Shown: positions 1 through 64,000 of the stretch, in pieces | Numbering within the stretch: the first letter of the stretch is position 1 | Layout: every line of letters starts with the position of its first letter | Source: Mesostigma viride | Taxonomy: Eukaryota > Streptophyta > Mesostigmatophyceae > Mesostigmatales > Mesostigmataceae | NCBI GenBank assembly: GCA_009746045.1 | Contig: RPFO01000156.1 | Location: 444,278-508,277 of the forward strand | DNA length: 64,000 bases | Reading direction: 5' to 3' | The notes under the pieces: generated by a model | Seen by the model: only the letters and a program-made list of their open reading frames with translations | Databases searched by the model: none | What the model was told of the DNA's origin: nothing | Translations under genes and position numbers: made by a program

Positions 1-839
1 ACACAACAATAGCCATCTAGTGCAAAATGTCGGAGGGCAGGACCAGACTGGTGGGAAACGTTTTGTGCCAGCGATCTTGCTGAGCCCAATGCCAAGAATG
101 ATCCGCTGACCCATGGCTGGCTGGACGGCGGAGCTCATGATTTTTGAGTTTGCGCACCGTTTTTGGTCAACTAGATCGCAATAGAAGCATCTCCTCAAGA
201 TCTAAAAATCCATCTATCAAGCCATGGGTATCGCGCAATATCGCAAAAGTTCTGACGATGCCACCATAACACAGCCTTGAACTCACAGCAATCCCAAGCT
301 CACAGCCGGAAGCAACTCCTCCGGATGCCAACCTTTCGCGCTGATATGAGATATCCAAGCTGTCCCCCCCGGTCTGTCTACCTTGCAACTCTGCACACTG
401 CTCCGCACCAAGCTCATTGCCAACGTCCAAGAAAACGTGCATCGCTCACACCCAGTTGGATGGCCACCATTTTGGCGCTGGCTTCCCGGTTTGTTGCTCC
501 TTGTCCAGAATACGCTACGCTTTCCCAGGAACAATGTGCCAAGGTTCCCAAGTTCATGGCACACTAGCAAACAAGTCATCTGCCCAGCCACAGGGGCAGG
601 GTCGAGTCTTCCAAGGGGAAACACTGCTTTAACAACCGGTGCACGCTTTTATGAAAACTATCTCCCCAGCCACCATCGGTGACAAAGTCGATTATTCCAA
701 GTTAGAAACGCTGCTGGACCTGACGGTGGAATTTCTGCGGGTCGTGACTGTAGTCAGTTACCTTCGTTGCAACGACCATGACTTCTGGCTGGTGGGCATT
801 CCTGGCCACAAGAGCCTCCTGCACAACTGCTGACGGGCA
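1..839. other. Unassigned sequence, no gene recognised
   Basis: Short overlapping open frames exist on both strands but none has a recognisable motif or consistent codon use. The right part runs into a LINE ORF1 remnant, so this may be its 5' region or intronic sequence of the gene whose last exon is at 2284. I see no repeat structure in it. Confidence 0.4.
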
Positions 840-1735
840 GCCGTAGCAGCAGCTGCATCTTCACGGAGCACCTTCTCGAGCAAGGACCCCATCCGAACTG
901 CGATGAAGGAGCAGCTGTCGCCGATTGCTGAGCAGCTCGCAGCCCTGACTGCGCCTGACGGCCCGCTCACCAGCATCAAGGCCAAGGTCAACAAACATTG
1001 CATGCGAAGTCGCACAAAAGCTCCGGCCCCAGTTTACCGCCATGCCTGGCAATATTGCTGCAAACCACTACCCCTCTGACCACCCGCCTGAACCGGGTGG
1101 AAGGCAAAGTCAGCCAAGGCATCGTGAAGCTGGAGGCAGTCGCCACCAAGGTCGAGGCCATGGCCACGCACGTCCCCGAGATCGCCGAGCGGACAGGCAC
1201 CATACCAATAGCCACCCAACCTGCCGGTAGGGCCAGCGATGACCTGTCGACCTGCTCCTGAGCAGACCTGGAAGACAAGCGCCGCGAGGCCACCGACCGC
1301 GACCGTGGCCGCTGCCGAGTCATCCTCAGGAACTTCCACGTGGCGCCCGGGGAAATTCCGGCCTCTTTTCTCGGCGAGCTCCAGGACAAGCTCGTCGCGC
1401 GATCGACTGGAGCTGCAAGGCCAACTGGTGACGCTGCAGGGTGCCCACCGCCTGCCAAAGTCACGGGACAAGGCTGGGCCCCCACCAGTGCTCCTCACCT
1501 TACAGCCACATGGTTGGCAGAGCTGCGGGCCCCTCTCTCGCCGCAAGACGCTGGAGAACTCCCCTTGGCCACTTGACGACGGCCTGATGCCTGCTTAGCA
1601 GCAGCAGCGCCGCGACCTGTGGCCCGACTACATCTGCCACAAGGCCAGCCCCGAGAAGCCCCAAGTGTACTGGCAGGGCGGGGCCTTTGTCAACAACAAA
1701 TTGTGGAAGCCCCCTGGGGCTCCCCTGGGATAGAG
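840..1735 (+). pseudogene. LINE ORF1 remnant, family B
   Basis: Decayed ORF1 (RNA-binding/gag-like protein) of a non-LTR retrotransposon. It starts with an Ala/Lys-rich, probably helical stretch at about 840-1000, then a segment reading DLEDKRREATDRDRGRCRVI at about 1267-1325. The end reads QQQRRDLWPDYICHKASPEK near 1600-1660 and finishes WKPPGAPLG before a stop at about 1730. These blocks sit in different frames, so there are several frameshifts. The same blocks occur on the minus strand at 11448-11925 and 6664-6852, which identifies the family. The role in RNA binding is inferred from LINE ORF1 organisation. No intact protein can be made. Confidence 0.7.
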
Positions 1736-2150
1736 AAAGCTAACTGGTTAGATGGGAACGTTGGAAGTGGCATGACTTGTGCACTTGCATTGGCATTGGA
1801 GCATGGGTTAGCCATGTCCCAGCTGATGGTAGCCATTAGCTTGCGCCTCAGCCTATGTCTTGACGGCACCTCACGTTTGCAGCATCCGCTTTTTTGTCAG
1901 CTCAAAGCATCCGCTTTGCGTCAGCCTACTTGTTGTATTGCACCCACAATTGGGCCTGCACCATGCTGCAGAGAGGGTCCTCTGTGGCCTGCCACTTGAG
2001 GCAGTGAGAGAAGCTCGTGCAAGCTCGTCGTGGGCACCTCCCTCCTCTTTCCTTTATTGGTACCCACGTGACGCAGTCTACCTGCTTTTCATTTACTAAC
2101 CTGTTAATTCATTAATGTTGTGCCAACGGCCGAGGTGCAGGGTTTCCTGA
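1736..2150 (+). repeat. 3' tail of family-B retroelement
   Basis: Non-coding segment following ORF1. It contains a CACGTGACGCAGTC-like motif near 2065 and ends in a short TTAA-rich stretch near 2098-2115. The same tail is found inverted at 6240-6660 and in part at 33612-33780, always next to TTAA-rich sequence, so it is the 3' end of a dispersed element family. Confidence 0.6.
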
Positions 2151-2283
2151 ATTAGGCAGTGTTGTTTGAAGTGTTTCCTTTTTGTTCCCGGTTCAACATC
2201 AGTTACCCCAGGTGACATCTAATTCTCGATCCCTCTGTATGATGGAATTTGCGTGCGTATGTCCCTGCTATCCTGCGTGTCAG

Positions 2284-2461
2284 TGGGAAAGCTTTATTCG
2301 GGTTCCTTGCAGATGTCCAGAAAGCACCTCAAAAGTGGGAGGGCCGGCGGGTCCTATTTATCCACACTGGCGGCCTGCTGGGCATGTATGATAAAATGGA
2401 TCAGCTGCAAACCATTGTTGAGGGGTATTCCCCAGCAGCACGCTTGTTCCCTGGTAAGTAA
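2284..2461 (+). CDS. Terminal exon of a D-cysteine desulfhydrase-like PLP enzyme (partial)
   Basis: The frame reads SGKALFGFLADVQKAPQKWE, then GRRVLFIHTGGLLGMYDKMD, and stops at 2459-2461 after ARLFPGK. The SGKA block and the LFIHTGG block are the C-terminal signature of the fold-type II PLP family that includes D-cysteine desulfhydrase (D-cysteine to pyruvate, H2S and ammonia) and ACC deaminase. The W-E-G-R-R-V-L-F-I-H-T-G-G-L-L-G wording is nearest the plant and algal desulfhydrases. The start was set at a CAG acceptor after a pyrimidine-rich stretch (2260-2283); it falls inside the Ser codon. The catalytic Lys and the rest of the gene are not in the window, so upstream exons would lie left of position 1 with family-B LINE sequence in the intron. 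A strong donor, GTAAGT, lies at 2454 just before the stop, so the true C-terminus could be further downstream. An exon carried by a retroelement is the alternative. Confidence 0.65.
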
Positions 2462-2574
2462 GTAAGTACTTGCGTGTCATGCGCATGGGCATGCCACGGA
2501 GTACTATGCTAATCTCGTTAGAAAAAATAATTACACGAAAGTTACAAATATCGCCTGCATCATGCCCCAACCAT
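2462..2574. other. Short spacer after the desulfhydrase exon
   Basis: It begins with a GTAAGTAAGTAAG run and otherwise shows no gene or repeat. The LINE ORF2 remnant starts right after it. Confidence 0.4.
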
Positions 2575-3120
2575 ACAGCCGCTCTGCATCACGCCTGACC
2601 TCTTTCTCCTTGACGGCTCTCGAGTCCTGTATCGGGACCGCGTCAAGTTGCTGGGCAGCCTACTCCCCAGCTGCGAGGCCGATGTGGACCACCGTATCTC
2701 CCTCGCCTGGCAATACCGGGCCCTGTGGCGCAAGCCCTTGGGCAAGATAGAGAAACAGGACCTGTTTAAGGTCCTAGTCCTCCCTGTTCTTACGTACGGG
2801 GCCGCTCGAGACGTGGACCCTCACAGCCGACCTTGCCAGAAAGCTGGACGGTGCGGTCACTGAATCATCTGCAATTCATGTGCACATGGATGACGTGTTT
2901 TTCGGCACGCACGCCTCGATCGCTTGTGGAACTGTGCCGGCACCTTCACCGCCAGTATCGCCTTCGAACACTGGGACCGGCTCCGAGGCCCCGCATTTGC
3001 TCCAAACCGTTGCGCGGACCTTCTTCACGTTACCCCTCGCCGGCCCCCGCCTTCAGCCGACATCGCTCTCTGCTCCCTCGATAGATCCTCGGGCGCACCG
3101 AGGCCGAGATCTGGGATCTC
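2575..3120 (+). pseudogene. LINE ORF2 remnant (post-RT region)
   Basis: It reads VKLLGSLLPSCEADVDHRIS followed by LAWQYRALWRKPLGKIEKQD and VLPVLTYGAA around 2645-2805. This is the stretch after the reverse transcriptase core in this LINE family: LLGSxLP, then a Trp/Ala-rich helix, then LTYGAE. The same blocks recur at 36793-37086 (minus) and 40830-41090 (plus). The frame breaks near 2805 and the rest decays by about 3100. No reverse transcriptase catalytic motif is present, so it is a 3' fragment. Confidence 0.75.
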
Positions 3121-3189
3121 CCGCCGGCCTCGATCCGCCCCCACCGCCCTCGCCGCAACCACATTTCGCTCTGGACATCCTCATCAAAT

Positions 3190-4075
3190 CAAAATCAAAA
3201 TCAGAATCCTCATGGAGCTCCTTGCACAGCACGTGAACCCCCTTGCCGCAGATGTGGTGGCATTGGGCGGCACGCTGGCGCTGAGCTCCCTCACCATTCC
3301 ACCACCGCCACCGCCTGAGGTGCCTCCAATACCATGCCGACGCTATCACTGCCCAGCTCCTTGACATCGACCAGCGCCTCAAGGACAATGTCATTGCCAT
3401 CGAGTGCCTGCAAAACATGCCGCAGGCCTCATGCACTGCCCATGCGATGAAGGACATTGCCGCTCGGGTAGCACCTGCTGGCCCAGCCGACGATGCTCCT
3501 CCCACCCAGACCTGGGCGGACATGCTGAAGCACCAGCCACCGACCACCTCCGCCGCCTCCACCATCGCTGCACAGCTGAAGCAACAAGCGCTCGACCTCC
3601 GCGAGGAGGCGCCGACATCACCAAGCGCAGCCATAACGTCATCGTCAAGCACTTCGAACGACCAGCCGACAGGTGAGGACTCCGAGTCTCTTGCCATCGC
3701 GTTTAAGCGTGAATCCTTACCCCCCATGACACTCATCGGGCGGAGCTCAGGATGTCAGTTGTCCAGTTCCCCGCGCGCGGGGTAAGGCTGGACCTGCTCC
3801 CCTGGTCCACACCTTTAAGTACATGGCGAATAAGCTTCGCATGTTGTTGCATGCACCGCACAAGAAGCTCGAGAGGACTTTCTAGTTCCTACACGCTAGA
3901 CGACGACTTGACCCTGGCGCAGCAACAACGGCGATGGCCGGGAGCTATGGCCAACCTACCTCCAGCTCCGGCAGACCGGGGGGGGGCAGCCGGTATACAT
4001 ACTTGAGGGGGGCGGTCATCCACGTCGACCACAAGCTAGCCCTAGCTGGCACTTGGCTGGCACTTGGCAGGCGCC
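3190..4075 (+). pseudogene. LINE ORF1 remnant, family A
   Basis: Broken ORF1. It starts near 3210 with a frame reading MELLAQHVNPLAADVVALGG and continues through AMKDIAARVAPAGPADDAPP and TWADMLKHQPPTTSAASTIA. It ends with pieces matching LDDDLTLAQQQRR and YLRGAVIHVDHKLA. Close relatives are the minus-strand copy at 42465-43900 and the plus-strand copy at 43868-44290, so this is family A. At least three frame changes are needed to follow it. The C-terminal block around LDDDLTLAQQQRR is the most conserved part in all copies. Confidence 0.75.
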
Positions 4076-4139
4076 CCCTGCCACCCCGCGAGCGACCCCA
4101 GCCTACGGAATATATAGCAGTAGCCGGAATATATAGGGC

Positions 4140-4939
4140 TTGAACGATCAGGGGAAGGCTTGGCTTCACTCCGTTTCCCTTGAGGGGAGCGTGGGGTCCG
4201 CATTCCTGCGCGCCCTCCCCATGAGCCCTTTGTTCACGCTGGTTCCGGCCCTTTACGCCATCGCTCTCCGCCACCAGCTCTTTGCCCCGCAACCTCTCAT
4301 CACGGCGGGTGCGTCCTGCGGCAGCTGCGGGCTTGCTCTGGATACTACTGGGACGCACTACATCGCGTGCATGGGTGGCCAGCAGAACCAGACCTGGTTC
4401 CTCTATCTCCATATACCGCTCTCCTCCGGGTGGTGTGTGCCATGGTTCGGTCGGTCTTTCCCCACTCCACCATCAAGTGCGAGGACGCGGATGGGGCCGC
4501 CCTCTACTCACCCAACCACCGCCCCGACATTACCGTGCTTGACTACGACGGGCAGGGTTGCCACCTGCTCATCGATGTCTCCGTGGCTCGGCCGCTTTCC
4601 GGTCGCCACATCCTCCGGGCGGCTGTGGATGCCGGCGCTGCTGCCACTGTGGCTGAGCGCGACAAGTTTGCCTCCTACGGCAATGTGGGGCCCCACCGGG
4701 TCATCCCCTTTGTCCTTGAGGAGTTCGGGGCCATGGGCCCCAAGACAGCGGAGTTTTTCCACGAGTGCTGCCAGCGCCGTGAAGACCGCCTCGACCTCGA
4801 GGGTCAGACCGCCCCGTGGTCGGCCCGCACGTGGTCCTCGTATTGGCGGCAGCGCCTGTCACTCGCCCTCACTCGCACCGTGGCTGATGTGTTATTCCGC
4901 CGCACCCGGGCCGACTTTGTCGCGACCCATGCGGTCTAG
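4140..4939 (+). pseudogene. LINE ORF2 C-terminus: CCHC knuckle plus restriction-like endonuclease-type domain
   Basis: The first frame (4140 on) contains CGSCGLALDTTGTHYIAC, a C-x2-C-x8-H-x3-C zinc knuckle at about 4318-4371. After a frameshift near 4370 the next frame runs to the stop at 4937-4939. It contains NHRPDITVLDYDGQGCHLLI followed by DVSVARP, then PFVLEEFGAMGPKTAEFF. A CCHC knuckle followed by RPD and a spaced DV motif matches the C-terminal restriction-like (PD-D/ExK-type) endonuclease region found in some LINE ORF2 proteins; this assignment is by motif only. Upstream reverse transcriptase sequence is missing, so the copy is 5' truncated as well as frameshifted. Confidence 0.65.
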
Positions 4940-5317
4940 ATCCCTTCCAGGCCTGCATGGTGGGCCGGCAGCGCTGTTGCTGCGTGTAGTTTTGTGATGT
5001 CTAGTTAGTTGTACCTTGTGCCGCTGGCGTGATCCTTGGATGTCTGTGTCAGCTTACTATTAATTTCTTCAGGGTTATTCTCCCAGTTATCGGGTTTTTC
5101 CTTATGTTGCATGCCTATCTCACCTCCGTAATCTATCATTCTCAATGAATATATAGCAGTAGTCTAGATTAGTCAGTACGTCTTAGCTTGGCCCACGCCT
5201 AAGTGCGCATGTGCGCCTATGATGGGACTCCCCACGGATAATGCTTATTATATTATAGTATATTATATTATGCCTAGCTTTGCCTATGCAGAGAGCTACT
5301 CTCTGTTGAGACGCCAT
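4940..5317 (+). repeat. LINE 3' untranslated region
   Basis: Non-coding. It shares the blocks AATATATAGCAGTAG and GGCCCACGC...GTGCGCC with 44286-44400, where they also follow a family-A coding remnant. It leads directly into a (TTAA)n tract, so it is the 3' end of the element. Confidence 0.65.
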
Positions 5318-5407
5318 TAATTAATTAATTAATTAATTAATTAATTAATTAATTAATTAATTAATTAATTAATTAATTAATTAATTAATTAATTAATTAA
5401 TTAATTA
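5318..5407. repeat. (TTAA)n microsatellite, LINE tail
   Basis: About 22 tandem TTAA units. On the left it ends a plus-strand LINE 3' region. On the right it starts a minus-strand LINE 3' region. TTAA tracts recur at the ends of the same families at 34400-34455, 38279-38338, 41617-41660, 41730-41769, 42022-42042, 45233-45253 and 60261-60280. Confidence 0.9.
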
Positions 5408-5940
5408 GACTCATGCTCCCGTTGGGGAGTCACGTACGGAGCATTAACCCCGATGGATGGATGAATGGGTGCAAACAGTCCTACCGGTCTAATCTATCTA
5501 TATCCGCTACCTACAACATCTATCGAAACAACATCACTAACTACAACATCTATCTAAACAACATCATGCTACCGGCCCTATAGGGAAGCTGTCTGGCGTG
5601 CCTCCCGCGGGTTTGTACACGCGGGCGCTTCCCCACGGGGGGGGGCTCGTTGTCCTCTATGACCTGCATGGGCCCACGTGGCCTTGTCCATAATCTTCTT
5701 CCAAATCACGGAGAGGCCTAGGCCCCCCATGTCCTCTACTAGCTGAACATTCTTTGAAGGTGCGGGCCTTGCGGCGTCTAGCATCACGGGGCCCGGCCCG
5801 CGTCAGGAGGTGCCGGCCAGGCTGTGCTGGCGCCGCAGTCCCGCGGGAGGGCCACGTTCACGAGGTGTCTACCTGGTTGGTGCGAGCTAGGTGCCCTACG
5901 AGCTGCAGGCGCCGCTGCTTAATGGTGCTGAGACGCCATG
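5408..5940 (-). pseudogene. LINE ORF2 3' end remnant
   Basis: The minus strand reads a hydrophilic tail, IWKKIMDKATWAHAG, ending in a stop near 5580. Upstream of this, on the minus strand, are pieces resembling LVGHLARTNQVDTS (about 5850-5900). The order GHLART...VDT, then W-KK-I, then stop is that of the LINE 3' ends at 36430-36650 and 41160-41537. 5408-5577 is the non-coding 3' part. Confidence 0.65.
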
Positions 5941-6147
5941 CCTAGCCATTGTTTAGCCATGATCATCTTCCACCCTATGAAGTGAGATAGACAACAATGC
6001 CTGGACGCATGGCGATCAAACGCCGTGGAAGGACTAGGGTAGTTGTCTGAGAGGAATGACGTGAAGGCCGCGGGAGCCGCGCGTGGCTATCTCTAGGAAG
6101 ACCTGCATGGAGGATCGAGACTGAGGGTAACAAGAAAGGTTGATAGG

Positions 6148-6185
6148 GAACACACACACACACACACACATGTGCACACACACGT
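6148..6185. repeat. Short (CA)n / (CAGT-like) simple repeat
   Basis: CA dinucleotide run interrupted by TGTG; low complexity. It is followed at 6200-6222 by a short (ACAAAA)n run. Confidence 0.7.
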
Positions 6186-6239
6186 GTACACATAACACCA
6201 ACAAAAACAAAAACAAAAACAACTAGTAGGAAGGAAAAT

Positions 6240-6663
6240 CTAGGGGACGCATTAATTCCTTAATTAATAAGCACGTGACTGCGTCACGTGGGTGCCAGTA
6301 CAGAGTATTAAAGGAGCCTTCAACCCTATATACACAGCGAGGAGGGAGGGCGCCCTAGCTTCTCTCACTGCCGCAGGTGGGCAGGCCACAGAGCGCTCTC
6401 TCCACGGCATGGTACCACGGCATCATACCGGGGCGCAAAACTGTTGTGGGTGCAATACAACCAGTGCAATACCATAGGTAGGCTGACGCATAGCTTACAG
6501 TGCTACAAATGTGAGGTGGGCTCAAGACGTCGGCTAATTAAGGCGCAAGCTGATGGCCACAAGGTGCCAGAGCTAATTGAAGGTAAGTACTGTAACGCTG
6601 TGCGCTAATATCGTTTCAAGTGCTGTAATGCCTAAGCTATCCCATCATCGATTGCCCCCATCT
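6240..6663 (-). repeat. 3' tail of family-B retroelement (inverted)
   Basis: Matches 1736-2150 in reverse complement: the TTAA end, CACGTGACTGCGTCACGTGG, the block ending ACAGAGCGCTCTCTCC and the block with TTGTGGGTGCAATACAACC. It lies just 3' (on the minus strand) of the ORF1 end at 6664, as expected for one element. Confidence 0.65.
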
Positions 6664-6852
6664 AGACAACTAGCTGGAGAGCTCTATCCCGGGGAAGCCC
6701 GGGGGGGCTTCCACAGTTTCTTGTTGACACATGTAGAGGTCCCCGCCCCGCCAGTACACTTGGGGCTTCTCGGGGTTGGTCTTGTGGCGGATATAGTCGG
6801 GCCACTCGCGGCGTTGCTGCTGCTGGGCTGGCGTCAGGTCGTCGTCAAGCGA
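6664..6852 (-). pseudogene. LINE ORF1 family B, C-terminal part (split by CACTA element)
   Basis: The minus strand reads SLDDDLTPAQQQQRREWPDY, IRHKTNPEKPQVYWRGG and a C-terminus ending ELSS before a stop near 6672. It is the C-terminal end of the protein whose earlier part lies at 11448-11925 on the same strand. The two parts join in frame if the 4.6-kb insertion and one copy of its two-base target duplication are removed. Confidence 0.8.
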
Positions 6853-6866
6853 CACTAGGAAGTCGG

Positions 6867-7260
6867 GTTCTGAGATTTTTCTCAGGTCCTGAGTTTTTTC
6901 TGAGATTTTTCTCAGGATTCCTGAGATTTTCTCAGGATTTCCTGAGATTTCCTGATTTTTTTCTCAAGAAATCCTGAGAATCCTGAGTTTTTTCTGAGAT
7001 TTTTCTCAGGAATCCTGAGATTATATCAGGACTTTCTCCTGAGAATCCTGAGAAGTGCCTGAGATGCGTCTCGCCACACACTGAGAAACACTGAGAATCC
7101 TGAGAAAATCCTGAGATCCTGAGAAAAATGTCGGAACAACACAAAAAATCTCAAGATCTTGAGAAAACCCGCTGAATCAGAAAAAATCAGGAAAATCAGG
7201 ACACTTAGCATGGCACAAAAAATCAGGAAAATCAGGACACTGAGCATGACACTTGAGAAC
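6867..7260. repeat. Left subterminal repeats of the CACTA element
   Basis: More than 15 copies of a motif built on CTGAGATTTTTCTCAGG, itself an interrupted palindrome (CTGAG...CTCAG), at 10-25 bp spacing. In known CACTA elements such subterminal repeats bind the element's DNA-binding protein; that role here is inferred. Confidence 0.8.
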
Positions 7261-7676
7261 TCTCAAGTGCATGAAGACAGGACACTTATGCATTATATGT
7301 GGATGCAGAAATGATGCAGTTGACACACATGTTCATTGGAAATAAATAAATATAATGCATGGTCCGGATTCTCCCGATTTCTGGCCTGCGCTGGTTGTCT
7401 CCTTGATAATGCAGTGCGACAAGCACACAACAAGTTACATTACAGGCATCATTGCCAGAAATATAATCAAAGCCACTCCTCATCAGTGTATGCAGCACTG
7501 TCAGAGTTGTCCGCATAATTTACTACAGCACGCTGCCTCTCACTTCTCCATTGTGAGGGAATGCATGCCTCACCGTTGCTGCTGAACGACGAAACACTAG
7601 CTATGTCATCAGGGCTCGATGCGCTGGCACTAGCCGCTGCCATGGACTTGCCAGCAGTGCGGCTCTTGCCACGCGA

Positions 7677-8056
7677 GCGGTTTGGTAGTGCAGCGGCTGT
7701 GTGTGGTTCTACCAAACGACTTTGAGAAATATGTGCCTACTCCATGGCCCCACGTGAGCACGTGCAAAACTCAAGGTATTGAAGAGGCCGCTATCAGCTC
7801 ACATCAATCGGAGCACTACAGAACAGCATTGGGGCAACTACAGAACAGCAACCCGCGACCTTCAACCATCTTTACGTCATCGCAGCTCCGTCCGAAGTCA
7901 TGGTTCATGGCGGCAAAGACGGGGTTCGGTATAGGCCTGCATCACTTACATTCTGCAAGCGCCCCCGCTACTTGCCCCGATGGGGCCATGGAGTAGGCAC
8001 ATATGTCTGAAAGTCGTTTGGTAGAACCACACACAGCCGCTGCACTACCAAACCGC
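7677..8056. repeat. Inverted repeat (about 76-bp arms, 225-bp loop) inside the CACTA element
   Basis: 7677-7752 (starting GCGGTTTGGTAGTGCAGCGG) matches the reverse complement of 7980-8056 almost perfectly. It is either a nested foldback/MITE or a hairpin-forming internal part. I could not see a clear target duplication. Confidence 0.8.
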
Positions 8057-9900
8057 TTGAAGGCGGGTCAGAGCTAGTGATATACTATCTGAGCAAGTGA
8101 CTTGACTAGTGCGAGACCCAAAGTGGAAATGCCGTGTCTATTCCGGCCTAACATGGCTGATGAAGGCGTTTATGGAATGGTGCGGCTAGGTGCAGGGTTG
8201 TGTTGCCTAACATGGCTGCTGAAGGCGTTCATGGGTGCGGCTAAGTGCAAGGTCGCGTTGCCTTATCGCAACCTTTCTAAATTTTTCGCTCGTTGGACCA
8301 ACGGTCTACCAGGTAACGGTTAAGAGAGGTAGGGCGCGAAGTTGAAAGTTTGGAACGGCACTGTCGTCATGCGGCTATTTCACGGCACCATAACGGCCTT
8401 TATTTCAGTTATGTTCAGTTCAGTTTATTCCCACGCCGGTTCCCTAGCCTTGCCCGTACCGGCTTCGGAATAAACGGATGCCGGAACCGTATCCTTGTTC
8501 CAATTTTTAACAGGCAGGTACTACTTCTATAAAGCCCGAACTAAGAGCTCTTTTGTAGAATGTTCTCACTGCCTAGTTGCTTTAGTGACTTTGCGTTAAT
8601 AATTGTCGGCTGTCAGTCTGTCAGCCAACAATCAGAAATCGTTGTCGCACTTTATAACCTGCTCCAATGGTTGTCCGGCAAAGGCAGGACCAAGCGTTTT
8701 CTAGGGTCTGGCAGGACGGCGGTTTTTTATATGCCTGTGGCTTTCATTGGTGAATACTAGTTACTGTACCTGTAAATTTATCGGCAGTTTGCGGCTCCGA
8801 CCGTTCTAAAAGGCTTTGAGACGAGTAGTAACCAGTGGAAAGGTAAGATGTCATGACAATACGGAAGATCGCTTGGCTGGAATCACTCGAGACATTCCGC
8901 CTGCCGCTGGCTACGGATGTGACCTAGTCGCAATCTTTTTTTTTGCGCAAATTCAAAAAAACGCGTTTGACGTAGCCCTACAGTAGCCGTTGTTCGCAGT
9001 CAAGTCAGTGCTGGGGCTAGCGGGCAGTGAGGGCACATACACGCTAGCTCGAGCGATGGGGCAACCGATTTCCATACGTAACCAATGAATGCAACCACCG
9101 AATAACAAGCGCTGCAGGTGTGGCAGCAGGGGTGGCAGCGAGAACCGCACTAGAAGCGGTTCTAGTAGCGACGACAGGTGAGTGACATAAGTAACGGAGA
9201 ATAAACAGAGCGAGATTCTGGAGCTATCCAAAACCTACAAGGCCGTCATGGACAGGCTGTGATCGAAGAGGAATGGAGCCGGGAAAATGAGCAACTGCGT
9301 AGCTGAGCAAGGATACTTATGAGAATTGCTTGGCAGGTTGCATTGGAAGGCCCATAGACCGCAAAAGCGGCATTCTGAGCAAAAGCTGGTTTCTTAGTAT
9401 AGCATGAACTCTGAATACTTGATTTCTTGTCCTCTTACATGCGTGGTCAATTTCATGAAGATGACCATCATGAAGTACCGTCCTTGGGCATTTTTGTGCG
9501 TACATGCCCGTTTGTTGTCAAAGCACGTCCATGCAGACCTGAATCCCATGCAAGCCCCAAGCGTCAATTGCGACTATCTTTGCAAAGGAAAAGCATCTAG
9601 ACGTGTTCTGATGAAGCCAGTAAGGTCAAATGTTTCATGGTGCTTCCTCATAAGCCACATAGTAGATTAGATACTAACTTGGTTGGTCCATGCGTGAGTA
9701 TGTGCATGTTGTCATCAGTTTGCTACCTACTTTTTAATTACCTTGCCTACTTACTAGCTTTGTTATTGAAGGTATTTTCCTAATTTTGCACTGGAATTCA
9801 TTCCTTACATCACTACTATTCTTTCTCCCCTTTGCAATCGCAACAGGAGGGACGGAATGTTATCTTCTCCGCGGTCATGAGGTTGTCCCTTCTGCGTGGT
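8057..9900. other. Interior of CACTA element, no coding sequence recognised
   Basis: Moderately AT-rich sequence with only short open frames (the longest about 90 codons) and no transposase motif. Confidence 0.5.
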
Positions 9901-9914
9901 AAGTGTCATAAAGT

Positions 9915-10505
9915 TGATTAGTCCCTTGGTCCCTCACTTGCTCCTTGCTTCCTTGCATGCTTGCTTGCTGAGTTCGATAAACCCCTTGCTTCCTTGCATG
10001 CTTGTTTCCGTCTTTGCGTGCTTGCTTGCTTCTTTGCGTGGTTGCTTTCTTCCTTTATTAGGCCCTTGCTTGGTTGTTTAGCCGCTTGCTGAATTTGATT
10101 AGTTCCTTGCTTTATTCCCTTGCTTCCTTGCATGCGTGCTTCCTGAATGTAATTAGTCCCTTGCTTCCTTTCTTAGTCCCATGCTTCCTTTGTAAGCCAC
10201 TCTTCCTCGCATGCTTGCTGAATTTAATTAATGCCTTGCTTCCTTTGATATGACCTTGCCTACTTGGTTAGGCCGTTCCTTCCCTGCATGCTTGACCACT
10301 TGCTGAATGGAATCAGTCCCCTGATTCCTTTGTGAGGCCCTTGCTTCCTTTGTTAGCCCCTCTTCCTTGCATGCTTGCAATTGCTTGCTTGCTGAATCTA
10401 ATAAGTCCCTTGCTTCCTTTGTTAGGCCCTTGCTTCCTTATTTAGCCACTCTCGTCCTTGCACGCATGTACGCTTGCTTGCTGAATTCAATTAGTCCCTT
10501 GCCCT
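9915..10505 (+). repeat. Degenerate tandem repeat, CTTGCTTCC type
   Basis: Repeats of a unit of about 50-60 bp containing CCCTTGCTTCCTTGCATGCTTGCTTGC and TGAATTTAATTAGTCCC variants, in roughly ten imperfect copies. It is internal to the CACTA element and non-coding. Confidence 0.8.
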
Positions 10506-11039
10506 GAAGAAATTTAGTCTAGTTATCCTGGAGCGTCACAGTTAATAAACGTGTTTTCCCTTTTTCAATGCATCGGTCATATGCAATGTCGTGGTTTCTT
10601 GGTCTTGCACATCTCAATAATGGCGGTGCTAGGCTTTCACTTGGGTCACCCTTTCAATGTTTTGTACCAGTCAGAAGTATCTTTTTTTATGCCGAGCATG
10701 ATGTTGTTTGCTATGCCTTTGGTCTAGTTAGGTGTACATGTGCACATGCTGCAGCCCAGCGTTTCTAATCATGGTCCTGTTTAATGCTGTTTTTCCCCCT
10801 TCCTGGTTTATGCGTGCAGGTAAATGTGCAACGAAGCACAGTTTGGCAGAGTATATGAAGAACCAAATGATCTACAAGATCTGCCAAACGATGAAGAAAC
10901 AATCCTCTTTTTGTTGTGATTTATTTTTTGCCTATGAATAAAAGATTTTTTAAATAATATTTATCAATGTAATAAATGCACTGATTGTGAGTCATGCCCC
11001 TGTTGTAATCATCTTGCATTGTTGTATTTCTGACGGTCC
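10506..11039. other. CACTA interior, no gene seen
   Basis: AT-rich sequence with short open frames only. It leads into the right subterminal repeats. Confidence 0.5.
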
Positions 11040-11431
11040 CTGATAACACCATTTTTTTGTCCCAGAATGGCTGGAGAATTCGCCTGTGCATGTTCTTGAT
11101 TTTCTTGAGATTCTACTCGTTTTTTTGTCCTGAGATTTTCCTGAGATTGTCCTGAGATTTTGTCCTGAGATTTTCACTACAAAGTCAAAATCTCAAGACC
11201 TGAGTTTTTCACCAGAAATCTCAGGACCCGAGGTGTGCACTTACCAGATTTTGTGAAGCCAAAAAAAATCAGGAAAAATCAGGGCAATCTCAGGAAAATT
11301 CAAGATTTATCTCAGGATTTCTCAGGATTTTCTCAGGATTTCTCAGGATTTCTCAGGATTTCTCAAGATTTGTGTAGGTAAATCTCAAAAAAACTCAGAA
11401 AAATCTCAAGATATCTCAGGACGAATTTTTT
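11040..11431. repeat. Right subterminal repeats of the CACTA element
   Basis: Dense copies of TCCTGAGATTTT and CTCAGGATTTCTCAGG motifs in both orientations, mirroring 6867-7260. Five near-identical TCTCAGGATT units lie at about 11315-11370. Confidence 0.8.
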
Positions 11432-11447
11432 CCGACTTCCTAGTGGA

Positions 11448-11925
11448 CCAGGAGGTGTCCACCAGCTTCTTGCGGCGAGAGAGGAACCGAACTCGGGCTG
11501 TGATGTCGCTGAAGGTGAGGACCACTGGAGGGGGCCCAGCCTTGGCCCGTGGATGGGGCAGGCGGAAGGCGCCCTGCAGTGCCGCACCTGGCAGCTCCAT
11601 GCACGCCAAGAGCCGGCTGCATGTTTCTTCAGCTCGTCGAGAAGAGAGTCTGGGGTCTCCTCCGGCGGCATATGTCGAAGCGCCTGAGGATGACCCGGCA
11701 GCGGCGACGGTCGCGGTCAGCGGCCTCGCGGCGCGTGTCTTCCAGCTCCTGGAGCTTGGTGGTGATGGCGGTCGTGGTAGAGGATGGCTGGCTCTTGAGC
11801 AGGTCTGCCCAGGAGGCGCGAGTCGAGCTAGGGGCCATCGCTAGCCCTACCAGCAGGTTGGGCGGCGATGGTGGCCGTTCGCTCGGCGATCTCGGGGGCT
11901 CAACACAGGGGACGCATACACACAT
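11448..11925 (-). pseudogene. LINE ORF1 family B, N-terminal and central part (split by CACTA element)
   Basis: The minus strand carries TTKLQELEDTRREAADRDRR with CRVILRRFD (about 11670-11770), and in another frame a block reading RAKAGPPPVVLTF then FLSRRKKLVDTSW (about 11450-11560). These correspond to DLEDKRREATDRDRGR at 1267-1320 and to the RxKAGPxPVLLTF...RRKxL blocks of family A. A frameshift near 11640 separates them. Reading continues into 6852 after removal of the CACTA insertion. Confidence 0.75.
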
Positions 11926-12060
11926 GCATACACGAAAGAAAGAAAAAAGAAAATGTAAATGGTAATAATACGAACAATAATAAATAAAGACAAAGTATAG
12001 AGGAATAATAATAACAAAAACAAAATGTAATAAAGATTAAGAGGTCATTGCTGGGATCAG

Positions 12061-12345
12061 ATGTGGTGAGGCACAGACAGGCGATGTTGGAGTTCGATTT
12101 TCAGCGCCCATGGTGCCCGGCCGGGGGTCTCAGGACTATCCAACAGGGTCTAAAGCCTCCCTATGTCCGCACCTTGGCTGCTGGAGTACATAGTGGTGCA
12201 GGTGCACTCAGAGCAGGTGTAGTTAATTTACACCCTACCCTTGGAGGAAGTAGCCCAGAATGTATTGAAAGCCATATGCCCCTTCTCAGGGATATGTGCT
12301 ACATGTACTCCCAACGGAGATATGTTCCAATTTAAATTAATCCAC
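12061..12345 (+). repeat. Dispersed 3'-tail repeat (SINE-like), plus orientation
   Basis: The right part (12187-12340) contains the family words GTGCAGGTGCACTCAGAGC, CCATATGCCCCTTCTCAGGG and CTACATGTACTCCCAACGGA. It ends in an AATTTAAATTAATT tail. The same words occur at 34452, 38338, 42040, 44560, 44865, 45090 and 60277. The head (12061-12186) is not shared with the other copies I compared. Confidence 0.7.
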
Positions 12346-12667
12346 TCTTTTAATGGAAATGTAGGTGAAATTACCCGGCAGCTTGCTCAGTTGGGAAATG
12401 CGCTTTGCATTGGTTAAGATATCTCTTGTATGCTTCGTCAAATGGACTTCATAAATTGAGATGTATTGGGCTTGACGTGGTCCCATCTTGATGTACTTGT
12501 GAAATGTCCAGGAAATTCTCATGCTGGTGAGATTTGGAGGATTTCAGCAATGAGCATTGACAGTGGTGTGAGCGAGTACCAAAGTTAATCTTACGATGCA
12601 AACATTGTCAAGGTTAGAACTAGATATCCTTCTGCCCTTGCCCTTGCCCACACTCAATCCCGCTCAA
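12346..12667. other. No gene seen
   Basis: Unique-looking AT-rich sequence without a recognisable ORF or repeat, ending at the hexamer microsatellite. Confidence 0.4.
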
Positions 12668-12880
12668 ATGCACACGCACACGCACACGCACACGCACACG
12701 CACACGCACACGCACACGCACACGCACACGCACACGCACACGCACACGCACACGCACACGCACACGCACACGCACACGCACACGCACACGCACACGCACA
12801 CGCACACGCACACGCACACGCACACGCACACGCACACGCACACGCACACGCACACGCACACGCACACGCACACGCACACA
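12668..12880 (+). repeat. (CACACG)n hexamer microsatellite
   Basis: About 35 almost perfect CACACG units. Open frames through it (His-Thr on plus; Cys-Ala, Val-Arg or Cys-Val on minus) are products of the period-6 repeat and are not genes. Confidence 0.95.
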
Positions 12881-13039
12881 GCACACGACCATGGAAGTAA
12901 CTAATGTCTAACTAAATTAGTTGTTTCACAATTACAACAGAATAGTTGTCTCACTTCATGTCTTAATGGATCTATGATTCCATGTGGTTGCTTGATATGG
13001 CAAGTGACACGACAATCGAACACTTTTGACACACCCACA
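12881..13039. other. Spacer leading into the 117-bp satellite
   Basis: AT-rich sequence. Weak resemblance to the satellite (CATGTGGTTGCTTGATATGG) appears near 12978, so the satellite probably extends here in decayed form. Confidence 0.4.
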
Positions 13040-13332
13040 CACCTTGGCACAATTCAGCAGGTGACCCTATGTGGTCGCTTGATGTGCAATAATAAGTGAA
13101 ACTTGTTCATGGCAAATCACGACTCATCAATCACACAACCATGCAATGACTTTATTGAAAACTTGAACACAATTCAGGTGGCCCTATGTGGTCGCTTGAT
13201 GTGCCATAATAAGTTAAACTTGTTCATGGCAAATCACGGCTCATCAATCACACAACCATGCGATGACTTTATTGAAAACTTGAACACAATTCAGGTGGCC
13301 CTATGTGGTCGCTTGATGTGCCATAATAATAA
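13040..13332 (+). repeat. 117-bp satellite, left block
   Basis: About two and a half copies of a 117-bp unit that includes TTGTTCATGGCAAATCACGG and CCCTATGTGGTCGCTTGATG. The block ends at CCATAATAATAA, where the Harbinger-like element is inserted; the array resumes at 22629. Because 117 is divisible by three, an open frame runs through it. The differences between units mostly change the amino acid, so I do not regard it as coding. Confidence 0.85.
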
Positions 13333-13632
13333 GAGCCTTTCCACATATGGTGACGAATCCGTGCGAATTAGGAGGACTCGGATTGGTCCGGACCGCAGTT
13401 CCAGGCTCGAGGTCTAATTCGGCGCGGCGAATAAAATTAATTAGCGGTGAAATTAGTCGGGACGGGGTTTCCACATTCAGTTCCGATCCAACGGCGGCGA
13501 ACAAGTTCCCGCCTTTTTGTGTGCATCATGGCACGTGCTTGACCCTACTAAAAGTGAAAACCAGAACTGCACCCCGTCGCCCAGCATTACACGCCATAAC
13601 CATCTGGCATCGCTGTGATTTTAAGCCTTGCA

Positions 13633-13797
13633 ATGGCTGAGCCGCCGCCTGCGGCGCTTACGTTTAAGACGCAAGAAGATGTTCTTGAGGCCGAGGTGCG
13701 CGGCCAGATCACAGCGGCCTATGCCATACATTGGATTAGGCGCCTTAACGAACTGAGTCGAGGGAAGCGAGGAGGGGACGCGATGAGCGCCATCTAA
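13633..13797 (+). CDS. Small ORF in the Harbinger-like element, unknown
   Basis: A 54-codon frame starting ATG GCT GAG and reading MAEPPPAALTFKTQEDVLEA, with a charged remainder. It lies just inside the left end of the transposon. Autonomous PIF/Harbinger elements carry a second, Myb-like gene opposite the transposase; this could be its first exon, but I see no Myb tryptophan pattern. Expression is unproven. Confidence 0.25.
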   Translation: MAEPPPAALTFKTQEDVLEAEVRGQITAAYAIHWIRRLNELSRGKRGGDAMSAI

Positions 13798-14515
13798 GCA
13801 GTTGCTTGTCATGTCTATACGCCCGGGCATCTCATGATCTGTCTACCATGCACGCATTTTCCTTGGATGAATCAAACAGCTTTTGACATTTTAATGGCGA
13901 CAATGAAGTCTGGCCACGACAATATAGCGCTGCTCAGAGCTTCGTTGCCGAGAAAGGTTTAAGAGGTGCTTTTTCCGGGCAGATAATGTAACTCTGCCTA
14001 GACCCCGGTAGCTTTCAGCACGCGCATATTGCTTGAGGTAAGCGAGCCACGACGCCTGCAGGTGCTCCTGCCGAGGTGGAGACCTCCGAGAGCACGTGGA
14101 TTAGGCTCATGCGTCACAGCAGCATATCGACCTTCATTCTCCTGGTGTACGTGGAAGGTCACTTTTCAGGATTAACATATCTGAATGTTGATTGCCTGTT
14201 CATTTTCCGTCAATTGAGCAGCGATTGAAACCATGAGCCATGCAAGTGTAAGTTGCAGAATTCAGTTGATGAACCCAAGCAGGTAATGTGCAAAATAGAT
14301 GAACCCAAGTAATATGTGCAGATGTTTCGTCCCACTGGCTGTGTGCTATTGCATGAACCGTGTAGGCCCTTGGCGTGTACTCACTTGCTGCAACCGTGCC
14401 CACAGCTGCTTGTCAATACACGCGGCAGGCACAACGACTTTTGCCGCGAGGTGAAACATTTAACTCCCCCACACCTTGCATTTTTCACTCTTTCTTTTCC
14501 CTATCCATCCTACCC
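13798..14515. other. Harbinger-like interior, no gene seen
   Basis: No open frame with a recognisable domain and no repeat structure before the CA-rich microsatellite. Confidence 0.4.
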
Positions 14516-14518
14516 CCC

Positions 14519-14868
14519 AGCACACACACACGCCCACATACATACACATGCACATAAATGTTCACACACACATGCACACACGCACGCATACACACATGCA
14601 CACATACACACATGCACACACGCACACATGCACACATGCACACACGCACACACGCACACATACATACATGCACACATACACACATGCACACACGCACACA
14701 TGCACACACGCACACATGCACACATACACACATGCACACACGCACACATGCACACATGCACACACGCACGCATACACACATGCACACATACACACATGCA
14801 CACACGCACGCATACACACATGCACACATACACACATGCACACACGCACGCATACACACATGCACACA
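14519..14868 (+). repeat. CA-rich microsatellite, left half
   Basis: Mixture of CACACATG, CACACGCACG and CATACACACATG units. It ends abruptly at the retrotransposon boundary (14868/14869), and a closely similar tract resumes at 20193, so the two were probably one tract. Confidence 0.85.
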
Positions 14869-15025
14869 TCCAGTGTTTACATAGTGATTGGCTTCGGGTT
14901 ACACGCCAGACACCTCATGTTTATTACAAATTAGTGAAATAACACACCAGCGCTAGGTCTAGACTCTAAGCGGGATAACACACAAAATTTGGGACGGCAG
15001 TATAAACACCTAAACTGCCCGTCCC
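14869..15025 (-). repeat. 157-bp direct repeat, outer copy, of the YR retrotransposon
   Basis: Nearly identical to 15241-15397 (one difference seen: GGCTTCGG against GGTTTCGG). Period 372 bp. High identity suggests a recent insertion or concerted copying during replication. Confidence 0.9.
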
Positions 15026-15240
15026 CGTCCCCCAAGGGTGGGTGGGTGGGGAGTCAAGAAAAACGGGTAAGCTCACCGCCATCCCCCTCTCCCTTTATAG
15101 GAAAACCTCCCTAGCAAGGGGGGGGGGGGTGACCTGTGCCAGAAATATATTTTTACAAATTCTTTCTAGAAGCTAGCGGCGAGTACCCTGACCCTAATGC
15201 ACCATGTAGCACAAGATAATACGAGCATTAGCTCACAAAA

Positions 15241-15397
15241 TCCAGTGTTTACATAGTGATTGGTTTCGGGTTACACGCCAGACACCTCATGTTTATTACA
15301 AATTAGTGAAATAACACACCAGCGCTAGGTCTAGACTCTAAGCGGGATAACACACAAAATTTGGGACGGCAGTATAAACACCTAAACTGCCCGTCCC
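15241..15397 (-). repeat. 157-bp direct repeat, inner copy, of the YR retrotransposon
   Basis: The inner copy abuts the end of the recombinase coding region. Between the copies (15026-15240) are a G-rich run at 15119-15130 and the two blocks shared with the 5' edge. Confidence 0.9.
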
Positions 15398-15478
15398 ACA
15401 TCTCCATTCTGGCCCCTCAGGCCGTAGTAGACACAAGTAGGCTCACAACCCAGGCGCCCGCAGTGGGTGCGGGTCGGG

Positions 15479-18400
15479 TCACAGTAGATGGCCCCGGAAG
15501 TGGGCGCGCCAGTGCGCCGGGTCCCAGGAATGCGCCAGGGCCCAGAGGCGCGGGGGGAGGTCCAGCAGCAGGGCCCTGTGGAGTCCCACGTAGCGCTGCA
15601 CCGAGTCAGCCGCGCGCCAACGGCCGCGCCGCTGGATGTCCGCCGTCGGGATGTTGCGCAAGGCGTCGTGGGTGGCCCCACCATGCCGCAGCGAGTGCAG
15701 CGTGAACTTGCCCGGGAGCTGGAGCTGGGTCCAGACACTGACCCACTGGACCGCGCCTGCGCATACGTGAGCCCGCCGAAGACCAGCGCCCCCGGTGCCC
15801 GGCCGCGGCACAGCGCGGACAAGAGGCCCAACGAGAGAGGGTCCTCCACGAGGACATGCTGGGTACCACCTTGGGCTGTCTTGGGGTCCCGGAGCAGGAG
15901 TGCCCCCTGACCACGCGCCGGCCCCAGACGGGGGTCCCCTGGGAACGCCACGTCCCCAACGTGCAGGCCCAAAGCCTCGCTGATGCGCAGATACTGCTGG
16001 AAAGCCACCAGCACCCAGCGCAGCCATGGCGGTCTGATGGCGGGAGAGTAGCAGGACAGCCGCGAGGTAGCACAGTCGCCACGGGACCGGGGGGGACTCT
16101 GGCAGGGGACCAGCCGACCCCAGCCGCGCAGCATGCGGTCAGCCATCTGCCACGAGTCGACCACCGAGGGCTGGTACAAGCGGAGCCCCTGCTTCGCCTG
16201 CTGACAAAGAGTCCGCCCCCTGCCCCCTCCACTCTCGTACACCGCCGAGACCCACTCGCAGAACAGTGCCTCGGCCTCGGTGGGGTCGTGCTCCCCGGGT
16301 GGAAGCCACGCCAGAAAGACCGACACGGCGCGGTGGTAGCGGGGCAGGGTGGAACGGGGGTTGACCGTGCCCTCCAAGAGCCGGTGACGGGCGTTGCGCA
16401 GCCGCGGCCCCGGATTGGCCTCCACGTCGCCGTCGGAGGTGAGGTCCCGGCGCCAGCCACCCGCCACCGGGGCACTGCGCGCTCGGCTGGGTCCATCCGC
16501 AGGGTTACTCGAGGTACGCACATACACCCAATGAGACCGGGTGTCCGCCGCCAAGGACAGGGCCGCTACGCGCCGGGCCACTTGGTTGAGCCGGTAAGAA
16601 GACGACCGGCCCTTGACCATGCAGCCGAGGACCGCGCTGGAGTCCACCATCCGCACAACGCGCGTCCCGCGGACGGCCAGGGAGCGACACGACCATTCCA
16701 GACCCTGGGCAGCCACGCGCGCCTCCTTGATGTTGATGTGCTCCCGCGGGTTGCCCCAGCGGTAGGACACCGCCGTCCGCCACGGCGCGGTGGCGATCAC
16801 CTGGTAGTCCGCCTCCGTCAGCCGCTCAACGGTCCAAGGCGTATCCGAGGCCCCCAGCGCCACCGTGGCCCACCCCCGAGCCTCCCGGCGCTGGGCCAAG
16901 GACTGCACCTGTGCAGCCGGTAGGTCGGCGTACACGATCCCGGCCCCCTCCGTGCTGGCGTCTGTCACCACCACCCGGCCCGCGAGGGGGGCTGCCCGCG
17001 GCGCCCGTAGGAAGGGCGCCGTGGCGACAGCCGCCGTGAGCTCCTCCCGCACGCTTTGCCACAACTGCCAGCGGCGGCGCCGCGCGTACCAGTCCCACGG
17101 GTCTGCCCGCATGACGCGCAGCAAGCGGTACGTCTCCCCCCAGAGGGAGAGCAGCGGCCGGCACAGCAGCTGGATCCACACCCACTTGCCGACGAGGGAC
17201 TCGAGTTCCCGCTGGTAGGTGAACCCGCGCCGCAAGACGGCCTGGGTGGCGGCAACGACCCCAGCCAGCCGCTCCGCGGTCGGGACGATGCTTCCGTCGC
17301 GCCGGTGCACGACACCCAAGGCCACCACGTCCCGCTGGTCGGGGCTGGCCGGCACCACCTTACTCGCCTTCTGCGGCAGCCCCGCTGCTGCATAGGCTGC
17401 CGCGGCCCGCGCCAGCTGCTGGTTGACACCCGTCGCCGTTGCACAGTGGGAGACGTGCAGATCGTCGATGGTGATGGCATGGAGGCCCTCCTCGTCGTGC
17501 GGCGGGTCGAAGATGGCGGCGGGGGCCAAGGGGTTGGCCGGGTCCTCCTCCCACCGGAGGCGCACCGTCTGGCCCAGGGGTCCCTTGTCCACCACCAGCA
17601 GGAGCTGGGCCATGTTAATGCTGACGCCCCGACGGGGATCCAAAGCCCCAGAGCGGTACAGCACCGCCATGTGGATCACCTGGGCGACCACCACGGCGTG
17701 CTTGTTACCCATGGGCCAGCAGCGCATCCACGGCCATACCCGCCGGGCGGGCCCGGGCAGCCCGACGTCCCGGGAGTCCACAGCCGGCCAAGCGCAGTAC
17801 TTGCGCAGCCAGTCGGGGAGCCGCAGGCGGTTGTAGTAGCCCTCGAGGTCGGAAGTGCCCCCGAACACCGGGCAGCCAGCCCGCACCCACAGCTCGGCTA
17901 TCACCCCAAGGTGGGGGAGAAGGGCCGCGGGGGGTCTACCAGGAGCCAGTTGCCAGGCCGGTTGTCCACGATGAGTCGCATCGAGCCGTCCGGCTTCTTG
18001 CGCCCCGCCACCCCATTTACTGCTGGGGGCGCCTGCTCATAAAACCCCCCGACAACCCCGGCCTCCAACGCGCGCAGCAACAGCTTGATGTACTCCGCAG
18101 GGGCGCACCCCCGGGTGGCCCGGAACCGCACCCGCCGCTCGCCGGGTGTCAACAGTCGCACCAGCGTCTCCTCGCTGGCATACACGGCCGCCACCGAGGG
18201 CGGCAAGAGCCCCAGCACGTCCACGGTGCCCCCCTCCCCCGGCGCGGGGAACGCGACCTTGTCCGCCTGAATTGTTGTGAAAGGTCCACTTGTGTTGTAG
18301 TCATCCCTGACTGGGGCCGGGCCAGCTGCCGCTACAACAGGCTGCTGGCGGCAATAGGCCCGGCAAGTTTTGAAGATCTCTTGTAGAGCCGCCTCCTGGA

Positions 18401-18551
18401 CCGGCCCCGTCGCCCGGGCCGGCAGGTTTAGCGGGTGTCGGCCCCCGCCCCCCACCAGTTTAAGGCCCCCACCGCCGCACAGGCGGCGTCCTGACCCCGA
18501 AGGGTCAAGGCCGCCCGCTGTCGGCGCCGGGCAGACCCCAGCGCGCCCCAC
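15479..18551 (-). pseudogene. Retrotransposon pol: RT - RNase H - 2A-like - tyrosine recombinase, two frameshifts
   Basis: First frame 18551-17901: the RT N-terminus with a KKPDGSMRLIVDNRPGNW block, stopping at TLG. The next frame continues from 17904 (IAELWVRAG): SDLEGYYNRLRLP (RT motif A), PMGNKHAVVVAQ (motif B region) and AITIDDLHVS (IDD, motif C). RNase H follows with VVVTDASTEGAGIV, INIKEAR, VRMVDSS and SNPADGPSR, giving D-E-D-D. Then comes the 2A-like motif and a recombinase with YLRISEALGL (box I Arg). At about 15745-15765 the frame changes; the other frame (to 15479) holds LHSLRHGGAT (H-x-x-R) and RRGRWRAADSVQRYVG with the nucleophile Tyr. Each break looks like a one-base indel. A programmed shift is possible but I see no obvious slippery site and stem. 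Confidence 0.8.
16405..16428 (-). other. 2A-like ribosome-skipping motif DVEANPGP
   Basis: Codons for DVEANPGP, preceded by DLTSDG, sit about 30 residues after the last RNase H motif and before the recombinase, in the same frame. D-(V/I)-E-x-N-P-G-P is the invariant core of 2A peptides, at which the ribosome skips the Gly-Pro bond. The upstream stretch lacks the Leu-rich helix common in strong 2A sequences, so activity is uncertain. Confidence 0.6.
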
Positions 18552-18719
18552 CGGCGCTTTGCCAAGTCAACTGGTAGAGGCAACGGAAGCAAGGCATGTT
18601 GTCGATTGGTAGTTACCCCAGATTCGCCCCTGGCGCCCAGCGGCCAAACAGGCCGCACCGGCACGCCAAGTGGAGCCACTGGCTGTGGGGGGCTTCCAGA
18701 TTCCACCACCGAATCCCGA

Positions 18720-18993
18720 CCAGGCCCTGACGTGCCCGTCAGAGTGCGCCCAGCCGTGCCACGCCCCACACCAGAATATTTCGAGAATTGATTCACACGA
18801 TCCCCAGCAGAGGGGGCGGGGCCAAATTCCCCGGGCTGATTCTGCAGAATCTGGGAAAGCCCTAGCGTGCCCACTAGAGTGCGCCTCCCCAGATCCAAAT
18901 TCGACAAAATCTGCCGATTCCGCGGCAGATTCTGGGAAAGCCCTAGCGTGCCCACTAGAGTGCGCCTCCCCAGATTCAAATTCGGCAAAGTCT
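18720..18993 (-). repeat. Tandem repeat between gag-like and pol regions
   Basis: A 79-bp unit containing CTGGGAAAGCCCTAGCGTGC and CCCACTAGAGTGCGCCTCCC occurs at 18853-18931 and again from 18932. A more degenerate copy lies near 18720-18760. It separates the first ORF from the RT frame. Confidence 0.75.
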
Positions 18994-18996
18994 CCC

Positions 18997-20094
18997 CTAC
19001 TCCTTCTTCGGCCCCTTGCCCTTCTCTAGGCGGTTGGAGAGCTCGGCTGCCTTCATAGCGCTCTGCACTGCCGGATGCCACAGCAGGTTCGCATCCTCCT
19101 GCAAGGGGAGCATCGCTAATGCTGCCCCCTTGAACCCTTGCATGGTATCGGCCAGCGTGATCGCCGTCAGAATTTTCATCAGGTACTCGGGGGCTGCCAT
19201 GTGCTTGATGGCATCGTCCCCCATTCCCCGCGGCAGCCAGCCTAACTCCGTGTTCAGAGTATCCAGCGTGAAGGCGATCTGGTGGGCCAGGAGCTTGCGC
19301 ACCTCGGCCCTGACCCGTCCAGGTCGGCTTGGTGGCCAGCAGCCATCCCCTGATGCTCCCCCCGCCACCGACTCCGCAGACCGCAGAGCACTCGGCAGCA
19401 GGGGCTGCCGCGCTCCGCACTCCACGTTCACCGAGGTGGCGTGGGTGGGCAGCTCCACGCCCGGCGTGCAGGTCTGTCGACCCCCTTGCGCAGCTATGGC
19501 TTGCTCGCTGGTCAGCAGGCCGCTCATAACCAAGCGGCCCATTGCTAAAGCTAGAGCGTCGCCATCCTCCCCTGCCTGCTGCCGGCCGCGCTGGGTTGAA
19601 CGCGCCGTCTGGGGAGGCTGGCGGCCCGCCCTGTCGCCAGATTTTCCCGCTTCCCCACCCGCCAAAAACTGGTCGACGCGTAGCCCCACCCCGGAGCTCA
19701 CGCGTCGATTGTTCCCTGACTCCTCCCGGACTTCGTGCCGGGGCTCCTCCTCCTCCTCGTAATTTTCCTCCTCGCCCGGGTCCTGCAGCGCATCCCGCAG
19801 CATGGCAGCGATGGCGGACTGCATCGTCTCCCTGGGGAGGGGCTCGACGTAAAAACCACGTCGCCTCAAGTACTTCTCGAGGTTGTCGAGCCGACGACCG
19901 TCTGGTAGGGCCAGGATGCGATCCAGCCAGCGTGGGCCGCCCCCCAACAAGGCCCTCGCCCTGAGGGCGATGTCCTTTAGCGAGCCATCCATAGGGACAA
20001 CCCGCATTCGGTTTAGCCACTCCGCTTCCGGTGGTCTCACCGCCGACGGAACCCCTGCGTCTGCCATTGCATCCTGAAAGACCTCCTCTGCCAT
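18997..20094 (-). CDS. Gag-like ORF1 of the YR retrotransposon, 365 aa
   Basis: Intact frame from ATG at 20092-20094 to the stop at 18997. It begins MAEEVFQDAMADAGVPSAVR. An acidic run (about residues 107-118, EEE-rich) is followed by a basic, polar linker, then a helical C-terminal part containing IAFTLDTLNTELGWLPRGMG and ending KGKGPKKE. Position and length fit the first ORF of DIRS/PAT-type elements, which is gag-like; no zinc knuckle is present. The start is the first ATG after the 5' split repeat, about 60 bp inside the element edge. The overlapping 530-codon frame at 18428-20020 is a shadow of this ORF. Confidence 0.65.
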   Translation of the reverse strand: MAEEVFQDAMADAGVPSAVRPPEAEWLNRMRVVPMDGSLKDIALRARALLGGGPRWLDRILALPDGRRLDNLEKYLRRRGFYVEPLPRETMQSAIAAMLRDALQDPGEEENYEEEEEPRHEVREESGNNRRVSSGVGLRVDQFLAGGEAGKSGDRAGRQPPQTARSTQRGRQQAGEDGDALALAMGRLVMSGLLTSEQAIAAQGGRQTCTPGVELPTHATSVNVECGARQPLLPSALRSAESVAGGASGDGCWPPSRPGRVRAEVRKLLAHQIAFTLDTLNTELGWLPRGMGDDAIKHMAAPEYLMKILTAITLADTMQGFKGAALAMLPLQEDANLLWHPAVQSAMKAAELSNRLEKGKGPKKE

Positions 20095-20152
20095 TGGTAA
20101 CTTGTCTGATTGACGCCGTTATTAGCTAGGCGTATAATGCTTCACGAGTTTC

Positions 20153-20192
20153 GAGTCAAGAAAAACGGGTCTCGGGCATTAGCTCACAAAAT
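20153..20192 (-). repeat. 5' split-repeat of the YR retrotransposon
   Basis: Contains GAGTCAAGAAAAACGGGT (also 15051-15068) and GCATTAGCTCACAAAAT (also 15225-15241). At the 5' edge these are 5 bp apart; in the 3' region about 156 bp apart. Marks the outer boundary next to the microsatellite. Confidence 0.8.
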
Positions 20193-20600
20193 ACACACAT
20201 GCACACACGCACACACGCACACACGCACACACGCACACACGCACACACGCACACACGCACACACGCACACACGCACACACGCACACACGCACACACGCAC
20301 ACACGCACACACGCACACACGCACACACGCACACACGCACACACGCACACACGCACACTCGCACACACGCACACACGCACACACACACACACACACGCAC
20401 ACACGCACACACGCATACACGCACACACGCACACACGCACACACATGCACACTGTGACATACACATGTATGCACACAATATCACACACATGCACACACCC
20501 ACGTGCGCACATGCACGCTAACACATGCACACAAACATGTGCACACACCCACGAGCACACGTGCACATGCATACAAACGCACACAAACACAGGCCGACTT
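20193..20600 (+). repeat. CA-rich microsatellite, right half
   Basis: (CACACACG)n to about 20445, decaying to CACATGCACACA-type sequence by 20600. Continuation of the tract at 14519-14868 on the other side of the retrotransposon. Confidence 0.85.
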
Positions 20601-21835
20601 GCACACATGCGCCACACACATCAATCCATCACCAATAAACGGGTTGCTTGGACCCAACGACCTTCTTACTCGCCTGTCCATCCAATGTTCTGCCCATCCT
20701 CCCGCCTGCCCGCCTGCAAGTCTGCCACCCGCCTATCTGCCCACCCATCTGTCAACCTGCCTGCCTGCCTGCTTGCTACGGCTTTTGTGTGCATGCCTGC
20801 GGGCCTGCATGTGCACCTGCGCCCATGCACCTATTATGCCCCCATGGCACATACATGCAGCCTAGCTAGTTGAGTGTCTCTAGGCACGCGCACATGGGTG
20901 GCTACATGGGCATTTGCCTGTGTCTTGGGCTGGGGCGTTGGGCTGATTAGTTCAAGAGTGGGCGGGAAGACGGTGGTATAATTGGGTGGGTAGGGACGGA
21001 GTGGATGGATGATTGGGGGGGTTGGATGCGGGTGGGACTCAAGTTAGTGTTAAGTCCAATGTTGCCTATAGCATCAACAAAAATAAGCGAGAAAGCAGCC
21101 TAAATTCAAGGAGCCTACTTTTTGTAACATGTGCCAAACTGCAATTAATGGTTGCAGGCTCACAAGCTGCCAGATTCATAACGCACATGGAATGAATTGC
21201 ATGGTTACAGGACAAGCGTGTGGTTGGAAATCTTACAATGCCTGGCAACGTCTCTTTCATGTGCCCACTGAGAACCGCTGTTCTTCGACACAAGAAGGCT
21301 TTGGCAAGCAACGAGCTTCGGCCAGGGCCTTCATTTCAAGGAACCGTGTGTGAAGCAAGAACTCAGGATTTACAAACAGAAACTATACCTAACTTTGCGG
21401 AGTGTCTGATCAGAATATACCTAACTTTGCGACCTTCATGCAGTATGTCATGTGCATGGCTATGTAGTATGTGCCAACAATCACAACGAAAACGTGCGAA
21501 ATTGCAAACATTGCCATGGAAGGGCAGGAGCCACGCACGCAGCAAATTAAAACGGTTCGTGAACCAGTCTGTCGGGCATAAAGACAGCAAAGTCTGGCCA
21601 GCAATAATGCAGTGCGATGCGAGACAAACTCGGTAAATATGGGCAGGCAGGCGCAGCTCGTCCTCAGCAGTGCTATCTAACGTGACGGCGCCTTATTTCC
21701 GCGTGCACGGTGCCGAACATGGCACTGGCCTGATTCCAGTTGCAGCAGCGCCAGATGCCTTCCCGTCATAGAGCAGAGGCTTCACGTACGTCGCCATCGT
21801 TGGCTACCAATCGCTATGCTTCCCGTGATAATGCA
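20601..21835. other. Harbinger-like interior, no gene recognised
   Basis: Contains a CTGCCTGCCTGCC-rich stretch near 20690-20780 and otherwise unique sequence. Minus-strand frames downstream of the transposase exon (21066-21311 and 21363-21604) show no DDE-type motif that I can recognise. Confidence 0.4.
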
Positions 21836-22315
21836 CTACGCGTCCGAACAAAATGTCGAGAAAGCAAACAATCTACACGCGAGAGAACTGGGCTGATAGC
21901 TTTTCAGTACTGGTTTTACCGTGCCTTCAAATTCCATTAGCTTACTTAACCATGGCTGACTAATTTTAGCTAACGCGATCAACATACACACTACACGATC
22001 AAAGGAATCACGGGTCATGTGAAATGTTGCACGGAAGTCCGCGTCCGTCATGACACCCCCTCGCTTTGCTGATTCCCAAAATCCACGTCCTGCGGCCCTA
22101 TCATATGCCCACGGGCGACCGGGCTGCCACCCGCCTCGTCGGTCGTCTGGCTTGTCGTCCATTGCCATCCCCATCATCACTTGTGTGGCGGTTGCCATGT
22201 ATTCCGCCTCGCGAGCCGCATTTTCCTGAATAATGCGGATCGCGGCCTGCTTCCTGCGTAGCTGCAGGTAGCGCACCAGCACGATGAGAAATATAACTAT
22301 TAGTCTCGCGATCAT
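21836..22315 (-). pseudogene. PIF/Harbinger transposase-like N-terminal region
   Basis: ORF of 159 codons from ATG at 22313-22315. It has a hydrophobic start (ARLIVIFLIVLVRYLQLR), then a polar helix, then GFWESAKRGGVMTDADFRAT leading to FHMTRDSFDRVVCML. The DADFRATFHMTRDSFDRVV pattern is the conserved start of PIF/Harbinger (DDE_Tnp_4-type) transposases. The DDE catalytic part is absent. A possible donor (CGT|GTAGTG) follows FDR near 21995, but no following exon is recognisable, so the gene is probably truncated. The hydrophobic N-terminus may be an artefact of an upstream start choice. Confidence 0.6.
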
Positions 22316-22628
22316 GGCTACGCACTTTCATCCACTAACGCGCGGCAGCGATGGTGGCCGCACTGTCTTCCCGGCGTGTTCCCCGCCCTTTTCACGTCGT
22401 GTTCCCCGCCCTTTTTCGTGCATCGACCAAAAAAAGAAAATTAATTCTGACTGGAACTGGCCGGAACTGCTTTTTTCGAGTTCCAGGAGTTCCACCCCAG
22501 TTCCGGTCGAATTAGCGGTCGTATCGAATTAAATTTCTAATTGGACGGCCCAATGTGGAAACCTCTAGTTCCGGAACCGACTGAATCAGGACCCTAACTC
22601 CCCGGAACTGACGAATGGGGAAAAGGCC

Positions 22629-22955
22629 TAAGTTAAACTTGTTCATGGCAAATCACGGCTCATCAATCACACAACCATGCAATGACTTACTGAAAACTTG
22701 AACACAATTCAGGTGGCCCTTTGTGGTCGCTTGATGTGCCATAATAAGTTAGACTTGTTCATGGCAAATCACGGCTCATCAAGCACACAACCATGCAATG
22801 ACTTTATTGAAAACTTAAAAACGATTCAGGTGGCCCTATGTGGTCGCTTGATGTGCCGTAATAAGTTAGACTTGTTCGTGGCAAATCACGGCTCATCAAG
22901 CACACAACCATGCAATGACTTTATTGAGAACTTGAACACAATTCAGGTGGCCAGC
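22629..22955 (+). repeat. 117-bp satellite, right block
   Basis: Almost three units of the satellite seen at 13040-13332, resuming directly after the transposon's right end and TAA. The last unit stops at CAGGTGGCC (about 22951). Confidence 0.85.
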
Positions 22956-23170
22956 TTGAGCAGCAGCTTCCAAGCATTGATGGTAGCGTGCTTCCTCTTA
23001 AACAGTATTTGATACTCGTTCCGGCTGCATGCCCGCAATTTCTCCTCTGGAACAACCTCGAGAAGGAACCGGCCGGTGATACAACTCTACAGTTGCCTTG
23101 GGAGCTTTGCCCTCGGCGTCTTTCAGTTCATTGTGACGATGACGAGGGCTGTAAACTGCCGCTAGCCAAC
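22956..23170 (-). other. Possible coding remnant, unidentified
   Basis: The minus strand reads ELKDAEGKAPKATVELYHR in one frame and then, after a frame change, LLEVVPEEKLRACSRNEY with QILFKRKHATINAWKLLLKL. The composition looks protein-like, but I cannot assign a family or splice sites. It could be a decayed exon or chance. Confidence 0.25.
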
Positions 23171-24295
23171 TAAGCCAGCATCCAGCATCCTCATCCTCTG
23201 GGAGAATGCTGGATGACCGGACGTGCCTTCTGCCCTCCCGTCACGAAGTCTGTCACTCAGCTGTTTAGCGTCTTCAGTTAAGGGTTCTCAGCCGTCAATG
23301 GAAGCAGCTAGCAAACTGGAAGCCCACCAGGTGTAGGCGTTGCATCCTGCGCTGAAGAACGTAAATAAATTATAAGCTGGCCATGCACACAACAAGGCTT
23401 TTCCCCCGTTCCCATGTTTTTTCCCTTTGCCTTACAGTAGAAAAAACAGGGGTGGCCCTTAACCCAGGTTTGCCCCCCCCCCCCCCACACACACACCTAC
23501 CCCCCCCAAAACGTACCAAAACGGTCCCAACAAAATTTTTACCATGCGAAGTCGATGTCGCTGATTCCAAATCCGTGCTCACCAATCACCATGACAATCG
23601 GCCCAGTCCTGCGAATGCCAGAAGTTTTGCAATTAAGGTGGCCCTTAACCAGATGTTTACGGTTTACTTCCGCGTCCGTGGCAAGGCAAATTTCTTTCTC
23701 AAACCCCAGAAGGGGTTTGTTCATTGTTGAGCATGCACGTCCGTGTAGACAATCCATATATTATTTCTGTCATGCGAGACAGTGTTGAGCAAGAAATTGC
23801 TGCTCACCCTAGCAAAGGGGTTTGGTCGTCACTATGTCTTCCTGCTAGCCCGTGCCGCTTCCTGCCTCTTGATAATGGAGCGAGTGCCGCCACCACCGTT
23901 TGTTGTGAATTCAGTTGGCCATGGCGTAAGATATCTGGGTACCGGACATGACGTTCGTTAATTGCGGATTGAGATCTGGCACGTTGTTGCTCGGAGGTTA
24001 CCCCTGAGCGTAATAGCTACCATTCACGCCTAAGGGCAACCGGTGTTGTAGTGTCACGTGCCGTTTTGGCGGTCGGGTGCTAACAAGTACGTCCTCGGCG
24101 GCAAGGCATGATTTCACCACAGTCGCGGACTCTCGTCGTGAAGTCCCAGTAAGAGACCGACATCCACATCTCGCAGGACATTCAGGACGTATCGAGAATG
24201 ACAGGCGTGCACGCGCTAGTCATGTAAGCTTCGCAGTAGTTTCGAGTACTTAATGCCTCAGCGGCCGCCGAGCTGTTTCGGCGGCGTTGTGTGGA
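23171..24295. other. Intergenic/upstream region of the FkbM-like gene
   Basis: No supported ORF. It has a poly-C/(CA)n stretch at 23476-23505. The phrase GTGGCCCTTAACC occurs at 23451 and 23639, suggesting a local duplication. The region before 24296 presumably holds the promoter; no clear TATA box was seen. Confidence 0.4.
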
Positions 24296-24357
24296 ATGGG
24301 GGACCCCATTCCCTCCGAAGCGGAGCCCGTTGGTCAACCCATCGCTCGAAGCAAAAG
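24296..24357 (+). CDS. FkbM-like gene, exon 1
   Basis: Cytoplasmic N-terminus, 20 codons plus two bases. The donor at 24358 is AAAAG|GTGCGT. Intron 1 is short (171 bp), and its CAG acceptor at 24528 follows a pyrimidine-rich stretch. Alternative upstream ATGs (such as 24253, in another frame) do not splice in phase. Confidence 0.6.
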
Positions 24358-27300
24358 GTGCGTTTGCTGGTCAATCCCAACAAGTCATGGTCCGTGGGCT
24401 CGCCCTTTTGCCGCCGCGTCCTCTCGCTCGTCGTTCTCGTGTTCCCGTTCGTCTTCCTTGATGTAACCGACGCTTTCCCGTCTCCCTTACGTGGCTTTTC
24501 TCGACGCCCACGTCGCGCCGCGCCACAGCTACGAGCAGCTCAAGGCCGAGCTGTGCATCTCGTCCGTGCGCACACCTAACTCGATCAAGGTCGACGAGAA
24601 GTGGCGCCGCGTGACCATCGTGTTTGTCGTGTTCGCGCTCGGCTTCTTCGGCTCATCTGTACTGAAAGAGTTCTGGAACGAGATCTCTGACGCGCGCGGC
24701 CACGAGGTCACCGATGTCTACGTCGCGTCCTACCAGAACGCCATCCCCTACGAGGTCGTTGATGTATCCGCCAACGGGGGCGGGGCGGGCGACAGCAGCG
24801 CCGACGCCTCCGGCAGGACCGTGGCATCGGAAGAAACCGATGTCCCTCCGGAGCTATTGACAGTGCCGATGCGCCACCTGGGGAAGGATCGGCTGCACGG
24901 GCCGATGCAGGAATTACCGGCGGACTGGGACCTCGAAGCCGCCAACCAGGTCCTTGAGGACAACAGCGGGGCTGACCTGGCAGGGGCTGCGCTCGCCCAG
25001 CTGCTTCTGGAGAGCCAGGAGGCCGCCAAGGGGTACCGGAGACCCAGGTTGGGGGGGATCCCGCCCACCCCGTCTTCCTCCTCTCCCTCTTCTCCTTCCT
25101 CATCTTCCTCTTCTGGTCTGTCCCCCTCTTCTTCCTCCTCTCCTTCTGGAAACAGCAGCCAACGGGGCGCCGCGGCCAATGCAGCTGCCGGCCCTTCAGC
25201 CATCGGCGGTGAGAAACCCGTCCCTGGCGGATCGTTGCCGATCAAAGCAGGCTCGCCCGGCCCCTCAAACACGGTGGCGGGGCTAGGTCCCCCCACCAGC
25301 AGCGACGAGCAGGCGCCAGCATCACTAGATGGGAGCGGTGACACGGGTGCTGGCTTGGGGGAGGAGCTCGGGGAGGAGCTGCTGGCATCCACTAGCACGG
25401 ACGCCGGCCAGGGGGATGACAGCAGATTGAGCGATGACGGGGGCGGCGCCAGCATGGATGAGATCGATACCCCCGTTGTCGGCGGGGTGGGGGGCGGGAA
25501 GTTCCCGGATGCCCTGCCAGGCGGCACCGCGGTGGGTGCTGCCCCCGCCACCTCATCGCGTGGTTCATCGGCCATGGCGGGAGGGGTGCCCAACGCGTCA
25601 GGGGGTGCTGGGGGGAATGATGCGGCGACGAATAAAGGGGGTCTGAGCGTGCAAGTCAGGGGGTCAAATGGGCCGCCGGCCTCGGTGCCCAGCAGTAATA
25701 ATAAAACACAGGCCGTTGGGTTGGGTGGCAAGCAGGGGGCAGCCCCCGGGTCGGGCCCCGGGGGAAGCAAGCAGTTAGTTCCGGGTCTTAAGGGTGCTGC
25801 AGGTGCAAGTAGTACCCGCGACCCCGGGGCCTCTACTGCCAACCCTGCAGTGGGTAGTCGCGGTGGGAGGTCAACAAGTGGGCGTGCAGGGGGGGGGCTG
25901 GTGGCGCCCTCGCCCTCGCCGTTGGCCAGGGCCAAAGGAGAGGACGTGATGCCGCGGCTAAGGCCCGGGGACGCGAGCACCCTTGAGGACCCATGGGAGC
26001 GAGGCCGTGCCACGCGCCAGGAGCCCTACCTGGAGGACGCGCTGTGCAGCGAGAGCCGGCGGCAGGCCCAGGTGCACTACTGGTGCAGCCGGTGAGTGGG
26101 CTTGGTTGGCACACGCACACACACATTCACATACGCACACAACAGTCCAGTATTGTCTGCATCGCTATGGGGTTCCGTGCCGGCCCAGCTGGTGAGTCAA
26201 GGGGCTTGGGCATGCGGTTAAACTAGGCAAGGGACGTGATAGGTGCTGGTATGGAGTTCACGATTGGTGCAGCCGGTGAGCGTAAATACGTGGATTATCT
26301 CTTTTGTAAATGGAACGTTTTGATCTGAACTCCAGACGTGGCAATTCAAGGTGTTTTAAATCAAATAAGGTTTTCTGTGCAGTGCACTCAAAAAGTAGGT
26401 GCAGCGGAAGGAGCTCGAACCAATACAAAATAACACTAGACGTTTGTTTGAGCACCCATCCCAGGTAAGTATCATAAACAGCTAGTGTTGTGCTGCCTTA
26501 CTGGTACAGCTGGTGGCAGGGCTTGGGCATGTTGTTTAATGACGGTAGAAGCAGTTGGCACAGTTATGTAGTGCACGGCTGGTGCAGTCGGTGAGTGGGA
26601 GTTTTTTGTCGACGTGCACATGCACATGCCTTACTATCTGGTATCATTATAATCTATACGATCCGGTATCAGAATAATCTATACTATCCGGTATCAGAAT
26701 AATCTATACGATCCGGTATCAGAATAATCTATACGATCCAGTATCATAATAATCTATACTATCCGGTATCATAATAATCTATACTATCCGGTATCATAAT
26801 AATCTATACGATCCGGTATCATAGTTAATTAATCCGGTATCATGTACTACATAAACATGGAGTACTACATGAACATATACATGAACATTCTGTAGATATT
26901 TGGTGCACTGCCAAAAACAAAGTTTGTTTTTCGGTTGATGTGCCTCGAAGTAAACGTCTGCAAAGGAATCATGGGTGTTGCAGGGCTACTCCTGTTTTCT
27001 CCTCAAACTCATGCCCTAGTCATCGTTTCTCATGCGCTAGTTTTCGTTTCTCGTGCCCTAGTTATTATATCTCATGCCCTAGTCATCGTTTCTCCTGTGC
27101 TAATCATCGTTTCTCATGACCTACTGATTCTTTTGCATGCCATAGTCATCATTTCTTATGCGCTATTCATTGTTTCTCAAGCCCTAATTATCGTTGCTCA
27201 TGCCCTAGTCATCGTTGCATGTGCATCCCACCATGCCTGCACTGCCAGGTAGTGCGGCTTCCAGGGGTGGTTGTGTTCCTTTCTCTCCTCACACCCCTAC

Positions 27301-30300
27301 AACCCCGACACCCCTTTTCTGGACCACCACCCCCTCCCTGTAGGTACTGCAAGTTCCAGGGCTTGTGTCGCTTAGCACTCTATGAACACCTTTCTCTATT
27401 AGCACTCCTTTAACCCCGACACCCTTTTTCTGGACCCCCCCTCCTCCGTGCAGCTACTGCGAGTTCCAGGGCTTCTCGGATGACAGCAACATCTGGTGGG
27501 TGGGCGGCGAGAAGATGGCGCTGCGTGAGTACATCTACCAGAACAGCAAGATGGCCCTCCAGCTGTCGCGCCACAAGCGGACGACGCAGCTGACCAAGAA
27601 GCCGCTCCCGTACACCAAGATGCTGCCCGGTGGCGCGCAGCCAGCAGTCCCCGCGGCTGCGGCGGGGCCTGGTGGGCGATACACAGTGGGGCAACCGCGG
27701 CCAGGGGGTGGGCATGAGCTGTGCAACGTCATGCAAATCGGGGCGCGGTGAGTTCGATCAGTCATCTAGTGGTTCACATCCAGTCCATAAAATTACCTAC
27801 GTAGCCAGGTATCGGACAGAATTGTTTTGGGCAGGACTTCATTGCCTCATGTATGGCTTGTTGGTAGCTTGCTCGTTGTTCGGGTCAGGGCATGGTGTGC
27901 TTGATGCGTATGGTAGAAGATTTTAGATGAAAGCAATGTCTAGCTAGTCTGGTCAATGCATTGGGTAACGCCGTCTTCTTGGGCTCTGCTGGTTGTGTAC
28001 TATTGAATGTATAGTAGCAGCATGTTTGTTTCGTCTGGTCCATGTATAGTAACGTCCTCTTCGTGGGCTCTGCTGGTTGTCTACTATTCGCCTGTTGCGC
28101 TTGTAACTAGTCACCTTCTAAAGCCCGGGTTACGCTCGGTTACCCGTGCGGCATCTTGGCTCTGCTGCCAGCCAACAAATTCTCTATCGCAACATGCTCG
28201 GACTTCCTGCCCCGTGGAATAGAACATGGAATTCTTATCGCCGGTGGAGTCAATCTGCCATGGTCTAAGTCATGATTGTTCTTCAGCGCACCCAAGAGAG
28301 TAGACCTGTCTGCATCCATCCGTGGCTTTGCATCGTCAGTGAAGTGATATACTTGTGGTGCTGGACTTCGTGACGTGTGTTGGTGACATGCCAGCCCATC
28401 ACGTGTACCTCCCTGCTCACACGTACCTTCCTCTCCCCGTCCCCCCCACCTTCAGACACTTTGGTCTCTTCCCCCCCCCCAAAATGCCCAGCTTTCCCTT
28501 TTTTTTTTTTCGCCATCCCACCTACCACACCCATTCAATCCATCCCACCTGACCCCATCTAACCTTTACGTCCTATAAAACCATTTAGGTATTCGACCGC
28601 TTTTGGTGTCGCCTTGGGAAGCGGTAGTCAAAGTCCATCTAACTGGCACACTCAAGTATCCGCTGTCCCCCCCCCCCCCCCCATCCGACCAATCTCCGCC
28701 CCCGCCCCCCCCCCCCCTCTTTCCACCCTCAGCGTCAAGGCCCAGGCGGAAGTATGGCGTGCGATGGAAGCCACTGAGGTGGTCTGCCACATCTACGCGT
28801 ACCCTGGGCAGGAGAGCACGTACGCCGAGTGGCTGCGAGAGATGGACGCGGAGGCGCACTATTTTGGTCCGTTCACTAGCATGATGTTCTATAGTGCTAC
28901 AGTGACCGGGGCAGTGTCTGGTATCATAATTCCTTATTATCTAAATCTTTGTTTGTCTTTTCTTTTTTATCATTGAATTGCAACCTCTAGTGCCTAATCC
29001 CTAGTGCCTAAACCCTAGTGCCTACACCCTAGTGCCTAAAACCCTAGTGCCTACACCCTAGTGCCTAAACCCTAGTGCCTAAAACCCTAGTGCCTACACC
29101 CTAGTGCCTAAACCCTAGTTCCTAATCCCTAGTGCCTACACCCTAGTGCCTAAACCCTAGTGCCTCATCCCTAGTGCATTTCTGGGTCTCATTGGGAACG
29201 CTACATGTGACCCGTGTATTATACACGTGCATGTGACTAGTGCATTAGGGTTTAGGCACTAGTGGGTCTCATTGGGAAGGCTACATGTGACCCGTGTTGG
29301 GTTTAGGGTTTAGGGGGTTAGGGGTTAGGGGTTAGGGGTTTAGGGTTTAGGGTTTAAGGGTTTAGGGTCTCATTGGGAACGCTACATGTGACCCACTGCA
29401 TCAAAGTTGGTTGGCCACAGCATACAGCGCCCATGGTCCCATAGCATGAAGCGACCATGGTCCCACGACCCACAGCATACAGCGCCCATGGTCCCACGAC
29501 CCACAGCATACAGTGTCAGTGGTCTCTAATGTGGTTGCCTGGGTGGAGGAAAACTCTCCCCTCGCACCCGTACATGCAGGTTCCTCTAATCCCCCTTCCC
29601 CCCTCCCCTCGCACCCGTACATGCAGGTTCCTCCTATCCCCCCCCCCCCCCCCTCCCCTCGCACCCGTACATGCAGGTTCCTCTAACCCCCCCCCCCCTC
29701 CCCTCGCACCCGTACAGGCAGGTTCCTCTAAACCCTTCCCCCCCTCCCCTCCCCTCACACCCGTACAGGCAGGTTCCACTAATCCCCCCCCCCTCCCCTC
29801 GCACCCGTACATGCAGGTTCCTCTAATCCCCTTTCCCCCCCCCTCCCCTCACACCCGTACATGCAGGTTCCTCTAATCCCCCCCCCCTCCCCTCACACCC
29901 GTACAGGCAGGTTCCTCTAATCCTCCCCCCCCCCTCGCACCCGTACAGGCAGGTTCCTCTAATCCCCTTTCCCCCCTCCCCTCACACCCGTACAGGCAGG
30001 TTCCTCTAATCCCCCTTCCCCCCCTCCCCTCACACCCGTACAGGCAGGCTCCTCTAATCCCCCCCCCTCCCCTCACACCCGTACAGGCAGGTTCCTCTAA
30101 TCCTCCCCCCTCCCCTCCCCTCACACCCGTACATGCAGGTTCCTCCTATCCCCCCCCCCCCCCCTCCCCTCACACCCGTACATGCAGGTTCCTCTAAGCC
30201 CCCCCCCCCTCCCCTCGCACCCGTACAGGCAGGTCCCTCCTATCCTCCCCCCCCCCCTTTTCCCCTCCCTTCCCTCCTGCCCTCCCAGCCTTTCTCAATT

Positions 30301-33227
30301 ATTGCTCCCATCCTCCCTTCTCACCCCACTCTTGCTTCCCACTCATTCCGACATAATCGCAAGCCAGCCCCGTGAAAAAGTAAGCGTTTGCCTTACAAAG
30401 CGGTCGCCTGTCGTAGGGAGTCCTCAGTGGCTTCCATCCTGTCCCCCCTTCTTTCCCCACTATTGCTGTCTTTCTGACTCCATCCCATTAGCTCTGCCTT
30501 TATAGTTTTGCCTTCCGAGCTCCGCCTCACTGATTCTTCCCTATCGTGTTTGCCTTTCTCGCTCTGCCTTCAAATGATCCGCCTTGTAAGTCCGCCTCCT
30601 TAAGTCTGCCCTGTCAATTCTGCGGTACTACGTGTGCCTTTCTGATTCCCCTTACTGGTCTAGGCTGTGCCTTTCTGATTTTCGTCTCGAGGCCGTGACC
30701 CCCTCGGCGCTTGCTGCCGCCACAATGTCGCCACCACGCCTTCCCCACCCCCCTGCCAGGCTTCACGTCCCACTACACACATGTGAGCAAGCGCGTGAGC
30801 CACCACCTGGCCAAGGCGCCGGCCGCCCGCCTGGGGGGCCTGGAGGAGGACCTGGACATCACCACGGTGGATGAGGAGCTGAAGAGCATGCCGAGCATGG
30901 TGCGGGAGCTGGCCAAAGGGGCCAGCCGCAACGCGAGGGCGAGGGCCCAGTGGAGTGCGACGCGGTTCTCGTTCGACCTGTCGCTTGTCAAGCTGTCGAG
31001 CGATGTTCACGTGGAGGAGGTGAGGGCGAGTGGAGCTGCATGCTAGTGCTGGTGGAATAAACAGCACGTTGCTCCTTGTGTGATGGTTTTCTATCACTGC
31101 TGGACGAGCTGTCGAGAGATGTGCACATGAACGAGGTGGCGGCGGTTGGGGCTGCCCAATGACGCTGGGCAAGCTGCGGTCGCTAGGAGTTTCAGCAGAT
31201 GTTGAAGGACTAATGCAAGTTCCATAACGTCGATGAACCTTACTGGCGTGGGGCCAGCGGACGTACACTGATGTTTCTACCTATTGTTTCTGTTGTTCAT
31301 TTTACTGAGGGAAATGGTCCAGATTGGAGAGGCTTGTTTGCCTGCTCGTTCACACTATTTTTCTACCTTACTTTGGCTGCTGCGTGTGGTATGCCTGCCT
31401 AGGTTGTTGCTTATCGTCGTAGGATTGGATACCTACAGGGGCGTCGCCTCATTTAGTAACTGTAGCTAGTTGTGCTGGATGGCTGTTGTTGTTTGCTTGG
31501 GCTCTTCCTGTTTTGAGCTTCCATCATGATGCCGCTTTCAAATTAATGGCGATGCCACTTTCAACGTCTGTAACTCATCATGCTCGATAAATATATGAAC
31601 TCCCCAGCCTCCCCTCCCCTCCTGAAGTGTTTCCAGGGCATGGTAACTTACCGTATGCCTATCGTCTTGCTTGCTGGTTATCATTATTCTTGTTGTTGTT
31701 GTTGTTATTATTATTATTATTACTATTATTATTACTATCATTATTATTTTCGTTGCTATCCCTCCCCAGGTCTTCCAAGGCATGCGCAACGCGCTGCAGA
31801 GCAAGCGCATCGCCGCCGTCCAATGGGTGGTGCCCCCCGACCACGAGCCCGGCGCGCTCAAGCGCCAGGTGTCCCACATGTCAGAGCTGGGCTACGTCGT
31901 CTACCTGGCAGGGCGGCAGCCCGTGGGCGAGTCATACTTCACGCTCTCCAAGTACGGGACGGCGAGCAACGGCAGCGCGCCATCTGGCGGCGTGGATGAC
32001 GCGGCACCGTTGACGGACACGATCGTCAAAGGGATATCGCGGCTGTCCTCGCGGCTACGGATGGCCACCAGGACCGCCGTGGAGTACGCCACCTGGAGTG
32101 AGTGGGGCGTCGCTAAACATAGCGTTGTGGGGAGTTGCTCCATGGCGTGTTGTGATACCACTATTTTGCGTGCAAAGCCAAGGCTGAGCATGAGCTTAGC
32201 TTCAAGCTTTCCTTGAAGCACGCCACGTCTGGCCAGAGAGTGCGCTCTCATGTCGGCAGAGCACAGGTTGCCCCTTCTCCCCTTGTTTGCCATCTCGATC
32301 TATCTTATCTACTACACGCATCCTATCTACTACGCGTATCCTATCTACTACGCGTATCTTATCTACTACACGTATCATATCTACTACGCGTATCTTATCT
32401 ACTGTATCCGGCACACCCGCGCGTGCAGACATGAAGAGCACACGGCTGGCCATGATCACTTCCTGGGGCCCGCGTCACATGATCACTTCATGGGGACCGC
32501 ATCATATAGGCTATCCCACGATGCCCTAGTCATTTCTGCTATCCCACTATGCCCAAGTCATGTACTAGTTTGCTATCCCACGATGCCCAAATCATTTACT
32601 AGTGTGTTTCTATTTCTGCTATCCCACGATACCTTCTCTGCCTTCTTTGGCCGTGTATGGTACATGCTCACTGGCAATAAGAGCACACGGCTGGTGATGG
32701 TAACGAATATATAGTAATAAACTGGTGAAGGGTTTGAATAATAAGAAACTCTCTTGGTGCCTCCTTTTCCTATCTGTGCCTCCCATGGTCCCTTCTTTCT
32801 TTTGTAGGCAAGAAGGGCTCGCGGCTTTTCTCATGTTGCCCGTTAAGGGTTCGAATACGTATATTCTATCACTTGGCGCATGCGCTGCCTTGCTTGTTTG
32901 TATCCGGCACATCATCCGGCATGCAGGCAGGAAGAGCACCCGCCTGGTCATGACGAAGCACTTGTGACAAATGTACATCCACGATGCCTTGTTGCCTAAT
33001 TGTTTGTATCTGGGGCACACCCGCATGCAGGCAAGAGGAGCACCCGCCTGGTCATGCTGCGCATCGACGGCGTGTACTGGTCGGACCACTTTGACATCGA
33101 CCGGATGGGGGTGGACACGAGCCTCATGGCGGTGGTCCCCCACCACCCGTTCAACACGCATGTCCGCAGTATGTACAGTATCTGCACCAAGCACTGCAGC
33201 TGCCGGTTCTACCACGGTATGGCCTAG
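24296..33227 (+). CDS. Type II membrane protein with FkbM/Methyltransf_21-like luminal region (7 exons)
   Basis: Exons 24296-24357, 24529-26091, 27454-27747, 28733-28866, 30760-31019, 31770-32097 and 33031-33227 join in agreeing phases to about 945 codons. The start MGDPIPSEAEPVGQPIARSK was chosen because its donor completes the Ser codon of exon 2. A basic segment (KVDEKWRR) precedes one membrane helix (VTIVFVVFALGFFGSSVL) near residue 50, giving type II topology as in Golgi enzymes. Residues of about 170-500 are a Ser/Gly/Pro/Asp-rich linker. The C-terminal third has blocks in FkbM methyltransferase order: VVCHIYAYPGQE (AFEP-like), ITTVDEEL (TLD-like), LVKLSSDVHVEEVFQGMRNA (LKID-EG-like), AAVQWVV, LGYVVYLAG and LRIDGVYWSDHF. 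The usual ID-EG acidic pair is replaced by LSSD and no classic glycine SAM loop is visible. The family call is tentative. The 3' end could instead splice at 33216 to a further exon. Confidence 0.6.
24529..26091 (+). CDS. FkbM-like gene, exon 2 (membrane helix and low-complexity linker)
   Basis: Reads SYEQLKAELCISSVRTPNSI, the membrane segment, an acidic stem, then a long Ser/Gly/Pro-rich linker with a Ser-rich tract at about 25075-25165. It ends VHYWCSR at the donor CG|GTGAGT (26092). The linker is typical of a flexible or glycosylated stem. The long minus-strand frame at 24748-26013 is its antisense shadow. Confidence 0.85.
26263..26602 (+). repeat. Two intronic copies of the exon-2 donor junction
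   Basis: The real junction reads TGGTGCAGCCG|GTGAGTGGG (26081-26100). Copies occur at 26267-26285 (TGGTGCAGCCGGTGAGCG) and 26580-26600 (TGGTGCAGTCGGTGAGTGGG). Both preserve the exon edge and the donor. A weaker copy (CTGGTACAGCTGGTGGCAGGG) is near 26502. Confidence 0.8.
26636..26832 (+). repeat. Intronic 27-bp minisatellite
   Basis: About seven copies of a unit containing ATCCGGTATCATAATAATCT or the CAGAATAATCT variant, in intron 2. Confidence 0.85.
27004..27225 (+). repeat. Intronic 22-23-bp minisatellite
   Basis: About ten imperfect copies of TCTCATGCCCTAGTCATCGTT, in intron 2. Non-coding. Confidence 0.85.
27236..27380 (+). repeat. Two intronic copies of the exon-3 acceptor junction
   Basis: The real acceptor reads TCCGTGCAG|CTACTGCGAGTTCCAGGGC at 27445-27472. 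Copies lie about 100 and 205 bp upstream: CCTGTAG|GTACTGCAAGTTCCAGGG (junction 27353/27354) and CTGCCAG|GTAGTGCGGCTTCCAGGG (27248/27249). The pyrimidine-rich leader (ACCCCGACACCC...TTTTCTGGACC) is duplicated with the nearer copy. Confidence 0.85.
27454..27747 (+). CDS. FkbM-like gene, exon 3
   Basis: Reads YCEFQGFSDDSNIWWVGGEK, then MALREYIYQNSKMALQLSRH and a Pro/Gly/Ala-rich end before the donor GCG|GTGAGT at 27748. It enters and leaves in the same phase as exon 2. No family signature is recognised in this exon alone. Confidence 0.85.
28733..28866 (+). CDS. FkbM-like gene, exon 4
   Basis: The acceptor CCCTCAG (28726-28732) follows very C-rich runs. It reads VKAQAEVWRAMEATEVVCHI, YAYPGQESTYAEWLREM and ends AHYF. 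The donor TTTTG|GTCCGT (28867) is weak but is the one that matches the phase of exon 5; without it the frame runs to a stop at 28974. Confidence 0.65.
28985..29185 (+). repeat. Telomere-like degenerate array, C-strand sense
   Basis: About 14 units of CCCTAGTGCCTAAA and CCCTAGTGCCTACA, resembling alternating diverged CCCTAAA units. It sits inside intron 4. Confidence 0.8.
29285..29372 (+). repeat. Interstitial TTTAGGG telomere-type repeats
   Basis: Runs of GGGTTTAGGG and variants (GGGGTTA), about a dozen units, in the opposite sense to 28985-29185. The orientation (C-strand then G-strand) is the reverse of a head-to-head telomere fusion. It is intronic, so it is not a chromosome end. Confidence 0.8.
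29560..30262 (+). repeat. Intronic array of 3' splice-site-like units
   Basis: About 17 copies of a unit of about 41 bp: a C-rich run, CCCTCCCCTCACACCCGTAC, then ATGCAG or AGGCAG followed by GTTCCTCTAATCC. Each unit has a long pyrimidine tract directly before CAG|G, as at a real acceptor. The real acceptor of the next exon (CCCCCCTGCCAG|G at 30759) has the same build. C-run length is variable between units. Confidence 0.85.
30263..30759. other. End of intron 4
   Basis: Pyrimidine-rich sequence with repeated GCCTTTCTGATT/CTCTGCCTT words (about 30500-30680), suggesting further short local duplications. No coding sequence. Confidence 0.5.
30760..31019 (+). CDS. FkbM-like gene, exon 5
   Basis: 86 codons: FTSHYTHVSKRVSHHLAKAP at the start, DITTVDEELKSMP in the middle and FDLSLVKLSSDVHVEE at the end. 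The donor GAG|GTGAGG is at 31020, phase 0. The last block is the position of the LKIDVEG motif in FkbM proteins. Confidence 0.85.
31100..31160 (+). repeat. Intronic copy of the exon-5 donor junction
   Basis: CTGTCGAGAGATGTGCACAT then GAACGAG|GTGGCGGCGGTTGGGGCTGC copies the exon end CTGTCGAGCGATGTTCACGT / GGAGGAG|GTGAGGGCGAGTGGAGCTGC. It lies 116 bp downstream and keeps both the exon edge and GTG. Confidence 0.85.
31625..31655 (+). repeat. Intronic copy of the exon-6 acceptor junction
   Basis: CCCTCCTGAAG|TGTTTCCAGGGCATGGTAAC resembles the real CCCTCCCCAG|GTCTTCCAAGGCATGCGCAAC at 31770, about 139 bp downstream. Confidence 0.65.
31690..31758 (+). repeat. (TTATTA)n / (TTG)n simple repeat
   Basis: Trinucleotide run that also serves as part of the pyrimidine-rich region before the exon-6 acceptor. 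Confidence 0.9.
31770..32097 (+). CDS. FkbM-like gene, exon 6
   Basis: Reads VFQGMRNALQSKRIAAVQWV, SHMSELGYVVYLAGRQPVGE and a Gly/Ser loop, then ISRLSSRLRMATRTAVEYATW to the donor A|GTGAGT at 32098. The order G-hydrophobic-LL, AxVQW, LGYxxYLAG is the strongest FkbM-like part of the protein. Confidence 0.85.
32305..32412 (+). repeat. 18-bp intronic minisatellite
   Basis: About six copies of TATCTACTACGCGTATCC, in intron 6. Confidence 0.85.
32405..32965 (+). repeat. Three intronic copies of the exon-7 acceptor junction
   Basis: The real acceptor is TGTATCTGGGGCACACCCGCATGCAG|GC followed by AAGAGGAGCACCCGCCTGGT (junction 33030/33031). Copies: 32404-32455 (TGTATCCGGCACACCCGCGC, GTGCAG, ATGAAGAGCACACGGCTGGC), 32899-32950 (TGTATCCGGCACATCATCCG, ATGCAG, GAAGAGCACCCGCCTGGTCA), and a partial copy at 32668-32700 (AATAAGAGCACACGGCTGGT). 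Intron end and exon start are duplicated together. Confidence 0.9.
33031..33227 (+). CDS. FkbM-like gene, exon 7 (last supported)
   Basis: Reads KRSTRLVMLRIDGVYWSDHF, DIDRMGVDTSLMAVVPHHPF and a Cys-rich end (CTKHCSCRFYH). In-frame TAG at 33225-33227. An alternative donor CACG|GTATGG at 33217 could join an exon at 33910-33989 (acceptor GCAACAG, reading CPCGVPGEGGAMCPTVLQAS and stopping soon after). The junction copies downstream favour real use of the donor. Confidence 0.75.
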
Positions 33228-33277
33228 TAGTGGTCTTTTAAGTATTACTAGGGGTGGGGTTATTTCCTGTTGGCCGC

Positions 33278-33370
33278 ACTGCAGCTGCCGGTTCTACCAC
33301 GGTAGTGGTCTTATAAGTATCGCTAGCGGTGGGGTTATTTCACTGCAGCTGCCGGTTCTTCCACGGTAGG
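33278..33370 (+). repeat. Two copies of the exon-7 donor junction
   Basis: CACTGCAGCTGCCGGTTCTACCACG|GTA occurs at 33193-33219 (exon), about 33279-33305, and, with TTCCACG, about 33342-33368. Each copy keeps the exon end and a GTA donor. Confidence 0.85.
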
Positions 33371-33611
33371 AGAGTGCACATGATATGATTGGCATTTATG
33401 GGGATGGGGTGTTCCCTCTTCAGTTTCCCTTGAGACTGACAGCGTCACTGACTGCTGCATCAATGGAGGGCTTGGTCGTGTGGTTAGGGTGAATGTGGTC
33501 CCGTGATTAAGGTGTCAATGGGGTTGAAGGGTCATCAATAATGTTCACGTATATATAGATATATATATTCTCATGTCAGCTATCTCACGCTAATCATGGC
33601 CCCTATTCTCA
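33371..33611. other. No gene seen
   Basis: Unique sequence with a short ATATATAGATATATATA run near 33551. It could be intronic if the alternative last exon at 33910 is used. Confidence 0.4.
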
Positions 33612-33800
33612 TGTCGGTTAAATTAGAATTAAAAGCGCGCGACTGCAGGTCTGCGTCACGTGGGTACCAATAAAGGAACCTTTAACCCCTTTACACAACA
33701 AGGAGGGAGGGTACCCTAGCTTCTCTCACTGCCTCAGCTTGGCAGACCACAGAGGACTCTCTCTGCATCATGCTGCAGGCCCATGTCAGTTATCTCATGC
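33612..33800 (-). repeat. Fragment of family-B 3' tail
   Basis: Shares TCTGCGTCACGTGGGTACCA and GGAGGGAGGGTACCCTAGCT with 6280-6380, so it is a truncated copy in the same orientation. Confidence 0.6.
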
Positions 33801-33909
33801 TTACCATGACTTCTTTTCTCATTTCATTCTCACGCTAACCATGCTCCCCGTCTGTGCGCCCCGTCACGATTTTCACTGCCTATCTGGTGCGTCCCTGCCC
33901 ATGCAACAG

Positions 33910-33989
33910 GCTGCCCCTGCGGCGTGCCAGGAGAAGGCGGCGCCATGTGCCCCACAGTGTTGCAGGCGTCGCTGACCGCGTGCACATGA
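33910..33989 (+). CDS. Possible alternative last exon of the FkbM-like gene
   Basis: Acceptor GCAACAG|GC in the phase left by the donor at 33217. It would add a Cys-rich tail and a stop at 33987-33989. Support is phase only. Confidence 0.25.
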
Positions 33990-34261
33990 GCTATGGGGGA
34001 ATGATCACGCTGACCCGGTGTACTGGGACTGCATTTCCCCCCCCATTTTTAGCCTATCGGGGGCATACAGGAAAGCTGAAAGGTTTCTCTCACAGTACAT
34101 GGCACATAGTGCGTTGGGTTAGTGTATGCACGATGGTGCACCTATCGCCTTGGTGCAGTTCTAGGCCATTTGTGCTAATATACTCTAGGAGCACAATCTC
34201 GTAGAGCACGGGGCGTACTTCTGCTACGCAGTCCTTTCGTGTAATTATTTTTTTCTATTGA

Positions 34262-34656
34262 GATGAGCATAGTACTCCGTGGCATTAATTAATTAATAGC
34301 ACGTGACTGCGTCGCTTGAGCATGAATCCTCAATTGTGAGATAATTGAGATGGGTTAAATGGAGCGGAATGCCTCCACTCCGCGGCATAATTAATTGATT
34401 AATAATTACTTAATTAATTGATTAATAATTAATTAATTAATTAATTAATTAATTAAGAACATAGCTCCGTGGGGAGCATATGTAACACATAGCCCTGAGA
34501 AAGGGGCATCTATGGGTTTTTAATACAGTCTGGGCTACAACCTGCAGGTGTAGGATGTAAACTGTCACAGGTGCTCTGGGTGCACAATGTGCACGCCTGC
34601 ATCCCCATGATGGATATTACCTCAGCGGTGGGGGGAAAGATCTGGGCGTCAGAGCG
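34262..34656 (-). repeat. TTAA tracts and dispersed 3'-tail repeat
   Basis: TTAA runs at 34285-34300 and 34388-34456, followed by the tail family in minus orientation (GAACATAGCTCCGTGGGGAG, CCCTGAGAAAGGGGCAT, GGTGCACAATG). Confidence 0.75.
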
Positions 34657-34905
34657 TCCGAGGAGGGAGCGATTTGTTGCTAGTAGGGGCGGGCGAGGCT
34701 GGGCAGCTTTACACCCAAATTAATCGGTGGTGCTGCCACCTGACGGCAGGCGAAGGCCGCGACCCTCCCAGCTCTTGATCGTCCGAGGAGGGAGCGATTT
34801 GTTGCAAGTAGGGGCGGGCGAGGCTGGGCAGCTTTACACCCAAATTAATCGGTGGTGCTGCCGGCCTGACGGCAGGCGAAGGCCGCGACCCTCCCAGCTC
34901 TTGAG
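34657..34905 (-). repeat. 121-bp tandem duplication
   Basis: CGTCCGAGGAGGGAGCGATT through CGCGACCCTCCCAGCTCTTG is present twice (about 34657-34777 and 34780-34903). The minus-strand frame reads QELGGSRPSPAVR twice. No family recognised. Confidence 0.85.
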
Positions 34906-34929
34906 TTGGTAGCACAATTCCAAAAGTGT

Positions 34930-35395
34930 GTCCCACGCCCCGTGAAACAGGACGTGCAGCTGGTCACTCGGACCTTTCAGTGCCAAAAGTGTGGCTCGTC
35001 GATGGCGAAATCTTGAAACTGGCTGGGTGGCTCGGCCGGCGGGACAACTGCGCTTGGGCTAGCTCAGGAGAGGCCGGCGGCGAGGCCGAAGAAGGGGCAG
35101 AATGTACCACTAAAGCTTGGAAAGTGGTGCTGGGCACCGCCTTCCTGAGCTGGGCGGCGGAACTCGAGGCGTAGCTTCTTGCGTAGCTGCAGGGCTCAGC
35201 GCTGCCGCTAAGCTGCGCTGCGTCGAGGTGCGTTTGCTCGTCATGATATTGCGTAATAGCTTCGGGAAAATAGATCAGCGCGTGCATATCTTAGAAAGAC
35301 GAAGCGATTGTGGTATTCACGGCCGAATTTGGTGCCCAAACGTGAAAGTTATGAGCTCCGCCGTCAGCCATGGCTAGCTACCTCGTGGCTCGTGT
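34930..35395 (-). pseudogene. LINE ORF1 N-terminal remnant (probable, family A)
   Basis: The minus strand shows an Ala/Ser/Pro-rich frame (SSASPPASPELAQAQLSRRP), and the GCTGCGTCGA-type start region resembles the N-terminus of the family-A ORF1 at 43700-43845. Weak evidence. Confidence 0.4.
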
Positions 35396-35465
35396 TCATC
35401 ATATATGGCATGCCGATCGTACAAGTACGTCCGATCACTGCGCAAATTAAATTAAATTATAACAT

Positions 35466-35692
35466 GCCTCCGTTGGGAGATCAATGATGTAGCACATATT
35501 CCTTGATGGGGGTGGAGGTGGAGGAAGCCGCGTAATCGAACTAACCTAACTCTAAGCTATCTAGTCTAGCTATAAAATCCTGACTACACTACTCAGCAAA
35601 ACGCCCCTTCCTCTTGGGGGGGGGGTGGCTTGCCCACAGGGGCTGGCGTGTGATCGAGCCTGGACAATCTTCTGCCACCGCTTCTTGTTCTG
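35466..35692 (-). pseudogene. LINE ORF2 extreme 3' end, copy 1
   Basis: Minus-strand 3' end: the terminal coding words (the K-R-W-Q-K-I-V region and AF stop) plus 3' untranslated sequence with GTAGCACATATTCCTTGATG. Same as the 3' end at 36185-36440. Confidence 0.7.
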
Positions 35693-35724
35693 CATTTAAA
35701 AAAATAAATTAAATTACAACATGC

Positions 35725-36175
35725 CTCCGTTACAACCAGCCAGGTCGACACCACCCTCGGTCTGGCCGGCCCCCAGCGGCTTGGCCAGCCAGGGCGGCAC
35801 ATTCTGACCTGGCCTGGCCCCGAGGACATTCCCAAACGGGTAGGGAAACCTGTCACGAACTACGTTCAGATGCTGCTGGACGACCTAGTGGTCCCAGCCC
35901 AGTTTGAGCACCGCATCCACTCTCTCTCCCGTCTTTGGACTGTCATGCAGGACAAGACGCGGTGGAAGAAGATTGTCAAGGCGCACACGCCCGACCCTGT
36001 GGGCAAGCCACCTCCCCCCAAGCGGCCGGAGGCGGCGTTTTGATGAGTAGTGTAGTTAGGATTTTCTAGATAGCTTAGAGTTAGTATAGTTCGATCACGC
36101 GGCTTCCTCCACCCCATCCATCATGGAATATGTGCTACATGACCTCCCCACGGAGGCATGTTATAATTTAATTTA
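35725..36175 (+). pseudogene. LINE ORF2 3' end, copy 2 (plus strand)
   Basis: Reads QVDTTLGLAGPQRLG, then FPNGxGKPVTNYVQMLLDDL-like words and MQDKTRWKKIVKAHTPDPVG, and ends PEAAF at the stop TGA at 36042-36044. It is followed by a 3' UTR and an (AATTT)n tail at 36155-36182. Confidence 0.75.
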
Positions 36176-36184
36176 ATTTAATTT

Positions 36185-38275
36185 TAATGCCTCCGTTGGT
36201 TGGGAGATCATGTAGCACATATTCCTTGATGGGTGGCCGGTGGAGTGGAGAGAGCCGTGTAATCGGACTAACCTAACGCTAATCTAGCTAGTCTAGAAAA
36301 ATCCTAACTACCCTACTCATCAAAACGCCTCCTCAGGATCTTGGGGGGAGATGGCTTGCCCACACCGGCGGTCGGGCGTGTGAGCCTTGACAATCTTCTG
36401 CCACCCCGTCTTGTTCTGCATGGCAGTCCAAATTAGAAGGGAGAGAGAGTGGATGCGGTATTCAAACTGGGCTGGGACCAGTAGGTCATCCAGCAACATC
36501 TGGACATAGTTCGTGGCATGTTTCCCTACCCTTTTGGGAATGCCCTTGGGGCCAGGCCAGGTCAGAATGTGCCGCCCTGGCGCTGGCCAAGCCGCTGGGG
36601 GCTGGCCAGACCAAGGGCGGTGTCGACCTGGCTGGTGCGAGCAAGGTGTCCTACAAATGCTATCCTGCGATGTCTAATCTCGTCCGAAATACTCGAGGCA
36701 TGCCCTGATACAAAGACTCTGATGACGGGCGCTAGTTGGAAAACCCTACGTTCAGGACCTGTCGGAGCATCCTGTAAACTGTGCCGTCTAGCCTAGATGC
36801 CAGTGTGGGGGTGAACTCGTGTCCACGCCTCGGCGCCATACGTGAGCACTGAGCACCGTGAAGACGAGGACCTTGAAGAGCTTGCGCTTGCGGTGCTCGC
36901 CCAGGCCCTTGGAGCGCCAGTAGGTGTTGAGCGCGAACGGAGCCTAGCCCAGGCCAGGCCAATGCGGGTGTCCACATCGTCGGCGGTGTCAGGGAGCCAG
37001 CTCCCTAACAGTTTGAAGCGATCGCGGAACGGTACCGTCGTCCCGTCGAGCAGGCGCGGCAGCGGCGGTGTACCGGGAGGCCCCAATCACCATCGCCTCA
37101 GTTTTGACACTAATCTCCAACCCCACCGCCCTCGCCTCCAGGCCCAGACAGTCCAGCCAGGTCTAGAATGTGCTCGGGGCGCGCGATGAGGGTGGTGTCA
37201 TCCGCATAAATCAGGTCGGCCAGGCGGTATAGCCCGGTTCAACCCCGCCGTGCTCTTTCTCCTTAAGGATGTCCAAGCCTGGCTCGAACCCCTCTGTCTG
37301 AGCAGTAAAGCGCGCACGTGCTCGGCGCATGACGTGATCCACGACAATAATGAACAGGTATGGGGACAGGACACAACCTTGCCACACCCCGTGGTGAAGG
37401 GGGAATGGTGGGGTGGTGCCTTCCGCAGTCCGCACTACTGCCTGTGAGCCCTCATACAGTCGGCGAATGGCAGCAATAAACGCAGGTGGCACTCGATCCA
37501 GAGCTAGGATGGCCCAAAGAGCCTCCCAGAGGACCGTGTCAAAGGCCTTGATATAGTCAACAAAAATGAAGACCAGCGGCAAACTGTCAGGGGGAATGCG
37601 ACGCACCTCCTCCATCAACCGGCGCGCGACAAACACAGCCATGACAGTGTTACGACCACGACGAAAAACCATCTGAGACTCACCCAGGTGTGGGTCCAGC
37701 GCGGCGCGGAGCCTGTGCAGCATCATGCGCATGAAGACCTTCAGCTAGCGCAGTGCTCTGGAGGCAGACACCCTGGTAGTTCAGTACCGGGGTCAGCAGC
37801 AGAGCCCTTCTTGTACAGCATGACGCGGATGGCCGTCTGCTACTCAGCAGGCGGAGGCTCGTCAGAAAGCAGGACACGGTTGCAGAACGCCAGCAGAAGA
37901 TTCCTAACCGCCGGATCAGGGGTCTTCAGCAGCTCAGCAGAAAGGTGGTCGGCACCGACCCCCGCATCGTACCCGGCAGGCGAGCAAGGGTGCCGTCCAA
38001 TGCCTTCAAAGTGAAGGGGTGGACGACGTCGTCGGTGGCAAGGCAGCCCTCCTGCAAGGCGGGGACTAGGTAGTCCGCGGCCGAGGAGGGGGGCCGGCAC
38101 TGGCGGTCTGCATCACTGCATGGCAGTCCAAAGCTGTTCTGCATGGCAGTCCAAAGAAGGGAGAGGGAGTGGATGCGGTGTTCAAACTGAGCTGGGACCA
38201 CTAGGTCGGCCAGCAACATCTGGGTGTAGTTCATGACAGGTTTACCTAGCTTCCTGGGAATGTCCTTGGGGCCAG
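36185..38275 (-). pseudogene. LINE ORF2: reverse transcriptase to 3' end, frameshifted
   Basis: On the minus strand, 37732-37211 reads ESQMVFRRGRNTVMAVFVAR, FIFVDYIKAFDTVLWEALWA (RT motif A, D) and LHHGVWQGCVLSPYLFIIVV (motif B). The motif C YADD lies just after a frameshift, LADLIYADDTTLIARP, at about 37185-37225. Then RFKLLGSWLPDTADDVDTRI (about 37000) and LTYGAEAW (36830), RLDGTVYRMLRQVLNVGF (36760), and the GHLAR and 3' end blocks to 36340. The part at 38275-37740 repeats a 3'-end-like block (ADLVVPAQFEHRIHSLSLLW), so two copies may be joined near 38110-38230. Several frameshifts; not functional. Confidence 0.85.
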
Positions 38276-38278
38276 GAC

Positions 38279-38410
38279 ATTAATTATTTAATTAATTAAT
38301 TAATTAATTAATTAATTAATTAATTAATTAATTAATTAGGAACATAACTCTGATCAGAATAACTCCGTTGGGAGTAAATGTAGCACATATCCCAGAAAAG
38401 GGGCAAATGG
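38279..38410 (-). repeat. (TTAA)n tract and truncated dispersed 3'-tail repeat
   Basis: TTAA run at 38279-38338, then GGAACATAACTC and TCCGTTGGGAGTAAATGTAG with AAAAGGGGCA, a shortened tail copy. Confidence 0.8.
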
Positions 38411-38439
38411 CTTTGGGGCCAGGACATGAGCAGCATATA

Positions 38440-40673
38440 CACCGTCCGCATTGGTAATTTGAATTCGGTTCGGCCGAGAGGCTCTTTGGCATTAGACGTT
38501 AGCGTTTTATTGGTTGCAAGTGCTAAATGTACTGTGCCCGCCCTTGATTATATAATGACGAGTTAGTTTGTTTGGTTAACCCCTAAATGGGCAGAAATAC
38601 TGCCGATGCATCGGCTGTAACTTCACAATTTTGCAAACCAGATGCCATCCAACCCACCCATATCCAATGGCTGTCCTTGGGGGCCAAGCATGTCCATGAG
38701 TTGCCCTTCGGGTTGGTATATCACAACCTTACATATATGCAGGGTAGGCCATGTATAACTGCCGTCAAAGTCAGGGGGGTCAAGACGAGCGTTTTCATTT
38801 TTGGTAGAATGTGCATTTTGAATTATGTTGTAAGAGCTAGGCACCTACCACTTCAGGGATGATAAACAATTAGTTGCTGAACAGTTTGAGCCATTGGGGT
38901 CATCATTTGGGTGGGTATACCAGCAGTTACACCCAGTACAGCCCATAGGGGTACCGTTGGTAAAAAGCAACCAAGGGGTAGGAGTGGGCATACTACCTAC
39001 TAATACCTACTAATATGGCCCCCAACCATGCCACACAATACATTTCCCTTCCACAATGATGGGGAAACATAACTGCATCATCACACTGCCCTTACATGGC
39101 ACCTATGTGCAGGTGCCACCTTGTCCATGCACGTAGGTAACGTGGTACGGATACCCTACGCAAGGCATGCATTCTTGGAGGCAGCCACCAACAAACTAGT
39201 GATTTTAAGCCTATTTCAGCTTGCCCTAGCAAGGATAAACTAGGCCTAAGCTGCTATAGCTTGCCAGGTGATGGCCAGCACACCTGGTGGCACATGCTGA
39301 CAATGGGAAGCTTCTACTCACCGGTTACATGCTTGATGATGCCACAGAGACCAGCCAACTGCCTCACACTCATGCAATATGTGTGTGGGAAATGTATAAC
39401 AAACATATATGGAGGTATTCAAAACCATACAGCCTCTAAAACTTATCACCATCACCCTGTGGGAGGTCAACTGACTGAGGGAAGCATCTAAGAAGGGTGT
39501 TTTAGAAAGGGGACAGGCCAGGGTCAAGAAAGAGCATGAATAATGCAAAAAGAATGTGCTACACAAGCTAGAACGTATATATAAACGTCAAACATCGATA
39601 GGAAAACGATGATTAAGCTTTACCAGGCATGGATGGCGTTACCTTGGCCCAGGCGGTGGCCGCAAAATGGCGCATTTCGGCACACCAAAGTTGTGCAGCA
39701 TGGTCGTTGGATTCAGCGATTTCTGGCCACCCTTGCACATTTACGACTACTATGTATCATAAAAAGTACAAAGAAACCAATATATCCTTTAAAATACGCC
39801 GGAAAGGTATTGCTGTCAACGTTTCTATCGTCCGGCCTGATCGCAGTTTTTTCCAGCAAGAACGCTGCCGACAACTATAAAATGGCATTCCCGCGGACCA
39901 AAAATTAGCCTGTATCATCTTTAGGACGTATAAAATCAATTTCCTGAGTTTGGTCAGAAAATTCGAACGAAAACGTAAATGCCATGCGTGGGCGCAAGCC
40001 GCCATGGCCAGGTCGTCGTTTTCCGGAATGCACGTTGTACGTGAAAAAGTACCCTGACCCCTTGTACTTTGACCGGCCAGAACACCTCTATAACTTTGTC
40101 AGAAGTATGCAAACCCTAGTACCATGCTGTGAGGAAAATTATAAACTTTCGATCTTCTCAGCTAAACTTTTCCTAATTCTCAATAGTTTTCGCGGCATTT
40201 GGTCCCCCGAGAAGGGGCCGACGTGTCGGCTGTAACTCAGTTTTAGGCGGAAAACCGGCAGCCAGACCATTTAGGGGTTAACGAACCACCGTTGAACTGG
40301 CTGCGCAATTTAATAATTATTTGTTTGTTTTGTATCACCTCTAGCTGTCTGCACGTGTCTATGAATTAATTAATTAGTTAGCTGTCTGCACTGCTGTTAC
40401 TCGGCCAGTAAAAGCACATTTGTCAGCCAAAAATTACATATTTCTTTGTTTTTTACCGCCAAAGAAGCGCTTTTGGCAGTCAAAGAATACTTATTTATAC
40501 TTTCTTTGTTTGTTTGCCGGTCATGAGCTAGAAAAACCACAAGAGGACTACACTCGGGAATTAATTATTTGAAAATCGAGCTTTTGTTTTATTTATCGTA
40601 ATTTGGCTGTTTGCAGGTGGTCGGCGCCCAGCCTCATAATTATTTAGTAAAACTACTACCAATGCGGACGGTG
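38440..40673. mobile_element. TIR DNA transposon, 2234 bp, flanked by TA
   Basis: CACCGTCCGCATTGGTA at 38440-38456 is perfectly inverted at 40657-40673. TA lies on both outer sides (38438-38439 and 40674-40675), a Tc1/mariner-type target duplication. A second inverted pair lies inside: GGTTAACCCCTAAATGG (38573-38589) against 40265-40281. Short open frames exist (38587-38862, 39629-39880) but no transposase catalytic motif was recognised, so it is probably non-autonomous or decayed. It interrupts LINE/tail debris. Confidence 0.7.
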
Positions 40674-40769
40674 TATTTCGCATTGTCACCGCGCGCACTG
40701 CATGAGAAAAAATGGGAGGGAAAAAAAAAACGAAAGGTCAAATAGCTCCACGCGGAGTGGAATCTGGAT

Positions 40770-41540
40770 CTTCGAGCTATGCATTGACTCTCCGGTTGAC
40801 GATGCCGAGGTCAACTACCCTCCTTCAGGCCGCTTCAAGCTGCTCGGCAGTTGGCTTCCTGACTGCGAGGACGACATAACGACACGGATCGGCATGGCGT
40901 GGGCGCACCTCCATGACCACCGCCGCTGGTGGAGCAACCCTGCCCTTAGTACCCCGGATCGTCAAGCGTGACCTCTTCACGGTCGTCATTATGACGATCC
41001 TGACCTACGGCGCCGAGACGTGGACACTGACGCAGGAGCTGGAGCAACGACTCGACGGCGCCGTCACCAAGATGCTGCGCAAGGCCCTTAACATCCCCTT
41101 TGGTTTAATTGCACATTAGTAATGAGGATTTGTACGCTGATTTGCCCTATGTTTCCCACAGGCGCCTGGGCCTAGCCGGGCACCTGGCCCGCACAGATCA
41201 GGTAGATACATCAGATAGACTAGCTGGCACCAAGCCCGCCCAGCCTGGGCGATATGTCCTCACCTGGCGTGCCCCCGGCCGCGCGCGGCAGGGCCGCCAC
41301 CCGTGGACTTTTCGTGATAGACTCGGCATGGACATGTGCTACACTAGACGTGACGGGCTCACCCCCGGGCAGCCTCCTGGTTTGTCTGTATTATGGAGGC
41401 AGATGGTGCGCAAGGATAGATGGCAAGTAGTGATGAAGGAGACCACCCCCAAGCCTGTGGGGGCTCCGCGTGTGACCAAGTATGGCATTCATAGCGATTC
41501 GGGCCGCGGTGCCCACACCCCTGTAACTAGGACCTAGATA
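40770..41540 (+). pseudogene. LINE ORF2 3' part, copy 3 (plus strand)
   Basis: Reads GRFKLLGSWLPDCEDDITTR then IGMAWAHL, VPRIVKRDLFTVVIMTILTY, GAETWTLTQELEQRLDGAVT, KMLRKALNIP, RRLGLAGHLARTDQVDTSDR and a tail ending TPVTRT before the TAG at about 41535. Frames change near 40920 and 41105. No RT core, so it is a 5'-truncated insertion. Confidence 0.85.
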
Positions 41541-41770
41541 GCTTATACCATCCATTCCATCCCATGTTCCCCTCCCACTGAGGACTTATGCTCACGTGAT
41601 GCAGTCACGTGTCTATTAATTAATTAATTAATTAATTAATTAATTAATTAATTAATTAATCCATTCGACATCCCATGTTCCCCTCCCACTGAGGACTTAT
41701 GCTCACGTGACGCAGTCACGTGTAGACCTATTAATTAATTAATTAATTAATTAATTAATTAATTAATTGA
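41541..41770 (+). repeat. LINE 3' UTR in tandem duplicate with (TTAA)n tails
   Basis: CCCATGTTCCCCTCCCACTG then AGGACTTATGCTCACGTGA occurs twice (about 41562 and 41671). Each copy is followed by a TTAA tract (41617-41660 and 41730-41769). Confidence 0.85.
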
Positions 41771-42020
41771 CTCTCCGGCCTGATCCGTAGTCATCCCAAT
41801 CAACCCGACTGCCAAAAATTAAACTGGCACCTATCTTGCGGAATTTGCACTAAATATGTACACTATGTGAGCTATAACCCACATGCTCGATATAACCCAC
41901 GGTACGCCGCGGCGCATCGCCTACCCGCGCCCTTTTCCATGTAACGTGAGATATGAAATCCGCTTCCATGACGTACCGGGAATTCCGTTCAATACCATCG
42001 TGCAGTACCAGCAATGCACT
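41771..42020. other. No gene seen
   Basis: Unique sequence between two TTAA tracts. Confidence 0.4.
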
Positions 42021-42430
42021 ATATTAATTAATTAATTAATTAGGAACATAACTCCGTTGGGAGTATATGTAGCACATAGCCCTGAGAAGGGGCATATGAG
42101 CCTATAATACATTCTAAGCTACTTCCTGCAAGGGTGGGAATGTAAACAACACTTGCTCTAGGTGCACCAGGGCACCCGCACCCTCATGGTCTATCACGCT
42201 ATGCCCGGGTAAGGGGGGAGCATGCCTGTGAGGGGGAAGATCATCATGGCTATACAAGAGCTATGGCATGGCTTCTCAGCAGGGAGTGACTCCCTGCATG
42301 GGCACAACATTACTAAATAAGGCTAGGCATCGTCTGGAGTGTGGCTCATCATAGGCACACATGTACATGACTAAAAAGGCTAGGCCTCAGCTGGTATAGT
42401 GCCTGTAGTAGGCGGGCATGTACAAGGCCA
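42021..42430 (-). repeat. (TTAA)n and dispersed 3'-tail repeat, long copy
   Basis: TTAA tract, then GGAACATAACTCCGTTGGGA, GTAGCACATAGCCCTGAGAA, CTTGCTCTAGGTGCACCAGG and beyond to GGCTAGGCATCGTC. This is the fullest copy of the tail family in this orientation and borders a family-A ORF1 on the same strand, so it is probably the 3' UTR of that element. Confidence 0.75.
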
Positions 42431-42464
42431 CTGTCTAACTATTCTACACTACTGCTGTATTCCC

Positions 42465-43900
42465 CTAGGCGGGGGCTGGAGTTGCTGGGGCCGCGGTGGT
42501 CGAGGGGGTCGCTTGCCAGGGCTTGTGGCCGACGTAGATGGCCGCCCCCTTCCAGTACACCGGCTGGCCCGCCTTGGTCTGCCGGAGCTGGAGGTAGGTC
42601 GGCCATAGCTCCCGTCGCCGTTGTTGCTGTGCCAGGGTCAAGTCGTCGTCAAGGGTGAAGAGAGTCTTCTCGAGCCGCTTGCGGCGTCTGAGAAAAGAAA
42701 TCTTGTCCGCCGGAGTCTTAAAGGTGAGAAGGAGCGGGGGCGGCCCGGCCTTACCGGCCCCGCGCGCGGGGAAGGCGGTGGGCGGCCAGCTCAATCTCAC
42801 CAGTAAGGCCCATGCGATCAAGGATTTCTCTCTCAAAAGCACGCGCAAGCTTCTCGGAATTCTCACCTTCCTCCATCTTGAGATTCTTGACAATGACGTT
42901 GAGGCTGCGCTTGGCGAGCTCGGCCTCCTCGCGGAGGTCAAGCGTCTGCCGCTGGAGCTGGGCTGCGACGGCGGAGGTGGTGGAGGTGGTATGTTGCTTG
43001 AGCATGTCCGCCCAGGTCGTGATGGGAGGAGCATCGCCGGCCAGGCCAGCCGGGGCTGGCTTGGCGGCAATGTCCTTCACTGCCTGGGCGGTGAGGCCTG
43101 CTGTGTTCTGCAAGACCTCGATAGCGATTGCATTATCCTTGAGGCGCTGGTCGATATCGCGGAGCTGGGCGGTGATGGAGTCGGTGGAGGAGGAGGGGGG
43201 GGGGGGTGGAGGCGAGGAGGGTGGCGGTGGCGGTGGGGATGGTGGGGAGCTCAGCAGCCAGCGTGCCGCCAAGTGCCGCCACATCTGCGGCAAGAGGGGT
43301 CACGTGCTGCTCGAAAGCTTCCTTGAGGAGGGTGCGGATGGTGGCTTCGGTGGGGAAGGTGGGGGGGGGCGGTGGGGAAGCCCAGATCTCGGATTCGGAG
43401 CGTCCAACAAGGGAGCAGAGGGCGAAGCGTTGAAGCCTGGGGCGAGACATGCGGTGAATGATTGGGAGAGCCTCGGCGGGGTCGACAAGCTTGCCGTCAC
43501 CAGGCCAGCGGCCACGGTTGTGGGACGTGAGGTACACGCACAGGGCTAGAAGCGAGGCGTGATTGCCGTAAAACATGTCTTCCATGAACCAAGTGCAGCT
43601 GCGTTGCCAGAAGCCGGAGCTGTTGACGTCAAAGGAGCGCTCTTCCCAGGGCGGCTCAGCAGAGCGACTGCGCTTGGGTTCAGGCGATGCAGATGGCGAG
43701 GCAAGCCCGGGAGGCTGGGCTAGCACCAGTGCACGACTAGTGTCACCGTTGCCATCTGGGCCGGTGGGCGAAGCTGCAGCCGAAGCTGCAGACGTATTTT
43801 CATTGCCGAGCGCAGCCGCCAGGCTGCGTTGCGTCGAATGCACTATATGGTCACTCCAATCACAGATATCACTGGAGGTATACCTCTTATCGTCAAGCAC
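42465..43900 (-). pseudogene. LINE ORF1 family A, near full length, two frameshifts
   Basis: About 480 codons on the minus strand in three frames. 43900-43133: Ser/Ala/Pro-rich N-terminus, then SFDVNSSGFWQRSCTWFMED, NRGRWPGDGKLVDPAEALPI and LKEAFEQHVTPLAADVAALG. 43240-42751: DIDQRLKDNAIAIEVLQNTA, DAPPITTWADMLKQ, a coiled-coil-like stretch and RSLNVIVKNLKMEEGENSEK. 42780-42465: RGAGKAGPPPLLLTFKTPAD, RRRKRLEKTLFTLDDDLTLA, QQQRRRELWPTYLQLR and a stop. The layout (helical middle, RRM-like IVKNL...RxxxKAGPxPxLLTF core, basic C-terminus) resembles L1-type ORF1 RNA-binding proteins. Confidence 0.8.
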
Positions 43901-44290
43901 TTCGACCAGCAGGCAGGTGAGACCTCCACGAGCCTTCTTGAGGCATTTAAGCGCGCCATTCTTGCCCCCATGTTACTCACTGGTGAGCTGGACATGTCGG
44001 CTGTCCGCCTCCCCCGCGCGCGGGGGAAGGCTGGCCCGGCACCCGTGCTCCTCACCTTTAAGTACATGGCGGACAAGCTGGCGTTCCTTAAGTGCCGCAA
44101 GAAGCTCTCGGAGACTCGCTTCACGCTGGACGACGACTTGACCCTGGCCCAGCAACAACGGCGATGCGAGCTATGGCCGACCTACCTTCAGCTCCGGCAG
44201 AGCGCAAGGGGGAAGCCGGTATACTGGAGGGGGGCGGTCATCCACGTTGACCACAAGCCCTGGCAGCCCCCTCCTGCCACCTCAGACTAG
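43868..44290 (+). pseudogene. LINE ORF1 family A, C-terminal half, opposite strand
   Basis: An open frame reading IPLIVKHFDQQAGETSTSLL, LTGELDMSAVRLPRARGKAG, PVLLTFKYMADKLAFLKCRK and TRFTLDDDLTLAQQQRR to a stop at 44288-44290. It starts abruptly next to the N-terminal end of the minus-strand ORF1, making a head-to-head pair. This is the best preserved RRM-like core in the window (no internal stop) but lacks the N-terminal half. Confidence 0.8.
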
Positions 44291-44735
44291 GAATATATAT
44301 ACCAGTAGTGTAGATTAGAAAGGCTTAGCCTAGCATGTGGCCCACGCGCATGTGCGCCCATAATGGCCCCCATGGATGATGCCTTCAACATTTAGCCATG
44401 CTTTGTCTATAATGGGACCCCCATGGATGTAGCTTTATTTAATTATGCCGTGCCCATGCAGGGGGTCACTCCCTGCTGAGAAGCCATGCCCTAGCTTTTG
44501 TATAGCTGTGCTGATCTTCCCCACCTATGACAGGCTCCCCTTAGCTGGGTGTTGCCTGAAACTCTGGGTGTTGCAGGTGCCCTAGTGCACCTAGAGCAAG
44601 TGTTGTTTACATTCCCACCCTTGCAGGAAGTAGCTTAGAATGTATGATAGGCCATATGCCCCTTCTCTGGGCTATGTGCTACATATACTCCCAACGGAGT
44701 TATGTTACAATTCAATTCAATTCAATTCAATGGAT
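44291..44735 (+). repeat. LINE 3' UTR and tail, plus orientation, (AATTC)n end
   Basis: Follows the ORF1 stop. It shares GGCCCACGCGCATGTGCGCC-type words with 5190-5220 and ends with the tail family (44560-44708) and an (AATTC)n run at 44709-44733. Confidence 0.75.
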
Positions 44736-45255
44736 GTTGCATTAAGAATTTAGCCATGCTATGCCATGCAGAGAGATGCTCTCTGTCGAGAAGCCATGTC
44801 CTAGCTCTTGTATAGCCATGATGATCTTCCTCCCTCACAGGCATTGAATTGAATTGAATTGAATTGTAACATAACTCCGTTGGGAGTATATGTAGCACAC
44901 AGCCCTTGAGAGGGGGGCATATGGCCTATCATACATCCTAAGCTACTTCCTGCAAGGGTGGGGATGTAAAGGACCCTTGCTCTAGGTGCACCAGGGCACT
45001 TGCATCCCCATGATCTTCAAGCTATGCCCAGCGAAGGGGGAGCCTCACAGGCATGCTCCCCCCTTACCCGGGCATAGCGTGATAGACCATGAGGGTGCAG
45101 GTGCCTTGGTGCACCTAGAGCAGGGGTAGCTTACATTCCCACCCTTGCATGAAGTAGCCTAGAATGTATTAAAAGCCATATGCCCCTTCTCAGGGCTATG
45201 TGCTACATCTACTCCCAACGGAGTGATGTTGATAATTAATTAATTAATTAATACC
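44736..45255. repeat. Further dispersed tail copies in both orientations
   Basis: 44845-45010 is a minus copy preceded by a (GAATT)n run. 45060-45250 is a plus copy ending in a TTAA tract (45233-45253). Together with 44560-44735 they form nested inverted pairs. Confidence 0.75.
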
Positions 45256-45660
45256 TCTTATTTAATTCCGACATGCCTCTTTCCAACTCCGAATTCAATT
45301 CAGAGCAATTTTTTCACCGGCTACATGCCGGTGAAGATAAATATTCCTGGACACGCAAATTGATTAACACTGTTAAATTAGAATCTAAAAGCTACCTGGC
45401 TGTGCCGCGCTGGCATCCAGCCTTCAAAAACCTTCCCGTGCTACATCCTACGGTTGTGAGAGCAGAGGTATCATTTTTTATGCGTGTCATAAATATGTGC
45501 ACAAAGCGTGTTCTCGTTGGATCACTTAATGACAAGCGTACAAGAGCCTGCTGCCAGGCTGTGCATGGACAAACAACCACTCATTTTATATAACGTCCAT
45601 TTCCCCTCAGCTTATAACAACGAGAACATCTAGTAAGAAAACTGGCGTGCCCGGCCAACT
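45256..45660 (-). other. Probable 3' UTR/downstream region of HOP
   Basis: Follows the HOP stop on the minus strand. A TGTAA-type green-algal polyadenylation signal was not seen in this stretch. The plus-strand frame at 45273-45593 has no recognisable domain. Confidence 0.4.
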
Positions 45661-45774
45661 TTATCCCATCCGCACAATGCCGGCCTTGACCAGCTTTGCG
45701 ACCTTGGAGGCCACAACAGGGTTCTGCAGGTGATGCTGGGATGCCTTGGGGTCCGAAGAGAGGTCATTCAGCAC
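45661..45774 (-). CDS. HOP: HOP last exon (DP2 end, stop)
   Basis: Reads VLNDLSSDPKASQHHLQNPV, VASKVAKLVKAGIVRMG and stop (45661-45663). The acceptor CTTGCAG is at 45775-45781 on the minus strand. Phase 0. Confidence 0.92.
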   Translation of the reverse strand: MLNDLSSDPKASQHHLQNPVVASKVAKLVKAGIVRMG

Positions 45775-48700
45775 CTGCAAGTGACCACAGTGATCATACC
45801 ATCATCATGAGGCAAATCATAACAATTGATAGACATTAGATGCCGGGAGAATTCTATTCCTGATCGGTAACTAGGTAGGTAGTTCCCCCAGACCCGCGTG
45901 CCTTCAACCTCCAGCCAGCTCCCCCAAAAGGCTGAGACTGCAACAAAACAGCACAAGGCTTGCAACCTGACAGAGAGGGAAGGACCTTCAGAAGGAGCGA
46001 TGGCAGGAGACTGCTCACGTGATGCCAAGGCATGCACAGCATAGAACTCAACACCATGCCGGTAATCAAAGGTACCTACTCAAACAGCGTTTACCCCATG
46101 ACTCTGCAAACAAAGGCAGAAGAACGAACAAATGCATGAACCAATTGCGCGATCAATGCTAGTAGTGTACCAGCAGAAACTACCATGTAGAGGTCCTGTC
46201 TGATTGATCGCGTTTGCATGGCCCAGGTTTGACGCTCACCTGGCGCATGACGGGGTCGGTCAGGATCTGCTGGATCTCTGGGTCCGCCATCGCCTTGGCC
46301 TGCACCCACGACGCGACAAGGAAAAGCGAGAAGAAAGAGAGGAAACATGGTAAGAACGCGACAAAGAAACATTGTAAGAAAGGGTAGCGAGCACCCTGCT
46401 CGAGGGGGTTCGCTCCATCCCTTAGTCATGGGTGGGAGCACTCCATGATAGCCCACTCAGCCTGCGGCTGCGACACATGGCACGCTACGATATGATAGGA
46501 GCCAAGGAACTAGGGCAACAGTGAGAGAGATAAAGCCGATAGGGTACTGAGAACAGGGGGGATTGCAGGGCAGGGCATGATGAGAGAAGGAAAGAAAGGA
46601 GGAAAGAAACAGGAGAAGAGCATACGTGAGGACACGAGAACAGGGAAATAGCAAGGGTCGCAGATAGAACTCCACGATAAGTGGCTTAACCAGCAAAGAC
46701 CAAACATACCCTTGCCTTTCCACCCCTGCTGCGCCTGCTCCCCAAGCCCAACCCCCCTTCCCTGCTCTTTGAGAAATGCTACAGCCAGGGGGCACCAGCT
46801 TTTATGTGTAGTTGCTTACACATATGCCATTGAAAGACCAGCTAAACCTAAAGAAAAGGGTATTCATGCTATTCGCGCTGATAGTTGAGTTGGTCCTTCC
46901 ATATCGGCACCTTATTTGTCTGCCCCCATCAAATGCATGGTGGAGCTGTGATGATTACCCAACCTACAAGACAGAAAACACTGTCCTAAAGCACAAGAAT
47001 GGGGAAGAGCATCACACTAATTATATTCTCTGGTCTAAACTCGTGTGCAAGCGAATCCAAGAGGCATAAGCTTATCCTACATGAGCTGCACACATCCGCT
47101 GACCCATAACATAATCAAAGGCCACCAGGCACAAAAATATACCTCCTTGTCTCCCACTTGTCGAAGCTCCTCTTAGATAAAAGATACATACATGGCAGTA
47201 CATGGCCAGGATACATCTCTATGGCACGGATAACAAAGCCACTCACTTGTCTCTATGGCATGGATAACACAGCCACTCACCTGTCTCTATGGCATGGATA
47301 ACAAAGCCACTCACTTGTCTCCTCTATGGCATGGATAACAAAGCCACTCACTTGTCTCTATGGCATGGATAACAAAGCCACTCACTTGTCTCCTCTATGG
47401 CATGGATAACAAAGCCACTCACTTGTCTCCTCTATGGCATGGATAACAAAGCCACTCACTTGTCTCTATGGCATGGACAACAAAGCCACTCACTTGTCTC
47501 CTCTATGGCATGGATAACAAAGCCACTCACTTGTCTCCTCTATGGCATGGATAACAAAGCCACTCACTTGTCTCCTCTATGGCATGGATAACAAAGCCAC
47601 TCACTTGTCTCTATGGCATGGACAACAAAGCCACTCACCTGTCTCCTCTATGGCATGGATAACAAAGCCACTCACTTGTCTCTATGGCATGGATAACAAA
47701 GCCACTCACTTGTCTCCTCTATGGCATGGATAACAAAGCCACTCACTTGTCTCTATGGCATGGATAACAAAGCCACTCACTTGTCTCTATGGCATGGATA
47801 ACAAAGCCACTCACTTGTCTCCTCTATGGCATGGATAACAAAGCCACTCACTTGTCTCCTCTATGGCATGGATAACAAAGCCACTCACTTGTCTCCTCTA
47901 TGGCATGGATAACAAAGCCACTCACTTGTCTCTATGGCATGGATAACAAAGCCACTCACTTGTCTCTATGGCATGGATAACAAAGCCACTCACCTGTCTC
48001 TATGGCATGGATAACAAAGCCACTCACTTGTTCCTCTATGGCATGGATAACAAAGCCACTCACTTGTCTCCTCTATGGCATGGATAACAAAGCCACTCAC
48101 CTGTCTCTATGGCATGGATAACAAAGCCACTCACTTGTCTCCTCTATGGCATGGATAACAAAGCCACTCACTTGTCTCCTCTATGGCATGGATAACAAAG
48201 CCACTCACTTGTCTCCTCTATGGCATGGATAACAAAGCCACTCACTTGTCTCTATGGCATGGATAACAAAGCCACTCACTTGTCTCTATGGCATGGATAA
48301 CAAAGCCACTCACTTGTCTCTATGGCATGGATAACAAAGCCACTCACCTGTCTCTATGGCATGGATAACAAAGCCACTCACTTGTTTCCTCTATGGCATG
48401 GATAACAAAGCCACTCACTGTCTCCTCTATGGCATGGATAACAAAGCCACTCACTTGTCTCTATGGCATGGATAACAAAGCCACTCACCTGTCTCTATGG
48501 CATGGATAACAAAGCCACTCACTTGTCTCCTCTATGGCATGGATATCAAAGCCACTCACTTGTTTCCTCTATGGCATGGATAACAAAGCCACTCACTTGT
48601 CTCTATGGCATGGATAACAAAGCCACTCACTTGTCTCTATGGCATGGATAACAAAGCCACTCACTTGTCTCCTCTATGGCATGGATAACAAAGCCACTCA

Positions 48701-51700
48701 CTTGTCTCTATGGCATGGATAACAAAGCCACTCACTTGTCTCTATGGCATGGATAACAAAGCCACTCACTTGTCTCCTCTATGGCATGGATAACAAAGCC
48801 ACTCACTTGTCTCTATGGCATGGATAACAAAGCCACTCACTTGTCTCCTCTATGGCATGGATAACAAAGCCACTCACTTGTCTCTATGGCATGGATAACA
48901 AAGCCACTCACTTGTCTCTATGGCATGGATAACAAAGCCACTCACTTGTCTCTATGGCATGGATAACAAAGCCACTCACTTGTTCCTCTATGGCATGGAT
49001 AACAAAGCCACTCACTTGTCTCCTCTATGGCATGGATAACAAAGCCACTCACCTGTCTCTATGGCATGGATAACAAAGCCACTCACTTGTCTCCTCTATG
49101 GCATGGATAACAAAGCCACTCACTTGTCTCCTCTATGGCATGGATAACAAAGCCACTCACTTGTCTCCTCTATGGCATGGATAACAAAGCCACTCACTTG
49201 TCTCTATGGCATGGATAACAAAGCCACTCACTTGTCTCCTCTATGGCATGGATAACAAAGCCACTCACTTGTCTCCTCTATGGCATGGATAACAAAGCCA
49301 CTCACTTGTCTCCTCTATGGCATGGATAACAAAGCCACTCACTTGTCTCTATGGCATGGATAACAAAGCCACTCACTTGTCTCTATGGCATGGATAACAA
49401 AGCCACTCACTTGTCTCCTCTATGGCATGGATAACAAAGCCACTCACTTGTCTCTATGGCATGGATAACAAAGCCACTCACTTGTCTCTATGGCATGGAT
49501 AACAAAGCCACTCACTTGTCTCCTCTATGGCATGGATAACAAAGCCACTCACTTGTCTCTATGGCATGGATAACAAAGCCACTCACTTGTCTCCTCTATG
49601 GCATGGATAACAAAGCCACTCACTGTCTCTATGGCATGGATAACAAAGCCACTCACTTGTCTCTATGGCATGGATAACAAAGCCACTCACTTGTCTCTAT
49701 GGCATGGATAACAAAGCCACTCACTTGTCTCTATGGCATGGATAACAAAGCCACTCACTTGTCTCCTCTATGGCATGGATAACAAAGCCACTCACTTGTC
49801 TCTATGGCATGGATAACAAAGCCACTCACTGTCTCCTCTATGGCATGGATAACAAAGCCACTCACTTGTCTCCTCTATGGCATGGATAACAAAGCCACTC
49901 ACTTGTCTCCTCTATGGCATGGATAACAAAGCCACTCACTTGTCTCCTCTATGGCATGGATAACAAAGCCACTCACTTGTCTCTATGGCATGGATAACAA
50001 AGCCACTCACTTGTCTCTATGGCATGGATAACAAAGCCACTCACTTGTCTCCTCTATGGCATGGATAACAAAGCCACTCACTTGTCTCTATGGCATGGAT
50101 AACAAAGCCACTCACTTGTCTCCTCTATGGCATGGATAACAAAGCCACTCACTTGTCTCTATGGCATGGATAACAAAGCCACTCACTTGTCTCTATGGCA
50201 TGGATAACAAAGCCACTCACTTGTCTCCTCTATGGCATGGATAACAAAGCCACTCACTTGTCTCCTCTATGGCATGGATAACAAAGCCACTCACTTGTCT
50301 CCTCTATGGCATGGATAACAAAGCCACTCACTGTCTCTATGGCATGGATAACAAAGCCACTCACTTGTCTCTCTATGGCATGGATAACAAAGCCACTCAC
50401 TTGTCTCTATGGCATGGATAACAAAGCCACTCACTTGTCTCCTCTATGGCATGGATAACAAAGCCACTCACTTGTCTCTATGGCATGGATAACAAAGCCA
50501 CTCACTTGTCTCTATGGCATGGATAACAAAGCCACTCACTTGTCTCCTCTATGGCATGGATAACAAAGCCACTCACTTGTCTCTATGGCATGGATAACAA
50601 AGCCACTCACTGTCTCTATGGCATGGATAACAAAGCCACTCACTTGTCTCTATGGCATGGATAACAAAGCCACTCACTTGTCTCCTCTATGGCATGGATA
50701 ACAAAGCCACTCACTTGTCCTCTATGGCATGGATAACAAAGCCACTCACTTGTCTCTATGGCATGGATAACAAAGCCACTCACTTGTCTCTATGGCATGG
50801 ATAACAAAGCCACTCACTTGTCTCCTCTATGGCATGGATAACAAAGCCACTCACTTGTCTCTATGGCATGGATAACAAAGCCACTCACTTGTCTCTATGG
50901 CATGGATAACAAAGCCACTCACTTGTCTCCTCTATGGCATGGATAACAAAGCCACTCACTTGTCTCTATGGCATGGATAACAAAGCCACTCACTTGTCTC
51001 CTCTATGGCATGGATAACAAAGCCACTCACTTGTCTCTATGGCATGGATAACAAAGCCACTCACTTGTCTCTATGGCATGGATAACAAAGCCACTCACTT
51101 GTCTCTATGGCATGGATAACAAAGCCACTCACTTGTCCTCTATGGCATGGATAACAAAGCCACTCACTTGTCTCCTCTATGGCATGGATAACAAAGCCAC
51201 TCACTGTCTCTATGGCATGGATAACAAAGCCACTCACTTGTCTCCTCTATGGCATGGATAACAAAGCCACTCACTTGTCTCCTCTATGGCATGGATAACA
51301 AAGCCACTCACTTGTCTCCTCTATGGCATGGATAACAAAGCCACTCACTTGTCTCTATGGCATGGATAACAAAGCCACTCACTTGTCTCCTCTATGGCAT
51401 GGATAACAAAGCCACTCACTTGTCTCCTCTATGGCATGGATAACAAAGCCACTCACTTGTCTCCTCTATGGCATGGATAACAAAGCCACTCACTTGTCTC
51501 TATGGCATGGATAACAAAGCCACTCACTTGTCTCTATGGCATGGATAACAAAGCCACTCACTTGTCTCCTCTATGGCATGGATAACAAAGCCACTCACTT
51601 GTCTCTATGGCATGGATAACAAAGCCACTCACTTGTCTCTATGGCATGGATAACAAAGCCACTCACTTGTCTCCTCTATGGCATGGATAACAAAGCCACT

Positions 51701-54700
51701 CACTTGTCTCTATGGCATGGATAACAAAGCCACTCACTTGTCTCCTCTATGGCATGGATAACAAAGCCACTCACTTGTCTCTATGGCATGGATAACAAAG
51801 CCACTCACTTGTCTCTATGGCATGGATAACAAAGCCACTCACTTGTCTCTATGGCATGGATAACAAAGCCACTCACTTGTCTCTATGGCATGGATAACAA
51901 AGCCACTCACTTGTCTCCTCTATGGCATGGATAACAAAGCCACTCACTTGTCTCTATGGCATGGATAACAAAGCCACTCACTTGTCTCCTCTATGGCATG
52001 GATAACAAAGCCACTCACTTGTCTCCTCTATGGCATGGATAACAAAGCCACTCACTTGTCTCCTCTATGGCATGGATAACAAAGCCACTCACTTGTCTCC
52101 TCTATGGCATGGATAACAAAGCCACTCACTTGTCTCTATGGCATGGATAACAAAGCCACTCACTTGTCTCTATGGCATGGATAACAAAGCCACTCACTTG
52201 TCTCCTCTATGGCATGGATAACAAAGCCACTCACTTGTCTCTATGGCATGGATAACAAAGCCACTCACTTGTCTCCTCTATGGCATGGATAACAAAGCCA
52301 CTCACTTGTCTCTATGGCATGGATAACAAAGCCACTCACTTGTCTCTATGGCATGGATAACAAAGCCACTCACTTGTCTCCTCTATGGCATGGATAACAA
52401 AGCCACTCACTTGTCTCCTCTATGGCATGGATAACAAAGCCACTCACTTGTCTCCTCTATGGCATGGATAACAAAGCCACTCACTTGTCTCTATGGCATG
52501 GATAACAAAGCCACTCACTTGTCTCTCTATGGCATGGATAACAAAGCCACTCACTTGTCTCTATGGCATGGATAACAAAGCCACTCACTTGTCTCCTCTA
52601 TGGCATGGATAACAAAGCCACTCACTTGTCTCTATGGCATGGATAACAAAGCCACTCACTTGTCTCTATGGCATGGATAACAAAGCCACTCACTTGTCTC
52701 CTCTATGGCATGGATAACAAAGCCACTCACTTGTCTCTATGGCATGGATAACAAAGCCACTCACTTGTCTCTATGGCATGGATAACAAAGCCACTCACTT
52801 GTCTCTATGGCATGGATAACAAAGCCACTCACTTGTCTCCTCTATGGCATGGATAACAAAGCCACTCACTTGTCTCCTCTATGGCATGGATAACAAAGCC
52901 ACTCACTTGTCTCCTCTATGGCATGGATAACAAAGCCACTCACTTGTCTCTATGGCATGGATAACAAAGCCACTCACTTGTCTCTATGGCATGGATAACA
53001 AAGCCACTCACTTGTCTCTATGGCATGGATAACAAAGCCACTCACTTGTCTCCTCTATGGCATGGATAACAAAGCCACTCACTTGTCTCTATGGCATGGA
53101 TAACAAAGCCACTCACTTGTCTCTATGGCATGGATAACAAAGCCACTCACTTGTCTCCTCTATGGCATGGATAACAAAGCCACTCACTTGTCTCTATGGC
53201 ATGGATAACAAAGCCACTCACTTGTCTCTATGGCATGGATAACAAAGCCACTCACTGTCTCTATGGCATGGATAACAAAGCCACTCACTTGTCTCCTCTA
53301 TGGCATGGATAACAAAGCCACTCACTTGTCTCCTCTATGGCATGGATAACAAAGCCACTCACTTGTCTCCTCTATGGCATGGATAACAAAGCCACTCACT
53401 TGTCTCCTCTATGGCATGGATAACAAAGCCACTCACTTGTCTCTATGGCATGGATAACAAAGCCACTCACTTGTCTCTATGGCATGGATAACAAAGCCAC
53501 TCACTTGTCTCTATGGCATGGATAACAAAGCCACTCACTTGTTCCTCTATGGCATGGATAACAAAGCCACTCACTTGTCTCCTCTATGGCATGGATAACA
53601 AAGCCACTCACTTGTCTCTATGGCATGGATAACAAAGCCACTCACTTGTCTCCTCTATGGCATGGATAACAAAGCCACTCACTTGTCTCCTCTATGGCAT
53701 GGATAACAAAGCCACTCACTTGTCTCCTCTATGGCATGGATAACAAAGCCACTCACTTGTCTCTATGGCATGGATAACAAAGCCACTCACTTGTCTCTAT
53801 GGCATGGATAACAAAGCCACTCACTTGTCTCTATGGCATGGATAACAAAGCCACTCACTTGTCTCTATGGCATGGATAACAAAGCCACTCACTTGTCTCC
53901 TCTATGGCATGGATAACAAAGCCACTCACTTGTCTCTATGGCATGGATAACAAAGCCACTCACTTGTCTCCTCTATGGCATGGATAACAAAGCCACTCAC
54001 TTGTCTCTATGGCATGGATAACAAAGCCACTCACTTGTCTCTATGGCATGGATAACAAAGCCACTCACTTGTCTCCTCTATGGCATGGATAACAAAGCCA
54101 CTCACTTGTCTCCTCTATGGCATGGATAACAAAGCCACTCACTTGTCTCCTCTATGGCATGGATAACAAAGCCACTCACCTGTCTCTATGGCATGGATAA
54201 CAAAGCCACTCACTTGTCTCTCTATGGCATGGATAACAAAGCCACTCACTTGTCTCTATGGCATGGATAACAAAGCCACTCACTTGTCTCCTCTATGGCA
54301 TGGATAACAAAGCCACTCACTTGTCTCTATGGCATGGATAACAAAGCCACTCACTTGTCTCTATGGCATGGATAACAAAGCCACTCACTTGTCTCCTCTA
54401 TGGCATGGATAACAAAGCCACTCACTTGTCTCTATGGCATGGATAACAAAGCCACTCACTTGTCTCTATGGCATGGATAACAAAGCCACTCACTTGTCTC
54501 TATGGCATGGATAACAAAGCCACTCACTTGTCTCCTCTATGGCATGGATAACAAAGCCACTCACTTGTCTCCTCTATGGCATGGATAACAAAGCCACTCA
54601 CTTGTCTCCTCTATGGCATGGATAACAAAGCCACTCACTTGTCTCTATGGCATGGATAACAAAGCCACTCACTTGTCTCTATGGCATGGATAACAAAGCC

Positions 54701-57700
54701 ACTCACTTGTCTCTATGGCATGGATAACAAAGCCACTCACTTGTCTCCTCTATGGCATGGATAACAAAGCCACTCACTTGTCTCTATGGCATGGATAACA
54801 AAGCCACTCACTTGTCTCTATGGCATGGATAACAAAGCCACTCACTTGTCTCCTCTATGGCATGGATAACAAAGCCACTCACTTGTCTCTATGGCATGGA
54901 TAACAAAGCCACTCACTTGTCTCTATGGCATGGATAACAAAGCCACTCACTTGTCTCTATGGCATGGATAACAAAGCCACTCACTTGTCTCCTCTATGGC
55001 ATGGATAACAAAGCCACTCACTTGTCTCCTCTATGGCATGGATAACAAAGCCACTCACTTGTCTCCTCTATGGCATGGATAACAAAGCCACTCACTTGTC
55101 TCCTCTATGGCATGGATAACAAAGCCACTCACTTGTCTCTATGGCATGGATAACAAAGCCACTCACTTGTCTCTATGGCATGGATAACAAAGCCACTCAC
55201 CTGTCTCTATGGCATGGATAACAAAGCCACTCACTTGTTTCCTCTATGGCATGGATAACAAAGCCACTCACTTGTCTCCTCTATGGCATGGATAACAAAG
55301 CCACTCACTGTCTCTATGGCATGGATAACAAAGCCACTCACTTGTCTCCTCTATGGCATGGATAACAAAGCCACTCACTTGTCTCCTCTATGGCATGGAT
55401 AACAAAGCCACTCACTTGTCTCCTCTATGGCATGGATAACAAAGCCACTCACTTGTCTCTATGGCATGGATAACAAAGCCACTCACTTGTCTCTATGGCA
55501 TGGATAACAAAGCCACTCACTTGTCTCTATGGCATGGATAACAAAGCCACTCACCTGTCTCTATGGCATGGATAACAAAGCCACTCACTTGTTTCCTCTA
55601 TGGCATGGATAACAAAGCCACTCACCTGTCTCCTCTATGGCATGGATAACAAAGCCACTCACTTGTCTCTATGGCATGGATAACAAAGCCACTCACCTGT
55701 CTCTATGGCATGGATAACAAAGCCACTCACTTGTCTCCTCTATGGCATGGATAACAAAGCCACTCACTTGTTTCCTCTATGGCATGGATAACAAAGCCAC
55801 TCACTTGTCTCTATGGCATGGATAACAAAGCCACTCACTTGTCTCTATGGCATGGATAACAAAGCCACTCACTTGTCTCCTCTATGGCATGGATAACAAA
55901 GCCACTCACTTGTCTCTATGGCATGGATAACAAAGCCACTCACTTGTCTCTATGGCATGGATAACAAAGCCACTCACTTGTCTCCTCTATGGCATGGATA
56001 ACAAAGCCACTCACTTGTCTCTATGGCATGGATAACAAAGCCACTCACTTGTCTCTATGGCATGGATAACAAAGCCACTCACCTGTCTCTATGGCATGGA
56101 TAACAAAGCCACTCACCTGTCTCTATGGCATGGATAACAAAGCCACTCACCTGTCTCTATGGCATGGATAACAAAGCCACTCACTTGTCTCCTCTATGTC
56201 ATGGATAACAAAGCCACTCACTTGTCTCTATGGCATGGATAACAAAGCCACTCACCTGTCTCTGTGGCATGGATAACAAAGCCACTCACCTGTCTCTATG
56301 GCATGGATAACAAAGCCACTCACCTGTCTCTATGGCATGGATAACAAAGCCACTCACTTGTCTCCTCTATGTCATGGATAACAAAGCCACTCACTTGTCT
56401 CTATGGCATGGATAACAAAGCCACTCACCTGTCTCTATGGCATGGATAACAAAGCCACTCACTTGTCTCCTCTATGGCATGGATAACAAAGCCACTCACT
56501 TGTCTCCTCTATGGCATGGATAACAAAGCCACTCACTTGTCTCTATGGCACGGATAACAAAGCCACTCACTTGTCTCCTCTATGGCACGGATAACAAAGC
56601 CACTCACTTGTCTCCTCTATGGCACGGATAACAAAGCCACTCACTTGTCTCCTCTATGGCATGGATAACAAAGCCACTCACTTGTCTCTATGGCATGGAT
56701 AACAAAGCCACTCACTTGTCTCTATGGCATGGATAACAAAGCCACTCACTTGTCTCCTCTATGGCATGGATGACAAAGCCACTCACTTGTCTCTATGGCA
56801 TGGATAACAAAGCCACTCACTTGTCTCTATGGCATGGATAACAAAGCCACTCACTTGTCTCCTCTATGGCATGGATGACAAAGCCACTCACTTGTCTCCT
56901 CTATGGCATGGATAACAAAGCCACTCACTTGTCTCTATGGCATGGATAACAAAGCCACTCACTTGTCTCCTCTATGGCATGGATAACAAAGCCACTCACT
57001 TGTCTCCTCTATGGCATGGATAACAAAGCCACTCACTTGTCTCTATGGCATGGATAACAAAGCCACTCACTTGTCTCCTCTATGGCATGGATAACAAAGC
57101 CACTCACTTGTCTCTATGGCATGGATAACAAAGCCACTCACTTGTCTCTATGGCATGGATAACAAAGCCACTCACTTGTCTCTATGGCATGGATAACAAA
57201 GCCACTCACTTGTCTCCTCTATGGCATGGATAACAAAGCCACTCACTTGTCTCCTCTATGGCATGGATAACAAAGCCACTCACTTGTCTCCTCTATGGCA
57301 TGGATAACAAAGCCACTCACTTGTCTCTATGGCATGGATAACAAAGCCACTCACTTGTCTCCTCTATGGCATGGATAACAAAGCCACTCACTTGTCTCTA
57401 TGGCATGGATAACAAAGCCACTCACTTGTCTCCTCTATGGCATGGATAACAAAGCCACTCACTTGTCTCCTCTATGGCATGGATAACAAAGCCACTCACT
57501 TGTCTCCTCTATGGCATGGATAACAAAGCCACTCACCTGTCTCTATGGCATGGATAACAAAGCCACTCACTTGTCTCCTCTATGGCATGGATAACAAAGC
57601 CACTCACTTGTCTCTATGGCATGGATAACAAAGCCACTCACCTGTCTCCTCTATGGCATGGATAACAAAGCCACTCACTTGTCTCCTCTATGGCATGGAT

Positions 57701-60700
57701 AACAAAGCCACTCACTTGTCTCCTCTATGGCATGGATAACAAAGCCACTCACTTGTCTCCTCTATGGCATGGATAACAAAGCCACTCACTTGTCTCCTCT
57801 ATGGCATGGATAACAAAGCCACTCACCTGTCTCTATGGCATGGATAACAAAGCCACTCACTTGTCTCCTCTATGGCATGGATAACAAAGCCACTCACTTG
57901 TCTCTATGGCATGGATAACAAAGCCACTCACCTGTCTCCTCTATGGCATGGATAACAAAGCCACTCACTTGTCTCCTCTATGGCATGGATAACAAAGCCA
58001 CTCACCTGTCTCTATGGCATGGATAACAAAGCCACTCACTTGTCTCCTCTATGGCATGGATAACAAAGCCACTCACTTGTCTCCTCTATGGCATGGATAA
58101 CAAAGCCACTCACCTGTCTCTATGGCATGGATAACAAAGCCACTCACTTGTCTCTATGGCATGGATAACAAAGCCACTCACTTGTCTCTATGGCATGGAT
58201 AACAAAGCCACTCACCTGTCTCTCTTTGAGCTCCTCTTCGCTGACGTTGCCCGACATGACCTTGCTCAGCTGGTCGTAGCACCTGCAGGGGGGGGGGGGG
58301 GGGGGGGGGCGCATGTGTGATCATTGGGGCATATCACCACAAAGATTCTTCAGGACTCTGCGTCAAACCCAACAAGCTACGACGGCAAACTCGGGCCATT
58401 CTGCATTCAAACAGCATTGTCAGAGCATCCACTTTCGCACTTTCCCACCTAACCCCCCCCCAAGGAAACAGGGCTAGTCAGTATCTTCAGGGAGTTTTCG
58501 GGGAATGAAATGGTACAGTCTGACCCTTCCCCTGTTTCCTCCCTTTCTTTCTCCTTGTCACACCAAACCTGGACCGGCCAGCGGGATTTGTTTCAAAAAC
58601 GGCAGCGCGGGAGCAGTAACTCCCTCTTTTTGGCTTGCCGCCCCCCCCAGTCAGCGTCCCCCACCTGCTCATATGGAAGCCCTAGACTCGTCACTATAGC
58701 ATTAGCTTCTTTCACCAAAACCACCCCTATGCCCCCAACCGTGAGCTTCTCGTTCTCCAATAACTGATATTACAGCTATTGACACAATCACTGCAACCAC
58801 CGCTGTAACCCACCGGCGCACCACCTCCTTAAGCTCCGCGTTCTCCTATACCTGAAATCCTCAGTACCATTACTAGTGTTAATAATGGTTAATATGACCC
58901 ACCTGCGCACTCCCTCCTTGAGCTCCTCGTTCTCCGGGTCGTGCTTCAAGCCCTCCTGTTGGTGTGGGGATGTGGGAACACAAGTGGCCACATGGGTGGG
59001 CATGTGGGTGGGCATATTGGTGGGCATATTGGTGGGCATGTGGGTGGGCATATTGGTGGGCATATTGGTGGGCATATTGGTGGGCATGTGGGTGGGCATG
59101 CGGGTGGGCATGTGGGTGGGCATGTGGGTGGGCATGTGGGTGGGCATGTGGGTGGGCATGTGGGTGGGCATGCGGGTGGGCAAAAGGGTGTGTTCATGCT
59201 TGCGGTGAATAGGGGTGCGGTGGTGGGGTATAACCCGCTGCTCGTCCAATTTGTTGCAAAATAATACCAGTACGGGCTCATGAGCCACATCCTCACAATG
59301 AACTGCCTGACAAAATCGCTAGTGAGGCTACTGCTACACATCATATGATTATTGTGGTACATTGGATGCATTACTAATTACCGTGGCCAAGACATCTGCC
59401 CCCTCCCCTGGTACGCAGCGAACACTTTCTCATACTTAATTCAAATGAAGCTACCACTTCGCTGCTTACCGATGCCCCAAATCTCCAATGCCCTCCCTTC
59501 CAACCTGGTGCGTGGCGAGCGATCGTGTGGCTATTAATGAGTCTTAAAGCAGACCAACTTGAAACATGACCAATACTACTCGACCCTACCCACCCTGGTA
59601 CGCGGCGAGCACTCGTCTGGCTATTCATGAGTCTTACAGCGGACCGACTTGCGCACAAACAAGGGTCTAGGGCAGCAGCTCTGCTACAACAGCATCCATA
59701 ACCTTACTCCCTCGCATCGGCACCCCAGCCCGCTCACCAAATCCGTTGCGAGCGCCTTCCCATGCTAAAATTATGCTACTATCGCTTAGCTACCAGCAAC
59801 AACAAAATAGCCCCGATTCTAACGACGTTCCTGGTAGGTTGCGAGCGCCTTCCCATCTTCAAGTTATGCTGCTGTCGCTTAGCTAACAGAAACAACAACA
59901 AATGAGCGATTCTAACGACGTTACTCTTTACCCACCTGGTAGGTTGCGAGCGCCTTCTCGTAGTCGCGCATGAAGAACTGTGCGTGGCCCTTGCGCGAGT
60001 ACCCCTTGCCAAAGTTGGGCGCCATCTCGATGCACTTGTCGGCATCTTTGAGAGACTCCGGGAACGCCCCCAGCTTGGCGTAGCACGCCGCGCGGTTGCT
60101 GTACAGCCTGTAGTCGCTCGGGTCGCGCTTCATCGCGTCGCTGTAGAAGGTGACGGCCTCGGGGTACTGCTGCGCGCGGAACGCCTCGTTGCCTGCGGGC
60201 GGCCGTCACCATGGGGAAAAAAGGTTTGAACACGCAGTTTGGAAAAGAACAGACAAACCATTAATTAATTAATTAATTAGGAACATAACTCCGTTGGGAG
60301 TATATGTAGCGCATAGCCCAGAGAAGGGGCATATGGCCTATCATACATTCTAAGCTACTTCCTGCAAGGGTGGGAATGTAAACGACCCTTGCTCTAGGTG
60401 CACCAGGGCACTTGCAGCCCCATGATCTTTGACAAACCATGCTCCTTGAGAATCTGAGTTGTGAGAAAGAACAAACAAACCATATCCCTTAAAATCAGGT
60501 CTGAAAAAGAACAGACTAACCATGTCCCTGAAGAATCAGTTCTATAAAGGACCCTATCCCTTCAGAAGATACCGGCCAAAACCCCTAGGAAAAAAGCAGC
60601 AGCGGGTGTTACAGAGACCATGGCTACAATATCTGCCCACAGTTAAGGAGCGATATAAAAGAGAGAGAGAGATACCAACCACGTTATGCAGTAAAAACAT

Positions 60701-63700
60701 CAAGAAGTAAAATGACACACCGCATGCATCACACGGTATGGAAAAAGAACAAGACAAAAACTGGACAAAAAGAAAAATCCGATTGACGAGATAGCAGCAA
60801 CAGCGGTGGGTAGTAGATAATAATAGTGACAGGTGCATGCGCATCGCTGAACTACGCCATAGCCAGGGCTGCCTGGATACTAGCCAGATGCACCGACCAA
60901 ACCCACCCGACCGACACCCACGGCGATGACGAATGCCACGCACCATAATTGCCAATATCCCTTCTCGAAAAACTACAAGTACGCATCGTTGTCCCTGGCC
61001 TGCTCTGCCGGCTTGGGCGGATTCATAACCCTGGTAGAAACATACAGAAAACCCACCGGGCTACCCATTACCCCACCCCCCACATACCCTTCTCCCTTGC
61101 CTCCTCGGCCAGCTTCGGGCCTACCAAGAGTTAGATAAACCAACACCTGACAAGTGATCATGCAACCATTATCCATCATGCACAAAAATAACGTGACTAC
61201 ATGGGTAACCAAGATTATACTATGATACTATATCAATGAGGTGTACTATACTACAATAACGTGACTACATGGGTAATCAAGATTATACTATGATACTATA
61301 TCAATGAGGTGTACTATACTACAATAACGTGACTACATGGGTAATCAAGATTATACTACGATACTATATCAATGAGGTGTACTATACTACAATAACGTGA
61401 CTACATGGGTAATCAAGATTATACTACGATACTATATCAATGAGGTGTACTATACTACAATAACGTGACTACATGGGTAATCAAGATTATACTACGATAC
61501 TATATCAATGAGGTGTACTACACTAGAATAACGTGACTACATGGGTAATCAAGATTATACTACGATACTATATCAATCAGGTGTACTATACTACAATAAC
61601 GTGACTACATGGGTAATCAAGATTATACTACGATGCTATATCAATGAGGTGTACTATACTACAATAACGTGACTACATGGGTAATCAAGATTATACTACG
61701 ATGCTATATCCATGAGGTGCACTATACTACTACACTTTATCAATGAGACAACCAGCGCAGGCCAGAAACGATATACTACTATATATATTCATTGCGAATG
61801 ATAAATTACGGAGGTGAGCTTGGCATATATATGGGGGGACCAAGTGGATTATAAAACCCAACATGGCGACACACCCTCCTCTCGTGCCTCCTTGAAGCGC
61901 TCGGGTTTCAAATGGCACTAGCCTCCTTGATATCATATAGCCTCCTTGATATCATATAGCACTAGCCTCCTTGACGCGCTCGGGTTTCATATCGCACTAG
62001 CCAGATACACGAACGTGGACCACCCAACCACCGCCCATGCCCGCGAGAGAGTGGCCCACGCACCCTTCTCCCTCGCCTCCTCAGCCAGCTTGGGATCGAT
62101 GTAGTCCTTGGCCTCCTGCTCCGCCTTGGCCCTCTCAGCCTGCTGCAGCCGCTTGAGCGTGTCCGGGTTGCGGTGCTCCGTGAGCGCCTTCTGGTACGCC
62201 TCGATGGCAGGCGTGTAGTCGCTGGCGCACGTCACCATCTTCATCAGCGCGTTGCCCTTGCGCGTGTACGCCTTGCTGATCTGCTTGTAGTCGGCGTGGA
62301 CGCGGCGGCCAAGCTCCACCGCGTCGTCGCAGTCCTTGATACACTCGGAGTACTGGGGGATGGAAGGGGGTGGGGGTGGGGGTGGGGTGGGGGGATATAG
62401 AGGACGTTAGGTGAGAAATTCTGAAGTCATTTTGCGTCATCACAGTCCATGACTGAAAAATAAAGGGAAACAACGTGAAGCAGTACCAAGAACGGAAACT
62501 TCGACCCCTACACAGAACGAGAATGAGCGAGGGCGCCCTAGCGTCTCTCGTAGTCCTTGATGCGCTCGGAATACTGGGGAAAAGGGGGCGAGAGGGGAGG
62601 GATAGGGGACATGACGTTGCAAGCGCAGAAGAGGAAGGTAGGGGGGTATAAAGCAGGGAGGGGAAAGATAGGGCACAAAACGTCCCAGGAGATAGGGAGG
62701 GGGGCGGGTAGGGATAGGGGGCCAGGGGCATGAGGGGGGGAAGGTGTGGGGAGGAAAGAGGGAAAGGAGGAGGAGGGGAAATGGATCAGGGGGGGGATGA
62801 AGGGGGGGGGGGGGGGCACGCGGTCAGCTGCTTTGAAACAAACATGACCCCAAATGGATCAATGGATGCCTGCGAAACAATTTTGTGCCTGAGCGTCTCT
62901 ATGTGCGCGTGTATACACGCGCGGGCGTCAAGGCGTCAACATGCTTGGGGTGAAACGAAAATATATGGGGGCATAGATGGCTACTGCCACTGAAACCGGA
63001 AAGCGACGGGGAGGGCGGGGGGGGGGGGAAAGCAAAAGGAAACAGAACATGCAGAACAACTGGACAAAGAAATGGATGGGGACACCCAAAGGCACCCATG
63101 CCTTTCCACCACAGCGTCATTTGCAAAAAGACCCGGAAGGACCTATCAACTTCGAGCCCTGCAGCAGTTGCGTTGTGACAACGGGTGGGCAAGATACGGA
63201 AGCAGGCAACGGAAAAGACTGGACACATTTCCAGGTATCGTAGTGGTCAAAATCACTTTGCGTCTAACTACTTTGCCAATCGACCTCGCAAACTGCTATT
63301 AATGGGCTTCATTTTGGGTCGCAAAGTTCAAAAGTTACCGCGCCGCGCCAGCGCCCGCGCCGCGCCGGGCCTTTAGAGCCAAGTATCGTAACTTGGCTAG
63401 CGAACGCGTCGCGCCACAATTTTCGCGCCCTGTCATTTGAAAGGTTTTTTCAAACTTCGAAGGCTTGTGCAGACTGCACGGTGTGACTCGTGAGGCACGA
63501 TTGCAGACTTTCAATACATTCTGGGCTACTGCCGGCCTGCAAGGCCGTAGGGTGTAATCTACAGGTCCAGTCATCCTTAGTGCTAATGCTACAACACTCC
63601 ACACCGACTAACATGCATTACCGCGTGAGTTATAATAAATCCTTACGGTATTTAATGAAGTAATATACCATGAGTGCTCAGCATTGATAGGCCGGCTATC

Positions 63701-64000
63701 AATGAACCGACTGAAAGAGACAACCAGCGCGGGCCAAGTGAGTGAGACACATCATTAGCCACCGACCCTAAACCGACAAGTCGACCGGCTCGCAAACCTA
63801 AAACTTTGCCTTCATTTTGGGTCGCAAACTTTACATTTCACCTTTTTTGGGGGTCGCAAAGTGGTTAGACGCAAAGTGATTTTGACCACTACGGTACAGC
63901 CCACCACACAAACGTAACCAAATCAGCTAGCAAAGTAATTGACAAACAAAGTAATGGGCTAATGAACCAACTGATTGGAAAAACAAAACAAAACCCACCT
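45661..64000 (-). CDS. HOP: Hsp70-Hsp90 organising protein (HOP/STI1), 3' part, six exons
   Basis: Cytosolic co-chaperone that bridges Hsp70 and Hsp90. Exons (5' to 3'): 62352-62064, 60192-59936, 58955-58903, 58282-58216, 46299-46240 and 45774-45661. All junctions are GT-AG and in phase, giving 279 codons and a stop. They encode the end of TPR2A, all of TPR2B and the DP2 domain. AIEAYQKALTEHRNPDTLKR is the plant-type TPR2A wording; YSNRAACYAKL and GYSRKG carry the Asn and Arg/Lys of the TPR clamp that binds EEVD tails. AMADPEIQQILTDPVMRQ and the C-terminal LQNPVVASKVAKLVKAGIVR form DP2. TPR1, DP1 and the start lie beyond position 64000; AGGTGGGT on the minus strand at the very edge is a strong donor, so the previous exon probably ends there. 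Introns contain a MITE, a retroelement tail, minisatellites and an 11-kb splice-donor array. Confidence 0.92.
46240..46299 (-). CDS. HOP: HOP exon, DP2 start
   Basis: Exactly 20 codons, AKAMADPEIQQILTDPVMRQ, between acceptor GTGCAG and donor CAG|GTGAGC. Phase 0 at both ends, so skipping it would remove 20 residues of DP2 in frame. Confidence 0.92.
46300..47204 (-). other. Proximal part of the giant HOP intron
   Basis: Unique sequence between the satellite and the acceptor of the 46240 exon. No coding sequence or repeat family recognised. Confidence 0.5.
47205..58215 (-). repeat. 11-kb intronic minisatellite of 5' splice-site units (34/37 bp, about 300 copies)
   Basis: On the minus (transcribed) strand each unit reads ATAGAGACAAGTGAGTGGCT then TTGTTATCCATGCC; 37-bp units have AGAGGAGACAAG instead. 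The array abuts the exon at 58216, whose end and intron start read AAAGAGAGACAG|GTGAGTGG. A unit is therefore the last 8-9 exon bases plus the first 26 intron bases. Most units carry CAA|GTGAGT. The perfect CAG|GTGAGT form (plus-strand CACCTG) is common from about 55.2 to 58.2 kb, occurs near 47.3-49.1 kb, and I saw none at about 49.1-54.1 kb. A rare TTGTTCCTC variant recurs at 48028, 48980 and 53539 within similar unit orders, which shows higher-order duplication. Confidence 0.95.
58216..58282 (-). CDS. HOP: HOP exon between TPR2B and DP2
   Basis: Reads CYDQLSKVMSGNVSEEELKE then RQ, with donor CAG|GTGAGT at 58215 that is the first unit of the satellite. The acceptor CTGCAG follows a run of about 20 C on the minus strand (58289-58310), an unusual pure-C pyrimidine tract. 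Confidence 0.92.
58733..58851 (-). repeat. Intronic copies of the 58903 donor junction
   Basis: The exon end on the plus strand reads ACCCACCTGCGCACTCCCTC then CTTGAGCTCCTCGTTCTCC. 58808-58845 reads ACCCACCGGCGCACCACCTC then CTTAAGCTCCGCGTTCTCC, about 90 bp away. A third, weaker copy (GTGAGCTTCTCGTTCTCC) is at 58741-58758. Confidence 0.85.
58903..58955 (-). CDS. HOP: HOP exon, end of TPR2B
   Basis: Reads EGLKHDPENEELKEGVR, 17 codons plus two bases. Acceptor ACCAACAG, donor AG|GTGGGT (58902). Joins in phase to CYDQL. Confidence 0.92.
58975..59182 (-). repeat. 12-bp minisatellite in HOP intron
   Basis: About 17 copies of GTGGGTGGGCAT or TTGGTGGGCATA on the plus strand, just upstream (transcription sense) of the 58955 acceptor. 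The transcribed strand is C-rich (CCCACCCACATG) and so adds to the pyrimidine tract. Confidence 0.9.
59400..59660 (-). repeat. Degenerate donor-junction copies
   Basis: CCTGGTGCGTGGCGAGCGAT (59504) and CCTGGTACGCGGCGAGCACT (59592), followed by GGCTATTAATGAGTCTTA and GGCTATTCATGAGTCTTA, plus CCTGGTACGCAGCGAACACT (59407). They resemble the exon end ACCTGGTAGGTTGCGAGCGC at 59935-59954, and repeat about every 90 bp. Confidence 0.65.
59735..59910 (-). repeat. Two clear copies of the 59936 donor junction
   Basis: The exon end on plus reads CTGGTAGGTTGCGAGCGCCT at 59936-59955. Copies: CTGGTAGGTTGCGAGCGCCT at about 59831-59850 and CCGTTGCGAGCGCCTTCCCA at about 59744. The copies carry a shared intronic filler (TTATGCTGCTGTCGCTTAGC / TTATGCTACTATCGCTTAGC), so the period is about 90-100 bp. 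Confidence 0.9.
59936..60192 (-). CDS. HOP: HOP exon, TPR2B
   Basis: 85 codons from NEAFRAQQYPEAVTFYSDAM through RLYSNRAACYAKLGAFPESL and NFGKGYSRKGHAQFFM to LATYQ. It covers nearly three TPR motifs with the clamp residues. Acceptor CCCGCAG, donor CAG|GTGGGT. Confidence 0.93.
60257..60430 (-). repeat. Dispersed 3'-tail repeat inside HOP intron
   Basis: TTAA tract (60261-60280), then GGAACATAACTCCGTTGGGA to GTGCACCAGGGCACTTGCAG. Same family as 42040 and 44880; a retroelement tail inserted in the intron. Confidence 0.85.
60431..61070. other. HOP intron sequence, no gene seen
   Basis: Phrase AAAAGAACAGACTAACCATG-like words recur at 60245-60260, 60470-60480 and 60505-60525, another small tandem duplication. 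No coding sequence. Confidence 0.5.
61080..61125 (-). repeat. Intronic copy of the 62064 donor junction
   Basis: ACCCTTCTCCCTTGCCTCCT then CGGCCAGCTTCGGG on the plus strand copies the exon edge ACCCTTCTCCCTCGCCTCCT then CAGCCAGCTTGGG at 62062-62094, almost 1 kb away. A weaker copy (ACACCCTCCTCTCGTGCCTCC) is at about 61870-61891. Confidence 0.8.
61188..61735. repeat. 68-bp minisatellite in HOP intron
   Basis: Eight near-identical copies of a unit beginning AATAACGTGACTACATGGGT and containing GATACTATATCAATGAGGTG. High identity suggests recent expansion. Confidence 0.95.
62064..62352 (-). CDS. HOP: HOP exon, end of TPR2A
   Basis: Reads YSECIKDCDDAVELGRRVHA, DYKQISKAYTRKGNALMKMV, IEAYQKALTEHRNPDTLKRL and YIDPKLAEEAREKG, 96 codons plus one base. 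Acceptor CATCCCCCAG; donor AAGG|GTGCGT at 62063. Confidence 0.93.
62540..62580 (-). repeat. Duplicated acceptor and exon start: poison-exon candidate
   Basis: 221 bp upstream of the real acceptor the minus strand reads CCCCAG|TATTCCGAGCGCATCAAGGACTAC, a copy of CCCCAG|TACTCCGAGTGTATCAAGGACTGC. Its frame (YSERIKDYERR) stops after 11 codons. Splicing to it would end the protein in TPR2A. Confidence 0.8.
62581..63238. other. HOP intron, G-rich on plus strand
   Basis: Long GGGGAGGG-type stretches at 62580-62820 make a pyrimidine-rich region on the transcribed strand. No coding sequence recognised. Confidence 0.5.
63239..63893. mobile_element. MITE-like element, 655 bp, in HOP intron
   Basis: Terminal inverted repeats of about 38 bp: 63239-63276 starts CGTAGTGGTCAAAATCACTT, and 63856-63893 is its complement with about one mismatch. 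A second pair (CATTTTGGGTCGCAAA at 63310 and 63813) is a direct internal repeat. No coding capacity and no clear target duplication. Confidence 0.75.
63995..64000 (-). promoter_or_regulatory. HOP: Predicted 5' splice donor at the window edge
   Basis: The minus strand begins AG|GTGGGT here, identical to the donor form used at 58902 and 59935. It is probably the donor of the preceding HOP exon, which lies just outside. Confidence 0.55.

Follow-up and report, generated by a model that had tools for sequence, protein, structure and literature searches.

Mesostigma viride is a green alga of the lineage in which land plants also arose, and one intron of its HOP/STI1 gene raises the question of how a 5' splice site came to be followed by hundreds of its own likenesses, and whether these serve the gene. 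In the 64,000-nucleotide window analyzed here, this intron (46300..58215, minus strand; 11,916 nt) is 92% array. Its 311 head-to-tail units of 33-37 bp (47216..58223, minus strand, in the HOP sense), which Tandem Repeats Finder reports as one array, each carry an intact GTGAGTGG, and the start of the array coincides precisely with the real 5' splice site. We consider it probable that this is a donor-side 'mirage' of giant size, the extreme of a recurrent and neutrally decaying exon-end duplication in this species.

The motif GTGAGTGG is present 311 times on the transcribed (minus) strand of the window, always between 58215 and 47246, and three times on the plus strand, in good agreement with the roughly 300 sense donor motifs that a first-pass annotation had placed in this one intron. 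That annotation gave the units as 34 and 37 bp; these lengths account for 155 and 139 of the 310 spacings, while 16 are neither (36 bp, 8; 33 bp, 6; 35 bp, 2). Because no interval exceeds 37, every unit retains GTGAGTGG. The 67-nt exon before the array (Ed, 58216..58282, minus strand; ...CYDQLSKVMSGNVSEEELKERQ) meets the intron as ...CTCAAAGAGAGACAG|GTGAGTGG, and its final eight bases, AGAGACAG, are part of array unit 1. The same eight bases stand in the CAG units and differ from AGAGACAA of the 34-bp CAA units at the final base alone; the 37-bp units have seven bases (GAGACAR) in common with the exon end. A 34-bp unit spans the exon-intron boundary with about eight exonic and 26 intronic bases, and the real donor (CAG|GTGAGTGG, 58208..58218, minus strand) is the first of the 311, which bears out the proposal that the satellite unit is the HOP exon end plus the intron start. 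A further ~298 kb of DNA was examined and does not contain the unit core, and no known RNA family reaches its gathering score within the window. A longer decayed exon-end remnant immediately beyond the array, at 47174, has a P of about 0.06 and is not claimed.

Homology and reading frame indicate that donor 1 is probably the site used. The homologue P0088 reads continuously (...KERQARSLADPEIQ) across the junction at 58216/58215 (Q|A, phase 0), consistent with the position first assigned to it, and into exon Ee (AKAMADPEIQQILTDPVMRQ; 46240..46299, minus strand); the last exon, Ef, includes the stop codon (45661..45774, minus strand). Translation that runs on past exon Ed meets its first in-frame stop 69 nt inside the intron, at codon 24, as had been anticipated from a TGA within 24 codons. 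The expectation that later donors would shift the frame or truncate the protein also holds, as an intact C-terminus follows from donor 1 only (1/311 donors, and 0/310 of the later ones). A single genomic locus matching the C-terminal part of HOP was found, and the best 120 matches listed per search included no full-length Mesostigma HOP protein, only the shorter gene model P0103. Exon definition across the 67-nt exon would favor the exon-proximal donor. HOP offers a naturally occurring test of how a 5' splice site is chosen: in this chaperone gene, found at one locus, 311 intact donors follow one another, and the protein is compatible with use of the first alone.

One 29-nt core is common to 298 of 310 units, and the unit order repeats at lags of 61 and 48, which together indicate recent block turnover. 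The triplet before GTGAGTGG is CAA in 277 of the 311 units, CAG in 26 (including the real site) and ACA in eight. By successive tenths of the array the CAG units number 7, 7, 4, 1, 0, 0, 0, 0, 3 and 4, with none in tenths 5-8, and they lie on average 40 units from the nearer end where 77 would be expected (none of 20,000 permutations gave so low a value). The array center is homogenized and the edges, where the CAG form persists, are divergent. The first-pass annotation had described the CAG form as enriched near the exon, as expected of outward growth. The exonward shift is real (mean index 110 versus 155, P 0.0044), but CAG units survive at both ends, and we reject simple outward growth as a full account in favor of block turnover. 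The CAA form is, as the same annotation held, the weaker donor: on a 25-donor matrix from this genome, six HOP donors included, it scores 10.1 bits versus 13.3 for the CAG form, and position -1 is G in 22 of the 25. In competition with the real CAG site the CAA units are at a disadvantage.

The array had at first been treated as a singular event, a view that does not stand, as the exon end and 5' splice site have also been copied into introns of other genes. Within HOP itself, three further introns (all features on the minus strand) contain copies, now decayed, in which the end of the exon upstream is joined to its 5' splice site. Exon Ea (62064..62352) has a first copy at 61079..61118 (score 55) and a second, more decayed, at 60981..61017 (score 39); upstream of Ea, at 62541..62579, lies an acceptor-side copy of the 3' splice site and the Ea start (score 46). 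The copies of the end of exon Eb (59936..60192) fall within 59500..59852. In the clearest (59852-59830, score 46) about 60 nt of the intron was copied too and the GT has been lost; a second (59759-59745) scores 30, and two weak ones, at 59610-59587 (score 26) and 59521-59500 (score 24), do not exceed and lie below, respectively, the shuffle maximum of 26. Exon Ec (58903..58955) has copies within 58739..58846, one with the donor GTGGGT (58846-58808, score 53) and one equal to its shuffle maximum of 30 (58758-58739). With the array counted, exon-end copies accompany four of seven HOP donors versus one of seven acceptors; a further acceptor match, at E2, was a C/T run and was discarded.

The same donor-side excess is seen outside HOP. 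With low-complexity matches dropped, a copy of the exon end lies within about 300 nt on the donor side of 22 of 68 exons from other genes (15 of 25 gene groups), and acceptor-side copies accompany 8/68 (discordant exons 20 versus 6, P 0.0047). The exon interior, taken 75 nt upstream as a control, has a copy in 1/63, and the background within 300 nt, low-complexity windows excluded, is 36/452 for flank windows and 220/3000 for random windows. The acceptor rate is not higher than the flank background (P 0.20), so the occurrence of copies at 3' as well as 5' boundaries rests on single clear cases such as that of Ea. Two sets of exons, both chosen blind to copies, make up the survey: CCT/Cpn60 exons (30 loci minus the intronless L021 and the near-duplicate contig L023), with a copy at 8/28 ends versus 7/700 non-cognate pairings, and exons predicted from codon statistics, with 13/40 versus 2/1560. 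The latter, 40 of the 68, are what remained of 75 coding segments after 35 that were transposon-like, low-complexity, from HOP or unclear had been removed by eye before the copy search; in a Pfam check of ten, three matched, all under curated cut-offs. The total depends slightly on the intron extension used for the CCT exons (21/68 with 12 nt, 22/68 with 15 nt), and the 68 exons are clustered in the 25 gene groups. Exon-end duplication followed by decay recurs across these 68 exons and in HOP.

It is possible, though we hold this only tentatively, that the exon 3' end and 5' splice site form a genuine donor-specific hotspot of tandem duplication, such that introns grow from their 5' ends genome-wide and shed decoy donors as they do so, and the spliceosome would have to pick the donor nearest the exon by its position and not by its strength. 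HOP would then be the limiting natural test, with one usable donor among 311 similar ones. A caution on the reading of recurrent duplication itself is that local repeats are frequent in this genome: a copy lies within 1.5 kb of 17% of 1500 unfiltered random windows and of 11% of 1334 more complex ones. Selection on one partner also makes exon copies easier to find, an effect that alone could about double the donor rate; the acceptor side has the same bias.

A functional role for the exon-end copies, as alternative exons or donors under selection, is unlikely. The first Ea copy speaks for such a role: by reading of the sequence it sits in a potential in-phase exon of 33 nt, bordered by AG and GT (AG|GC...AAGG|GTATGT), its three exonic substitutions are all synonymous in the alignment, and it is used by gene model P0103. 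That model is weak evidence for function, because it stops six residues past the copy and the rest of HOP is absent from it. GT is retained in 20/21 copies with the donor inside the query, a biased count; in copies anchored on exon sequence alone it is retained in 13/19, compared with 14-15 predicted from their mean exon identity (about 0.88). The similarity does extend to the donor and then falls, from an ungapped identity of about 0.73 over nine donor positions to 0.35 at +7 to +16, a drop sharper than plain tandem duplication predicts and possibly due to indels and to drift on both intronic sides. Among the 21 copies with a placeable donor position, the intronic flank is co-copied in seven (P<=0.02), which indicates duplication at the DNA level in those seven, and 14 have no significant flank similarity. 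Spacings show no bias toward multiples of three (7/21), and mismatches fall on all codon positions (17, 26 and 34, the third contributing 34/77), with 10 gaps, in 24 copies that include three HOP exons and leave aside those at L044 and L049. The exon-end copies look neutral, and the GT, spacing and mismatch counts do not support selection on decoy donors.

Since smaller, decayed versions stand at about one third of the other exon ends checked, the HOP array looks like an extreme outcome of a process that is common and for the most part harmless. A short stretch over the exon 3' end and 5' splice site would repeatedly be duplicated into the intron and then decay neutrally; in HOP, tandem duplication of about eight exonic and 26 intronic bases across the boundary would have given birth to a minisatellite that later block duplication expanded to 311 units. 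We infer these replication or recombination events from an anatomy and a unit order that are directly observed. The process may persist because the intron lengthens without change to the protein while the exon-proximal donor is in use. Duplications across the 3' splice site seem to be tolerated less often, as a new first AG could be used, and this may be the cause of the observed donor bias.

The array matches a known phenomenon. In amphioxus, tandem repeats across exon-intron boundaries are described as 'mirages' in Adh3, globin, troponin C and PGBD5 genes, with many copies that carry AG/GT signals, cluster edges that escape homogenization, and regular splicing reported as undisturbed (PMC3087553, PMC3902484). 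Mirages are further characterized by length instability between alleles or individuals. The HOP unit likewise covers an exon-intron boundary, and copies lie at both 5' and 3' boundaries of several Mesostigma genes. The array is, however, much larger (311 units versus the 6 and 3 given for the two haplotypes of the BflGb6 mirage; PMC3087553, PMC3902484), the copying is donor-biased, with a measured donor over acceptor excess and decayed copies at 22/68 exon ends checked, and the host is a streptophyte alga. Boundary-spanning duplications, known from amphioxus, mark introns in the streptophyte line too. They are so frequent that they may contribute to intron length, which averages 1.1 kb in M. 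viride (PMC6947507), may mislead gene models, as P0103 ends beside such a copy, and may supply raw material for new exons. Human IFI6 (6-16) offers a second parallel, a minisatellite whose units carry splice donors adjoining the real one; two of its downstream units reportedly serve as donors, and three mRNA species result (PMC4526556), whereas a later donor in HOP would truncate the protein. Tandem genomic duplication of coding sequence with its splice signals is also a model of intron gain (PMC4974935). Splice signals are duplicated together with coding sequence in Mesostigma as well, but there a HOP intron already in place becomes longer, and no gain of an intron position is shown. A literature search on minisatellites, splice donors, mirages and streptophytes, drawn mostly from papers outside subscription and with Mesostigma minisatellite work represented by a paper whose title concerns SSR markers, returned nothing on the arrays of this alga.

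The HOP array most likely carries no selected function. We think there is little chance that the array is functional, its hundreds of sense donors binding U1 snRNP, slowing splicing, shielding the long transcript from early polyadenylation or tuning HOP output. Each unit does keep its donor intact, the CAA|GTGAGT form outscores 6/25 matrix donors, and at the array's exon end a 361-nt stretch is less stably folded than its shuffles (z +2.17), which gives no support to donors masked by RNA structure there. Nearly identical units would nevertheless retain intact donors through recent homogenization equally well, and comparable copies elsewhere behave neutrally. Another array anchored at a donor (22 x 55 bp, about 122 kb away) keeps GT at 9/23 matched donor-like sites and lacks it at 14/23; the contrast with 311/311 intact motifs in HOP fits selection or recent homogenization alike.

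It is very improbable that the array or its copy number is an artifact of assembly. An 11-kb array of 34/37-bp units is difficult to assemble, and for some exon matches the scores on two contigs (C887, C1641) are identical, but the units show an ordered variant pattern with block repeats, and the M. viride assembly is reported to draw on SMRT reads and a BioNano map (PMC6947507). Least credible of all is an independent satellite that landed beside the exon and overlaps it by eight bases by chance: minisatellites are plentiful (TRF lists 229 rows with periods of 15-250 over 264 kb, overlapping ones counted), but the overlap keeps the register of the splice junction, donor included, and boundary duplication recurs in the three other HOP introns and in other genes, with up to about 43 exonic bases.

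Tandem copies that span exon-intron boundaries occur in the Mesostigma viride genome; they are biased toward the donor (5' splice site) over the acceptor (3' splice site), they decay in a neutral-looking manner, and one of them has undergone an extreme expansion. That expansion lies in a HOP/STI1 gene. Minus-strand protein pieces at 62.4-45.7 kb match plant HOP/STI1 in a protein search and are 100% identical to P0103, a M. viride HOP gene model, over the part that P0103 covers. The gene begins beyond the window, at about position 66,386 on the window's numbering, and its minus-strand exons within the window are Ea (62352-62064), Eb (60192-59936), Ec (58955-58903), Ed (58282-58216), Ee (46299-46240) and Ef (45774-45661). 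Among the best candidates scored in a six-frame genome search, HOP C-terminal query residues 146-183 were matched at this locus only. A tandem array makes up 92% of the 11,916-nt Ed-Ee intron; the mean intron in the published M. viride assembly is given as 1,142 bp (PMC6947507).

The array contains 311 donors. Its first unit is the real HOP donor, and the final 8 bases of exon Ed are part of the array unit. Our donor matrix was built from 25 donors of the M. viride genome (6 from HOP and 19 picked near CCT exon matches), which themselves range from 5.4 to 14.0 bits. CAG/GTGAGT scores 13.3 bits, CAA/GTGAGT 10.1 and ACA/GTGAGT 4.9, and because of these scores the units look like genuine but weaker donors. 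The intact HOP C-terminus is obtained from donor 1 only (1/311). A 361-nt piece from the exon-proximal end of the array shows less predicted folding than its shuffles.

One 29-nt core is common to 298 of 310 array units. The order of unit types recurs at two lags, 61 and 48 units, and one 21-unit run reappears 48 units further along. Of the 26 units with CAG before the GT, 18 lie in the first three tenths of the array and 7 in the last two, so both ends carry them; tenths 5-8 have none. Our reading is that blocks of CAA units were probably amplified and homogenised within the array, while the edges on both sides retained older forms. Boundary-spanning repeats are known in amphioxus as "mirages" (PMC3087553, PMC3902484), and a comparable edge effect is described for a mirage cluster (PMC3087553), which the surviving edge forms of the HOP array resemble.

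Exon-end copies are also present in other HOP introns. Queries made up of as many as 70 bases of each exon end and 12 intronic bases were locally aligned with the downstream intron, giving copies after Ea (scores 55 and 39), Eb (46, 30, 26 and 24) and Ec (53 and 30), against shuffled-intron maxima of 29, 26 and 30, respectively. Because shuffles reach 26 and 30, neither the second Ec copy nor the Eb copies scoring 26 and 24 reach significance by themselves. Local alignment found no exon-end copy in the intron downstream of Ee, and neither E1 (two candidate donors tried) nor E2 has a donor-side copy. With the array counted, 4 of 7 HOP donors have copies, as does 1 of 7 acceptors (Ea, score 46). 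The first Ea copy is a potential in-phase exon of 33 nt. P0103, which is a gene model and not RNA evidence, reads PKLAEEAREKG twice at this copy and stops six residues past the duplication. It is a shortened HOP model that includes a duplicated exon end, and exon-end copies may therefore mislead gene prediction in this genome.

Two exon samples drawn blind to copies extend the observation to other genes. Among 28 CCT/Cpn60 exons, copies scoring at least 30 within 1.5 kb downstream were found on the donor side in 8, versus 7 of 700 pairings with other genes' flanks, and on the acceptor side in 3, versus 13 of 700. The second sample was 40 exons that codon statistics predict within a 264-kb region comprising the window and its surroundings; copies within 300 nt were found in 13 of 40 on the donor side (2/1560 in the comparison) and 5 of 40 on the acceptor side (3/1560). 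Ten of these 40 were tested against Pfam, and three of the ten had matches at E<=0.001 (PALP, ZIP and phosphoglucomutase domain II), all under curated cut-offs. Pooled, with low-complexity matches dropped, copies accompany 22 of 68 donors versus 8 of 68 acceptors, with 20 exons having a donor-only and 6 an acceptor-only copy (P 0.0047). When exons are grouped by position, 15 of 25 gene groups have donor copies and 7 of 25 acceptor copies. Raising the score cut to 35 weakens the donor excess (15/68 versus 6/68, P 0.039).

Background copying is appreciable. With low-complexity windows excluded, a downstream copy lies within 300 nt of 36 of 452 CCT-exon flank windows and 220 of 3000 random windows; at up to 1.5 kb, 17% of random windows have a copy without filtering (1500 windows) and 11% after filtering (1334 windows). 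The donor side exceeds the flank windows (P 9e-7), the acceptor side does not differ from them (P 0.20), and windows 75 nt inside the exon have a copy in only 1 of 63. The copied element is therefore the exon boundary. The slow change of the exon partner makes copies easier to detect, which accounts for some of the excess over background, but the acceptor side is subject to the same effect.

Intronic flanks and distances were examined in 21 copies with a placeable donor. The intronic flank is also shared in 7 (P<=0.02) and not in the other 14, and those 7 are therefore DNA-level duplications. Donor-to-donor distances have a median of 101 nt (48-185 nt in 19 copies, 752 and 976 nt in the other two); 7 of the 21 are divisible by 3. 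GT is kept in 13 of the 19 copies found by exon sequence alone, about the level predicted from exon identity. Without gaps, identity over +7 to +16 is down to 0.35, a sharper drop than drift alone would suggest. Mismatches at codon positions 1, 2 and 3 number 17, 26 and 34 (P 0.03 for the excess at third positions over one third), as expected with a constrained exon and an unconstrained copy. Given the GT retention, distances and codon-position mismatches, we take most copies to be probable neutral relics.

Duplications that span a 5' splice site would do no harm so long as the exon-proximal donor is used, and would therefore be kept; those that span a 3' splice site would place a new AG first and do harm more often. 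The donor excess could also reflect a mutational hotspot, which the present data do not separate from such differential tolerance. We found no report of such copies in Mesostigma in the literature searched, whose coverage left out most subscription papers. The kind of repeat is itself known; relative to the amphioxus mirages as described, what is new here is the array size, the streptophyte host, and the measured frequency and donor bias.

The 264-kb region also contains a second donor-anchored array, 22 x 55 bp, on the contig that carries the HOP array and about 122 kb away from it (C2:368374-369634, equivalent to 4097-5357 of locus L014; minus strand). It begins at the end of a predicted exon and, as in HOP, exon end and donor are common to the unit; GT is kept at 9 of the 23 donor-like sites matched. 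This exon's own copy scored 29 and so falls outside the 22 of 68. Other repeats in the window include 8 copies of a 68-bp unit in the HOP Ea-Eb intron, distant from the donor (61187-61730), a 12-bp unit (TGGGTGGGCATG, plus strand) repeated about 16 times directly upstream of the Ec acceptor (58993-59182), and two distinct arrays, some 9.3 kb from each other, whose 117-bp units are closely similar (13058-13329 and 22629-22952). Exon matches with identical scores on contigs C887 and C1641 suggest that the assembly contains either two haplotypes or a duplicated region. The window also contains a long minus-strand open frame resembling a retroelement polyprotein (15382-18036) and a reverse-transcriptase-like frame (37211-37744).
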